From Alphaproteobacteria bacterium (GTDB lineage Bacteria; Pseudomonadota; Alphaproteobacteria; Rhizobiales; Xanthobacteraceae): 45,685 nucleotides of DNA. The translations under genes were made by a program, and so were the position numbers. Position 1 is the first letter of the stretch. Each line of letters starts with the position of its first letter. The notes under the pieces are model-generated. The model saw only the letters and a program-made list of their open reading frames with translations. It made no database searches and was not told the DNA's origin. This document shows, in pieces, positions 1 to 45,685 of this stretch. Location of the stretch: the NCBI GenBank assembly GCA_016869215.1, contig VGEP01000036.1:1-45685 (forward strand). The letters run 5' to 3'.

Positions 1-1694
<1,694 letters not shown>

Positions 1695-1698
1695 GGCA

Positions 1699-1755
1699 GT
1701 GAAAATAGCTTACTGCCTTACGTCTTACAAGCTTACCGCTTTGCTGTGAAAATAG
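1699..1755 (-). promoter_or_regulatory. Repeat array upstream of the AbrB-type gene (candidate autoregulatory operator)
   Basis: Four copies of CTTAC (GTAAG on the gene's strand) start at 1709, 1717, 1724 and 1732, that is every 7-8 bases. Two exact copies of GTGAAAATAG flank the array at 1699-1708 and 1746-1755. The stretch is AT-rich compared with its surroundings and lies immediately upstream of the AbrB-type start codon, where such proteins usually bind to repress their own promoter. Binding is inferred. Confidence 0.5.
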
Positions 1756-1790
1756 TCCGTGACTTTATTCCTATACTCCCCTAAATCCCC

Positions 1791-1852
1791 CGCCATCCCC
1801 GCTCACCGAGGGCGCCTTCCGGAGGCGTTCGGTTGGCGGAGCGGGGACGGCG
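1791..1852. repeat. Long intergenic inverted repeat
   Basis: CGCC and TCCCCGCTC on the left pair with GAGCGGGGA and GGCG on the right; inside lies a second small stem (GCGCCT with AGGCG). No T-run follows, so it is more likely a palindromic intergenic element than a terminator. It makes a coding start upstream of it for the next gene unlikely. Confidence 0.55.
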
Positions 1853-1953
1853 GCGCCCGCGCGTCTGGTTCGCAGCACGCCGCGCAGAATGCTGCGCCAT
1901 TTGCCGACGACGACGATCGCAGCCCGTACGATTATCCGCGGCCGGCCGATCCG

Positions 1954-2328
1954 ATGCGCGCCTCGATCGCGTACTCGCTGCGCGATCCGCGCACGCCCGG
2001 CGGCGCGCATGCCGATGTGCTGCGCTGGTCGCTGGTCCGCAAGATCAACACGATCATGGGCCATCCCGCGCGCTGCAAGGATGCCGCGTGCCGCCGCGCC
2101 AAGGCCTGCGTCGGTCCGGACGTCCGCTGCGACCGCGAAATCCCGCCGCGCCAGGTCAGCGAGGAGCAGGGCGAGCGAAACCTTGCGTTCTTTCAGCGCG
2201 AACTGCGAAGGCGGGTCGAGGAGGACGCGTCGGCGCGGGAGCGCTTCGCGGCCAACGCTACGCCTGCGCCCGCTGCAGCTTCTCGCCGTCGAAGCCGAGC
2301 TTCGAATCCGAGCGCCGGACGGCCTTGA
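1954..2328 (+). CDS. Conserved hypothetical protein with a Cys-rich motif
   Basis: Not assigned to a named family. The frame encodes MRASIAYSLRDPRTPGGAHA followed by a basic segment with four cysteines (CKDAAC, KAC, VRC) spaced C-x4-C-x5-C-x6-C, which could bind a metal or be structural. The C-terminal half is charged and helical, ending in an Ala/Arg-rich tail. The frame stays open upstream to a GTG at 1759, but that extension crosses a long palindrome, so the ATG at 1954 is preferred; neither has a clear Shine-Dalgarno sequence. The last 71 bases overlap the opposite-strand gene that ends at 2258. Protein-like composition and the cysteine pattern support coding; function is unknown. Confidence 0.5.
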   Translation: MRASIAYSLRDPRTPGGAHADVLRWSLVRKINTIMGHPARCKDAACRRAKACVGPDVRCDREIPPRQVSEEQGERNLAFFQRELRRRVEEDASARERFAANATPAPAAASRRRSRASNPSAGRP

Positions 2329-2527
2329 TATTCATCGGCGGAATGCCGGACTTCTCGGCGATCGCGCGGTCCTGCGCGGCGATGGCGGCCTTGGCCGGCT
2401 CGTCCTTGTCGAGGCCGCCGAGGATGTCGGCCGGCACGCGGCGGTTGGAGCGTTGCGTGCCGTCTTCGTACAGCACGTCGAACAGCACGAAATCGCCGGC
2501 GCTGCGGGTTCCAGGTTTGCGAGCCAT
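2258..2527 (-). CDS. Small conserved hypothetical protein (89 aa)
   Basis: A compact acidic/basic protein beginning MARKPGTRSAGDFVLFDVLY, followed by EDGTQRSNRRVPADILGG and a helical region ending KLGFDGEKLQRAQA. It has no signal peptide or membrane segment. I recognise the general pattern as a small protein found in Bradyrhizobium-like genomes but know of no function. The ATG at 2527 is chosen because family-like sequence starts there; the frame remains open upstream, but that stretch is low-complexity Arg/Ala sequence. A weak GGGGAC lies about 7-12 bases upstream. Its 3' end overlaps that of the converging gene. Confidence 0.7.
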   Translation of the reverse strand: MARKPGTRSAGDFVLFDVLYEDGTQRSNRRVPADILGGLDKDEPAKAAIAAQDRAIAEKSGIPPMNIKAVRRSDSKLGFDGEKLQRAQA

Positions 2528-2658
2528 GGTTTTGTCCCCAGTCGTTGTTGCTTTGGCGCCCCCGCGCGGGCGCGTTCTGCCCGAAAAGCGCGAAAAGCGC
2601 AATCGCGCGGCTGCATGGCTCGGCGTGTGGGTCCTGCATGGGTCGGATTCTTGTGTCC

Positions 2659-2715
2659 CGCGCCGACCGCTTCGGTCGCGCGCCTGTTCAACGGCGCGCG
2701 CCCTCGCCGGCGCGG
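2659..2715. repeat. Dispersed GC-rich palindromic element, copy 1
   Basis: Starts CGCGCCGACCGCTTCGGTCG and ends CCCTCGCCGGCGCGG. The same ends, with a different centre, occur at 3227-3316. It sits in the intergenic space upstream of the secreted protein gene. Confidence 0.6.
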
Positions 2716-2818
2716 GCACGGCTCACGTCTCCGTGAAACCTGCATCCGAACGGCCGTTCGCAACGGTAATCCCGTGCGGAAGCGCCGCTGCGGCGCGTAC
2801 GACAGGGGAGAGACGGTC

Positions 2819-3208
2819 ATGCGAGCGTTAACGATGACGATGGCGGCTTTGGCGCTCGGCGCGGCGGCGGCGCAGGGTCCGGCGCAAGGTTCGGAGCGTT
2901 ACGACGCCTGGCCCGTGCTCAAGAGCACGTTCCCGTCGACCGGCGGCGGCGGGTACACCATCAAGGGCTACGACCCGGTGATCGCGGGCGGCAAATGCAT
3001 CACCACCTTCATGGCGGTGTCGTCGGACACGCCGCCCGAGGTTTATGCGAACGTCGCCGAGTTCGACGCCGTGCCCGCGCAGGGCGGCACGCTCTGCACC
3101 AACGGCAAGTGGAAGGCGTTCGGCGACGGCGGATCGGGCACGACGCCGTTCAAGTTCTTCTTCAAGGACGGCGTGTTCCGCGCCGCTCCCGTGGAGGCGG
3201 CGAAGTGA
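2819..3208 (+). CDS. Predicted secreted protein of unknown function (129 aa)
   Basis: The N-terminus MRALTMTMAALALGAAAAQG has the charged-hydrophobic-Ala pattern of a Sec signal peptide, with cleavage likely near residue 18-24. The mature part is rich in Gly, Lys and aromatic residues (GGGGYTIKGYDPVIAGGKC, FKFFFKDGVFRAAP) and has two cysteines, Cys60 and Cys93, that could form a disulfide in the periplasm. A good Shine-Dalgarno (GGGGAGAG) precedes the ATG. It stands alone on its strand. I do not recognise a named domain. Confidence 0.75.
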   Translation: MRALTMTMAALALGAAAAQGPAQGSERYDAWPVLKSTFPSTGGGGYTIKGYDPVIAGGKCITTFMAVSSDTPPEVYANVAEFDAVPAQGGTLCTNGKWKAFGDGGSGTTPFKFFFKDGVFRAAPVEAAK

Positions 3209-3226
3209 GGGGCTTTTTTTGGTGGC

Positions 3227-3316
3227 CGCGCCGATCGCTTCGGTCGCACGCCTATTCCGTCAGGGCGTTCACGCCCGTCTGCGACGGGCTACGGGCGTGC
3301 TCCCTCGCCGGCGCGG
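3227..3316. repeat. Dispersed GC-rich palindromic element, copy 2
   Basis: Shares its ends with the copy at 2659-2715 (CGCGCCGATCGCTTCGGTCG and CCCTCGCCGGCGCGG) but carries a longer centre with its own inverted repeat (GGGCGTTCACGCCC and CCCGTCTGCGACGGG). It directly abuts the stop codon of the DUF1330 gene at 3317. Confidence 0.6.
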
Positions 3317-3610
3317 CTACTCCAACCCCTCCACAATCCGCACGTCGCGGACCGCGCCGTCGCCGAGCGCCTTCAGCGCGTTCTGGTAGCCGGCGCTGGC
3401 GTAGGCGGCCCGCGCCTGCTCGACGCTCGGAAACTCCGAGATCACGATGCGGTCCTTCAGGCCGGCCTCGTACGCAGCCGCCGCGGTGCCGCGCGCGATG
3501 TACTTGCAGCCGAACGGCGCGGTGGCCTTCGGCGCCATCTCGGCATAGGCCGCGAGCTTCTTGGGGTCCGAGATCGAGCGGTAGATCGTGACCCAGTAGC
3601 CTTTGGGCAT
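3317..3610 (-). CDS. DUF1330 family protein (97 aa)
   Basis: A small alpha/beta ferredoxin-like (dimeric alpha-beta barrel) protein. The family pattern is clear: MPKGYWVTIYRSISDPKKLA at the N-terminus, YIARGT in the middle and RIVISEFPSVEQARAAYAS before the C-terminus. These proteins are cytoplasmic and have no settled biochemical role. A GGAGC sequence precedes the ATG. A paralogue with the same C-terminal signature (RIVEGLE) lies just upstream at 3816-4112 on the same strand, which points to a tandem duplication; a palindromic repeat separates the two. Confidence 0.9.
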   Translation of the reverse strand: MPKGYWVTIYRSISDPKKLAAYAEMAPKATAPFGCKYIARGTAAAAYEAGLKDRIVISEFPSVEQARAAYASAGYQNALKALGDGAVRDVRIVEGLE

Positions 3611-3664
3611 GGCGGTGCTCCGTCGCTAACAGTGCGTGGCGTTGCCGCCTGCCGCGGTGTTTCT

Positions 3665-3802
3665 CCCTCTCCCCGCTTGCGGGGAGAGGGTCGGGGTGAG
3701 GGGCTGTTGCCACGAATTTCAGATGCTCAGTTTCGTTGAAACGCCCCCTCACCCGACCTCGCTTCGTTCGGTCGACCTCTCCCCGCAAGCGGGGAGAGGT
3801 GA
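3665..3802. repeat. Paired palindromic intergenic element between the DUF1330 genes
   Basis: Two hairpins, CCTCTCCCCGCTTGCGGGG and CCTCTCCCCGCAAGCGGGG, each self-complementary, lie at the ends. Inside them GGGTGAGGGG and CCCCTCACCC are also inverted copies, so the whole 138 bases can fold as one large cruciform. Elements of this CCTCTCCCCGC type are widespread between genes in Hyphomicrobiales. Confidence 0.75.
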
Positions 3803-3815
3803 CATCGCGGCAAAG

Positions 3816-4112
3816 CTATTCCAGCCCTTCCACAATCCGCAGGTCGCGCTCGGCGCAACCGTCGAACGCCTTCAGCGCCGCGCCGTATTCCGGGCTGTCG
3901 TGCGCCTCGATTGCCTTCGCCACGCTCTCGAACTCCACGATCACGATGCGGCCCTTGATGCCGGCCTCGTAGGCGGCGGCGGCGTCCCCGCGCGCCACAT
4001 AGCGCGCGCCGTACTTGGCGAAGGCGGGACCGGCGAGCTTGGCGTAGGCCGCAAGCTTCTCCGGATCCTTGATCGAACGATACGCCGAAACGAGATAGCC
4101 CTTCTTCGCCAT
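3816..4112 (-). CDS. DUF1330 family protein (98 aa), paralogue
   Basis: Same fold and family as the 3317-3610 gene: MAKKGYLVSAYRSIKDPEKL, YVARGDAAAAYEAGIKGRIV, then EFESVAKAIEAHDSPEYGAA and the shared ending RIVEGLE. Its coding start lies 86 bases from a perfect FNR/FixK-type palindrome, and it diverges from the ligA-type gene. It may therefore be the target of that site. The ATG at 4112 is preferred because family sequence begins there; in-frame upstream sequence is not family-like. Biochemical function is unknown. Confidence 0.9.
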   Translation of the reverse strand: MAKKGYLVSAYRSIKDPEKLAAYAKLAGPAFAKYGARYVARGDAAAAYEAGIKGRIVIVEFESVAKAIEAHDSPEYGAALKAFDGCAERDLRIVEGLE

Positions 4113-4198
4113 TTCACTCTCCGTCGCACACCCATCCGCCGCGCACGGCGGCCGGGGCGCAAGACTATCGCAAGCGCCCGCCAATGCCACCCCGCGGC

Positions 4199-4212
4199 TT
4201 GATCCAGATCAA
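4199..4212. promoter_or_regulatory. Perfect FNR/FixK-type binding site
   Basis: The sequence TTGATCCAGATCAA matches the symmetrical consensus TTGAT-N4-ATCAA for FNR, FnrN and FixK regulators exactly. It lies midway between the divergent DUF1330 gene (start 4112) and the ligA-type gene (start 4299). A GATAGT at 4164-4169 on the minus strand is a possible -10 element; on the plus strand the -10 region is less clear. Low-oxygen control of one or both genes is inferred. Confidence 0.65.
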
Positions 4213-4298
4213 AGCCCCTCCGCCGGCGACGGTTACAAAGGAAACGATCAGCCGGACGGCCGTTGTTCAGACGTCCGGGGCCATCGGGACAACCGGCC

Positions 4299-4640
4299 AT
4301 GCATCCGCACGCGATCCCCGGCACCATGCTATTCGAGGGCGACCTGGCCCGGAAGGGCCTGCCCCTCAACCGCATGTGCTTCTCCTTCAACAGCGCCGAA
4401 AACCGCGCCGCGTTTCTGAAAGACGAGGACGCCTATTGCGCGAAATACGGGCTGACGCCCGAGCAGCGCGCGGCGGTGAAGAGCCGCGATGTGCTGGCGA
4501 TGCTGAAAGCGGGCGGCAACATCTACTACCTCGCTAAGCTCGCCGGGATTTTCGGGCTCAACGTGCAGGACATCGGCGCGCAGCAGACCGGCATGAGCGT
4601 GGACGCGTTCAAAGAGAAGCTCGTGGCGGCAGGGAGATAA
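4299..4640 (+). CDS. ligA: Protocatechuate 4,5-dioxygenase alpha subunit-like (LigA family)
   Basis: A 113-residue helical protein of the LigA family, the small subunit that caps the active site of class III extradiol dioxygenases. Family landmarks are PGTMLFEGDLARKGLPLNRM, the FSFNSAENRAAFLKDEDAY segment, LTPEQRAAVKSRDVLAML, GGNIYYLAKLAGIFG and the C-terminal MSVDAFKEKL. The gene for the catalytic subunit follows 5 bases after the stop, so the two are certainly co-transcribed. The ATG at 4299 is chosen because the family pattern starts at PGTMLF; an upstream in-frame ATG at 4263 would add twelve unconserved residues. The substrate could be protocatechuate or a related catechol such as gallate or methylgallate. 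Confidence 0.88.
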   Translation: MHPHAIPGTMLFEGDLARKGLPLNRMCFSFNSAENRAAFLKDEDAYCAKYGLTPEQRAAVKSRDVLAMLKAGGNIYYLAKLAGIFGLNVQDIGAQQTGMSVDAFKEKLVAAGR

Positions 4641-4645
4641 TCGTC

Positions 4646-5509
4646 ATGGCGCGCATCGTCGGCGGCATCGGCACGACCCACGTTCCCGCGATCGGCAAGG
4701 CGATCGCCGAGCGCAAACAGAAGGACCCGTACTGGAGCCCGTTCTTCGACGGCTTCGACGCGGTGCATGGCTGGCTCGCGCGCACCAGGCCCGACGTGGC
4801 GGTGGTGTTCTACAACGATCATGGATTGAACTTCTTCCTCGACAAAATGCCGACCTTCGCGGTCGGCGCGGCGGACCTGTATCGCAACGAGGACGAAGGC
4901 TGGGGCATTCCGGTATCGAAGGCGCTCGCCGGCGATGCCGCGTTCTCTTGGCACGTGATCAACGGGCTCGTCGCCGACGAGTTCGACGTCACCATGTGTC
5001 AGGACATGCTGGTCGATCACGCCGTGACCATCCCAATGGCGCTGATGTGGCCAGGGGAGGGGGGCTGCCCGGTGAAGATCATCCCCATCTCGATCAACAC
5101 CGTGCAGCACCCTCTCCCGTCGGTTTCGCGCTGCCTCAAGCTCGGCCGCTCGGTCGGCCGCGCCATCGAGTCCTACGACAAGGACCTGCGCGTGGTGGTG
5201 ATCGGCACCGGCGGGCTGTCGCACCAGCTCGACGGCGAGCGGGCGGGTTTCATCAACAAGCCGTTCGACACGCTGTGCATGGACAAGCTCGCAAGCGACC
5301 CCGAGGCGCTGACGCGCTACACGATCCCGGAGCTGGTGGAGCAGGCCGGCGCACAGGGCGTGGAGCTGCTGAACTGGGTCGCGATGCGCGGCGCGCTCAC
5401 CGGCCGGGTGGCGGAGCTGCACCGCAACTATCACATCCCGATTTCCAACACGGCGGCGGCGACAATGCTGTTCGACAACATCCCGGTGGCGCAGCGGAAG
5501 GCGGCGTAA
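4646..5509 (+). CDS. ligB: Class III extradiol ring-cleavage dioxygenase, catalytic beta subunit (LigB family)
   Basis: Cleaves a catecholic ring next to the hydroxyls with O2 and non-haem Fe(II). The iron ligands expected from LigB are present: His12 (GGIGTTHVPA), His59 (FYNDHGLNFF) and Glu240 (QGVELLNW). The acid-base His193 sits in GTGGLSHQLDG. Length, 287 residues, is close to LigB (about 300). It follows ligA after 5 bases, with an AGGGAGA upstream. The final residues NTAAATMLFDN are also family-like. Protocatechuate 4,5-cleavage is the best guess, but other members of this subfamily act on gallate, methylgallate or other diols. The genes for the later meta-cleavage steps (ligC, ligI, ligJ, ligK types) are not seen in the window, so the route after cleavage is unknown. 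It converges with the LLM gene, with 10 bases between the ends. Confidence 0.88.
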   Translation: MARIVGGIGTTHVPAIGKAIAERKQKDPYWSPFFDGFDAVHGWLARTRPDVAVVFYNDHGLNFFLDKMPTFAVGAADLYRNEDEGWGIPVSKALAGDAAFSWHVINGLVADEFDVTMCQDMLVDHAVTIPMALMWPGEGGCPVKIIPISINTVQHPLPSVSRCLKLGRSVGRAIESYDKDLRVVVIGTGGLSHQLDGERAGFINKPFDTLCMDKLASDPEALTRYTIPELVEQAGAQGVELLNWVAMRGALTGRVAELHRNYHIPISNTAAATMLFDNIPVAQRKAA

Positions 5510-5519
5510 CGGAGCGAGG

Positions 5520-6662
5520 CTAGCGGTTGCGGAACGCCGGGATCACGTCCTTGGCGAACCAGCGCAACTGTTCCTGGAATTCCTTTGGCCCCATACCCTC
5601 GCACCAGTGGATCATGAAGCTGTCGAGGCCGGGATATTTCGCCTCGATCGACTTGATGCCGTCGATCACGTCCTTTGGACTGCCGCAGAACCACGCCTTC
5701 TGACGGATGCCTTCGGCCAGCGTCGGCGTCTGCGCCGGCGCGCCGGGCGAGCCCCAGGCGCGGCCTTCGTCGTCGGCATAGCGCACGAAGCCGAACGGCG
5801 CGAACCACTTGAAGCGCTCGTCGTGGGCGGGTTCGAGCTTGCGGATCGCCTCGGCCTGGTTGTCGGCGAGATAGACGCCGGCGCCCCAGATCACGTCCTC
5901 GCCGAGCTGCTTCGGTCGCCCGTGCTTTTCGCACGCCGCCTGATAGCCACGCAGCATGTCGTCGAGAATCTTCTCGCCGTTGAACGTCACCATGCCCTTG
6001 AAGCCGTATTTCGCCAGCATGTCGATGGTCCGGCCGCTGGCGATCGGCATCCAGATTTCCACCGGCCGGTGTTTGGGCCGCGGCACCATGGTGACGTCCT
6101 TGAGCGTGTAGCCGCGGAATTCGACCGGCGGCGGCACCTCGTAGTGGCGTCCCTTGTGGTGGAACTGCGGCTCGTTGAAGCACTTCAACAGCAGCTCGAC
6201 CTGCTCCTCGAACAGCGCGCGGTTCTTGTCGGCGTCGATGAGCGGCGCGCCGAAGCTTTCGACCTCGCGCGTGTGGTAGCCGCGGCCGACGCCCATGATG
6301 ACGCGGCCGTCGGTGACGATGTCCGCCATGGCGTAGTCTTCGGCGAGGCGGACCGGGTGCCACATCGGCAGGATGTTGAAGGCGCAGCCGAACTTCAGGC
6401 GCTTGGTCTGGGTCGCGAGCCAGAGCCCGAGTTGCACCAGGTTCGGGAACACTTCGTAGCCCTCGCGCTGGAAATGGTGCTCGGCCATCCACAGGACGTC
6501 GAAGCCTGTTTCGTCCATCGTCCGCGCCACGTCGCGCGCCGAGAAGAACGCCTCGCGCAGCCGTTCGTCGCTGTAGCGCCGCTCGTTTGCGGGCGTGCCG
6601 TCGCGGCCGATGTTGTCGAGCTCGATCTGGCCGACGTAAAGAACATGGAACTTGGTGATCAT
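5520..6662 (-). CDS. LLM-class flavin-dependent oxidoreductase (bacterial luciferase-like)
   Basis: A 380-residue TIM-barrel protein of the luciferase-like monooxygenase superfamily, which uses reduced FMN or F420. Typical elements are the early FDVLWMAEHHFQREGYEVFP, the segment RLKFGCAFNILPMWHPVRLA, VTDGRVIMGVGRGYHTREVE, and the C-terminal CGSPKDVIDGIKSIEAKYPG. GHH/EHHF and GVGRGY are hallmark motifs. It lies 6 bases after a redoxin gene and downstream of a 2-hydroxyacid dehydrogenase on the same strand, so it is probably the third gene of that operon. The substrate cannot be read from the sequence; oxidation of an aromatic or a ketone would suit the surroundings. No flavin reductase is adjacent. 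Confidence 0.88.
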   Translation of the reverse strand: MITKFHVLYVGQIELDNIGRDGTPANERRYSDERLREAFFSARDVARTMDETGFDVLWMAEHHFQREGYEVFPNLVQLGLWLATQTKRLKFGCAFNILPMWHPVRLAEDYAMADIVTDGRVIMGVGRGYHTREVESFGAPLIDADKNRALFEEQVELLLKCFNEPQFHHKGRHYEVPPPVEFRGYTLKDVTMVPRPKHRPVEIWMPIASGRTIDMLAKYGFKGMVTFNGEKILDDMLRGYQAACEKHGRPKQLGEDVIWGAGVYLADNQAEAIRKLEPAHDERFKWFAPFGFVRYADDEGRAWGSPGAPAQTPTLAEGIRQKAWFCGSPKDVIDGIKSIEAKYPGLDSFMIHWCEGMGPKEFQEQLRWFAKDVIPAFRNR

Positions 6663-6668
6663 CGCGCG

Positions 6669-7220
6669 TCAGTCCCGCCACTTGATCGAGCAGCCCATGC
6701 TCGGAGTCTGCTGCTCCGGGCCGCGGCCGGTTTCGGCCACGAGCTTCATCGCTTCGAACAGCTCGCGCCGCGCGCCGGGCACGAGGCTCGTGCGCGAGGC
6801 GTCGAGCCGGCCACGGTATTGCAGCCCGTCCTTGGCGTCGAAGCCGAAGAAGTCGGGCGTGCACTGCGCACCGTAGGCACGTGCGATGTCCTGGGTCTCG
6901 TCGATCACGTAAGGAAATCCGAAGCGGTGCTTCCGGGCGACGGCTTTCATGTTGTCGAACGAGTCCTCGGGATAATCGTCCGGGTCGTTCGACATGATGC
7001 CGATGAAGCCGATGCCGATTTGCCGGAGAGCGGCCGCTTCCTCGACGATGCGGGAGATCGTCGCCTTCACATAGGGGCAGTGGTTGCAGATGAACACGAC
7101 CACGGTGCCCTTCGGACCGTGCACGTCGGCGAGCGAATAGAGCTTGCCGTCGACGCCCTTGAGCTTGAAGTCGCGGGCTTTCCATCCGAAATCGCAGATG
7201 CCGGTCTTGGTGAGAACCAT
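6669..7220 (-). CDS. Thioredoxin-fold redoxin (AhpC/TSA-type)
   Basis: A 183-residue cytoplasmic thioredoxin-fold protein. VVVFICNHCPYVKA carries a CxxC pair, Cys45-Asn-His-Cys48, in the place of the usual WCGPC. Later elements fit the family: FIGIMSNDPDDYPEDSFD, RFGFPYVIDETQDIARAYG and QCTPDFFGFDAKDGLQYRGR, with the cis-Pro of the TPD motif. These CNHCP proteins are common thiol reductases or peroxidases in proteobacteria. GGAGAG precedes the ATG at 7220; a longer frame upstream is not family-like. It lies 6 bases before the LLM gene and 56 after the dehydrogenase gene, consistent with one operon. Confidence 0.88.
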   Translation of the reverse strand: MVLTKTGICDFGWKARDFKLKGVDGKLYSLADVHGPKGTVVVFICNHCPYVKATISRIVEEAAALRQIGIGFIGIMSNDPDDYPEDSFDNMKAVARKHRFGFPYVIDETQDIARAYGAQCTPDFFGFDAKDGLQYRGRLDASRTSLVPGARRELFEAMKLVAETGRGPEQQTPSMGCSIKWRD

Positions 7221-7276
7221 GGCACTCTCCTGGGAAGTCGGCGCTTGGAACGTCGGCGGGTAATCCCCGTGGCGGA

Positions 7277-8347
7277 TCAATCGCCCGGGCGGAAACCCAT
7301 GATCGACTCGAACCGCCTGGCGTAGGCCGGCCACACTTCAGGATTGACCATGCGCGGCGGACGCTTGCCATCGAGCGCCTCGATCAGCTGTTCGGCGGCG
7401 AACTTGCCCATGTTGGCGCGCGCCTCGCGCGTGACGCCGGCGGTGTGCGGGCTCGCGATCACGTTGTCGAACTGCAGCAGCGGATGGTCGGAGGGCGGCG
7501 GCTCCTTGGCCCAGACGTCGAGGCCTGCGCCCGCGATGCGCTTCTCGCGCAACGCCTTCTCCAGCGCCTTCTCGTCATGGATGTGGCCGCGCGCGGTGGT
7601 GATGAAAAAGGCGTGCGGCTGCATCAGCGCATACTGCCGCTCGCCGATCATGCCGCGCGACTTGTCGTCGAGCGGGCAGTTGATCGACACGAAGTCGGCG
7701 CGCCGCATCAATTCGTCGAGTTCGACCTTCGTTGCGCCGCGTTCGGCCATGGTGGCCTCGTCGAGATAAGGGTCGTAGGCGATGACGTTCATCTCGAACA
7801 GCGTACGGCATAGCTTCGCTACGCGGCGGCCGACGTTTCCGAGCCCAACGATGCCGACGGTGCGGTGGTTGATGTCGGCGCCCATGTAGGCGTTGCGGTC
7901 GTGCATCGTGCCTTTGCGAAGCACGTGATTGGTCTGGATGATCTGCTTCGACAGCGTGAGCATCATCGCCAGCACGTGGGCCGCGACGGCATCGGCGTTG
8001 CCGCCGGTCTGGTTCACGACCAGCACGCCTGCGTCGGTGCAGTCCTTGACGTTGACGGTGTCGTAGCCCGCGCCGCCGGTCGACACGATCAGGAGCTTCG
8101 GCGCGCGCGCCAGCAGTTCCTTGTGGACGTGGTACTTCGGCAGCAGCTCGTCGCGCGCCGACGTGACCTGATAGGCGTGCGCCGCGGCAATGATCGGCGA
8201 CGCGACCGCGTCGGCGGTGTCGTTTTCAAGCTTGTCGATGCGGATTTCCGGGCGCCGCCCGAGAATTTCCAGGTAACAGGGGTGGTTGAGAAACTTCACA
8301 TAAAAGACGCGCTTGACGTTTTCCTTGACTGTCGGACTTCCGGTCAT
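7277..8347 (-). CDS. D-isomer-specific 2-hydroxyacid dehydrogenase
   Basis: NAD(P)-dependent oxidation or reduction of a 2-hydroxyacid/2-oxoacid pair in the cytoplasm. The Rossmann motif is VGIVGLGNVGRRVA. Catalytic residues are all present: Arg in FITTARGHIHDEKAL, Glu in AGLDVWAKEPPPSDHP and His in ASPHTAGVTREA. The N-terminal catalytic domain has STGGAGYDTVN and QTGGNADAVAAHVLAMMLTL, as in PGDH/hydroxypyruvate reductase-like members. Length is 356 residues. The ATG at 8347 is preferred; a longer frame continues upstream over the divergent transglycosylase gene but is low-complexity. It heads the dehydrogenase-redoxin-LLM block. It could process a 2-oxo acid from ring cleavage; the true substrate is not evident. 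Confidence 0.9.
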   Translation of the reverse strand: MTGSPTVKENVKRVFYVKFLNHPCYLEILGRRPEIRIDKLENDTADAVASPIIAAAHAYQVTSARDELLPKYHVHKELLARAPKLLIVSTGGAGYDTVNVKDCTDAGVLVVNQTGGNADAVAAHVLAMMLTLSKQIIQTNHVLRKGTMHDRNAYMGADINHRTVGIVGLGNVGRRVAKLCRTLFEMNVIAYDPYLDEATMAERGATKVELDELMRRADFVSINCPLDDKSRGMIGERQYALMQPHAFFITTARGHIHDEKALEKALREKRIAGAGLDVWAKEPPPSDHPLLQFDNVIASPHTAGVTREARANMGKFAAEQLIEALDGKRPPRMVNPEVWPAYARRFESIMGFRPGD

Positions 8348-8503
8348 TGCGTTCCCCGCCCCTTGTAGCTGCGTGACATTCTTGCCACTGCGGCCGTGAC
8401 CCGTCCAGCGCGGAGCGGCCTTGGAACGAACCGCGACGGCTGTGAGTTGCCCCGCAAGCGCCACGCAAATGCCGTAGACGGCCGCTTGCGTGTCTTGTGT
8501 GGG

Positions 8504-9550
8504 ATGGACGGCAAGGCTATCAGAATGGCCATGATGGGGTGCAGAATTCCAGTTGCCGGAATTGCGTCGATCTTGCTTGTGGCAACGGCGGCACCGCCGA
8601 GCGCCGCGGCGCAGGGCAGCCACGACGCTTTGATCGCCAAACACGCCGCTGCGCACGGAATTCCGGAGTCGCTTGTGCGGCGCGTCATCCACATCGAGAG
8701 CCGCGGCAATCCGCGTGCGGTCAGCAAGGGCAACTACGGCCTGATGCAGATCCGGCTCGGCACCGCGCGCGCGATGGGATACCGCGGCGACGCCAACGGC
8801 TTGCTCGACGCCGACACCAACATGACCTACGCGGTGAAGTATCTCGCCGGCGCGTATCGCACGGGCGGGTGCAACGCGGAGCGCGCGATCCGCAACTATC
8901 AAAAAGGCTATCACGGCGTGAGGCGGTACAACTGCGCGACGCCCCAGCCGGCGCGGACCGCCGTCGCGTCCGCCGCGCCTGCGGTCGTGCCGGTGCAGCA
9001 GACCGCGACCAACGGCACAGCGTTGGTCGAGGCCGCGTTCGAAGTGCTCAAGCCGCGTGTCGTGCAGACAGTTGCGGTTTCGCGGCGCGACTTGCGGCCG
9101 TTGCCGGCGGCCAAGGTCGCAACGGTAAATCCGAGAGCCGTAACATCGCCGCCGCTTCCTGTCGCAAGGCCAAGACCGGTCGCCGCCCCCGCGGTCGCTG
9201 CTGCCTCGGCGCCCGAACCGGCGGCTCTTGCCGTGCAGGCGCCCGCCGCTGTGGCGCCATCTGCGCCTGCGGCTCAGGCGTCTGCCCGTCCCGATGCCGC
9301 GCCTGTGCCGCTGCCGCCCGTGAAGATCGCGCGCCTTGACCCAGCGCCGGGCAACGACACCGACAGCGTGCGCGCGGCCAAACCCGATCGCAAGGCCGAG
9401 CGCAAGAGCCAGCGCAAGCCCGCGCGCACCGCCGTGACGGCCGGCTCGAACCCGGCGAGCGAACTCGTGGCACTGGTCAAGAAGCTCGTGACGCCGGACA
9501 AGCGGTCGCGTGCACGCGTGCAGCGGTTCGACCAGCACACTCAGAACTGA
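8504..9550 (+). CDS. Secreted lytic transglycosylase (SLT domain) with Ala/Pro-rich tail
   Basis: Cleaves peptidoglycan glycan strands in the periplasm, giving 1,6-anhydro ends. The N-terminus is a signal peptide (basic start, then IPVAGIASILLVATAAPPSA). The goose-lysozyme-like domain spans about residues 40-150, with the catalytic Glu65 in VIHIESRGNPRAVSKGNYG and the GLMQI motif, then ANMTYAVKYL-type helices and NYQKGYHG. From about residue 155 the protein is a low-complexity Ala/Pro/Val linker ending in a very basic Lys/Arg segment, likely to reach or bind the wall. Start choice is uncertain: ATG at 8504 or 8525, and both leave a signal peptide. It diverges from the dehydrogenase gene and stands alone on its strand. 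Confidence 0.88.
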   Translation: MDGKAIRMAMMGCRIPVAGIASILLVATAAPPSAAAQGSHDALIAKHAAAHGIPESLVRRVIHIESRGNPRAVSKGNYGLMQIRLGTARAMGYRGDANGLLDADTNMTYAVKYLAGAYRTGGCNAERAIRNYQKGYHGVRRYNCATPQPARTAVASAAPAVVPVQQTATNGTALVEAAFEVLKPRVVQTVAVSRRDLRPLPAAKVATVNPRAVTSPPLPVARPRPVAAPAVAAASAPEPAALAVQAPAAVAPSAPAAQASARPDAAPVPLPPVKIARLDPAPGNDTDSVRAAKPDRKAERKSQRKPARTAVTAGSNPASELVALVKKLVTPDKRSRARVQRFDQHTQN

Positions 9551-9555
9551 GCTTG

Positions 9556-9658
9556 GAGCCACTCCGGCTTTGATGGAATCAAAGCCGGGGCTCTAGCTCT
9601 ATATTTTGACGCGTTTTCTTGACGCGAACCGGTATCCACTTCGCTCGAAACCGCTCTA
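9556..9658. repeat. RIME-like intergenic repeat, copy A
   Basis: A left palindrome (GGCTTTGATGGAATCAAAGCC) is followed by a right module containing TTTTGACGCGTTTTCTTGAC and GAACCGGTATCCACTTCGCT. The same two modules occur at 33009-33115, and the right module alone at 31396-31451. The element supplies the stop codon of the NTF2-like gene (9656-9658). Confidence 0.8.
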
Positions 9659-10186
9659 AGCCTTCGGTGCGTATTCCTTGAGCGCGGCTCGGAGAAGCTC
9701 CCGTGCGGGCTCCGTGCCGTCGAGCGAGCGCGTGGTGCGCCGCTTGATTTTCCAGCCCTGGCCGGTGCGGACGAGCTCCCAGCGGTTTGCCGCAACGCGA
9801 TGGATGCGGAAGCCTTTGGTGACGCCGTGGTTTGGGACCTCGTGCGGCTCGGCGGTCGGATGAGGTGTGAGGATTTGCAGGTAGGACGTCGCGACCGCCT
9901 CGTCTCCGTTGAGCTCGATACGCGGCAGTCCGCAGAAATGCGCGAGCCCGCCCGCGATCGCGGCCTTGTGGCCCGGCGTGGTCTGGATCGCGGCGATGGA
10001 TTCGTTGCCCTCGGCCGCCTTGCCGCCGCCGAGGTCGATGACGCCGTCGGCGACATACGACGTGCGCGTGTAGTAGTCGGCACCGGTGTCGGCGCTCGGC
10101 GGATGGCTCGCAATCACGTTCATGATTTCGAGCCGGTCCTCGATCGCGCGGATGCGGTCCTCGATGGTGCGGTTCGCGTCGGGCAT
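9656..10186 (-). CDS. SnoaL/NTF2-like fold protein
   Basis: A 176-residue cytoplasmic protein with the pattern of the nuclear-transport-factor-2/SnoaL superfamily. An N-terminal helix (IEDRIRAIEDRLEIMNVIAS) is followed by an acidic YYTRTSYVADGVIDLGGG strand region, a helix with HFCGLPRIELNGDEA and a final strand RTGQGWKIKRRTTRSL. Members are cyclases, dehydratases, isomerases or ligand-binding proteins, and the substrate cannot be inferred. The ATG at 10186 is chosen because GAGGAG lies 6 bases upstream; an in-frame ATG at 10204 lies before that site. The stop codon falls in an intergenic repeat. It follows the helicase-type gene on the same strand with a gap of 43 bases. Confidence 0.78.
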   Translation of the reverse strand: MPDANRTIEDRIRAIEDRLEIMNVIASHPPSADTGADYYTRTSYVADGVIDLGGGKAAEGNESIAAIQTTPGHKAAIAGGLAHFCGLPRIELNGDEAVATSYLQILTPHPTAEPHEVPNHGVTKGFRIHRVAANRWELVRTGQGWKIKRRTTRSLDGTEPARELLRAALKEYAPKA

Positions 10187-10229
10187 GTCGGTCTCCTCGG
10201 GCATGTGTGGCCCGCGGAGGCTCCGCCGT

Positions 10230-11339
10230 TCACACCACCAGAGTCAACCGCTTCGCAGCCCGCGTGATGCCGGTGTAGAGCCAGCGCTGCCGGCTTTCCT
10301 GGAATGCGGCCGACTCGTCGAACAGCACCACGTCGTCCCACTGCGAGCCCTGCGCTTTGTGCACGGTCAGCACGTAGCCGTAGTCGAACTCGTCGTAGGG
10401 CTTTCGCATCGGCCATTCGATGCCCTCGATGCCGCCGGTGAAGCACTCGGACCGCACCGACACCTTGATGCCCTTGCCGGCGAAGCCGCCGTCGGGCTGG
10501 ATGCGCATCTTCAGGATGTCGCGGCGGGCCGCCGCGCGCTCCTTGACCGACCAAAGCCCGCCGTTGAACAGACCCTTGCGTTTGTTGTTGCGCAGGCAGA
10601 CCAGCTTGTCGCCGGCAGCGGGCAACTCGCCCTCAAAGCCGCGGCGCAGCCGCATGCGTGCGTTGTAGGCGCGGCGGGTGGCGTTGCGGCCGACCAGCAC
10701 CTGATCGGCCTCCACCACGCGCGCGCCGTCGAGGTCCTCGCGCGCGACGATCTCGCTCTCGCCGTAGCGGCCCGGCTCGAGTTCGCGGCCGGCTCGCACG
10801 TCCATCGACAGCCGCACGATCGGGTTGTCCTCGGCTTGCCGGTGGACCTCGGTCAGCATGGCGTCGGGATCGGCGGCGGTGAAGAAGCCGCCGCCCTGGA
10901 CCGGCGGAAGCTGCGCGGGGTCGCCCAGCACCAGCACCGGCACGCCGAACGACAAGAGGTCGCGGCCCAGCTCGGCGTCGACCATCGAACACTCGTCGAT
11001 GACGATCAGCGCGGCCTTCGACGCGGGCGCATCGTCCCACAGATCGAAGCTCGGAATTTCCTCGCCGCTTTCGCGCGGCCTGTAGATCAGGCTGTGGATG
11101 GTGGAGGCGCGCTCGCAGCCCTTGCTGCGCATCACCAGCGCGGCCTTGCCGGTGAAGGCGGCAAACAGCACCTTGCCGTCGGCGTCCTCGGCGATCCGGC
11201 GGGCCAGTGTGGTCTTGCCTGTGCCGGCAAATCCGAACAGCCGGAACACCTGCGGCGTGCCGCCCTGGCCGGGCTTGTCCTTGAGCCAGTTCGCGACGGC
11301 CTTCAGGGCTTCGTCCTGGTGCGGGGTGAACACGGTCAT
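10230..11339 (-). CDS. SF1B DNA helicase, RecD/Dda-like
   Basis: A 369-residue ATP-dependent 5'-3' DNA helicase. Motifs in order: I/Walker A GFAGTGKTTLARRI (about residue 35-48), Ia AAFTGKAALVMR, II/Walker B ALIVIDECSMVD, III LVLGDPAQLPPV, a beta-hairpin/SH3-like insert with RNNKRKGLFNGG, then V VLTVHKAQGSQWDDVVLFDE and VI RWLYTGITRAAKRL. The VHKAQGSQ motif is diagnostic of the RecD family. It lacks the RecBCD-type N-terminal domain, so it resembles stand-alone Dda or short RecD2-like proteins rather than RecD itself. These are core or phage-derived proteins that act on replication or recombination intermediates. It probably has no link to the neighbouring catabolic genes. Confidence 0.92.
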   Translation of the reverse strand: MTVFTPHQDEALKAVANWLKDKPGQGGTPQVFRLFGFAGTGKTTLARRIAEDADGKVLFAAFTGKAALVMRSKGCERASTIHSLIYRPRESGEEIPSFDLWDDAPASKAALIVIDECSMVDAELGRDLLSFGVPVLVLGDPAQLPPVQGGGFFTAADPDAMLTEVHRQAEDNPIVRLSMDVRAGRELEPGRYGESEIVAREDLDGARVVEADQVLVGRNATRRAYNARMRLRRGFEGELPAAGDKLVCLRNNKRKGLFNGGLWSVKERAAARRDILKMRIQPDGGFAGKGIKVSVRSECFTGGIEGIEWPMRKPYDEFDYGYVLTVHKAQGSQWDDVVLFDESAAFQESRQRWLYTGITRAAKRLTLVV

Positions 11340-11438
11340 GGCGAGGGGTTGGCCCGGTGCGGTCGCAGGGCCGCACCATAACGTGAGAACAAAATAAGAA
11401 CAAGTTGGGAGTTGCCGCAGCCGTCGAAGGTCCGTGCG

Positions 11439-11846
11439 TCAGGCGGCGTCGAAATCCGGGCCGGAGTCGGCCTTCAACTTCTTCATGACGCGCTTGAGCG
11501 AGGCCAGTTCGACCTCGATCCGGGCGACCCGCTCGGCGAGGTCGCCGGAGTCGGCTTGCGAATCCACCTTCTCTGCCTGTGTAAATGCCACGCCCAGGTC
11601 CTGGCCGTGACGCCAGATCACGTGCACGCGCAGCGACTGGTCCTTTTGCGGGATGTAGAGGTCGAGTGCGTCGGGAACCGTGACCGAATCCGAAAAGATC
11701 AGCCGCGCACCGTAGGGAGAAATGTCGCGGATCAGGCAGTCGAGCACGCTGCGGCGGTTGTTGAAGTAGACCATGCCGCGCAGAAAACTTTTCTGCCGCA
11801 CGACTCTGCGGCGCTCGGACTGCCTTTGGAGGGTCTCGGTTGCCAT
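11439..11846 (-). CDS. PilZ-domain protein (candidate cyclic-di-GMP receptor)
   Basis: A 135-residue protein made of one PilZ domain and a short tail. The two c-di-GMP-binding motifs are visible: an RxxxR-type ERRRVVRQ at residues about 11-18 and the DxSxxG element IRDISPYGARLIFSD around residue 40. Strands follow (ALDLYIPQKDQSLRVHVIWR, then DLGVAFTQA). The last 45 residues are a heptad-like coiled coil (LAERVARIEVELASLKRVMK). It is a single gene with about 90 bases on each side. The partner or target is unknown. Confidence 0.9.
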   Translation of the reverse strand: MATETLQRQSERRRVVRQKSFLRGMVYFNNRRSVLDCLIRDISPYGARLIFSDSVTVPDALDLYIPQKDQSLRVHVIWRHGQDLGVAFTQAEKVDSQADSGDLAERVARIEVELASLKRVMKKLKADSGPDFDAA

Positions 11847-11937
11847 CGGGAGGATGCTACGCGGCGGGCGTTAACGTCTGATTTACCCGCGGACCAAGTC
11901 CGCGTTGCATGCGCTTAAGCGTTGTGGCGGTGCGCGG

Positions 11938-13011
11938 TCAAGAGGCGGCTGCAACCGGCGCAATGCCCGATGCAGTTTCCACATTCATTGCACGCAGATT
12001 GGGCATGATCTCGGTCCGGAAAAGTTCCAGCGACCGCATCTGTTGCGCGTGTGTGAGCGATCCGAACGCCAGCAGCAGCACGAGATAGTTATGTCCGCAG
12101 CGTTCGGCTTGCGCCGTCAGGATTCTCCTGACGGTGTCCGGGCCGCCGACAACGAGAGTTCCCGCGGCCTTGGCCTGGTCGAAGTCGGCGGCGATGGCTA
12201 TCGGCGGGAACGTCCCGCGCACCTTCCAGAGCCAGGCGAGGTTCTCGAACCAGGTCTCGTGCGCCTTGCGCGCGATGCGGTTGGCCTCGTCGTCGGTGTC
12301 GGCAACGAACATCGCGCGCATGACGCCGACATGCGGCGACTGCACCGGCGAGCCGAACGCCTTCCGCTCGGCCGCATGCGCGGTCCAATTCGCACGGAAC
12401 GTCTGCATGATGCGGATCACGCGGTCGTCGGGGCCGAGCGTGACGCCGTTCATGCCGCGCCGGGCTGCGAACAGCGGGCCGTGGTCGCCGCGCAGCCCGT
12501 ACCAGAACGGCGGGTGCGGCCGCTGCAGCGGCTTGATCACGACCGGCGTGTCCTTGAACGTGAAGCGGTCGCAGGAATAGTCGATGCGGTCGCGGGTGAA
12601 GCCCTGGTACAGCACGTTGAACACATGCTCGAACATTGTGCCCGACTGCTCGAAGTCCTCGCTGAAGGCGTCGAACTCGTGCGGCGAGATTCCGCGCCCG
12701 ACGCCGATGTCGAGTCGGCCGCCGCTGAGGTGGTCGAGCATGCACAGCTCTTCGAGCAGCCGCAGCGGATGATAGAGCGGCAGCAGATAGAGCAGCGTGC
12801 CGAGCCGGATGCGTGAGGTCTCGCGCGCGGCGGCGGCGAGGAACACGCTCGGCGACGGCGTCATCGACAGCGGCGTCGCGTGGTGTTCGGACAGGTGGTA
12901 GCCGTAGAAGTCCGCGGCCTCCAGCGCCTTGATCAGCTCCAGCCGCTCCTCGTAGGTCTTGTGGAGCGGTGCGTCGCTGCCCTCGATGTAATCGAACACC
13001 CCGAACTTCAT
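11938..13011 (-). CDS. LLM-class flavin-dependent oxidoreductase, second copy
   Basis: A 357-residue luciferase-like TIM-barrel protein. Landmarks are FYGYHLSEHHATPLSMTPS, RIRLGTLLYLLPLYHPLRLL, SGGRLDIGVGRGISPHEFD and VVGGPDTVRRILTAQAERCG near the C-terminus. The EHH and GVGRG motifs place the flavin phosphate and isoalloxazine sites. It is only distantly similar to the 5520-6662 protein. A cupin gene lies upstream on the same strand with a gap of 36 bases, so the two may form an operon. The substrate is unknown, and the same fold also includes F420-dependent enzymes. Confidence 0.9.
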   Translation of the reverse strand: MKFGVFDYIEGSDAPLHKTYEERLELIKALEAADFYGYHLSEHHATPLSMTPSPSVFLAAAARETSRIRLGTLLYLLPLYHPLRLLEELCMLDHLSGGRLDIGVGRGISPHEFDAFSEDFEQSGTMFEHVFNVLYQGFTRDRIDYSCDRFTFKDTPVVIKPLQRPHPPFWYGLRGDHGPLFAARRGMNGVTLGPDDRVIRIMQTFRANWTAHAAERKAFGSPVQSPHVGVMRAMFVADTDDEANRIARKAHETWFENLAWLWKVRGTFPPIAIAADFDQAKAAGTLVVGGPDTVRRILTAQAERCGHNYLVLLLAFGSLTHAQQMRSLELFRTEIMPNLRAMNVETASGIAPVAAAS

Positions 13012-13047
13012 GGCGCCTGGCTCCCGTCGTTGCAGGCCGCGGGCCGG

Positions 13048-13470
13048 TCAGTATCCCGGCGGGTTCTTGCGGTAATACTCGGCGTCGTCCGCGCTTTGCT
13101 TGAACTCGGGATTGCCGCGCCATTCGACGTGCCGCGACAGCATGTCGGTGCCGTGGCGCACACGGAACAGCAGGCTGCGCTGCGGGCCGTTGATGTACTC
13201 GTGCACTTCGCCCGGCGGGTGGACGCAGAACGATCCCGGCACGACGTCGACCGTACCCTTCGGCGTGCGCATCTTGCCGCCGCCGGAGAAGCAGAAATAG
13301 ATTTCGGTGCAGTAGGGGTGGCAGTGGTTCGGGCTGATCTGGCCCGGCTCCCAGCACGCGACGGTGTAGTCGCCCGATTGGCCTTCGCCCACGTCAAGCT
13401 CGGCGAGTATCTTCTCGACGTGCTTCTTAGGGTTCCACTCCTGCTCCTTCTGGATGTCGAAAACGTACAT
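13048..13470 (-). CDS. Cupin-domain protein
   Basis: A 140-residue single-domain cupin. Motif 1 is ISPNHCHPYCTEIYFCFSGG (metal-binding His-x-His and Glu). Motif 2 lies in VVPGSFCVHPPGEVHEYIN, ending in the His ligand. Such proteins bind Fe, Mn or Zn and act as oxygenases, isomerases or binding proteins; the double Cys near motif 1 is a minor variation. GGAGGG sits before the ATG at 13470. It lies immediately upstream of the LLM gene and diverges from the GMC gene. A role in oxidation of the same substrate as the LLM enzyme is plausible but inferred. Confidence 0.85.
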   Translation of the reverse strand: MYVFDIQKEQEWNPKKHVEKILAELDVGEGQSGDYTVACWEPGQISPNHCHPYCTEIYFCFSGGGKMRTPKGTVDVVPGSFCVHPPGEVHEYINGPQRSLLFRVRHGTDMLSRHVEWRGNPEFKQSADDAEYYRKNPPGY

Positions 13471-13530
13471 CCCTTGCCCTCCCTGCCACTCTTTCGCAGA
13501 AGCGTTCCACAGGCTTAACTCGTGCGCAAC

Positions 13531-15235
13531 ATGGCAACGGACAAAACGTTCGACTTCATCGTCGTCGGCGCGGGCTCCGCGGGCTGCGTGCTGGCGGCCC
13601 GCCTGAGCGAGCGTACGGACAACCGCGTGCTGCTGATCGAGGCCGGCGAGGACCATCCGCCCGGCAGCGAGCCCCGGGAAATTCTCGATATCTTCGCCGC
13701 CACGGCCTATTCCAACCCGCGGTTCACCTGGCCGCGGACGGTCGCGAAGTTCGGCCCGCGTCCCGGCAACGCGCCGGACGTGCGGCCGCACCGGGTCTAC
13801 AACCAGGGCCGCGTGATCGGCGGCACGTCCTCGATCAACGGCATGGCGGCGCTGCGCGGATTGCCGTCGGATTACGACGGCTGGCATCAACGCGGCGCAG
13901 AGGGCTGGGACTGGCAGAGCGTGCTGCCGCATTTCCTCAAGCTCGAAGCCGACCGCGACTTCGACGGCCCGCTGCACAACAAGTCCGGCCCGGTCCATGT
14001 GCAGCGCTATCCGCGCGAGCGGTGGCCGGGCTTCACCAGCGCCGTGATCGAGGCGGTGGAGCGCACCGGCTGGCGCGACATCCGCGACCAGAACGCGGTG
14101 TTCGCAGACGGCTATGCGCCGGTCGCGCACAGCCACACCGACGACAAGCGCATGGGCGCGGCGTGGTGCTATCTCACGGCCGAGGTGCGGCGCCGGCCGA
14201 ATCTCGCGATCATGGACAGCACGGACGTGCGCCGGATTGTGTTCGAGGGAACGCGCGCGGTCGGCGTCGAAATCGTGCGCGGCGGCGCAGCCCGCGTTAT
14301 CCGGGCACGCGAGATTGTCCTGTCGTCCGGCGCGCTGCGCTCGCCGGCGCTGTTGATGCGCTCCGGCGTCGGCCCCGCGCGCGAACTCGCCGCGCTCGGC
14401 ATCGCCGTCGTCGCCGACCGGCCGGGTGTCGGAAAGCACCTGATGGAGCATCCGGGCGTCAACTTCGGAGCCTTCATGCGAGGCGCGGCTGCCGCGTTCG
14501 CTGCGCCGGCAGATGTTCGCGGGCCTGCGCTGGTCGTCGGGATTTGAAGGCTGCCCGCAGGGCGACATGTATCTCATTCCGAGCAACAAGGCGGCGTGGC
14601 ATTCGATCGGCGAGCAACTCGGCCTGATCATGATCTGGGTCAACCGCTCCTATTCCACCGGGGAGGTGAAGCTTGCCTCCGCCGATCCCGCTGCGCCGCT
14701 CGACATCGACTTCAACATGGCCTCCGACCCGCGCGACATGGAGCGCCTGGTGATTGGCGTGCGGATGATGTGCCGTCTGCAGGCCGATCCCGCGGTCCAG
14801 CAATCGGTCGAGCAGGTGTTCCCGATTAGTCTCAGCGACTGGGCCCGCAAGCTCGCGGTCTATGGCCGGTTCAACGCGACGCAGACCTGGCTCGGTGCCA
14901 AGCTGATGGATTCATCTGCCGCGATCCGGCGCCTCATGATCGAGCGGCTGATCGCCGACGCGCCGACGATCGACGAACTGGCGCACGACGACGGCGCTTG
15001 CCGCGAATGGATCAGCGGCGCGGTGCTCGGACATTGGCATGCTTCGTGTACTTGCCGCATGGGGGCTGCGGACGATCCCGGTGCAGTCACCGATCCATCG
15101 GCGCGGGTCTACGGCGTCGAGGGCCTGCGCGTCGCCGACGCCTCGATCATGCCGATGGTGCCCTGCGCCAACACCAACATCCCCACCATTATGATCGGCG
15201 AGAAGGTCGCGGCGGCGATCCTTGCGGAGCGATGA
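13531..15235 (+). pseudogene. GMC-family FAD oxidoreductase with a single-base frameshift
   Basis: Two frames together give one choline-dehydrogenase-like protein. Frame 1 (13531 to about 14480) holds FIVVGAGSAGCVLAARLSER (FAD Rossmann), YNQGRVIGGTSSINGM and the middle domain to KHLMEHPGVNFGAF. Frame 2, open from before 14480 to 15235, holds LPRSLRRQMFAGLRWSSG, SNKAAWHSIG, and the C-terminal GHWHASCTCRMGAADDPGAV, with LRVADASIMPMVPCANTNIP carrying the active-site Asn. Removing one base near 14480 makes 567 residues, the usual family length. As given, translation would stop after about 340 residues. It could be a real mutation or a base-call error. Family members oxidise alcohols, choline or glucose. 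Confidence 0.85.
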
Positions 15236-15322
15236 CGATTGCCGGTGGCGGGGCTCGTGGTTCCATGACACGCTTGTGCGTGCCCGGCGCCGGTCCGGCA
15301 GCCAAGGAATGCGGGGAGTGAA

Positions 15323-16291
15323 ATGTTCAAGAAGCCGAATTGCCCGGTGATCGCAGTCGAAGAGCACTATTGGGATGCCGAATTGGCCAAGACCTACGTC
15401 GGCGTCGAATCCGGCCGGGCGGGCCCGCAGCAGGAGCGGCTGTACGATCTCGGCGCGCTGCGTATCAAGGAGATGGACGATGCCGGCATCGACGTGCAGG
15501 TGATTTCTCATGGTGCGCCGTCGGCGCAGAAGCTGCCGAAGGACGGCGCGGCGGCGCTGGTGCGCGGCGTCAACGACCGGCTGGCGGCGGCCTGCGCGGC
15601 GAACCCAAAGCGCTTTGCCGCGTTTGCGGCGCTGCCGTCGAACGATCCGGAAGCTGCGGCGGACGAACTCGAGCGCGCGGTGACCAAGCTCGGCATGAAG
15701 GGCGCGATGATGCACGGCCTTTCGGCCGGCGTGTTCCTCGACGACAAGCGGTTCTGGCCGATCTATGCGCGTGCGGAAGCCTTCGACGTGCCGATCTATC
15801 TGCATCCCGGCCTTCCGGACGCGCGCGTGATGGAGGCCTATTACAGCGACTACGCCAAGGAATTTCCGATGGTGGTGCGCGCCGCCTGGGGGTACACGGT
15901 CGAGACCGCGACCACCGCGATCCGCATGGTGCTGTCGGGCGTGTTCGACAAGCACCCGAAGCTCAAGATCGTGCTCGGCCATCTCGGCGAGACGCTGCCG
16001 TTTCTGGTCTGGCGCGTCGACCAGGCCATATCGCGTCCGGGCGCGGCGCGGCCGCTCAGCTTCCGCGATATCTTCTGCGGCAACTTCTGGATCACGACCA
16101 GCGGCAACTTCTCGACGCCCGCGCTGTTGTGCTGCGTCCAGGAGATGGGCGTCGACCGGATATTGTTCGCGATCGATTGGCCGTTCGTCGTCAATCCGCC
16201 GGGCGTGAAATGGATGGAGCAGGTGCCGCTGTGCGATGAGGACAAGGCCAAGATCCTCAGCGGCAACGCCAAGCGCCTGCTGAAGTTGTAG
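15323..16291 (+). CDS. ACMSD-family metal-dependent amidohydrolase/decarboxylase
   Basis: A 322-residue TIM-barrel protein resembling gamma-resorcylate (2,6-dihydroxybenzoate) decarboxylase and aminocarboxymuconate-semialdehyde decarboxylase. Metal and catalytic residues are in place: Glu13 and His15 (VEEHYW), His161 (YLHPGLP), His220 (VLGHLGETLP) and Asp285 (FAIDWPF). Typical helices LVRGVNDRLAAACAANPKRF and FVWRVDQ-like LVWRVDQAI follow. These enzymes use Zn or Mn and decarboxylate aromatic or muconate-type acids without O2. GGGGAG precedes the ATG. It lies 87 bases after the GMC gene on the same strand. A benzoate-type decarboxylase would fit this catabolic region, but it may also be a hydrolase. 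Confidence 0.85.
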   Translation: MFKKPNCPVIAVEEHYWDAELAKTYVGVESGRAGPQQERLYDLGALRIKEMDDAGIDVQVISHGAPSAQKLPKDGAAALVRGVNDRLAAACAANPKRFAAFAALPSNDPEAAADELERAVTKLGMKGAMMHGLSAGVFLDDKRFWPIYARAEAFDVPIYLHPGLPDARVMEAYYSDYAKEFPMVVRAAWGYTVETATTAIRMVLSGVFDKHPKLKIVLGHLGETLPFLVWRVDQAISRPGAARPLSFRDIFCGNFWITTSGNFSTPALLCCVQEMGVDRILFAIDWPFVVNPPGVKWMEQVPLCDEDKAKILSGNAKRLLKL

Positions 16292-16388
16292 CGGCAGAGT
16301 GGCGCGAAGCCAGAGCTGCCGCGCAAGCTTCGCATTGCGCGGCGCGCCGATTGCTCTATTTTCCCGGCTTGCCGCTCGCGTTCGAGTC

Positions 16389-16464
16389 GGGCCCGTAGCT
16401 CAATGGTTAGAGCCGACCGCTCATAACGGTCTGGTTCCAGGTTCGAGTCCTGGCGGGCCCACCA
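16389..16464 (+). tRNA. tRNA with CAU anticodon (probably tRNA-Ile2)
   Basis: A full cloverleaf with encoded CCA: acceptor GGGCCCG pairs with CGGGCCC, anticodon stem GACCG/CGGTC with loop CTCATAA, and a TTCGAGT T-loop. The CAT anticodon fits elongator Met or Ile2 (lysidine-modified). The C4-C5 acceptor pairs and the short D-loop resemble tRNA-Ile2, which needs TilS; Met is the alternative. Confidence 0.9.
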
Positions 16465-16502
16465 ACGCTTCTTCTGGAGAAAAGTCCGCGCCTTCGCCTG
16501 CG

Positions 16503-16817
16503 TCAGGCGCTCTTGCGCACAAGCTTGAGGAACGGCCGCAGCTCGGACGGCATGTCGGGCCGCCTGGCTATCGCTTCGGCGAGCTTGATGTCGTTCTTGG
16601 CTTCGCCGAGCAACCGGACGAAGCCGACATGGGACACCGCCGCGTTCGGGTCGTCGATGATCTTGCGGATGATGTCCGGAATTCCGCGCTCGATCAGGGC
16701 GTCCGTGACCGCCTCGCTGAGCGCCTTGCGGCTGGCCACCGGCCAAAGGTAGTTCTGCGTCCGCGTCTTGACGACCTCGACCAGGTCTTCGTCCGAAAGC
16801 GCGTCGGAATGCTCCCT
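16503..16817 (-). pseudogene. DUF2336-like C-terminal remnant
   Basis: The last 105 or so residues, starting near EHSDALSDEDLVEVVKTRTQ and including SRKALSEAVTDALIERGIPD and VGFVRLLGEAKNDIKLAEAI, resemble the C-terminal helical repeats of DUF2336 proteins, which are normally about 350 residues or more. Upstream of about 16817 the frame turns to Arg/Ser-rich sequence antisense to the Crp/Fnr gene, and no plausible full-length start exists. It is therefore a truncated remnant or a heavily shortened gene. The assignment to DUF2336 rests on pattern memory only and is moderate. Confidence 0.5.
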
Positions 16818-16851
16818 GCTCGCCGGCGACCTGCTCCTGCGCCCGCAGCGC

Positions 16852-17487
16852 GTGTCGTGGCTCAATCGGCTGCCGGTGCAGGGGATGCCGCTCCCTGCGC
16901 GGCCGCGGCACACGATTTACCGCGCGCACGAGGCGCTCGATGGCGTGCCGCTGATCGTCGACGGCTGGGCCGCGCGGGTGATCCGCTTTTCCGACGGGCG
17001 CCGGCAAATTCTGTCGTTCGTTCTCCCCGGCGACCTGATTTCGACCAGCGCCGTGTTTGCGGGCAGCTTCGGATTCTTCGTCGAGGCGATCACTGCCGTC
17101 CGCTACATTTCCTACGCGCGCGAGGAGTTCAACGGGTTCCTCGCCTCGGACCCTGAACTCGCCGGCGCGCTGCTGAGCGCGTGCCTCGCCGAAAAGGACG
17201 AGGCCGACCGGCTTGCGGCCAATCTCGGCCGGCGGCGGGCCGAGGAGCGCATTGCGAGCCTGTTCCTGCACCTGCGGGACCGGCTGCAGGTCTGTGGGCT
17301 GGTGCGGGACGAGAGGTTTGCCTGCCCGCTGCGCCAGAAGCACATCGCCGACGCGACCGGATTGACGCCGGTGCATGTCAACCGTGTCCTCGGCACGCTT
17401 CGGCAAAGCGGACTGGTCGATCTTGCCGACGGCGAACTGACGATCGCGGACCTGCCGGGCCTGCGGCAACTCGCCGACATGCGGTGA
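16852..17487 (+). CDS. Crp/Fnr-family transcription regulator
   Basis: A cyclic-nucleotide-binding-type sensor domain (HTIYRAHEALDGVPLIVDGW, then FSDGRRQILSFVLPGDLIST) is followed by a dimerisation helix and a winged helix-turn-helix (QKHIADATGLTPVHVNRVLG, then TLRQSGLVDL). The recognition helix TPVHVNRVL lacks the Glu-x-x-Ser-Arg of FNR/FixK, so it is unlikely to be the regulator of the TTGAT-N4-ATCAA site. No Fe-S Cys cluster is seen. Start is uncertain: a GTG at 16852 is used here, a TTG at 16768 would give a 239-residue protein of usual family length, and the first conserved part begins near 16885. The N-terminus abuts the DUF2336-like remnant, so it may be shortened. The effector is unknown. 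Confidence 0.8.
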   Translation: MSWLNRLPVQGMPLPARPRHTIYRAHEALDGVPLIVDGWAARVIRFSDGRRQILSFVLPGDLISTSAVFAGSFGFFVEAITAVRYISYAREEFNGFLASDPELAGALLSACLAEKDEADRLAANLGRRRAEERIASLFLHLRDRLQVCGLVRDERFACPLRQKHIADATGLTPVHVNRVLGTLRQSGLVDLADGELTIADLPGLRQLADMR

Positions 17488-17650
17488 CAGTGGCGCGCCC
17501 AATCGCGCTGTTGCCGCCGCGGCCAGATGTGGCATCGGACCGCGCGCGGGCAGGGTGAATATCTGAAATTCGCCAGTCCGGTCGGGCCGTTGTGCCTCCG
17601 CCGCTCCTCCCGCAAAGCAGCAAAATCGACCGGAAGCGCCGGGCCGAACC

Positions 17651-17701
17651 TTGACAGCGGCTCGCCGAAATCGTTATTTAATCCTAAAATGAACGTTCAT
17701 T
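17651..17701 (+). promoter_or_regulatory. Promoter and TetR-type operator of the efflux operon
   Basis: TTGACA at 17651-17656 is a consensus -35 and TATTTA at 17675-17680 a fair -10, with 18 bases between them. A perfect 14-base palindrome, AATGAACGTTCATT, at 17688-17701 covers the expected transcription start. This layout suits repression by the TetR-type regulator encoded next, at 17745. Confidence 0.7.
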
Positions 17702-17744
17702 CTCTTATTGGTGCAGCGCCACAACAGCGACCTGGAACTATACC

Positions 17745-18368
17745 ATGTCTCGCGCCGTCAATGTGCAGCGGCAGACCGACCGCCGGGCCGAAATCCTGGC
17801 CGCGGCGCAGCGTTGCTTTGTGCGCTCGGGCTTCCACCAGACCTCTATGCAGGAAATCTGCGCCGAGGCGGGGATGAGCCCCGGCAATCTCTATCGCTAC
17901 TTCCCGTCCAAGGAGTCGCTCATCGCAGGCATCGCCGAACGCGACCGCGCCGAGGTGGCGCAGGAGTTCGCGAGCGTTGACATGTCGCGCGGCCTGTTCG
18001 CCGTGCTCGAAGGGCTGGCCCAGCACCATTTCACCGAGCGCCTGGACGAGCAGGTCAAGCTGTGCACCGAAATCATGTCGGAGGCGCGGCGGCATCCGGA
18101 AATCGCGCGCATCTCGGCAGCGTTCGACAGTGACGTGAAGAAATGGCTGGTCGATCTTTTCAAGGCAGGCGCTGAGCGCGGCGACATTCCCGCCGATATC
18201 GACTTCGAGTCGGTGGCCGTCATGCTGATGATCATCGCCGACGGCGTGTGGTGGCGCCGGGCGCTCGACCCTGAATTCAAGCCTGCGGCGCAGGTGCCGA
18301 TCTTCATGGACATCGCACGCCACATGCTGCGTAGCCCGCCTGCGGCGGTGAAGGAGAATGCGTCATGA
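17745..18368 (+). CDS. TetR-family repressor of the downstream RND pump
   Basis: A 207-residue TetR protein. The N-terminal helix-turn-helix is clear: RRAEILAAAQRCFVRSGFHQ, TSMQEICAEAGMSPGNLYRY and FPSKESLIAGIAERDRAEVA. The C-terminal ligand-binding domain contains HPEIARISAAFDSDVKKWL and IADGVWWRRALDPEFKPAAQ, with the aromatic pocket residues. The stop codon overlaps the next gene's start (ATGA at 18365-18368). Autorepression and control of the pump through the palindrome just upstream is the usual arrangement and is inferred. The inducer is unknown. Confidence 0.93.
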   Translation: MSRAVNVQRQTDRRAEILAAAQRCFVRSGFHQTSMQEICAEAGMSPGNLYRYFPSKESLIAGIAERDRAEVAQEFASVDMSRGLFAVLEGLAQHHFTERLDEQVKLCTEIMSEARRHPEIARISAAFDSDVKKWLVDLFKAGAERGDIPADIDFESVAVMLMIIADGVWWRRALDPEFKPAAQVPIFMDIARHMLRSPPAAVKENAS

Positions 18369-19459
18369 AAGCGAGCCGCATCACCGCGGTCGGATTGGTC
18401 GTCGCGGCGGTTCTCTGGATTCTGTCGGGCTACATCATCCCGCACGAAACCGCCGAAAGTCGCGCGGCGCTGCGCGCCACCGAGACCGAGCAGAAGCCGT
18501 TCCGCGTCGCCACGATCGATACTGACGTCACGCCGCACAGCCGCACGCTCTTGCTGTCCGGCCGTACCGAGGCCGACCGCAAGGTGACGGTTTATGCGCG
18601 CACCGGCGGCATCCTGACCGAGCTTCGCGTGCGCCGGGGCAGCCGCGTGGAAAAGGGCGAGGTGCTTGCGGTGCTGTCCGACGAGGCGCGCGAGGCGCAG
18701 GTGGCGCAGGCGCAGGCCCTGGCCGACCAGCGCAAGACCGAGCTCGAAGCCAAGCGCCGCCTGCTGCAAACCAACGCCGTACCGCGGCTGGAGGTCACCA
18801 ACCTCGAAGCGCAGGTCAAGGCCGCGGAGGCCGCGCTTGCGACCGCCGTGGCCGAGCGCGACCGCGGCGTCGTGACCGCGCCGTGGGCCGGCCTCGTCAC
18901 CGACGTTCCCGCCGAGATCGGCACGTCGGCGTTTTCGATGGCCGGCAAGGAGATCGCGCAGGTTGTGGCGCTTGATCCGATGCTGGCCGTGGTCGAGGTC
19001 TCCGAACGCCGCGTCGGCGGCATCAAGACCGGCGACAGTTCGAAGGTACGGCTGGTGACCGGGCAAACGGTCGAGGGCCGCATTCGTTTCGTCTCCAAGA
19101 CTGCGAGCCAGACCACGCGCACCTATCGCGTCGAGGTCGAGATCCGGAACCCAGACGGCGAAATCCCTGACGGCATCACCGCCGAGATTGCGATTCCGCT
19201 CGCTCCGGTGCCGGCGACCCGCGTGCCGCGTTCCGCGCTGACGATTGCGGCCGACGGCCGGCTCGGCGTCCGCCTTGTGGGCGTGGACAGCAAGGTTGAA
19301 TTCGCGCCGATTTCGGTGGTCGAAGACCAGCAGGGTCACATGTGGGTCGGCGGCGTGCCCGCCGGCGCACGGGTGATCGTGCAGGGCCAGGACTTCGTGC
19401 GCGAGGGCCTGGTCGTGGAGGCGGTGCCGGCGGCAGCGGCGCAGGCCGCGAGCCGCTAG
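18365..19459 (+). CDS. RND efflux periplasmic adaptor (membrane fusion protein)
   Basis: A 364-residue HlyD/AcrA-type adaptor that links an inner-membrane RND transporter to an outer-membrane channel. Residues about 6-24 form an N-terminal membrane anchor or uncleaved signal. The lipoyl domain is seen in RTGGILTELRVRRGSRVEKG and VVTAPWAGLVTDVPAEIGTS. A helical hairpin rich in Ala, Gln, Lys and Glu (EAQVAQAQALADQRKTELEA and LEAQVKAAEAALATAVAERD) lies between its halves. Beta-barrel and membrane-proximal domains follow. It overlaps the tetR stop by 4 bases and precedes the permease by 27 bases. There is no outer-membrane TolC-type gene in the window, so a shared channel is likely. Confidence 0.93.
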   Translation: MKASRITAVGLVVAAVLWILSGYIIPHETAESRAALRATETEQKPFRVATIDTDVTPHSRTLLLSGRTEADRKVTVYARTGGILTELRVRRGSRVEKGEVLAVLSDEAREAQVAQAQALADQRKTELEAKRRLLQTNAVPRLEVTNLEAQVKAAEAALATAVAERDRGVVTAPWAGLVTDVPAEIGTSAFSMAGKEIAQVVALDPMLAVVEVSERRVGGIKTGDSSKVRLVTGQTVEGRIRFVSKTASQTTRTYRVEVEIRNPDGEIPDGITAEIAIPLAPVPATRVPRSALTIAADGRLGVRLVGVDSKVEFAPISVVEDQQGHMWVGGVPAGARVIVQGQDFVREGLVVEAVPAAAAQAASR

Positions 19460-19486
19460 GAGCGGCCGGGAAACCAGGCATTCTCC

Positions 19487-22400
19487 ATGTTCAAGCTGAT
19501 CGACTACGCCATCGGACACGCGCGGCTGACCATCGTCACGCTCCTGTTCCTGCTGCTGGCGGGGTTCGTTGCCTACAGCACGATCCCGAAAGAGGCCGAG
19601 CCGGACATCCAAATTCCGATCGTCTATGTGCAACTCAGCCAGCGCGGCATCAGCCCGGAGGATTCTGAGCGGCTGCTGTTGCGGCCGGTCGAAACCCAGC
19701 TCAAGTCGGTCGGCAACGTCAAGGAGATGCGCTCCACTGCCTTCGAAGGCGGCGGCTTCGTGCTGCTGGAGTTCGAGGCCGGCTTCGATCCGAAAGCAGC
19801 GCTCGCCGATGTGCGCGCCAAAGTCGACCAAGCCAAGCGTGACCTGCCGCGCGACGCCGACGAACCGAGCGTGAAGGAGGTCAATCTCTCGCTCTACCCG
19901 GTGCTGGTGGTGGCGCTGGCGGGCGAGATGCCCGAGCGCACCATGCTGCAGATCGCGCGCGGGGCGAAGAACGCCATCGAGCAGGTGCCGGGAGTGCTTG
20001 CGGCCGAATTGCGCGGCTCGCGCGACGAGGCGGTGGAAATCATCGCCGAGCCGATGCTGATGAAGAGCTACGGTGTCTCGCTCGACCAGCTTATCGCCGG
20101 TTTCAACGCCTCGAACACGCTGATCGCGGCCGGCGCTCTCGAAGGGCCGACCGGCCGTTTCGCGGTCAAAGTGCCGGGCCTGATCGAACGCCCGCAGGAC
20201 ATGCTGAACATCCCGATGGCGGCCGGCAACGGCGCGGTGGTGACCATCGGCGACGTGGTGCAGATCCGCCCGACGTTCAAGGACGCCACCTCGGTCACGC
20301 GGGTCAACGGCAAGCCGGCGATGACCATCGAGGTGTCCAAGCGCACCGGCGCGAACCTGATCGAGACCGTCGACGGTGTGAAGAAGGCGGTGGAGCAGCT
20401 CCGCAAGACCTGGCCCGACGCGGTGCAGGTGACCTTCACGCAGGACAAGTCGAAGGTCATCCGGCAGATGCTGGCGGACCTGGAGAACTCGGTCGCGACC
20501 GGCGTGCTGCTGGTGGCGGTCATCATCCTGTTCGCGCTCGGTTTCCGCGCCTCGCTGTTTATCGGCATCGCGATCCCGGTGTCGTTCCTCACCGGTGTGC
20601 TGGGCCTTCAGCTCGCGGGCATGACCGTCAATATCGTGGTTCTGTTCTCGCTGATCCTCGCCGTCGGCATGCTGGTCGACGATGCGCTCATCGTGTCCGA
20701 ATTCGCCGAGCGGCGGATGTCGGAGGGCATGGCGCCGCGCGAGGCTTATGCGCTCGCCGCCAAGCGGATGGCCGGGCCGGTGACGGCCGCCACCGCGACG
20801 CGCGTCGCGGCGTTCTCGCCACTGCTGTTCTGGCCGGGCGTGGTCGGCGAATTCATGAAATACATGCCGATCACGCTGATCGCGACGCTGTCCGCGTCGC
20901 TCGCGGTAGCGCTGATCTTCACGCCGACGCTCGGCGCGCTGCTCGGCAAGGCGCAGCCCGTGCCACAGGACGACCGCTCCAGGGACAGCGGGCTCTATAT
21001 GCGGACCGTGAAGCTCGCGCTGCAAAGGCCGGGAGCGACGCTCGCGCTCGCGGCGTTTCTGCTGATTGCCGTCCAGGTGACCTATGCCAAGTTTGGCAAA
21101 GGCGTCGAGTTCTTCCCCAACGTCGAGCCCGACTACGGCCAGGTGGTCGTCCACGGCCGCGGCAGCATCTCGCTCGACGAGAAGAACCGGCTGGTCGGCG
21201 AAGTCGAGAATCGCGTGCTGAAGACTGAGGGACTCGCAACGGTTTATTCGCGCATCGGCGAACAGCCGCGCGGCATGAGTGAACTGAGCGAGGACACCAT
21301 CGGCGTCATCCAGTTCGAGTTTTCCAATTGGCGCACCCGGCCGTCCGCTCATGCACTCATGGACCGTATCCGCGCCGAAACGGCCGACATCCCCGGCATC
21401 CTGGTCGAAGTGACCGCGCCGCGCGCGGGCCCGCCGACCGGCAAACCGGTTCAGGTGCAGATCGGCGCGCTCGATCCGGAGACGCTGCCGGAGGCGGCCA
21501 GGAAGGTCGCAGCCATCCTGTCGCGCAACCCGGACATCCGCGATCTCGACGACGGCCTGCCGCTGCCCGGCATCGACTGGAAGATCGAGGTCGACAAGGC
21601 GGAGGCAGCGAAGTACGGCGCCAATTCCGCGACCGTCGGCACCGCGGTGCAGCTCGTCACCAACGGCGTGAAGGCGACCGAATACCGGCCGTCGAGCAGC
21701 GACAAGGAGGTCGACATCCTGGTGCGCTTCCCCGAGGACAAGCGCAACCTCGACCAGCTCGACGAATTGATGGTGCAGACCCAGGCCGGCTCAGTGCCGA
21801 TCGGCAATTTTATCAAGCGCGTGGCTGCACCGCGCACCGGCAACATCAACCGCGTGGCGGGCAGCCGTGTCATGACGGTGTCCGCCAACGTCGCGCAGGG
21901 CGTGCAGACCGCGAAGGTGCAAGAGGCGATCGCGCGCGAGCTCGCCAAGACCGACCTCGGCCCGAACGTGACCTGGAAGCTCAAGGGCGAGGACGAGGAG
22001 CGCGAGAAGGCTTCGGCGTTCTTGCTCAAGGCTTTCGGGACGGCGATTTTCCTGATTTTTGCGATCCTCTTGGCGCAGTTCAATCGACTCACCTCGGTCG
22101 GCCTGGTGCTGACCGCGGTGATCCTCTCGACCATCGGCGTGCTACTCGGCCTCCTGATCATGGGTCAGGCGTTCGGCGTGGTGATGACCGGCATCGGCGT
22201 GATCGCCAACGCCGGCGTGATCGTGAACAACAATATCGTTCTGATCGACACCTACGACCGGCTGCGGCGGGAAGGGTGGGAGGCCTATGAGGCGATCCTC
22301 GAGACTTGCCGCGAGCGCGCGCGTCCGGTGCTGCTGACGGCGGTGACGGCGATCCTCGGCGTGCTTCCGATCGCATTCGGGGCCAACATCGAGTTCCTGT

Positions 22401-22612
22401 CGCGCGAGCTGGTGGTCGGGGCACCGGCCACGCAATGGTGGATCAACCTCTCGACCTCGATCGTGTTCGGGCTTGGCTTTGCGACCGTGCTGACGCTGAT
22501 CGTGACGCCGGCGGCGCTGATGGCGGTGGAGCACGGCCGCGTGTGGCGGCTGCGCCGGATGGCGGCGTTCAAGGCGCGGTTTGCGAAGGTGTCTAGCGCC
22601 TCATCCGCGTGA
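19487..22612 (+). CDS. RND-family efflux permease
   Basis: A 1041-residue proton-driven transporter of the AcrB/MdtB/CusA superfamily, with 12 membrane segments and two large periplasmic loops. TM1 is RLTIVTLLFLLLAGFVAYST. The N-terminal porter domain has SPEDSERLLLRPVETQLKSV and RDEAVEIIAEPMLMKSYGVS. TM4 carries the proton-relay aspartates in LILAVGMLVDDALIVSEFAE; the second half repeats the fold and ends with TGIGVIANAGVIVNNNIVLI and LLTAVTAILGVLPIAFGANI. It looks like the hydrophobe/amphiphile (HAE) type rather than the heavy-metal type. Its last 20 bases overlap the end of the converging amidohydrolase gene. It follows the adaptor, forming a TetR-MFP-RND operon. Confidence 0.95.
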   Translation: MFKLIDYAIGHARLTIVTLLFLLLAGFVAYSTIPKEAEPDIQIPIVYVQLSQRGISPEDSERLLLRPVETQLKSVGNVKEMRSTAFEGGGFVLLEFEAGFDPKAALADVRAKVDQAKRDLPRDADEPSVKEVNLSLYPVLVVALAGEMPERTMLQIARGAKNAIEQVPGVLAAELRGSRDEAVEIIAEPMLMKSYGVSLDQLIAGFNASNTLIAAGALEGPTGRFAVKVPGLIERPQDMLNIPMAAGNGAVVTIGDVVQIRPTFKDATSVTRVNGKPAMTIEVSKRTGANLIETVDGVKKAVEQLRKTWPDAVQVTFTQDKSKVIRQMLADLENSVATGVLLVAVIILFALGFRASLFIGIAIPVSFLTGVLGLQLAGMTVNIVVLFSLILAVGMLVDDALIVSEFAERRMSEGMAPREAYALAAKRMAGPVTAATATRVAAFSPLLFWPGVVGEFMKYMPITLIATLSASLAVALIFTPTLGALLGKAQPVPQDDRSRDSGLYMRTVKLALQRPGATLALAAFLLIAVQVTYAKFGKGVEFFPNVEPDYGQVVVHGRGSISLDEKNRLVGEVENRVLKTEGLATVYSRIGEQPRGMSELSEDTIGVIQFEFSNWRTRPSAHALMDRIRAETADIPGILVEVTAPRAGPPTGKPVQVQIGALDPETLPEAARKVAAILSRNPDIRDLDDGLPLPGIDWKIEVDKAEAAKYGANSATVGTAVQLVTNGVKATEYRPSSSDKEVDILVRFPEDKRNLDQLDELMVQTQAGSVPIGNFIKRVAAPRTGNINRVAGSRVMTVSANVAQGVQTAKVQEAIARELAKTDLGPNVTWKLKGEDEEREKASAFLLKAFGTAIFLIFAILLAQFNRLTSVGLVLTAVILSTIGVLLGLLIMGQAFGVVMTGIGVIANAGVIVNNNIVLIDTYDRLRREGWEAYEAILETCRERARPVLLTAVTAILGVLPIAFGANIEFLSRELVVGAPATQWWINLSTSIVFGLGFATVLTLIVTPAALMAVEHGRVWRLRRMAAFKARFAKVSSASSA

Positions 22613-23597
22613 ACACCCTTCGCGGATTGCCGTCCGAGATCGCGTCGCTGTCGGCCTTGGACAGCCCGGCCGACTGCACCATTGCCAGCGGTTCCATGTC
22701 GGCCGGCGGAAACGAATAGTCGGTGCCGAGCAGCACATTCTCGATGCCCGCGATCTCGATCAGGAACCGCAGCGCCTTCGGCGCGTGCACGATGCTGTCG
22801 TAGGTCATGCGGCGCGCGTAGGCCGACGGCGGTTCCTTGGCGACGTTGGCCTGCGCCACCTTGTCCATGCGCCCGTGCATGACGTCGAAGCGGCCGGCGA
22901 GGTAGGGATAGGTGCCGCCGCCGTGCGACATCAGGAATGTTAGCTTCGGAAAGCGGTCGAACACGCCGGACATGATCAGCGAGCCGATGCCGAGCGTGGT
23001 GTCGTAGGTGTAGTGCGCGATTTGGCCGAGCGCGAACTTGCCGATGCGCGGCACCGCGGTCGCCAGCACCGGATGCAGCAGCACGGGCGCGCCCAGCGCC
23101 TCGGCCTTGCGCCAGAACGGTTCGAGCGGCAATTCGCCGATGTTCGTGCCCTCGACGTTCGCCGAAATGATGACGCCGATCGCCCCTGCATTCAACGATC
23201 GCTCCAACTCGGCCGCCGCGGCTTCCGCGTCGGTCAGCGGCACCGACGAAATCCAGTCGAAGCGGTTGGAATGGTCCGCGGTCCATTCCGTGAGCGTATC
23301 GTTGAGCATGCGGTGCCAGGCGATGCCGTGCTCGCGCGGCAGGCCGTAGGCGAAAATGTCCGGCCAGGTGCCGACGATCTGGCGGTCGAGGCGCTGCTCG
23401 TCGAGCCACTTGAGGCGGTCCGCGACCGGCTCGACCAGGCGCGGGAAGAACGGCCGGACTTTAAAGCCGTAGGCGAACCGCAGCGCCTCCTTGCCGCCGT
23501 CGGCTGGCACAAGCGCAACGCCGATGTCGCGGCCGCGCGCCTTAATGGCGGCGATGAGCTGCGGCGGGATGTAGTGGGCGTGGGTGTCGATCGGCAC
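22593..23597 (-). CDS. ACMSD-family amidohydrolase, second copy
   Basis: A 334-residue TIM-barrel metal enzyme. Metal ligands His6 and His8 (IDTHAHYIPP), His175 (VLLHPVLAT), His225 (FLMSHGGGTYPYL) and Asp293 (LLGTDYSFPP) are all present, as in aminocarboxymuconate-semialdehyde decarboxylase. The long loops differ from the 15323-16291 protein, so it is a separate subfamily. GTG at 23597 is chosen because the family begins at IDTHAH and GGAGA lies upstream. It may decarboxylate or hydrolyse a ring-cleavage product. It precedes nothing closely; the SDR gene upstream on the same strand is 171 bases away. Its 3' end overlaps the converging permease gene by 20 bases. Confidence 0.85.
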   Translation of the reverse strand: MPIDTHAHYIPPQLIAAIKARGRDIGVALVPADGGKEALRFAYGFKVRPFFPRLVEPVADRLKWLDEQRLDRQIVGTWPDIFAYGLPREHGIAWHRMLNDTLTEWTADHSNRFDWISSVPLTDAEAAAAELERSLNAGAIGVIISANVEGTNIGELPLEPFWRKAEALGAPVLLHPVLATAVPRIGKFALGQIAHYTYDTTLGIGSLIMSGVFDRFPKLTFLMSHGGGTYPYLAGRFDVMHGRMDKVAQANVAKEPPSAYARRMTYDSIVHAPKALRFLIEIAGIENVLLGTDYSFPPADMEPLAMVQSAGLSKADSDAISDGNPRRVFTRMRR

Positions 23598-23768
23598 GGA
23601 TGGTTCTCCAATCTGGCAGCACGTGTCCCGGGCGCAGCGCAGCACGAAGTGGTGCGCTGCAGGCCCGGGACCCCGGTCAAATTCAAAGCGGCAAAGAAAT
23701 CGGGGTTCCGGATCAGCGGTGCACCGCTCCGCTTTGCTTCGCGCTGCGCCGCATCGGGGACACGCGCC

Positions 23769-24581
23769 TCACCTCTTGTCCCGCAGCCGGTCCATCAGCG
23801 ACTTCTCCTGGCCACCGTCGATCTCGATCATGGTGCCGTTGACCATGTGCATCAGCGGCGAGGCCAGCATCACCACGAGATTGGCGCATTCCTCCACCTC
23901 GGCGATGCGGCCCATGGGTATCGAGGACGGCGCGAGCTTGTCCGCCTCCTCGTAGGGCAGGTTCATGTCGCGCGACATCGCTTTCACGAGGCCGGCCCAG
24001 CGCTCGGTCCTCACCGGGCCGGGGTTCACGGCGCAGAAGCTGATGCCGTGCTTGCCGTACTGGCCGGCGAGCGACAGCGTCAGGTTCTGGCCCGCGGCGT
24101 TGGCCGCGCCGGGACAGATTTCCCAGTAAGAGGGCTTCACACCGTCGTTGCCGATCAGGTTTACGACTCGGCCGCCGCCCTGCTTGACCATGATCGGCAG
24201 CACGTAGCGCAGGCAGCGCACATAGCCCATGAACTTGAGCTGCAGCCCTTTCTCCCAGTCGTCCTCGGTCAGGTGCTCGATCACGCCGCCCGCGGCCGAG
24301 CCCGCGTTGTTGACCATGATGTCGCAGCGGCCGAGCTCCTTGTGGGCGCGCTCGATGAAGGCCTTGGCGTCCGCGTCCTTGCGCAGGTCCGCGACGATCG
24401 GCACGATCTTGCGATTGGTGGCGCGTGCGATTTCGTTGGCGGTCGCCTCCAGCACGTCCTTCCTGCGGGCACAGATCGCGACGTCCACTCCTTCCTTGGC
24501 GAGCGCCAGCGCAATGCCCTTGCCGATGCCTTCGCTGCCGCCGGTCACCAGTGCGGTCTTGCCTGAAAGTTGAAGGTCCAT
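23769..24581 (-). CDS. Short-chain dehydrogenase/reductase-like protein lacking the usual YxxxK
   Basis: The N-terminal half is a normal SDR Rossmann fold: TALVTGGSEGIGKGIALALA (residues 10-29), an ADLRKDADAK segment and NNAG in MVNNAGSAAGG. The C-terminal half has GGGRVVNLIGNDG and NPGPVRTERWAG. In the place of the catalytic YxxxK there is SYWEICPGAANAAGQNLTLS: the Lys position is Asn and no Tyr sits four residues before it. It therefore probably uses different chemistry or has lost activity; a few SDR subgroups vary here. GAGGAG precedes the ATG at 24581. It lies upstream of the amidohydrolase gene on the same strand. Confidence 0.85.
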   Translation of the reverse strand: MDLQLSGKTALVTGGSEGIGKGIALALAKEGVDVAICARRKDVLEATANEIARATNRKIVPIVADLRKDADAKAFIERAHKELGRCDIMVNNAGSAAGGVIEHLTEDDWEKGLQLKFMGYVRCLRYVLPIMVKQGGGRVVNLIGNDGVKPSYWEICPGAANAAGQNLTLSLAGQYGKHGISFCAVNPGPVRTERWAGLVKAMSRDMNLPYEEADKLAPSSIPMGRIAEVEECANLVVMLASPLMHMVNGTMIEIDGGQEKSLMDRLRDKR

Positions 24582-24606
24582 GGTCATCTCCTCGATGGAT
24601 GAATTT

Positions 24607-24691
24607 CGTAGCCCGGATGGAGCGCAGCGCAATCCGGGGTAAAACTAGCCGGCCTGTTCCCGCATTCCGCTTCGCTTCATGCGGGCTACGA
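24607..24691. repeat. REP-like inverted repeat at the end of the cyclase gene
   Basis: CGTAGCCCGGATGGAGCGCA with ATCCGGGG on the left is opposed by CCCGCATTCCGCTTC and CATGCGGGCTACGA on the right. The GTAGCCCG and CGGGCTAC arms pair, and the cyclase stop codon (24686-24688) lies in the right arm. This type of element is common in Hyphomicrobiales. Confidence 0.65.
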
Positions 24692-25534
24692 TGCCATGAT
24701 CGCCTTCGCCGCGTCGCCGACGGCTTCGACGCTCTCGCCCGCGTCGAGGAACGCCACGATCCGGCAGGGGCATCCTTCCAGCCCCTCGTAGCGCCACGGG
24801 AAGGCGCCGATGATCGCGCGCTTGTTCAGCATCAGCTCGATGTCGCCGCCGAGATTCTCGGCATGCAGAAGCCCTTCCTGGAACGCCCAGTTGTGGAACG
24901 GGAATACGTCGGCGGAGACCTTCCGTCCGGACTTCTTGTGCACGTACTCGAACGTGCCGAAGAACTCGCCCGGCGTCTTGCCGTGCTTCATTGTGAACTC
25001 CTCCGCGAGGTCGGGCCGCATATAGCGGATCGACGTGTTCATGGCGTGGTCGCAGGAGCCGGTGTCCATGCCCCACCATCTGATCTTCTTCCTGAACATC
25101 CAGTGCAGCGTTTCGAGGCTCGGGCCCGGGTGGTAGCAGAAGTAGCGCACCAGGTCCTGCTGCGGCATGCCCTCGTAATGTTTGTGCCAGCCGGTATGCA
25201 GAATGAGGATATCGCCCTCGCGGATATCGGCGCCGGCGCTCTCGATCATCTGCGGCGTGATCACCGCCCAGTCGTGCATGTGCTTGGAGATGTCGACCAC
25301 CACGCCGCGGTTGCAGAGGTAGTCGAGCGGCAGGTGCGCCATGTCGCCCTTGCGGTTGTCGGTGGCGTGCATCGCACCGTCAAAATGCGTTCCGACATGC
25401 AGCGCGGTGTCGATGCGCTGCGCGACGATCCGCACCGTCTGAAGGTTTTGCGCGTAGTACATCTTGTTGCCGGCGTAGCCGACCCACCCCGGCGTGTGCA
25501 CGTTCATAACGTGGCTCATGTCGACGATCTTCAT
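24686..25534 (-). CDS. Cyclase / kynurenine-formamidase-like hydrolase
   Basis: A 282-residue member of the cyclase family (Pfam Cyclase), metal-dependent hydrolases that include kynurenine formamidase and isatin hydrolase. The signature HxGTHxDxxxH is HVGTHFDGAMH, with His46, His50, Asp52 and His56 as likely metal ligands. VVVDISKHMHDWAVITPQMI and GDILILHTGWHKHY are typical of the family, and the C-terminal GAFPWRYEGLEGCPCRIVAF carries a Cys pair. Length fits larger members of the family. GGGAG precedes the ATG at 25534. It could hydrolyse a ring amide or formamide; isatin-type or kynurenine-type substrates would suit an aromatic catabolic region. Confidence 0.85.
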   Translation of the reverse strand: MKIVDMSHVMNVHTPGWVGYAGNKMYYAQNLQTVRIVAQRIDTALHVGTHFDGAMHATDNRKGDMAHLPLDYLCNRGVVVDISKHMHDWAVITPQMIESAGADIREGDILILHTGWHKHYEGMPQQDLVRYFCYHPGPSLETLHWMFRKKIRWWGMDTGSCDHAMNTSIRYMRPDLAEEFTMKHGKTPGEFFGTFEYVHKKSGRKVSADVFPFHNWAFQEGLLHAENLGGDIELMLNKRAIIGAFPWRYEGLEGCPCRIVAFLDAGESVEAVGDAAKAIMAS

Positions 25535-25561
25535 GGCGTGCTCCCGGCCGGCTCTTTCGCT

Positions 25562-25610
25562 GCGCACGATCGGATCCGAAAACCGGTTCCCACTTTCCGG
25601 GATCGTGCGC
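25562..25610. repeat. Short palindromic repeat with perfect 10-base ends
   Basis: GCGCACGATC and GATCGTGCGC are exact inverted ends around a core AAAACCGGTTCCCACTTTCC. The core shares ACCGGTTCCCACTT with the RIME-like element at 33009-33115. It lies between the divergent cyclase and molybdopterin-hydroxylase genes. Confidence 0.7.
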
Positions 25611-25672
25611 CTGCTTGCATGTTCTCAGGGCCGGTTCTAGCGTTCAAGCGACATGCCAGCGAAGAATTGGCC

Positions 25673-27946
25673 ATGACCGTCGCGACGCTGATCGGCCAGC
25701 CGGTCCACCGGGCCGAAGACCTGCGGTTCCTCAAGGGCGCGGGCGCGTTCGTCGACGATCTGCAGCGCGAAGGCATGCTGCACGCCGTCGTGCTGCGGAG
25801 CAGCGTGGCGCACGGCCGCATCCGCAGCATCGGCGCAACCGCAGCGCGCGCCATGCCCGGCGTGCATGCGGTCATTACAGCGCAGGATGTCGGTCAAGAC
25901 CTTGGCAACGTGCCGATCATCCCGCTCCGGCTTGCGAACCTGCCGGAGTTCAAGGACTACCTTCAGCCGGTCATCGCCAGCGACAAGGTGCGCTACGTCG
26001 GCGAACCCATTGCGGTCGTGGTGGCGGAGACGCGGGCGATCGCCGAGGACGCGCTGGAAGCGGTCGACATCGATATCGAGGCGCTGCCGCCGCTGCCGGA
26101 CCGGCAGGCCGCGGACGGCGGCGCGCTGCTGTTCGAGCACACCAAAAGCAACCGTGCCGTGCGGTACAACGCGGCATTCGGCGACGCGGACGCGGCCTTC
26201 GCCAGGGCGGAGTACACCCGCAAGGAGCGGTTCCGCTGCCACCGCCTGACGGGACTGCCGCTGGAGACGCGCGGGCAGATCGCGGAGTGGAACGGCGGGC
26301 GGCTCACGGTGTTCGGTGCGACCAAAGTTCTCTTCTTCAACCGCCGCATTCTCGCGCCGATGCTCGGCGTCACCGAGGCCGACATCGACATGATCGAGGT
26401 CGACGTCGGCGGCGGCTTCGGCGTCAAGGGCGAGTTCTACCCGGAGGACTTCCTGATCCCATTCGCCGCGCGCAAGGCCGGCCGGCCGGTGAAGTGGATC
26501 GAGGATCGCCGCGAGCACCTGATTGCGACCAATCATTCGCGCGAGGTCGACTGCGAGATTGAGATCGCCTGCAGCCGCGATGGCACAATCCTCGGCATGC
26601 GCGGGCACGTCACCAGCGACATGGGCGCCTATATCCGCACCAACGGCGGCGTGGTGCCGGCGAAGGCCGCGCAGTTCCTGCCCGGGCCGTACCGCATTCG
26701 CGATATTGCGGTCACGGTCGACGTGTTCGTCACCAGCAAGACGCCGGTCGGGACCTTGCGTGCGCCGGGGCGGTTCGAGGCCAATTTCTTCCGCGAGCGG
26801 CTGCTCGACATCGTTGCCAAAGACCTCGGCCTAGACCCGATGCAATTCCGGCTCAAGAACCTGATCGCCGAGGATGAATTGCCGTTCCACACCGGCAAGC
26901 TCGTGCCCTACGAGCCGGAGACCGATTTCGACACCGGCGACTACCACACGACGTTTACGCGCGCCCTGACCGAGATCGGCTGGGCCGAAAAGAAATCGCT
27001 GCAGGGCCGCTTGGTCGACGGCCGCTATCACGGCATCGCCGCGACGCCGTTCGTGGAGAGCGGCGGCTCCGGCAAGGAGAACGCGCGCGCCGAGATCGAG
27101 AACGACGGTTCGGTCACGGTCTATGCCGGATCGTCGGTGCTGGGGCAGGGGCTCGAAACCACGCTCGCGCAGGTCGCGGCCGACACGCTGAAGCTGCCGT
27201 TCGACAAGGTCCGCATCCTGCACGGCTCCACGACCTACCTGAAGGAAGGCTTCGGCACGTTTGCCTCGCGCTCCATGGTGGTCGGCGGCTCGGCGGTGCT
27301 GGACGGCTGCAACAATCTGCTGGCGGCGGTGCGCGACGCGGCGAGGGAGCGCTTCGGCCTGCCGAACGAAGAAATCGCCATCGAGAATGGCGTTGTGTCC
27401 GCGGGCGGCAAGCGCGCGACGCTGTCCGAATTCGCGGGGTTGTCCGCCGAGGGCTCGTTCTCGACCACGACCCGCACCTACAGCTACGGTGCGCACGCCT
27501 GCCACGTGGCGGTCGATCCGCGTACGGGCCATGTCGAGATTCTCGACTATGTGGCGATCGAGGACGTGGGCGTGGCGATCAACCCGCACATCGTCCACGG
27601 CCAGGCAATCGGCGCGCTGGTGCAGGGGCTTGGCGGCGTGTTCCTGGACGAGGTGCGCTACGATGCCGACGCGCAAATGCTGAACGCCTCGCTCGCCGAT
27701 TACCTCGTGCCGCTTGCGACCGACTATTCCAACATCCGCGCCATCACCATGGAATTGCGGCGCTCAAAGACCAATCCGCTCGGCGCCAAAGGCGCGGGCG
27801 AAGGCGGGATGGTCGCGGTCGCGGCGACGATGGCCAACGCGGTCGCGGCCGCGCTCGCTCCGCTCAGCGTGGAGGTCCGCGAACTGCCGTTGTCGCCGTC
27901 GCGGGTGTGGGCGCTGGCGCAAGGCGCCGGCCCGGCGCGCGCCTGA
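25673..27946 (+). CDS. Xanthine-dehydrogenase-family molybdopterin-binding subunit (orphan large subunit)
   Basis: A 757-residue CoxL/XdhB-type large subunit of a molybdenum hydroxylase. The N-terminal a/b hammerhead domain begins GQPVHRAEDLRFLKGAGAFV. The Mo-cofactor domain shows DVGGGFGVKGEFYPEDFLIP, the substrate-binding loop KTPVGTLRAPGRFEANFFRE, and the catalytic Glu in KGAGEGGMVAVAAT. Such enzymes hydroxylate aromatic or heterocyclic carbons with water-derived oxygen. No [2Fe-2S] or FAD subunit gene is adjacent; the nearest set is at 33.1-34.6 kb. The ATG at 25673 is used: the frame is open upstream only by chance over the opposite-strand cyclase gene. The Shine-Dalgarno is weak. Nicotinate, quinoline or isoquinoline-type substrates are possible. 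Confidence 0.9.
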   Translation: MTVATLIGQPVHRAEDLRFLKGAGAFVDDLQREGMLHAVVLRSSVAHGRIRSIGATAARAMPGVHAVITAQDVGQDLGNVPIIPLRLANLPEFKDYLQPVIASDKVRYVGEPIAVVVAETRAIAEDALEAVDIDIEALPPLPDRQAADGGALLFEHTKSNRAVRYNAAFGDADAAFARAEYTRKERFRCHRLTGLPLETRGQIAEWNGGRLTVFGATKVLFFNRRILAPMLGVTEADIDMIEVDVGGGFGVKGEFYPEDFLIPFAARKAGRPVKWIEDRREHLIATNHSREVDCEIEIACSRDGTILGMRGHVTSDMGAYIRTNGGVVPAKAAQFLPGPYRIRDIAVTVDVFVTSKTPVGTLRAPGRFEANFFRERLLDIVAKDLGLDPMQFRLKNLIAEDELPFHTGKLVPYEPETDFDTGDYHTTFTRALTEIGWAEKKSLQGRLVDGRYHGIAATPFVESGGSGKENARAEIENDGSVTVYAGSSVLGQGLETTLAQVAADTLKLPFDKVRILHGSTTYLKEGFGTFASRSMVVGGSAVLDGCNNLLAAVRDAARERFGLPNEEIAIENGVVSAGGKRATLSEFAGLSAEGSFSTTTRTYSYGAHACHVAVDPRTGHVEILDYVAIEDVGVAINPHIVHGQAIGALVQGLGGVFLDEVRYDADAQMLNASLADYLVPLATDYSNIRAITMELRRSKTNPLGAKGAGEGGMVAVAATMANAVAAALAPLSVEVRELPLSPSRVWALAQGAGPARA

Positions 27947-27964
27947 AGGCTGTCGGCCGGGTGG

Positions 27965-28663
27965 CTACGCGCTCTTGCGCTGCGTCACCGGAACGAGCCG
28001 GGCGGCGGCCTCGTCGGTCGTCATCACGTCGCCGAAATAGATCATGAAGTTGTTCAGCGAGGCCGCGTGCTCCTCGTCGCTCTGCGAGGCGTTGCCATCT
28101 GACAGCATGACCACACGGTAGTCGAGCATCATGGCGTCGCGCGCGGTCGACTCGCAGCAGACATTGGTAACCGTGCCGGTGATGAGCAGCGTGTCGATGC
28201 CGCGGCTCTTGAGTTGCGCGTCGATATCGGACGAGCCCGCGATGAAGGCGCTGTACTTGACCTTCTTGATCCGCAAGTCGCCCGGTACGACTTCCAGCGC
28301 CGCAAACACCTTGAAGCCGTCGTGCGTCTCGTCGAGTTGCGTCAGCCGTTTTTGCACCCGCTCCGGCGTCATCTGGTGCTTGTGGTGGTTGCCCCAGGTC
28401 TCCAACGCGCCCGTCGCCGTGGTCTGGATCCAGACCACTGTGCCGCCCGCGGTGCGCAGCGCCTTGGCCATGCGGTTGATGTTCGGCACAATCCCGCGCG
28501 CCGTCGGTACCTCGGCGGCGAAGCCTTGGGCGACGAAATAATTCTGCATGTCGACCACGACCAGCGCCGTGCGGGCAGCGTCGATGGTGTCGTGGTTGTG
28601 CAGCCGGCCCTGGCGACGGATCACCCGATCCTGCACCCATTGCGGGATGGTGTAGTTGTGCAT
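27965..28663 (-). CDS. Isochorismatase-like cysteine hydrolase
   Basis: A 232-residue hydrolase of the isochorismatase-like superfamily (nicotinamidase, RutB, biuret hydrolase, N-carbamoylsarcosine amidase). The catalytic triad is visible: Asp38 (ALVVVDMQNYF), Lys136 (IKKVKYSAF) and Cys169 (TGTVTNVCCESTARDA). Unlike true isochorismatases it keeps the Cys, so it should hydrolyse an amide or ureide. GGAGG precedes the ATG at 28663. It is the third gene after the URC1-like and URC4-like genes on the same strand, 68 bases downstream of the latter. An involvement in breaking a ureido or amide intermediate of uracil breakdown is the natural inference, but RutB activity is not proven. Confidence 0.88.
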   Translation of the reverse strand: MHNYTIPQWVQDRVIRRQGRLHNHDTIDAARTALVVVDMQNYFVAQGFAAEVPTARGIVPNINRMAKALRTAGGTVVWIQTTATGALETWGNHHKHQMTPERVQKRLTQLDETHDGFKVFAALEVVPGDLRIKKVKYSAFIAGSSDIDAQLKSRGIDTLLITGTVTNVCCESTARDAMMLDYRVVMLSDGNASQSDEEHAASLNNFMIYFGDVMTTDEAAARLVPVTQRKSA

Positions 28664-28731
28664 GGCTCGCCTCCGGTGCATTGGACAGACGCGATGAGGC
28701 TAGGGCCGGGCCCGAATACCGTCAATGAGCC

Positions 28732-29949
28732 TCAGAACACCGTACCGTCGTCCGCTAGCGGCATGGGCGGCGGGCCGCCCGGCGGGCGCAATTCGCGCGC
28801 GATTTTGCGGCCGGCGTTCCAGGTGCCGCCCTGCAGGAGATGCGGCAGCGCGAATTGCGCGCCGAGGCCGAGGCGTTGCCGCACCGGATCGAGCAGGTCG
28901 TCCATCAGCGCGACGGTGAGCGCGCGCCATTCGACGACCGGCTCCGACGTGGGCGCGAGCGGCGCACCGAACGGCTGGCGTGGGACGATGACGCCGAGGT
29001 CGATCAGCAATCCGCCGTTGCGGTACTCGGGCAGTGCGGTCAGCCGGTCGAGGCCGGCCACCGTCAGGCCCGCCATCTCCAGCGGCTCGATCAGCGAATA
29101 GGTCAGCCACTGCGATAGCTTGTGGAACGGCACGATGCCGTTCGTTGCGTCGTCCGCGCGTGCGGCGGGATGGCGGCCGGCGTCGCCGAGGCTCGTGCCG
29201 TCGGCCACCAGCCCTGACGGCCAGATCGGCGCCAGCGATTGTAGCAGCGTTTCGAGCACGAGCGGGGCGGGGACGCGGCTGCCGCTCGCGGATGCAGAAA
29301 AATGATCGATCAGCCATCCGGGCCGCCGCTCCTGGCCGAACAGATCGGGCCGCGCCGCGAGCGTCTGGCCGAGCCTCCGCAGAAGCTCCACGCGCCGTTC
29401 GACGCCGATCAGCGGGTTGTCGGGAGTGAGCTGAAAGGCGCGAGCCAGCTTCTCCGCATCGACGGCCTGCAGGCCCGCGGTGTCGGCCATCAAGGGCCGC
29501 TTCGGATCGGACGAAAAGCCGCCGGCCGCGAACAGCTCAAGGCTCGCGACCGCAAGTCCTTCCGAGCGCGCGTGGACCTGCCCGGCCGAAGTCTCGCGAT
29601 AGCGCCAGCGCTCGCCCGCGCCGGCGTCGAGCAGCACGCTGACGGTGGCGAGGTCAATCGCGATGCGCGCCCGCTCGGTGGCGTTGCCGCCGAGCCGCTG
29701 CGTCAATGCCGCCCAGCGGTCGGCGCCGCCCGCAGCGAAATGCCGCCAGCGGCTGTGCGGTGGAATTTTCAGATCGGGATAATTGGCCCGCGTTTCCGCT
29801 GCGACATAATCCGCAGCCTCGGCCAGCCTGCCTTCGTTCAACGTGAAATGCGGCGAACGGCCTTCGGCGACGTGGCGGCGGACGATGCGGCAACGCTCGC
29901 GCACGGCATCGGCGCTCAAGAGCCGCGCGTACGCCGCGATGCCGGTCAT
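28732..29949 (-). CDS. DUF1688 / URC4-like protein of uracil catabolism
   Basis: A 405-residue protein of the DUF1688 family, named after yeast URC4/urg3 in the reductive-independent uracil degradation (URC) pathway. Landmarks are LLSADAVRERCRIVRRHVAE, PPHSRWRHFAAGGADRW, SAGQVHARSEGLAVASLEL and GTSLGDAGRHPAARADDATN, then FHKLSQWLTYSLIEPLEMAG and the C-terminal EYRNGGLLIDLGVIVP. The enzymatic reaction of URC4 is not established to my knowledge. It starts one base after the stop of the GTP-cyclohydrolase-II-like gene, so the two are co-transcribed; the same pairing is the hallmark of the URC pathway. It ends 68 bases before the isochorismatase-like gene. Family call is confident; function in this organism is inferred. 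Confidence 0.88.
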   Translation of the reverse strand: MTGIAAYARLLSADAVRERCRIVRRHVAEGRSPHFTLNEGRLAEAADYVAAETRANYPDLKIPPHSRWRHFAAGGADRWAALTQRLGGNATERARIAIDLATVSVLLDAGAGERWRYRETSAGQVHARSEGLAVASLELFAAGGFSSDPKRPLMADTAGLQAVDAEKLARAFQLTPDNPLIGVERRVELLRRLGQTLAARPDLFGQERRPGWLIDHFSASASGSRVPAPLVLETLLQSLAPIWPSGLVADGTSLGDAGRHPAARADDATNGIVPFHKLSQWLTYSLIEPLEMAGLTVAGLDRLTALPEYRNGGLLIDLGVIVPRQPFGAPLAPTSEPVVEWRALTVALMDDLLDPVRQRLGLGAQFALPHLLQGGTWNAGRKIARELRPPGGPPPMPLADDGTVF

Positions 29950-29950
29950 G

Positions 29951-31243
29951 CTATTCGTCGAGCTTGCGGCCGACGGCTTCCGCCGGTGCGCGGCCGTTGC
30001 CGCCGTAGTAGCCGGCGGCGAGCTTGGCTTCGATCTCGACCCGCGCGTCCGCCGGGATCATGCCGTCGGGGATCGCCACGCGTTCGCCGATTTCGATGCC
30101 CTGGCGCACCAGCGCGTCGTGCTTCATGTCGCTCATCGACGCGAAACGGTCGATGCGCGTGACGCCGAGCCAGTGTAGCACGTCGGGCATCAACTCCTGG
30201 AAGCGCATGTCCTGGACGCCCGCGACGCATTCGGTGCGCTTGAAGTAGGTCTCCGGCCGGTCGCCCTCGGCCTGGCGCTTGCGTGCGTTGTAGACCAGGA
30301 ACTTGGTGACCTCGCCGAGTGCACGGCCTTCCTTGCGGTTGTAAACGACGACGCCCGTGCCGCCCTGCTGCGCCATCTCGATGCAGATTTCGATGCCGTG
30401 CGCGAGATAGGGCCGGCAGGTGCAGATATCGGAGCCGAACACGTCGGAGCCGTTGCATTCGTCGTGCACGCGGCAGGCGAGCGGGGTCTTGCCGTCGCCG
30501 AGCTTTCCCGGATTGCCGAACACATAGATGGTCATGCCGCCGATCGGAGGCAGGAACACTTTAAGGTCCTCGCGCTTGACCAGGTCTGGATACATGCCGC
30601 CGGTCTGCTCGTGCAGGTCGCGGCGCAATGCCTTTTCCGTCACGCCGAAGCGCGCGGCGACGCCGGGCAGGTACCACACCGGGTCGATGGCGGCCTTCAT
30701 CACCCGCACGTTGCCGTCGGCCGACACGATATCGCCGTCGGCGCGGATGCGGCCGGCGGCAATGGCGCCGCGGATTTCCGGCATGTCGATATGCGCGCGT
30801 GTCACTGCGATGGTCGGCCGGATGTCGTGGCCGAGCGCCAGATAATCGGGGAACGCCTCGCCGACCAGATGGCCCCACGGATCGAGCGAGACGATCTTGG
30901 CGGGGTCGCACCACTGCGGATGCGGGCCGATGCGGTCGGACGGTGCGGTGTCGGTGAGGTCGGGACGGTGGCCGCGCGGCAGCGAGCCCGCGGCGATGGC
31001 GAGTGCGCGATAGACCGAATAGCCGCCGGCGTGCGTGCCGATGACGTTGCGGTGGCCGCGGTTGCCGTGGGTCGCGACGATGGGCCCGCGCTCCCGCGCA
31101 GTCGGTGCACCCCAGCGCAAGGACGGCGCGCCGACGCGCGTGCCGAGCGGCGCGATCGGCGGCGAGTCGGTCTCGCCGTCGAACAGCGCGTTCAGACTTG
31201 ACTCCGTCTGCGACACCATGTTTCTAGCCTCGTCATCCTTCAT
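29951..31243 (-). CDS. GTP-cyclohydrolase-II-like protein (URC1 type)
   Basis: A 430-residue protein with a C-terminal GTP cyclohydrolase II domain. The Zn-binding cysteines are Cys263 (HDECNGSDVFG), Cys274 and Cys276 (DICTC), the RibA spacing of C-x10-C-x-C. RibA proteins have RCDCG here, whereas DICTCRPYLAHG resembles the URC1 subgroup. GGTGVVVYNRKEGRALGEV matches the RibA catalytic segment. The extra N-terminal 200 residues (VATHGNRGHRNVIGTHAGGY, AVTRAHIDMPEI) are also typical of the URC1-type proteins and absent from RibA. There is no DHBP-synthase (RibB) domain. Start is uncertain: ATG at 31243 is used, 31219 and 31267 are alternatives. It is the first gene of the operon. Ring opening of a uracil nucleotide or nucleoside is the inferred role. 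Confidence 0.82.
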   Translation of the reverse strand: MKDDEARNMVSQTESSLNALFDGETDSPPIAPLGTRVGAPSLRWGAPTARERGPIVATHGNRGHRNVIGTHAGGYSVYRALAIAAGSLPRGHRPDLTDTAPSDRIGPHPQWCDPAKIVSLDPWGHLVGEAFPDYLALGHDIRPTIAVTRAHIDMPEIRGAIAAGRIRADGDIVSADGNVRVMKAAIDPVWYLPGVAARFGVTEKALRRDLHEQTGGMYPDLVKREDLKVFLPPIGGMTIYVFGNPGKLGDGKTPLACRVHDECNGSDVFGSDICTCRPYLAHGIEICIEMAQQGGTGVVVYNRKEGRALGEVTKFLVYNARKRQAEGDRPETYFKRTECVAGVQDMRFQELMPDVLHWLGVTRIDRFASMSDMKHDALVRQGIEIGERVAIPDGMIPADARVEIEAKLAAGYYGGNGRAPAEAVGRKLDE

Positions 31244-31577
31244 CGCGTGTCCCGTGCGGCGGTCGTTCATTGGCCGACAGCAACGATTCGGGACCTGCGA
31301 AAAAACAACCAGAATAATGTTAAATCGGCCTTTCGGCAAGGGACCGGCCTTGTACGATTGCGCGCTGTTCTGCGACGCCGCACACGCTTGCTCCATCTTT
31401 TGACGCGTTTTCTTCACGCGAACCGGCGCCCACTTCGCTCCAAAACGCGATCGGGCGGCGGCGAACGCATTGCGGGACAACCGTGCCGCAATTGTCATCG
31501 CCAGTCGCAGCGAATAACGATGGATCGGCCCATTCCGGGGCCGCCGGCGCGAGGCCGGAGATGCAAGGAGCGCGATC
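31244..31577. other. Divergent intergenic region between the URC1-like and UbiD-like genes
   Basis: No gene is seen. It holds the right module of the RIME-like repeat at 31396-31451, an AT-rich tract at about 31297-31327 that could carry the minus-strand promoter, and TTGTCA at 31492 as a weak -35 candidate for the plus-strand gene. The Shine-Dalgarno AAGGAG at 31565-31570 serves the UbiD-type gene. Confidence 0.5.
31396..31451. repeat. RIME-like intergenic repeat, right module only (copy C)
   Basis: TTTTGACGCGTTTTCTTCAC, GCGAACCGG and CCACTTCGCTCCAAAACGC match the right half of the elements at 9556-9658 and 33009-33115; the left GGCTTTGAT palindrome is absent. Confidence 0.75.
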
Positions 31578-33011
31578 GTGGCGAACAAGGACCTGCGGGA
31601 CTGGCTCGGCGACGTGAAGGCGGCGGGCGAGCTGAAAACCATCCAGGGCGCCGAGCCCAAGGAGGAGATCGGCGCCATCGTCGACATCTACATGCGCCAG
31701 ATGGGCAATCCGGCGGTGATGTTCGACGACGTGCCCGGTTTCCCGAAGGGCCATCGCGTGCTCGCCAACATCCTCACCTCGATCCCGCGCGTGAACCTCG
31801 CGCTTGGCCTGCCGCCGGATGCCACCGAGATGGAGCAGATCCAGTGGTGGCGGAACTATTTCAAGGAAGCGCCGATGCGCCCGACCAAGGCGGTCAACGG
31901 CGGGCCGCTCACCGACAACGTGTTCTCCGGCAAGGACGTCGACATCGGCAAGATTCCGACGCCGGTCTGGCACGAGCACGACGGCGGGCCGTTCATCGGA
32001 ACCGCGTGCCTCGTGGTGATGAAGGACCCCGACAGCGGCTGGGTGAACTACGGCACCTACCGCGTGCAGTCGCACGACGCCAACACCGCGAGCGTGATGA
32101 TGTCGCCCGGCAAGCACGGGCTGATCATCATGCGCAAATATCACGAGCGCGGGCAGCCGTGCCCGGTCGCGGTCATCGCCGGTATGCATCCGGCGCTGGT
32201 GATGCTCGGCGGCATCGAAATTCCCTACGGCAAGAACGAGCTCGAGGCCGCGGGCGGAATCTTCGGCGAGTCGGTCGAGGTCATCAACATGCCCAAGACC
32301 GGCCTGCCGGTCCCGGCGAATTCCGAGATTGCGTTCGAGGGCTACATCAATCCCAATGACAGGATCAAGGAAGGCCCGCTCGGCGAATGGACCGGCTACT
32401 ACGCCAGCGGCAGCGACCTCGAACCCGCGATCCGGATCGAGACGCTGATGTACCGCGACGATCCCATTCTCGTCGGCGCGATTCCCGCGGTGCCGCCGAA
32501 CGACAACACGTTCTACTTCGGCTCCTACCGCTGCGGTGCGGTCTGGAACCAGCTCGAGGCCGCAGGAATCCCGGGCGTGAAGGGCGTGTGGGCGCACGAG
32601 GCCGGCGGCAGCCGCTTCATGCTGGTGATCTCAATCTCGACGCTTTACGGCGGCCACTCCAAGCAAGCCGCAATGGTGGCGGCGCACTGTCACGCCGGCG
32701 CCTACTGCAACCGCTGGACCGTCGTGGTCGACGACGACATCGACCCGACCAACTTCAACGACGTGATCTGGGCGATGTGCACGCGCTGCGATCCACGCGA
32801 CCAGGTCGACATCATCCATGGCGGCTGGTCGTCGGCGCTCGACCCGATGTGTTACGACACCGCCGACGACCGGCGCAATTCGCGTGTCATCATCGACGCC
32901 TGCATTCCATTCCGGCGCAAGAAGACGTTCCCGAAGGTGGCGAGGTCGAGCCGCGAGCTCGACGAGCGCATCAAAGCCAAGTGGGCGAAGGATTTGCCGA
33001 AGGGGTTTTAG
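31578..33011 (+). CDS. UbiD-family (prFMN-dependent) decarboxylase
   Basis: A 477-residue reversible decarboxylase of aromatic or alpha,beta-unsaturated acids using prenylated FMN. The fold landmarks are VNYGTYRVQSHDANTASVMM (Asn157, Arg162 region), MRKYHERGQPCPVAVIAGMH and the catalytic-loop GPLGEWTGYYASGS, with Glu270 in the place of the conserved UbiD Glu. Length and pattern match the UbiD/Fdc/hydroxybenzoate decarboxylase clade rather than ubiquinone biosynthesis. No UbiX prenyltransferase gene is visible in the window. GTG start with AAGGAG 8 bases upstream. It faces the opposite way to the CoxLMS-type operon, and its stop codon lies at the edge of a dispersed repeat. The substrate is unknown. 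Confidence 0.92.
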   Translation: MANKDLRDWLGDVKAAGELKTIQGAEPKEEIGAIVDIYMRQMGNPAVMFDDVPGFPKGHRVLANILTSIPRVNLALGLPPDATEMEQIQWWRNYFKEAPMRPTKAVNGGPLTDNVFSGKDVDIGKIPTPVWHEHDGGPFIGTACLVVMKDPDSGWVNYGTYRVQSHDANTASVMMSPGKHGLIIMRKYHERGQPCPVAVIAGMHPALVMLGGIEIPYGKNELEAAGGIFGESVEVINMPKTGLPVPANSEIAFEGYINPNDRIKEGPLGEWTGYYASGSDLEPAIRIETLMYRDDPILVGAIPAVPPNDNTFYFGSYRCGAVWNQLEAAGIPGVKGVWAHEAGGSRFMLVISISTLYGGHSKQAAMVAAHCHAGAYCNRWTVVVDDDIDPTNFNDVIWAMCTRCDPRDQVDIIHGGWSSALDPMCYDTADDRRNSRVIIDACIPFRRKKTFPKVARSSRELDERIKAKWAKDLPKGF

Positions 33012-33115
33012 AGCATTTCCGACTTTGATGAAATCAAAGCCGGGACTCTAGCCATTTTGTTTTGACGCGTTTTCTTGACGCGAACCGGTTCCCACTTCGC
33101 TTGAAAACGCTATGG
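33009..33115. repeat. RIME-like intergenic repeat, copy B
   Basis: Left module GAGCATTTCCGACTTTGATG then AAATCAAAGCCGGGACTCTA, right module TTTTGACGCGTTTTCTTGAC then GAACCGGTTCCCACTTCGCT. Its first TAG is the stop codon of the UbiD gene. Same architecture as 9556-9658. Confidence 0.8.
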
Positions 33116-33136
33116 GCTCCGCGCCGGCTCCTTCCG

Positions 33137-33730
33137 CTATTCGGTGCCAGGCTTCGGGGGCGCATCCTCCTGCGCGCGGACCTGATCGTCGACTCTGGCC
33201 TGGACTTCCGCTTGAATCAGAGCCTCGGCCTCGGCCAGCGCGCCGGCTAGCGCATGAGCCTGCGCCGCGGCGAGGTCCTTGCCCGCCGCGACGACGGCCT
33301 TGACGATGTTGGCGTAGCCCGTACAGCGGCAGATCTGGCCGCTCAACTCGTGGCGCACGGTGTTCGCATCCGGACTCTGGTGACGCTGCAGGATGTCGCG
33401 CGCCATGATCAGCATACCAGGCGTGCAGAACCCGCATTGCAGCGCGTGGCATTCGTGAAACTGCCTGCGCAGAATGTCCATGATCTGGTCGTTGCGCAAT
33501 CCTTCGAGCGTGAGCACGACGCGGCCGTCGCTCATGACGGCGAGCGACAGGCACGAGCGCGTCGCCTTGCCGTCCACCACCACGGTGCAGGCGCCGCAGG
33601 CGCCGTGCTCGCAGCCAAGATGTGTTGCGGTCAGGCCGCAGCGCTCGCGCAGGAAGTCGGCGAGCGACTGCCGCGGCTCCACGTCGTCGGCGATCCGCAC
33701 GCCATTGAGATCGATTGTGATCGCCGTCAT
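33137..33730 (-). CDS. Molybdenum hydroxylase [2Fe-2S] small subunit (CoxS-type)
   Basis: Carries the electron-transfer [2Fe-2S] centres. Plant-ferredoxin-type cluster: Cys40, Cys45, Cys48 (LGCEHGACGACTVVVDG) and Cys60. Second cluster: Cys99 and Cys102 (QCGFCTPGMLIMARDI), Cys134 and Cys136 (GQICRCTGYANIV). Residues 150-197 are an Ala/Gln/Glu-rich extension beyond the usual 150-170 residues. The start codon overlaps the FAD-subunit stop (ATGA), so translational coupling is likely. Gene order in transcription is L-M-S. Confidence 0.95.
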   Translation of the reverse strand: MTAITIDLNGVRIADDVEPRQSLADFLRERCGLTATHLGCEHGACGACTVVVDGKATRSCLSLAVMSDGRVVLTLEGLRNDQIMDILRRQFHECHALQCGFCTPGMLIMARDILQRHQSPDANTVRHELSGQICRCTGYANIVKAVVAAGKDLAAAQAHALAGALAEAEALIQAEVQARVDDQVRAQEDAPPKPGTE

Positions 33731-34557
33731 TGCGTCCGCATGTCCCGTATCGCGCGCAGCACCGTCGCAGTGTGCATCCGCTTCTGATAGTCGTCGGCGC
33801 CGGGCGCGACTTGCGCGAGATCGGCCTCGATGGCCGGCCGCAGTTCGTCGCCGCTCTTGCCGCCCTCCAGTTCCTCCGCGACCGTGCGTAGCGCGCGTGG
33901 CTTGGGGCCTGCGGCACCGAGTACGACGTTAACCCGCCCGCTGCGGCCCAGTGCCGTGGCAATTGCAATCGATTGGGCGAAGGCGCCGCTCTTGCGTGCG
34001 ACCTTGGAGAAGCCCCACCGCGTCGGAACGCTCGGCGTCGGAACGTCAAAGCCCATGACGATGTCGCCGGCCGAGAGCGTGGTTTCGTATTGGCCCCGGA
34101 CGAATTCGGACACCGGCTGCACGCGCACGCCATTGCGCCCGACAACGCGCACCGTGGCGCCGAGCGCGATCAGGCAACACGGCCAGTCGGCTGCGGGATC
34201 GGCGAGCGCGACGCTGCCGCCGATGGTGCCGTGATTGCGCACCGCGCGATAGGAGATCTGGCCCGCGACGCGTTTCAGCAGGCCGTTGAACAAGTCGGGG
34301 ACCTTGCCATCCTCGATTGCGGCATGGGTGGTGAGCGCGCCGATCCAGATGCTGTCGGGAGATCGCGTCACGACCTTGAGGTCGTCGAGGCGCGACAGGT
34401 CGACCAGCAGGTCGGCGAAGGCGACGCGCAGGTTCAGCATCGGAATCAGCGACTGGCCGCCGGCGATGGCCGCGGTGTTCACGCCCTTGCGGCCGAGCGC
34501 GACGCTCGCCTCCGCGACCGTTTTCGGCCGCACGTAATCGAACGAAGCGGGCTTCAT
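33727..34557 (-). CDS. Molybdenum hydroxylase FAD-binding medium subunit (CoxM-type)
   Basis: A 276-residue subunit that passes electrons from the [2Fe-2S] centres to FAD and the final acceptor. FAD-binding motifs of the family are visible: AAIAGGQSLIPMLNLRVAFA (like the AGGQSLxPxxNxR pyrophosphate loop) and RNHGTIGGSVALADPAADWP (like TxGGxxxxxDP). The C-terminal domain follows, with FSKVARKSGAFAQSIAIATA. It overlaps both neighbouring genes at ATGA sequences. Confidence 0.95.
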   Translation of the reverse strand: MKPASFDYVRPKTVAEASVALGRKGVNTAAIAGGQSLIPMLNLRVAFADLLVDLSRLDDLKVVTRSPDSIWIGALTTHAAIEDGKVPDLFNGLLKRVAGQISYRAVRNHGTIGGSVALADPAADWPCCLIALGATVRVVGRNGVRVQPVSEFVRGQYETTLSAGDIVMGFDVPTPSVPTRWGFSKVARKSGAFAQSIAIATALGRSGRVNVVLGAAGPKPRALRTVAEELEGGKSGDELRPAIEADLAQVAPGADDYQKRMHTATVLRAIRDMRTQ

Positions 34558-36914
34558 GCGGCGTCGTCCCTGGCGCGGCGGGCGCGGGCGACCGCTTCGG
34601 AGACGCGGCGCGGGGTCAGCGGCGTCTCGTTGAAGCTTGCCCCGATCTTGCGGAACGCATCCGCCACGGCGTTGGCGAGAACTGCCGGCGGGGCGATGGC
34701 GCCGCCTTCGCCGAGGCCCTTCACGCCGTATTCGGTCGCCTGCGCGGGCGTGACGATGTGCGCCATGCGCACTGTTGGAATCTCCGGTGCGCAAGGCACC
34801 ATGTAGTCGCCGAACGTGGTTGCAAGCGGCTGGCCGATTTCGTCGTAGGGGATTTCCTCGTAGAGCGCGGTGCCGATGCCCTGCGCGATGCCGCCCTGCA
34901 CCTGGCCGTCGACGATCAGCGGGTTGATCATGGTGCCGCAGTCCTCGGTCACCACGTAGTCGAGGATTTCGAGCGTGCCGGTGTCGGGGTCGACCGCGAC
35001 CACCGCGGCGTGGGTGCCGTAGGCGAACACGCCCCCGGTCTCGGTCGGCTCGTAGGTGGCGGTGACGTCGAGCAGCGGGTCCATGCCGGCGGGCAGGTGC
35101 TCCTGTCGCACGTTGGCGGCGTAGGCGATCTCGGCGAAGCCGACCGAGCCGGAGGGCCCGTGCACCTCGCCGCCCTCGATGCGGACATTGGCAGGATCGG
35201 TTTGCATCAGATGCGCGCCGATGCGCTTGAGCTTGTCGATCAGCATGCGGCTGGCGCGCGCGACCGCTCCACCGGAGAACACGATCGAGCGCGAGGCGAA
35301 GGTGCCGAAGCCGAACGGCGCAGTCGCGGTGTCGCCGTATTTGATCGCGATGCGGCTCGGATCGATGGACAGCTCGTGCGCTGCGATCTGCGACAGCGTG
35401 GTCTCGTGGCCCTGGCCGTGGTTCTGCACGCCGACGTGGATGATGACGGAGCCGTCCGGTAGCATGCGCGCATTGGCGGATTCGTAGCCCGGCACCACGC
35501 GCGACTTGCGCTTGACCCATTCCACCGTGCCGTGGCCGCTCTGCTCGGTGTAGAAGGCGAAGCCCACGCCGATCGCGCGGCCGTCGCTTTCTCCGACCTC
35601 CTGGCGCTTGCGGATCGCGGGCAGATCGATCATGTCGCGCGCGGTGTCGAGCGCCTGGACGTAGTCGCCGGTGTCGAGCCGCATACCGGCTGCGGTGCGG
35701 TAGGGCAGTTCGGCCGCGGTGACGATGTTCTGCCGCCGCAGATCGAACGGCTCGCGGCCGAGTTCGCGCGCCACCTCATCCACCAGCCGCTCGATAGCGA
35801 AGCAAGCGCCCGGCCGCGCCACGCCGCGATAGGGGCCCATCGGCGCCTTGTTGGTCGCGACGGTGAACGTGTTGAGCTTCAGATGCCGGATGCGATAGGG
35901 GCCGGTCAGGTTGCGCGAAGCCATGCTCGCTTCCATGAACGAGCCTGTGGGCCACAGCGAATATGCGCCGGCATCGATGTACACGTCGCCCTCGACGCCG
36001 AGCAGCGTGCCGTCGCGGTCGGCGGAGATGGTGAGGTCGTAGGTGTGGTCGCGCGCGTGCACCGACGCGATCAGGTGCTCGCGGCGGTCCTCGATCCAGC
36101 GCACCGGGTGGCCGACCTTCATCGCGATAGCGCAGACCGCGATGTCCTCCGGCATGATGCGGTTCTTGCCGCCGAAGCCGCCGCCGACGTCGGGCGCGAT
36201 CACGCGCACCTTGTGTTCGGGCAGCCCGAGCGACTGCGCAATCGCGATCCGCATGACGTGGCCGCCCTGGGTCGACAGGTGGACGGTCAGTTCGTCGTTG
36301 CGGTGGTCCCAGTAGGCCAGCACGCCGCGGCATTCCAGCGACACGGTCGCCTGGCGGTTCATGCGGAACTTGCGCCGCAGCCGGACCGGCGCAGCTTGAA
36401 GCGCCGGCGGGTCGCCCTCGGTCACGTTGCCGGTGATGAAGGCGTTGTCGGGCCAGTGCTCGAACAGCCGCGGGCTGTCCGGCAACATGGCCGCCACGCA
36501 GTCGACGACGGCGGGCAATTCTTCAAGTTCGGCGGTGACGCGGTCGGCGAGATCCTCGGCCTCCGCGCGCGTCGGAGCCATGCAGGCCGCGATCGTTTGG
36601 CCTGCATAGCGCACGCGGCCGTCGGCGAGCGGTGGGTAGGGGCTGTGGCGGTGGGCGGCGAGTTCCGGACCCGCTTCGAGAATTGCGATCGGGCCGAGGT
36701 CGGCCAGCGTGAATACGCTCGCCGCGGCCTCGGGCGGCTTGACGATCTGGCGGACGTTGGCGTGCGCCATCTGGCTGCGCACAAAGGCGATGTCCTGGAG
36801 GCCCGGCATGCGGATGTCGGCGACGAACATGCCGTGGCCGAGCAGGTGGCGGGCGTCCTCCTTGCGCAGCAGGCTTGCACCGATCCAGCCGTCGGCGGGC
36901 GGGTGGTCAGCCAT
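34554..36914 (-). CDS. Molybdenum hydroxylase large subunit (CoxL/aldehyde-oxidase type)
   Basis: A 786-residue Mo-pterin subunit. The N-terminal hammerhead domain starts IGASLLRKEDARHLLGHGMF. Cofactor binding is marked by PDVGGGFGGKNRIMPEDIAV and the catalytic Glu in KGLGEGGAIAPP. The active-site loop is KAPMGPYRGVARPGACFAIE. True CO dehydrogenase (form I) has AYxCSFR with a Cys binding Cu; here the loop reads PYRGVAR, so this is a form-II-like hydroxylase, not a CODH. First gene of the L-M-S operon. A carbon-hydroxylation role on an N-heterocycle, aldehyde or aromatic is likely. It diverges from nothing closely and follows the acyl-CoA-dehydrogenase-like gene on the same strand, with a 95-base gap. 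Confidence 0.95.
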   Translation of the reverse strand: MADHPPADGWIGASLLRKEDARHLLGHGMFVADIRMPGLQDIAFVRSQMAHANVRQIVKPPEAAASVFTLADLGPIAILEAGPELAAHRHSPYPPLADGRVRYAGQTIAACMAPTRAEAEDLADRVTAELEELPAVVDCVAAMLPDSPRLFEHWPDNAFITGNVTEGDPPALQAAPVRLRRKFRMNRQATVSLECRGVLAYWDHRNDELTVHLSTQGGHVMRIAIAQSLGLPEHKVRVIAPDVGGGFGGKNRIMPEDIAVCAIAMKVGHPVRWIEDRREHLIASVHARDHTYDLTISADRDGTLLGVEGDVYIDAGAYSLWPTGSFMEASMASRNLTGPYRIRHLKLNTFTVATNKAPMGPYRGVARPGACFAIERLVDEVARELGREPFDLRRQNIVTAAELPYRTAAGMRLDTGDYVQALDTARDMIDLPAIRKRQEVGESDGRAIGVGFAFYTEQSGHGTVEWVKRKSRVVPGYESANARMLPDGSVIIHVGVQNHGQGHETTLSQIAAHELSIDPSRIAIKYGDTATAPFGFGTFASRSIVFSGGAVARASRMLIDKLKRIGAHLMQTDPANVRIEGGEVHGPSGSVGFAEIAYAANVRQEHLPAGMDPLLDVTATYEPTETGGVFAYGTHAAVVAVDPDTGTLEILDYVVTEDCGTMINPLIVDGQVQGGIAQGIGTALYEEIPYDEIGQPLATTFGDYMVPCAPEIPTVRMAHIVTPAQATEYGVKGLGEGGAIAPPAVLANAVADAFRKIGASFNETPLTPRRVSEAVARARRARDDAA

Positions 36915-37009
36915 GTCTTGTCACTCGTTGTTCCATGTCCAATCTATGGGCCGCGCCCAATTTGCATAGCCCTGCGGGCCGCACAAGCCGCCGTGAAATT
37001 GCGCACGGT

Positions 37010-38221
37010 CTAGATCAATCTCGGATGCAGCGGCAGCCCCAGGTAGTACTGTCCGATCGCCTCGAACACCGCAAAGTGCGACTGCACCTGCTGCGAGACG
37101 GTGTGCACGTCACGGAACCGCCGCTCGAACGGATTGCTCTCGAAAATCGCGGTCGCGCCTGCGGCGTGGTACGCAGTGTCCACGACCTGCCGCGCGGTGT
37201 AGGCGGCGTTGCATGAGCCCATGCGCAATTGCACGCGCTGCGGAACGGTGATGCCACCGGCCCGCGCGCCCTCGTACATCTCGGTCAGCGTATGGTGCAG
37301 GAACACCCGCGCGGCGGCGAGTTGGCTCTGCGCGATGCCGATCTGCGACTGGATCACCGCGTTGTCCTTGAGGACGTAGCTCAGGCCGTAGGGCGTCTTG
37401 CCTTTTGCGAGTTCGATGAAGGCGTCGAGGCTCGCCTGCGCGAGCCCGATCGCGATGGCGGCGAAGCTCGCGCCGTGAAGCTGGAAGGTCGTGAACTGGT
37501 ACAGCGGCCCGCGCTCTCGCTTCTCGACCGGGTTGCGGCCGAACGCAGTCATGGTGTGGCGCTCGGGCACGAACAGGTCGGTGACGGAAAACGAGTCGCT
37601 GCCGGTGCCCTTGAGGCCCATGACGTGCCAAACGTCCATCACATTGGCGTCGCGCTTGGGGAAGATCATCGTGCGCTGCACCGGCTGGCCCGCGGCGTCG
37701 CGCCGCGGCGTGCCGTCGGTCTCCAGCACCGCGCAGTGCGAGCCGAGCCAGTTGGCGTGCCGGCTGCCGCTGGCGAACTGCCAGGTGCCGTTGAGGCGGT
37801 AGCCGCCTTCGACGGCGACCGCCTTGCCCGACGCGTTCGGGGGGCCGACGGCGATCATGGCGCGCGGGTCGTCGACGAAGATGCGGCGCGCCGCCTCGGG
37901 ATCGAGCGATGCCGCGATGGTGGACGCACCGCCGATCTGCGCCACGCACCAGGCGGTGCTGGCGTCGGCCTTGGCTAGTTCCTCTGCGGCGCAGACGAAT
38001 TCGACCGGCGATGCCTCGTGGCCACCGAGCGAGCGCGGCAAGAGGATGCGGAACAGGCCGGCCTCGTGCAGCGAATCGACGATCTCGGGCGTCACTTCGC
38101 GCTCGGCCTCGATCCGCGCCGCGGCCTCGGCGATTGCCGGCGCAAGCGTACGGGCCCGGCCGACGAGATCGGCGTCGGCCCTAGCTCCGGCAAGTTCCGG
38201 CGAGGTCGTCTCCTTGCCCAT
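37010..38221 (-). CDS. Acyl-CoA-dehydrogenase-fold flavin enzyme (monooxygenase-like)
   Basis: A 403-residue protein with the three-domain acyl-CoA dehydrogenase fold: N-terminal helices (TLAPAIAEAAARIEAEREVT, PEIVDSLHEAGLFRILLPRS), a middle beta domain with NGTWQFASGSRHANWLGSHC and a C-terminal bundle with RQVVDTAYHAAGATAIFESN. The FASGSRHANW element and the absence of an obvious catalytic Glu point to the flavin hydroxylase branch (HpaB/DszC/HsaA-like) rather than a true acyl-CoA dehydrogenase. ATG at 38221 with GGAAAGG upstream; family sequence begins soon after. It ends 95 bases before the coxL-type gene on the same strand, so the two may share a transcript. It diverges from hpnB. Confidence 0.88.
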   Translation of the reverse strand: MGKETTSPELAGARADADLVGRARTLAPAIAEAAARIEAEREVTPEIVDSLHEAGLFRILLPRSLGGHEASPVEFVCAAEELAKADASTAWCVAQIGGASTIAASLDPEAARRIFVDDPRAMIAVGPPNASGKAVAVEGGYRLNGTWQFASGSRHANWLGSHCAVLETDGTPRRDAAGQPVQRTMIFPKRDANVMDVWHVMGLKGTGSDSFSVTDLFVPERHTMTAFGRNPVEKRERGPLYQFTTFQLHGASFAAIAIGLAQASLDAFIELAKGKTPYGLSYVLKDNAVIQSQIGIAQSQLAAARVFLHHTLTEMYEGARAGGITVPQRVQLRMGSCNAAYTARQVVDTAYHAAGATAIFESNPFERRFRDVHTVSQQVQSHFAVFEAIGQYYLGLPLHPRLI

Positions 38222-38412
38222 TTCGGCGCCTTTCCCCGTTCCCGGCCGTCTACGGCCAATTTTCGGCCCGGTCCAATCCCTTAGCCACATCGGCGGAAAT
38301 CATGATACCAAAGACCCGCGCCGCCGATACGGCCCGAAACGATGCGGCAGGCCGGGGCTGCGCGCCCCGCGGCAGTTCCGCCGCCTTCGCCTCGCAACCC
38401 CTACGATGAAGC

Positions 38413-39570
38413 ATGGTTCTAGACGTCATCGCCGCCCTGTCCCTGATCGTTTGGCTCTACCTCCTGCTGGCCCGGGGCGGGTTCTGGCTTTGCCGCGAGC
38501 GCGATGACGCGGTGCCCGCGCCGCCGGTGCACTGGCCGCGCGTGACCGCCGTCGTTCCGGCGCGCAACGAGGCCGAGTGCATCGCCCGGAGCGCCGGCGC
38601 GCTGGTGCGGCAGGAATACGCCGGCGAGTTCTCGGTGATCGTGGTCGACGACGACAGCGACGATGGCACCGCAGACTTGGCGCGGCGCGCGGCCGAGGGC
38701 CGTCCCGCGGGCCGCGGCTTCGAGGTCTTCCGCAGCCGCGGCTTGGCGCCGGGCTGGACCGGCAAGCTCTGGGCGCTGAAGCAGGGCGTCGATGTCGCGA
38801 TGGCCTCGCCCAATCCGCCCGACTACCTGCTGCTCACCGACGCCGACATCGTCCACACGCCCGACTCGCTCGCTGCGCTCGTGTCGCGCGCCAAAGATCG
38901 CGGCACTGCGCTGACCTCGCTGATGGCGCTTCTGCGTTGCGAGAGCTTCGCCGAACGAAGTCACGTCCCGGCGTTCGTGTACTTTTTTCAGATGCTGTTT
39001 CCGTTCGCTTGGGTCAATTCGCCGGGCCGCAACACTGCCGCCGCCGCCGGCGGCTGCATGCTGGTGCGCGCCGACGCGCTGACGCAGGCGGGCGGCATCG
39101 AGAGCATTCGCAGCGCGCTGATCGACGACTGCTCGCTGGCAAAGCAGTTGAAGGCCGTCGGGCCAATCTGGCTCGGCCTGACGCAGCGCGTGCGCAGCAT
39201 CCGCCGCTATCCCGACTTTGCCGACGTGCGCCACATGATTTCGCGTTCGGCCTATGCGCAGCTCAACTATTCGCCGCTGCTGCTGCTTGGCACGACGCTG
39301 GGCCTCGCGCTGACATTCCTTGCCGGGCCGCTGCTGGTCCTGTTCGGCGAGGGACCGGCGCGCGTCATGGGCGCGCTGACCTGGACCCTGATGGCGATTT
39401 CGCTTCAGCCGATGCTGAAATTCTATCGCGTCTCGCCGTTCTGGGGCGCGGCGCTGCCTGCGATTGCCTTGGCCTACATGCTATACACGCTGGATTCCGC
39501 AGTCCGCTACATGCGCGGGCAGGGCGGGCATTGGAAGGGGCGCGTTCAGGCGGGCGCGTCGCAGTCATGA
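38413..39570 (+). CDS. hpnB: Hopanoid-associated glycosyltransferase HpnB
   Basis: A 385-residue membrane-bound GT2-type enzyme found next to squalene-hopene genes. It has an N-terminal membrane helix (ALSLIVWLYLLLARGGFWL), the nucleotide-sugar domain with VTAVVPARNEAECIARSAGA, FSVIVVDDDSDDGTADLARR and the DAD motif in LLTDADIVHTP, and a QRVRSIRRY region. C-terminal membrane helices follow (LLLGTTLGLALTFLAGPLLV and ALPAIALAYMLY). The acceptor is not established. The stop overlaps the hpnC start (ATGA at 39567). First gene of the hpn operon and divergent from the 37010-38221 gene. Confidence 0.92.
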   Translation: MVLDVIAALSLIVWLYLLLARGGFWLCRERDDAVPAPPVHWPRVTAVVPARNEAECIARSAGALVRQEYAGEFSVIVVDDDSDDGTADLARRAAEGRPAGRGFEVFRSRGLAPGWTGKLWALKQGVDVAMASPNPPDYLLLTDADIVHTPDSLAALVSRAKDRGTALTSLMALLRCESFAERSHVPAFVYFFQMLFPFAWVNSPGRNTAAAAGGCMLVRADALTQAGGIESIRSALIDDCSLAKQLKAVGPIWLGLTQRVRSIRRYPDFADVRHMISRSAYAQLNYSPLLLLGTTLGLALTFLAGPLLVLFGEGPARVMGALTWTLMAISLQPMLKFYRVSPFWGAALPAIALAYMLYTLDSAVRYMRGQGGHWKGRVQAGASQS

Positions 39571-40469
39571 CGGTCGATGCGGCGCAATTGCGATCCGGCA
39601 AGGGCTCGGGGGACGAGAATTTCCCCGTGGCCTCGTGGCTGGTCGAAGCAAAGCACCGCCGGCCAATCATGGCGTTCTACGAATTCGTGCGCATCGCGGA
39701 CGACATCGCCGATCACGCGACGCTGGGCGCCGGCGAGAAGGTCGCCTTCCTCGACAGCATGGAAGCGACGCTGCTCGGCCAGGACGACAAACACGCCGCG
39801 GGAGTCACGCTGCGCGCGGCGCTCGCCGAACGCGGGCTTTCGCCTCAGCACGCCCAGGATCTGCTCAAGGCGTTCCGGCAGGACGCTACCAAGCGCCGCT
39901 ACGCGACCTGGGACGAATTGATCGACTATTGCCGCTATTCGGCAATGCCGGTGGGCCGCTACGTGCTCGACGTCCATGGCGAAAGCCGCGACACCTGGCC
40001 TGCGTCGGACGCGGTCTGCGCCGTGCTGCAGATCGTCAATCACCTGCAGGACTGCGCCCTCGACCTGAAGAACCTCGACCGGGTCTATGTCCCGCTCGAC
40101 GCCATGGCGGCGGCGGGCACCAGCGTAGAGGCACTGCGGGCCGAGCGCGCGACCCCCGAAATGCGGGCCTGCCTGCGCACCCTTGCCGAGCGCACCGAGG
40201 CCCTGCTGGACGAGGGCCTCAGCCTGCCGTTGCAGGTCAAGGACCGTAGGCTCGCATTGGAGTTGTCGGCCATCGTGACGCTGGCCCGTCATTTCCTTAA
40301 ACTACTTCGTGAGAGGGACCCGTTAAGCGAGCGGGTCCGGCTGGGTAAAGTGGGGGTCGCGGCGGTCGGCGCGCTCGGCGCAGCCAAGGGATTTGTCCAG
40401 CGACTTGTCCGCACCCCCGGCGTTGTCCATAGATCGCAGGCCGATGAACGACGTCACCACCCCAACTGA
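39567..40469 (+). CDS. hpnC: Hydroxysqualene synthase HpnC
   Basis: A 300-residue squalene/phytoene-synthase-family protein. In bacteria with HpnCDE, HpnC converts presqualene diphosphate to hydroxysqualene. Family landmarks are NFPVASWLVEAKHRRPIMAF, the first Asp-rich motif YEFVRIADDIADHATLGAGE and the second, LQDCALDLKNLDRVYVPLDA. The C-terminus is basic. It overlaps hpnB by 4 bases and hpnD by 26 bases, so the order of translation is coupled. Confidence 0.92.
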   Translation: MTVDAAQLRSGKGSGDENFPVASWLVEAKHRRPIMAFYEFVRIADDIADHATLGAGEKVAFLDSMEATLLGQDDKHAAGVTLRAALAERGLSPQHAQDLLKAFRQDATKRRYATWDELIDYCRYSAMPVGRYVLDVHGESRDTWPASDAVCAVLQIVNHLQDCALDLKNLDRVYVPLDAMAAAGTSVEALRAERATPEMRACLRTLAERTEALLDEGLSLPLQVKDRRLALELSAIVTLARHFLKLLRERDPLSERVRLGKVGVAAVGALGAAKGFVQRLVRTPGVVHRSQADERRHHPN

Positions 40470-41292
40470 CATGCAGACCGCGACCGCGCCCGCCCGCGCC
40501 TCGGGCAGCTCGTTCTACACTGCCATGCGGATACTGCCGCGCGCGCAGCGTGAGGCCATGTTCGAGATTTATTCGTACTGCCGGCTGGTGGACGACGTGG
40601 CGGATTCCGACGCGCCGCGCGCCGAGCGCTTGCACGATCTCGCGGTATGGCGCGACCGCATCGAGGCGATCTATGCCGGGAACGCGCCGGCCGACCTCGC
40701 CGCGCTGGCCGGGACCGTGCGCGAATTCGGATTGCGGAAGGAGGATTTCCTCGCGGTCATCGACGGCATGGAGATGGATGCGGCGCAGGACATCCGCGCC
40801 CCGGACTGGACCACGCTCGACCTCTACTGCGACCGGGTGGCGAGCGCGGTCGGGCGGCTGTCGGTCCGCATCTTCGGCATGGAAGAGGCGGAGGGCGTTG
40901 CACTCGCGCATCATCTCGGCCGCGCGCTTCAGCTCACCAACATCCTGCGCGACGTCGACGAGGACGCGGGACTGGGGCGGCTCTATCTGCCGGCCGAGGA
41001 GTTGCGCGCGGCCGGCATCGAGTCGGCCGATCCGCGCACGGTGCTTGCGAGCCCCGGCCTCGGCCGGGCGTGCGAGGCCGTAATGGCGCGCGCGCGCACC
41101 CACTTCCACGAGGCCGATGCGATCATGGCGCGCAATCCGCGGCGCGTGGTGAAGGCACCCAAAATCATGGAAGAAGTCTACCGTGCGATGCTCGACGGCA
41201 TGGCGACGCGCGGCTGGGCGCCGCCGCGCACGCGCGTCTCGGTCAGCGGTCTGCGGCTGTCGTGGATCGCGCTGCAATACGCCATCTGGTGA
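40444..41292 (+). CDS. hpnD: Presqualene diphosphate synthase HpnD
   Basis: A 282-residue enzyme that condenses two farnesyl diphosphates to presqualene diphosphate. SSFYTAMRILPRAQREAMFE, the Asp-rich YCRLVDDVADSDAPRAERLH, and RALQLTNILRDVDEDAGLGR are the family motifs, as is LYLPAEELRAAGI. ATG at 40444 is inside the end of hpnC and is preferred over an in-frame upstream codon at 40393 because the family alignment begins after it. The stop overlaps the hpnE start by one base. Confidence 0.93.
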   Translation: MNDVTTPTDMQTATAPARASGSSFYTAMRILPRAQREAMFEIYSYCRLVDDVADSDAPRAERLHDLAVWRDRIEAIYAGNAPADLAALAGTVREFGLRKEDFLAVIDGMEMDAAQDIRAPDWTTLDLYCDRVASAVGRLSVRIFGMEEAEGVALAHHLGRALQLTNILRDVDEDAGLGRLYLPAEELRAAGIESADPRTVLASPGLGRACEAVMARARTHFHEADAIMARNPRRVVKAPKIMEEVYRAMLDGMATRGWAPPRTRVSVSGLRLSWIALQYAIW

Positions 41293-42548
41293 TGCGGCGC
41301 ACCGTTCACATCGTGGGCGCAGGGCTGGCCGGCCTTGCAGCGGCGGTTCGCCTCGCCAGAGGTCCGGCGCGCATCGTCGTGCACGAGGCGACGGCGCATC
41401 CGGGCGGCCGCTGCCGGTCGTATTTCGACCGCGCCATCGGTATGGCAATCGACAACGGCAACCATCTGGTGCTCTCGGCCAATCATGCGGTGTGTGAGTT
41501 TGCGCGCGCCATCGGCAGCGAGGCGGGCCTCGTCGGGCCGAAGGCGGCCGACTTCCCGTTCGTCGATCTGAAGACCAACGAACGCTGGACGCTTCGCATC
41601 AACAACGGCCCGCCGTTCTGGATCTTCAACCCGGGCCGCCGGGCGCCCGGCACGCGGCTGGGCGACTACCTGAAGCTCGCCCGCCTGCTCAGGGCGCCGC
41701 GCGACGTGCCCGTCGCGCAGGTCGTCGATTGCGCGGGAGCGCTCTACGACCGCCTCGTGCATCCGCTGTTGCTCGCCGCCCTCAACGTCGATCCGCGCGA
41801 GGGATCGGCGGTTTTGGCCTCGGCCATCGTGCGTGAGACGCTGCTGCGGGGCGGCTCGGCCTGCCGGCCACTGATCGCGCGCGAGGGGTTGGGGCCGGTG
41901 TTCATCGAGCCCGCGCTGCGCAAGCTCGCCGAGCGGGGAGCCGAGGTGCGGCTGGAGCACGAGTTGCGGGCGCTGCAATTCGCGGACGGCCGCGTGTGCG
42001 GACTCGATTTCGGTGACGGTCTCATGACGCTCGGCGAGGGCGACGCCGTGATACTTGCAGTGCCCCCCCACGCCGCCGCCGCAATGGTGCCCGATTTGCA
42101 GGTTCCGTCGAGCTATCGGGCGATCGCCAACGCGCATTTCCGCACCGAGGTGCCGCCGGGCGTGCCGCCGATCACGGGCGTCGTCGGCGGCACGGTGGAA
42201 TGGCTGTTCGCGTTCGACGGCCGACTGTCGGTTACGGTCAGCAACGCCGACCGGCTGATGGACGTGCCGCGGGCGACGCTGGCGCAGACGCTGTGGCATG
42301 AGGTGTCGAAGGTGACGGGAATTGCGACCGAAATGCCACCCTGGCAGATCGTGCGCGAGCGGCGGGCGACCTTCGCCGCCACGCCCGCCGAGAACGCGCG
42401 CCGCCCCGGCGCGAAGTCCCGTTGGGACAACCTCTTCCTGGCCGGCGACTGGACCGCAACCGGGCTGCCTGCGACGCTCGAAGGCGCGGCGCGCTCCGGG
42501 CACCGTGCGGCCGATCTCGTAGCCGCCTTCGTCAAGGACGCCGCATGA
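41292..42548 (+). CDS. hpnE: Hydroxysqualene dehydroxylase/squalene-forming FAD enzyme HpnE
   Basis: A 418-residue FAD-dependent amine-oxidase-fold protein that reduces hydroxysqualene to squalene. The Rossmann motif is VHIVGAGLAGLAAAVRLARG (residues about 5-24). GGRCRSYFDRAIGMAIDNGN and the C-terminal LFLAGDWTATGLPATLEGAA close the FAD site. Overlaps with hpnD (1 base) and shc (4 bases). Confidence 0.93.
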   Translation: MRRTVHIVGAGLAGLAAAVRLARGPARIVVHEATAHPGGRCRSYFDRAIGMAIDNGNHLVLSANHAVCEFARAIGSEAGLVGPKAADFPFVDLKTNERWTLRINNGPPFWIFNPGRRAPGTRLGDYLKLARLLRAPRDVPVAQVVDCAGALYDRLVHPLLLAALNVDPREGSAVLASAIVRETLLRGGSACRPLIAREGLGPVFIEPALRKLAERGAEVRLEHELRALQFADGRVCGLDFGDGLMTLGEGDAVILAVPPHAAAAMVPDLQVPSSYRAIANAHFRTEVPPGVPPITGVVGGTVEWLFAFDGRLSVTVSNADRLMDVPRATLAQTLWHEVSKVTGIATEMPPWQIVRERRATFAATPAENARRPGAKSRWDNLFLAGDWTATGLPATLEGAARSGHRAADLVAAFVKDAA

Positions 42549-44485
42549 CGCCCGACCGCTCCAGCCTGGAACGTCATATCGGCAGGGCGGCGCGTGCGCT
42601 GATGGACAGCCAGCGCGACGACGGCCATTGGGCGTTCGAGCTCGAGGCTGACGCCACCATCCCGGCCGAATACGTGCTGCTGCGGCACTATCTCGCCGAG
42701 CCGGTGGACGCCGGGCTCGAAGCCAAGATTGCCGTCTACCTGCGCCGCATCCAGGGCGCGCACGGCGGCTGGCCGCTGTTCCACGAAGGCGCGTTCGACA
42801 TGAGCGCCAGCGTGAAGGCCTATTTCGCGCTCAAGGTCGTCGGCGATTCCGTGGACGCACCGCACATGGCGCGGGCGCGGCGGGCGATGCTCGATCGCGG
42901 CGGGGCGGGGCGCTCCAATGTGTTCACCAAGATCATGCTGGCGCTGTTCGGGTTCATTCCGTGGCGCGCGGTGCCGGTGATGCCGGTTGAGATCATGCTG
43001 CTGCCGAAGTGGTTTCCGTTCCATCTCGACAAGATTTCGTACTGGAGCCGCACCGTGATCGTGCCGCTGCTGGTGCTGATGGCCAAGAAGCCGCGCGCGC
43101 GAAACCCGAAAAATGTCCGCATCGACGAATTGTTCGCCGATCCGCCCGGTACGCTCGGCCCCGCACTCAAGGCGCCGCAGCAGAAGGCCGTATGGTTCTG
43201 GTTCTTCCGCGTCGTCGACGACGTGCTGCGCGCGATCGAGCCGCGCATGCCGAAAGGCCTGCGTCAGCGCGCCATCGCTTCCGCGGTGGCCTGGGTCGGC
43301 GAGCGGCTGAACGGCGAGGACGGGCTCGGCGCGATCTTCCCGGCGATGGCCAACAGCGTGATGATGTACGATGTGCTGGGCTATCCGCCGGACCACCCGC
43401 AGCGCGCCATCGCGCGCAAGTCGATCGAGAAGCTTCTGGTCGTGCATCCGCACGAGGCTTATTGCCAGCCGTGCGTGTCGCCGGTCTGGGACACCGGCCT
43501 CGCCAGCCACGCGCTGCTCGAAGCCGGCGGCGAGGAGGCGGAACGCCGCGCGTCGCGCGGCCTCGAATGGCTTGCGCCGAAGCAGATTCTCGACGTCAAA
43601 GGCGACTGGGTTGCGCGGCGGCCGGACGTGCGTCCCGGCGGCTGGGCATTCCAATATGCCAACGCGCACTATCCGGACGTTGACGACACCGCGGTGGTTG
43701 CGATGGCGATGGAGCGCGCGCAGCGCGCAGAGTCCGGTGCGCGGCACGATGAGGCCATCGCGCGCGCGCGCGAGTGGATTCTCGGTATCCAGAGCAGGAA
43801 CGGCGGCTGGGGCGCGTTCGACACCGACAACGAGTTCAAATACCTCAACAACATCCCGTTCGCCGACCACGGCGCGCTGCTCGATCCGCCGACCGAGGAC
43901 GTGACCGCGCGCTGCGTGTCGTTCCTGGCGCAGCTCGGCGAGACGGCGGACAAGTCGCCGGAGGTCGCGGCCGGGGTCGACTATCTGCGGCGCACGCAGC
44001 TTCCCGACGGAAGCTGGTACGGCCGCTGGGGCATGAACTACATCTACGGGACCTGGTCGGTGCTTTGTGCGCTCAACGCCGCGGGCGTGGACCTGAAGTC
44101 GCCGGTCGTGCGCAAGGCCGCGGCGTGGCTGGTGTCGATCCAGAATCCCGACGGCGGCTGGGGCGAGGACGGCTCAAGCTACAAGCTCGACTACCGGGGC
44201 TACGAACGCGCGCCGAGTACCGCGTCGCAGACCGCCTGGGCGCTGCTCGGCCTGATGGCTTCGGGCGACGTCGACAATCCGGCGGTGCCCCGCGGTATCG
44301 CATATCTCGCGAAGACGCAGGCGCCCGACGGGCTCTGGGAAGAAGAGCGCTATACGGCGACCGGGTTCCCGCGCGTATTCTACCTGCGCTACCACGGCTA
44401 CCGGAAATACTTCCCGCTGTGGGCGCTGGCGCGCTACCGCAACCTCACCGCGTCGAACGACCGCTCGGTCAAGTACGGCATGTGA
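42545..44485 (+). CDS. shc: Squalene-hopene cyclase
   Basis: A 646-residue cyclase, monotopic on the inner membrane, that folds squalene to hopene and diplopterol. The catalytic DXDDTA motif is Asp378-Val-Asp380-Asp381-Thr-Ala (PDVDDTAVV). QW repeats are spread along the chain, e.g. GHWAFELEADATIPAEY, GGWPLFHEGAF, GGWGAFDTDNEFKYLNN, GSWYGRWGMNYIYGTWS and GGWGEDGSSYKLDYRG. The C-terminal FYLRYHGYRKYFPLWALARY is typical. ATGA overlap with hpnE. The usual next genes hpnG/hpnH are not here; the opposite-strand Spy-type gene follows. Confidence 0.96.
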   Translation: MTPDRSSLERHIGRAARALMDSQRDDGHWAFELEADATIPAEYVLLRHYLAEPVDAGLEAKIAVYLRRIQGAHGGWPLFHEGAFDMSASVKAYFALKVVGDSVDAPHMARARRAMLDRGGAGRSNVFTKIMLALFGFIPWRAVPVMPVEIMLLPKWFPFHLDKISYWSRTVIVPLLVLMAKKPRARNPKNVRIDELFADPPGTLGPALKAPQQKAVWFWFFRVVDDVLRAIEPRMPKGLRQRAIASAVAWVGERLNGEDGLGAIFPAMANSVMMYDVLGYPPDHPQRAIARKSIEKLLVVHPHEAYCQPCVSPVWDTGLASHALLEAGGEEAERRASRGLEWLAPKQILDVKGDWVARRPDVRPGGWAFQYANAHYPDVDDTAVVAMAMERAQRAESGARHDEAIARAREWILGIQSRNGGWGAFDTDNEFKYLNNIPFADHGALLDPPTEDVTARCVSFLAQLGETADKSPEVAAGVDYLRRTQLPDGSWYGRWGMNYIYGTWSVLCALNAAGVDLKSPVVRKAAAWLVSIQNPDGGWGEDGSSYKLDYRGYERAPSTASQTAWALLGLMASGDVDNPAVPRGIAYLAKTQAPDGLWEEERYTATGFPRVFYLRYHGYRKYFPLWALARYRNLTASNDRSVKYGM

Positions 44486-44516
44486 GGGACGGGCCCGGCT
44501 TCGGCCGGCTCACCGC

Positions 44517-45685
44517 CTACAGGCTCAGCGTGTCGAACCGCGCCTTCTGCTCGTCGCTGAGCTGGCCGTAGAGATCGTTCAGCGCCAGCGCGACGTTGGA
44601 CGCCGCGAAGATCACCGCGGTCAGCCGGTCGGTGGCGGCGTCGAGCCGTTCGATGGGTGTCGGCAGCGGCGGCGTCATACAGGAGGCCATCAAGAGCTGG
44701 CCCATCTCGAACGCCGTCTTCTGCAAAGCTTCGAGGCTCGCCTGCTGGGCGGCGTTCGGGCGCACCGCCTGTGCGATCTGGCCGACCGGCCATTCGCGCG
44801 ATAGAGGCATGCCGCACATGCGCGCAAGCTCCGGAGAGATTGCGCCCGCGCCGGCCTGGATGGCGGCGCGTGGATCGGCGCTGGCCGCGGCCTGGTTCGC
44901 CCCGGTCTTGGCTTGGGCCGAAGCCTGCGTCGATGCCGTCTGCTCTGGATTGGCGGCCGCCATCTGCGCCGCGGCGCCCGATGCGGCCTGCTGCGCCGCG
45001 ACCATGAACTGCTGCTTCTGCTCGTCGCTCAGCGAATCGTAGAATTCGGCCAGCGGCGCACGCAGCTGGATCGCGGCCTCCTGCACGGCCCAGAGATGGT
45101 TTTGCAGCGAACGCAGCCGCGCGACCGGCGTCAGCAGCGTGTCGTTGCGGCACGCGGTCCTGATCGAGGCAGTCGCGGCGCTGACCGCGGCGCGCAGCTT
45201 GTCGATCGCAGCGCGTTGCGTGCGGCTGGTCTTGATCGCCAGTTCGATCTGGCGGCCGGGCCAATCCGCGACGGTCTGGCTCGCATTGGTGCAGGGATCG
45301 AGCGCGGCCATGGCGCCCGGCTGCGCCGCGCTGGCCTGCCGGCTTCGCGCCAGTTCGGACGGCGCAAAGATCGCGGCCAGCACATTGCCGATGCCATGCG
45401 AGCGCAGCCGCCGGTCGTAACTGTTCGGCCAGAGCGTGAAGCCCACGACATCCTCATAGGCGCTGGGCCAGGTGAGCGGGACGGCGAGGCCGAGCTGCGA
45501 AGGCTCGCGCGACGGCCGGTACGGTTCGGGCTGGGACTGCGGCTCCTGGCCGCGGCGCTGCCGGGCCTGTTCGGCCGGTGCGACGGACGCGCTACGCGAG
45601 ACCCTGGCGGGCGCGGTCGCCGCAGCGGCTGCGCCGGCAGCGCCCGCCGCCGCGGCGGTTGCCGGAGCCGATCCGCGGGGGCGCG
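44517..45685 (-). CDS. Spy/CpxP-like LTXXQ-motif protein (5' part missing)
   Basis: The frame is open through the right edge, so the N-terminus and any signal peptide lie outside. The visible part starts with an Ala/Pro/Arg-rich linker (EQARQRRGQEPQSQPEPYRP) followed by LGLAVPLTWPSAYEDV. Two Spy-like helical repeats carry SDEQKQQF and SDEQKARF LTXXQ-type motifs (YDSLSDEQKQQF; LYGQLSDEQKARFDTLSL). Between them is an Ala/Gln-rich stretch. Four or five cysteines lie near the helices. Proteins of this kind are periplasmic chaperones in E. coli, but long Hyphomicrobiales members like this are uncharacterised. It converges with shc, 31 bases apart. Confidence 0.8.
   Translation of the reverse strand, partial: RPRGSAPATAAAAGAAGAAAAATAPARVSRSASVAPAEQARQRRGQEPQSQPEPYRPSREPSQLGLAVPLTWPSAYEDVVGFTLWPNSYDRRLRSHGIGNVLAAIFAPSELARSRQASAAQPGAMAALDPCTNASQTVADWPGRQIELAIKTSRTQRAAIDKLRAAVSAATASIRTACRNDTLLTPVARLRSLQNHLWAVQEAAIQLRAPLAEFYDSLSDEQKQQFMVAAQQAASGAAAQMAAANPEQTASTQASAQAKTGANQAAASADPRAAIQAGAGAISPELARMCGMPLSREWPVGQIAQAVRPNAAQQASLEALQKTAFEMGQLLMASCMTPPLPTPIERLDAATDRLTAVIFAASNVALALNDLYGQLSDEQKARFDTLSL

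Follow-up and report, generated by a model that had tools for sequence, protein, structure and literature searches.

Gene content of the locus

The window (the whole stretch of 45,685 nucleotides analysed here, a contig of an alphaproteobacterium of the Xanthobacteraceae) carries three consecutive open reading frames on the minus strand, all found where the first-pass annotation had placed them. The first (29951..31243, 430 aa) encodes a URC1 protein of the UTP-cyclohydrolase type (UrcA-like), as judged by Pfam, NCBIfam and PDB homology. It is followed after 1 base by URC4 (28732..29949, 405 aa), a DUF1688 protein by Pfam with a predicted Qng1-like N-glycosidase fold, and then, 68 bases on, by an isochorismatase-family Cys hydrolase (27965..28663, 232 aa; Pfam; triad D38-K134-C169), for which we used the ATG common to its orthologs, an alternative start at 28681 also being open. 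A scan of 27900-31700 gave no terminator-like site and a single promoter-like site, on the plus strand within URC4.

On the URC1 side lie a UbiD-family decarboxylase gene (31578..33011, plus strand), which in two relatives directly adjoins the ortholog of the hydrolase, and three genes for the 2Fe-2S, FAD and molybdopterin subunits of a molybdenum hydroxylase (33137..36914, minus strand). On the other side there is a second molybdopterin large-subunit gene (25643..27946, plus strand; this is the start of the frame, and the true start may differ), followed by further members of the same conserved block, namely a PF04199 cyclase-type hydrolase (24686..25567, minus strand) and an Amidohydro_2 protein with an SDR dehydrogenase (22593..24632, minus strand).

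URC1 and its linkage to URC4

URC1 matches the Pfam families GTP_CH_N (1.9e-75) and GTP_cyclohydro2 (1.8e-13) and scores 712 bits against NF005536 (cut-off 403). It is homologous over nearly its full length, with the same motifs, to the proteins of PDB 7EEV/7EJ3 (578 bits), and we saw no difference of kind between them. These entries are labelled GTP cyclohydrolase II, but we take them to be UTP cyclohydrolases, i.e. bacterial enzymes of the URC1 type, reportedly those described by Zhang et al. in ACS Catal in 2021. The reading of DICTC in place of RCDC is correct when URC1 is set against GTP cyclohydrolase II 2bz0, which we assume to be the E. coli enzyme, but the cysteines at the zinc positions are nonetheless all kept: C263, C274 and C276, presumably zinc ligands, align with C54, C65 and C67 of 2bz0 and are identical in 131/131 URC1 rows. 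Likewise, Y318 and R347 align with Y105 and R128, and this Tyr and Arg, which we take to be functional residues of the GTP cyclohydrolase II type, are identical in all 131 rows. That URC1 might instead be the riboflavin GTP cyclohydrolase II is barely conceivable: it does match PF00925, and the PDB and NCBIfam entries that it hits carry that label, but, in keeping with the first-pass distinction from RibA, it falls below the cut-off of every RibA and RibBA-type model listed while lying well above that of NF005536, the genome has two other PF00925 proteins that score higher (184 and 96 bits; URC1, 53), and in other genomes URC1 is linked to URC4 and uracil phosphoribosyltransferase (UPRT).

Matches to DUF1688 came from 62 of 200 genomes, one of the 62 being the genome of the window, and loci were read from 59 of the 61 others (fragments in G009 and G084 were left out, that of G009 being read later as L136); a further 80 named loci are the best 80 of at least 582 confirmed. 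URC1 and URC4 occur together in 132 of the 138 distinct loci, which include those best 80 of at least 582 and are not a random sample, since presence of URC1 or URC4 was the basis of selection. In the same set, UPRT lies within the stretch read in 125 of 138; loci without it number 13 of 140, several of them being small contigs and some of the stretches short. Where a partner is missing, little sequence is usually left: L036 has URC4 alone at the end of a contig, and L181, L184, L204 and L216 show no URC4 but extend no more than about 1.4 kb past URC1, whereas in L178, from a metagenome-assembled genome, URC1 is followed by 8 kb without URC4. As had been stated, UPRT is absent from the window (the genome's own copy is on another contig, C26), nor does it lie near URC in the three nearest URC relatives (L038, L040 and L047). 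The profile matches and the widely conserved linkage support both the assignment of the two genes as URC1 and URC4 and their role in pyrimidine breakdown.

Trees could be built from 131 of the 140 loci (L036, L086, L153, L178, L181, L184, L204, L216 and L227 were left out, with a protein that was missing, contained a stop or was too short). The window pair groups with the same three relatives and Ancylobacter-type loci in a clade of 13 members, with support of 0.988 in the URC1 tree, 0.989 in the URC4 tree and 1.0 in the joined tree. This clade unites the window pair with other genera, and the five pairs from the same genus that the tree contains all fall outside it; branching order within it is poorly supported.

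Published work describes the same two families, with UPRT as third partner, in the URC pathway of Lachancea kluyveri (URC1, URC4, URC6) and in the uracil-induced urg1-urg2-urg3 cluster of Schizosaccharomyces pombe (PMC7530994, PMC2174524, PMC3869809). The window differs from these systems in having UPRT on another contig and an unrelated hydrolase as third gene. The URC pair itself is ordinary.

Predicted fold and chemistry of URC4

URC4 is a full-length member of its family (PF07958, 3.8e-140, 468 bits, above the cut-off). Its AlphaFold model (pLDDT 93.6) gave 11 Foldseek matches in the PDB with E < 0.001, all of them DUF2419/Qng1 structures (E 1.3e-9 to 5.1e-8, TM(target) 0.69-0.75), the next match being at E 0.32. 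By sequence the relationship is much fainter. Pfam Q_salvage (PF10343) was weakly matched by 26 of 75 DUF1688 proteins (best E 1.3e-5; five matches inspected singly had 11.3-20.4 bits, below the gathering cut-off of 25), and was matched neither by the URC4 of the window nor by 48 of the 74 other members; no further family was matched by more than four of the 75. Searching PDB sequences by hmmsearch with two URC4/DUF1688 profiles did not recover Qng1.

URC4 and Qng1, the queuosine-5'-monophosphate N-glycosylase, thus appear to share a fold, and may also have in common a Lys and an acidic residue within the same motif. A 58-residue segment in which K199/D231 of Qng1 line up with K277/E308 of URC4 was aligned by hhalign with a probability of 2.2% (P 0.022); in this weak alignment the catalytic Lys is retained and the Asp is replaced by Glu. 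Both URC4 residues are identical in 131/131 rows, and we propose them as candidate catalytic residues. In yeast, URC4 is reported to act in the conversion of ribosylurea to urea (PMC7530994), and the protein is most likely a ribosylurea N-glycosidase that would free urea. It differs from Qng1 in the Glu, in the expected base, urea rather than queuine, and in the missing PF10343 match of the window protein. On balance we find it probable that DUF1688/URC4 is a new bacterial and fungal branch of the Qng1 superfamily, with Glu for the catalytic Asp, which cuts urea off a ribosylurea nucleotide. The Glu at the aligned catalytic position could also be taken as a sign of the same fold put to other chemistry, e.g. 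phosphorolysis or transfer, but this is unlikely, given that Lys and acid are invariant and that urea, as the expected product, would suit hydrolysis. Our search of the open-access literature, from which subscription papers are largely absent and which does not prove novelty, yielded four papers that mention DUF1688, no paper with both DUF1688 and DUF2419 and, among the matches listed and in the portions of text available, none linking URC genes to a nucleosidase, an N-glycosidase or queuine.

The third gene and the flanking block

The third protein matches Pfam Isochorismatase (1.5e-41), and the full Asp-Lys-Cys triad attributed to it is indeed there, K134 being placed by alignment with RutB. 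It has superfamily and triad in common with the ureidoacrylate amidohydrolase RutB and the biuret hydrolase BiuH, but is far under both curated cut-offs (98.6 bits against 377.95 for TIGR03614, and 60.8 against 370 for NF050097).

In two same-genus genomes (L132 and L133), UbiD is separated by 179 bp from the ortholog of the hydrolase (81-83%), within a block of molybdenum-hydroxylase and ABC-transporter genes that has no URC genes, whereas in the window the URC pair stands between hydrolase and UbiD. Block proteins are 80-95% identical between the window and these relatives (69-70% for the FAD subunit). The NMT1-type ABC transporter trio that follows the second molybdopterin large-subunit gene in both relatives is missing in the window, and the SDR dehydrogenase is present in L132 and was not seen in L133. 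L136 has the same junction as the window, with a decayed URC4, and in G001 and G076 the available sequence around the orthologs contains neither UbiD nor URC. Intergenic alignments on the hydrolase side end at matching offsets (70 bp), and on either side of the junction they score no better than shuffles. Base composition is not decisive as a mark of insertion, GC being 0.706 in URC4 and 0.681 in URC1 against 0.633-0.693 in nine other genes measured. We infer that the pair was inserted into the block, rather than lost from the relatives.

The first-pass annotation had suggested that the third gene hydrolyses a ureido or carbamoyl intermediate of the URC pathway. The gene does lie downstream on the same strand with its triad intact, RutB of the Rut pathway belongs to the same superfamily, and in L047, the closest URC relative read, a divergent isochorismatase-family gene (31%) adjoins a LysR-type gene beside URC1. 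Nonetheless, such a pathway role is very unlikely: linkage to URC is not conserved, any isochorismatase-family gene being found, within the stretches read, in only two of the 137 other distinct URC loci (L034 and L047, detected with a home-made profile that contained those two genes) and neither being an ortholog; the orthologs of the two same-genus genomes sit in blocks without URC; and for cleavage of ribosylurea there is already a candidate in URC4. There is perhaps an even slimmer chance that the hydrolase was secondarily co-opted, having lost its transporter neighbours and gained the URC promoter so as to act now in uracil breakdown. The gene is still intact although its surroundings differ from those in L132/L133 on either flank, with the transporter trio absent on one and URC present on the other; but UbiD, molybdenum hydroxylase and cyclase are intact as well, and it is the URC side that has decayed in L136. 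Since the URC pair sits amid an unrelated catabolic block, the hydrolase is probably a bystander from that block and not a URC member; because it is adjacent to URC and co-directional, it may be co-transcribed with the pair at present.

Elsewhere in the genome there is a urease, RutA and PreA are below cut-off, a D-hydantoinase is above it, and a fragment of the barbiturase/cyanuric-hydrolase family lies at a contig end; the last two leave other pyrimidine routes partly open. Taken together, a bacterial URC pair in which URC1 hydrolyses the ring, URC4 releases urea and the hydrolase stands by is an explanation in which we have good confidence, the reactions of the two enzymes being ones that we infer. 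Uracil would be converted to UMP/UTP through UPRT, URC1, as a zinc enzyme resembling GTP cyclohydrolase II, would hydrolyse the pyrimidine ring of the nucleotide to give a ribosylurea nucleotide, URC4, as a Qng1-type N-glycosidase, would hydrolyse the N-ribosidic bond, with urea and ribose (phosphate) as products, and urease would then supply ammonia; the third gene would stay outside, as part of the molybdenum-hydroxylase/UbiD/ABC-transporter catabolic block that now flanks the pair.

Recognizing the third gene as a probable bystander keeps it from being assigned to the wrong pathway. For URC4, a domain of unknown function that occurs in fungi and many bacteria, the fold link provides named residues and a predicted N-glycosidase activity that can be tested directly and, if the reading as a Glu-type Qng1 branch is true, would supply an enzyme mechanism for a step of the URC pathway that has been unclear.

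Identity and linkage of the URC pair

The three genes of the first-pass annotation lie on the minus strand, and both the coordinates and the spacing given there stand: URC1 (29951-31243), URC4 (28732-29949) and an isochorismatase-like hydrolase (27965-28663), separated by gaps of 1 base and 68 bases. In Pfam, URC1 has GTP_CH_N and GTP_cyclohydro2 domains, URC4 is DUF1688 over its full length and the hydrolase is an Isochorismatase-domain protein. The claim that URC1 is not riboflavin RibA was also upheld, with 712 bits against NCBIfam NF005536 (cut-off 403) and scores below cut-off for all RibA-type NCBIfam models listed. Its top solved relatives in a PDB sequence search were 7EEV and 7EJ3 (578 bits, residues 36-419), compared with 39 bits for 2bz0, a riboflavin-type GTP cyclohydrolase II and presumably the E. 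coli enzyme. Residues C54, C65 and C67 of 2bz0, which we take to be zinc ligands, align with URC1 C263, C274 and C276, and the presumably catalytic Y105 and R128 with Y318 and R347; all five URC1 residues are identical in 131/131 URC1 rows. We take 7EEV and 7EJ3 to be the entries described by the UTP cyclohydrolase study of Zhang et al. (ACS Catal 2021). Two other PF00925 proteins in the window's genome (184 and 96 bits) are, judging by sequence, likelier riboflavin enzymes than URC1.

Among 200 genomes from the window's kin, 62 encode a DUF1688 protein, the window's own included, and loci were read from 59 of the 61 others. Adding 80 named loci through the URC1 alignment (the best 80 of at least 582) brought the survey, window included, to 140 loci, 138 of them distinct, all chosen by URC1 or URC4. 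Both genes are present in 132 of the 138 distinct loci. With duplicates kept there are 134 joint loci, of which 131 have URC1 then URC4 on one strand less than 500 bp apart, two have them under 3 kb apart and one has them in reverse order. The window's pair is real and of an already known kind. One Rhodospirillaceae MAG has URC1 (L178, 2506-3630) with 8 kb of downstream sequence from which URC4 is absent, reflecting either replacement by another enzyme or a split locus.

Uracil phosphoribosyltransferase (UPRT) lies within the stretch read in 125 of the 138 distinct loci, and at most 5 kb from URC1 in the 124 distinct loci having both. It is absent from the window, where it had already been noted as not adjacent, and from the stretches read of its three nearest URC relatives (L038, L040 and L047). 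The window's genome carries UPRT on contig 26, next to genes that by eye resemble biotin genes and two M20-type hydrolases, and urease alpha on contig 1. Because RutA and PreA are not above cut-offs there, URC is the best-supported uracil route of this genome, if maybe not the sole one, since a D-hydantoinase is above cut-off and contig 106 ends in a fragment of the barbiturase/cyanuric-hydrolase family. This fragment, cut by the contig end, adjoins an apparent membrane permease (by eye). L047 (2654-20000), the closest URC relative among the loci read, may hold a purine/pyrimidine catabolic island: URC stands there beside apparent urate/allantoin catabolism genes (by eye), genes for an isochorismatase and an NMT1-type binding protein, and, at 19410, the start of a barbiturase/cyanuric-acid-hydrolase-like gene.

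The hydrolase and its surroundings

The proposal that the third gene performs a URC step was not borne out. A home-made family profile, built from 34 homologs together with the genes of L034 and L047 and run on ORFs of at least 100 aa in the 140 loci, matched only the window gene, a divergent one in L047 and two in L034. Full-length orthologs (80-83%) occur in G001, G003 and G006; G076 has a more distant ortholog (66%) and G009 a fragment (83%, residues 1-83). In G003 (L133) and G006 (L132) the ortholog keeps the window's flanking genes (Amidohydro_2, cyclase, molybdopterin subunit, UbiD and Mo-hydroxylase subunits, at 80-95% identity), and the 20 kb read contained neither URC1 nor URC4. Identity drops to 69-70% for the FAD subunit, the SDR was seen in L132 only, as opposed to L133, and the last Mo-hydroxylase subunit of L132 is cut by the end of the fetched stretch. 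Hydrolase and UbiD are 179 bp apart in these two loci, an interval occupied in the window by URC4 and URC1. There is thus good support for the hydrolase being a bystander beside the URC pair. As RutB or BiuH it scores below both curated cut-offs.

The window's putative catabolic block (22593-38290) holds two molybdopterin large subunits, a UbiD decarboxylase, a cyclase-type hydrolase, Amidohydro_2, an SDR and an acyl-CoA-dehydrogenase-like protein. Our guess is that the hydrolase may supply an amidase step in N-heteroaromatic carboxylate breakdown by this Mo-hydroxylase/UbiD block. The block is not universal, since UbiD and URC were not found near the G001 and G076 orthologs in the sequence at hand. 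Three genes adjoining the hydrolase in L132, L133 and L135 fall into clusters whose representatives Pfam identifies as an NMT1-type binding protein, an ABC ATPase and a permease; these genes are missing from the window.

Regarding the origin of the junction, the window and L136 (G009) align in a single DNA match (79%, 622 columns) that takes in the N-terminus of the hydrolase, the intergenic DNA and the URC4 end, and in L136 (1-622) URC4 is reduced to a tail containing a stop. The junction is therefore common to two species, with URC4 decayed in one, which we read as loss of URC in that same-genus lineage. In G006, pieces of URC4 lie at the ends of contigs, and G003 has a distant URC pair that belongs to a clade other than that of the window's pair. 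Since the window's pair groups in trees with other genera, apart from five same-genus pairs, the sequences favour acquisition of the pair over its loss from relatives.

A candidate mechanism for URC4

The AlphaFold model of URC4, built on 75 aligned proteins, has a mean pLDDT of 93.6. All 11 PDB chains matching it under E 0.001 are DUF2419/Qng1 proteins, human included (E 1.3e-9 to 5.1e-8, probability 1.00), and rank 12 drops to E 0.32 and probability 0.04. Independently of this fold comparison, a permissive hmmscan matched Pfam Q_salvage to 7 of 14 and 26 of 75 DUF1688 proteins (best 1.3e-5), with each unrelated family matching at most 4 of the 75; the window's own URC4 was not matched by Q_salvage in hmmscan. 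Single scans of 10 DUF1688 proteins gave a Q_salvage match in five (E 4.1e-4 to 0.25), four in the C-terminal third of URC4 and one elsewhere.

PDB titles carry the Qng1 variants K199C and D231N, and these residues sit in FYK...FADY. The URC4 counterpart is FHK277...PE308Y, with a spacing of 31 versus 32 in Qng1; hhalign gives the same register with weak statistics, and K277 and E308 are identical in 131/131 rows (130 distinct). PMC12301720 describes Qng1 as the queuosine-nucleotide N-glycosylase, with the 5'-monophosphate as its main substrate. A Qng1-like fold with conserved K277 and E308 would fit the statement in PMC7530994 that URC4 degrades ribosylurea to urea. URC4 may thereby gain a new, testable candidate mechanism, that of a predicted N-glycosidase.
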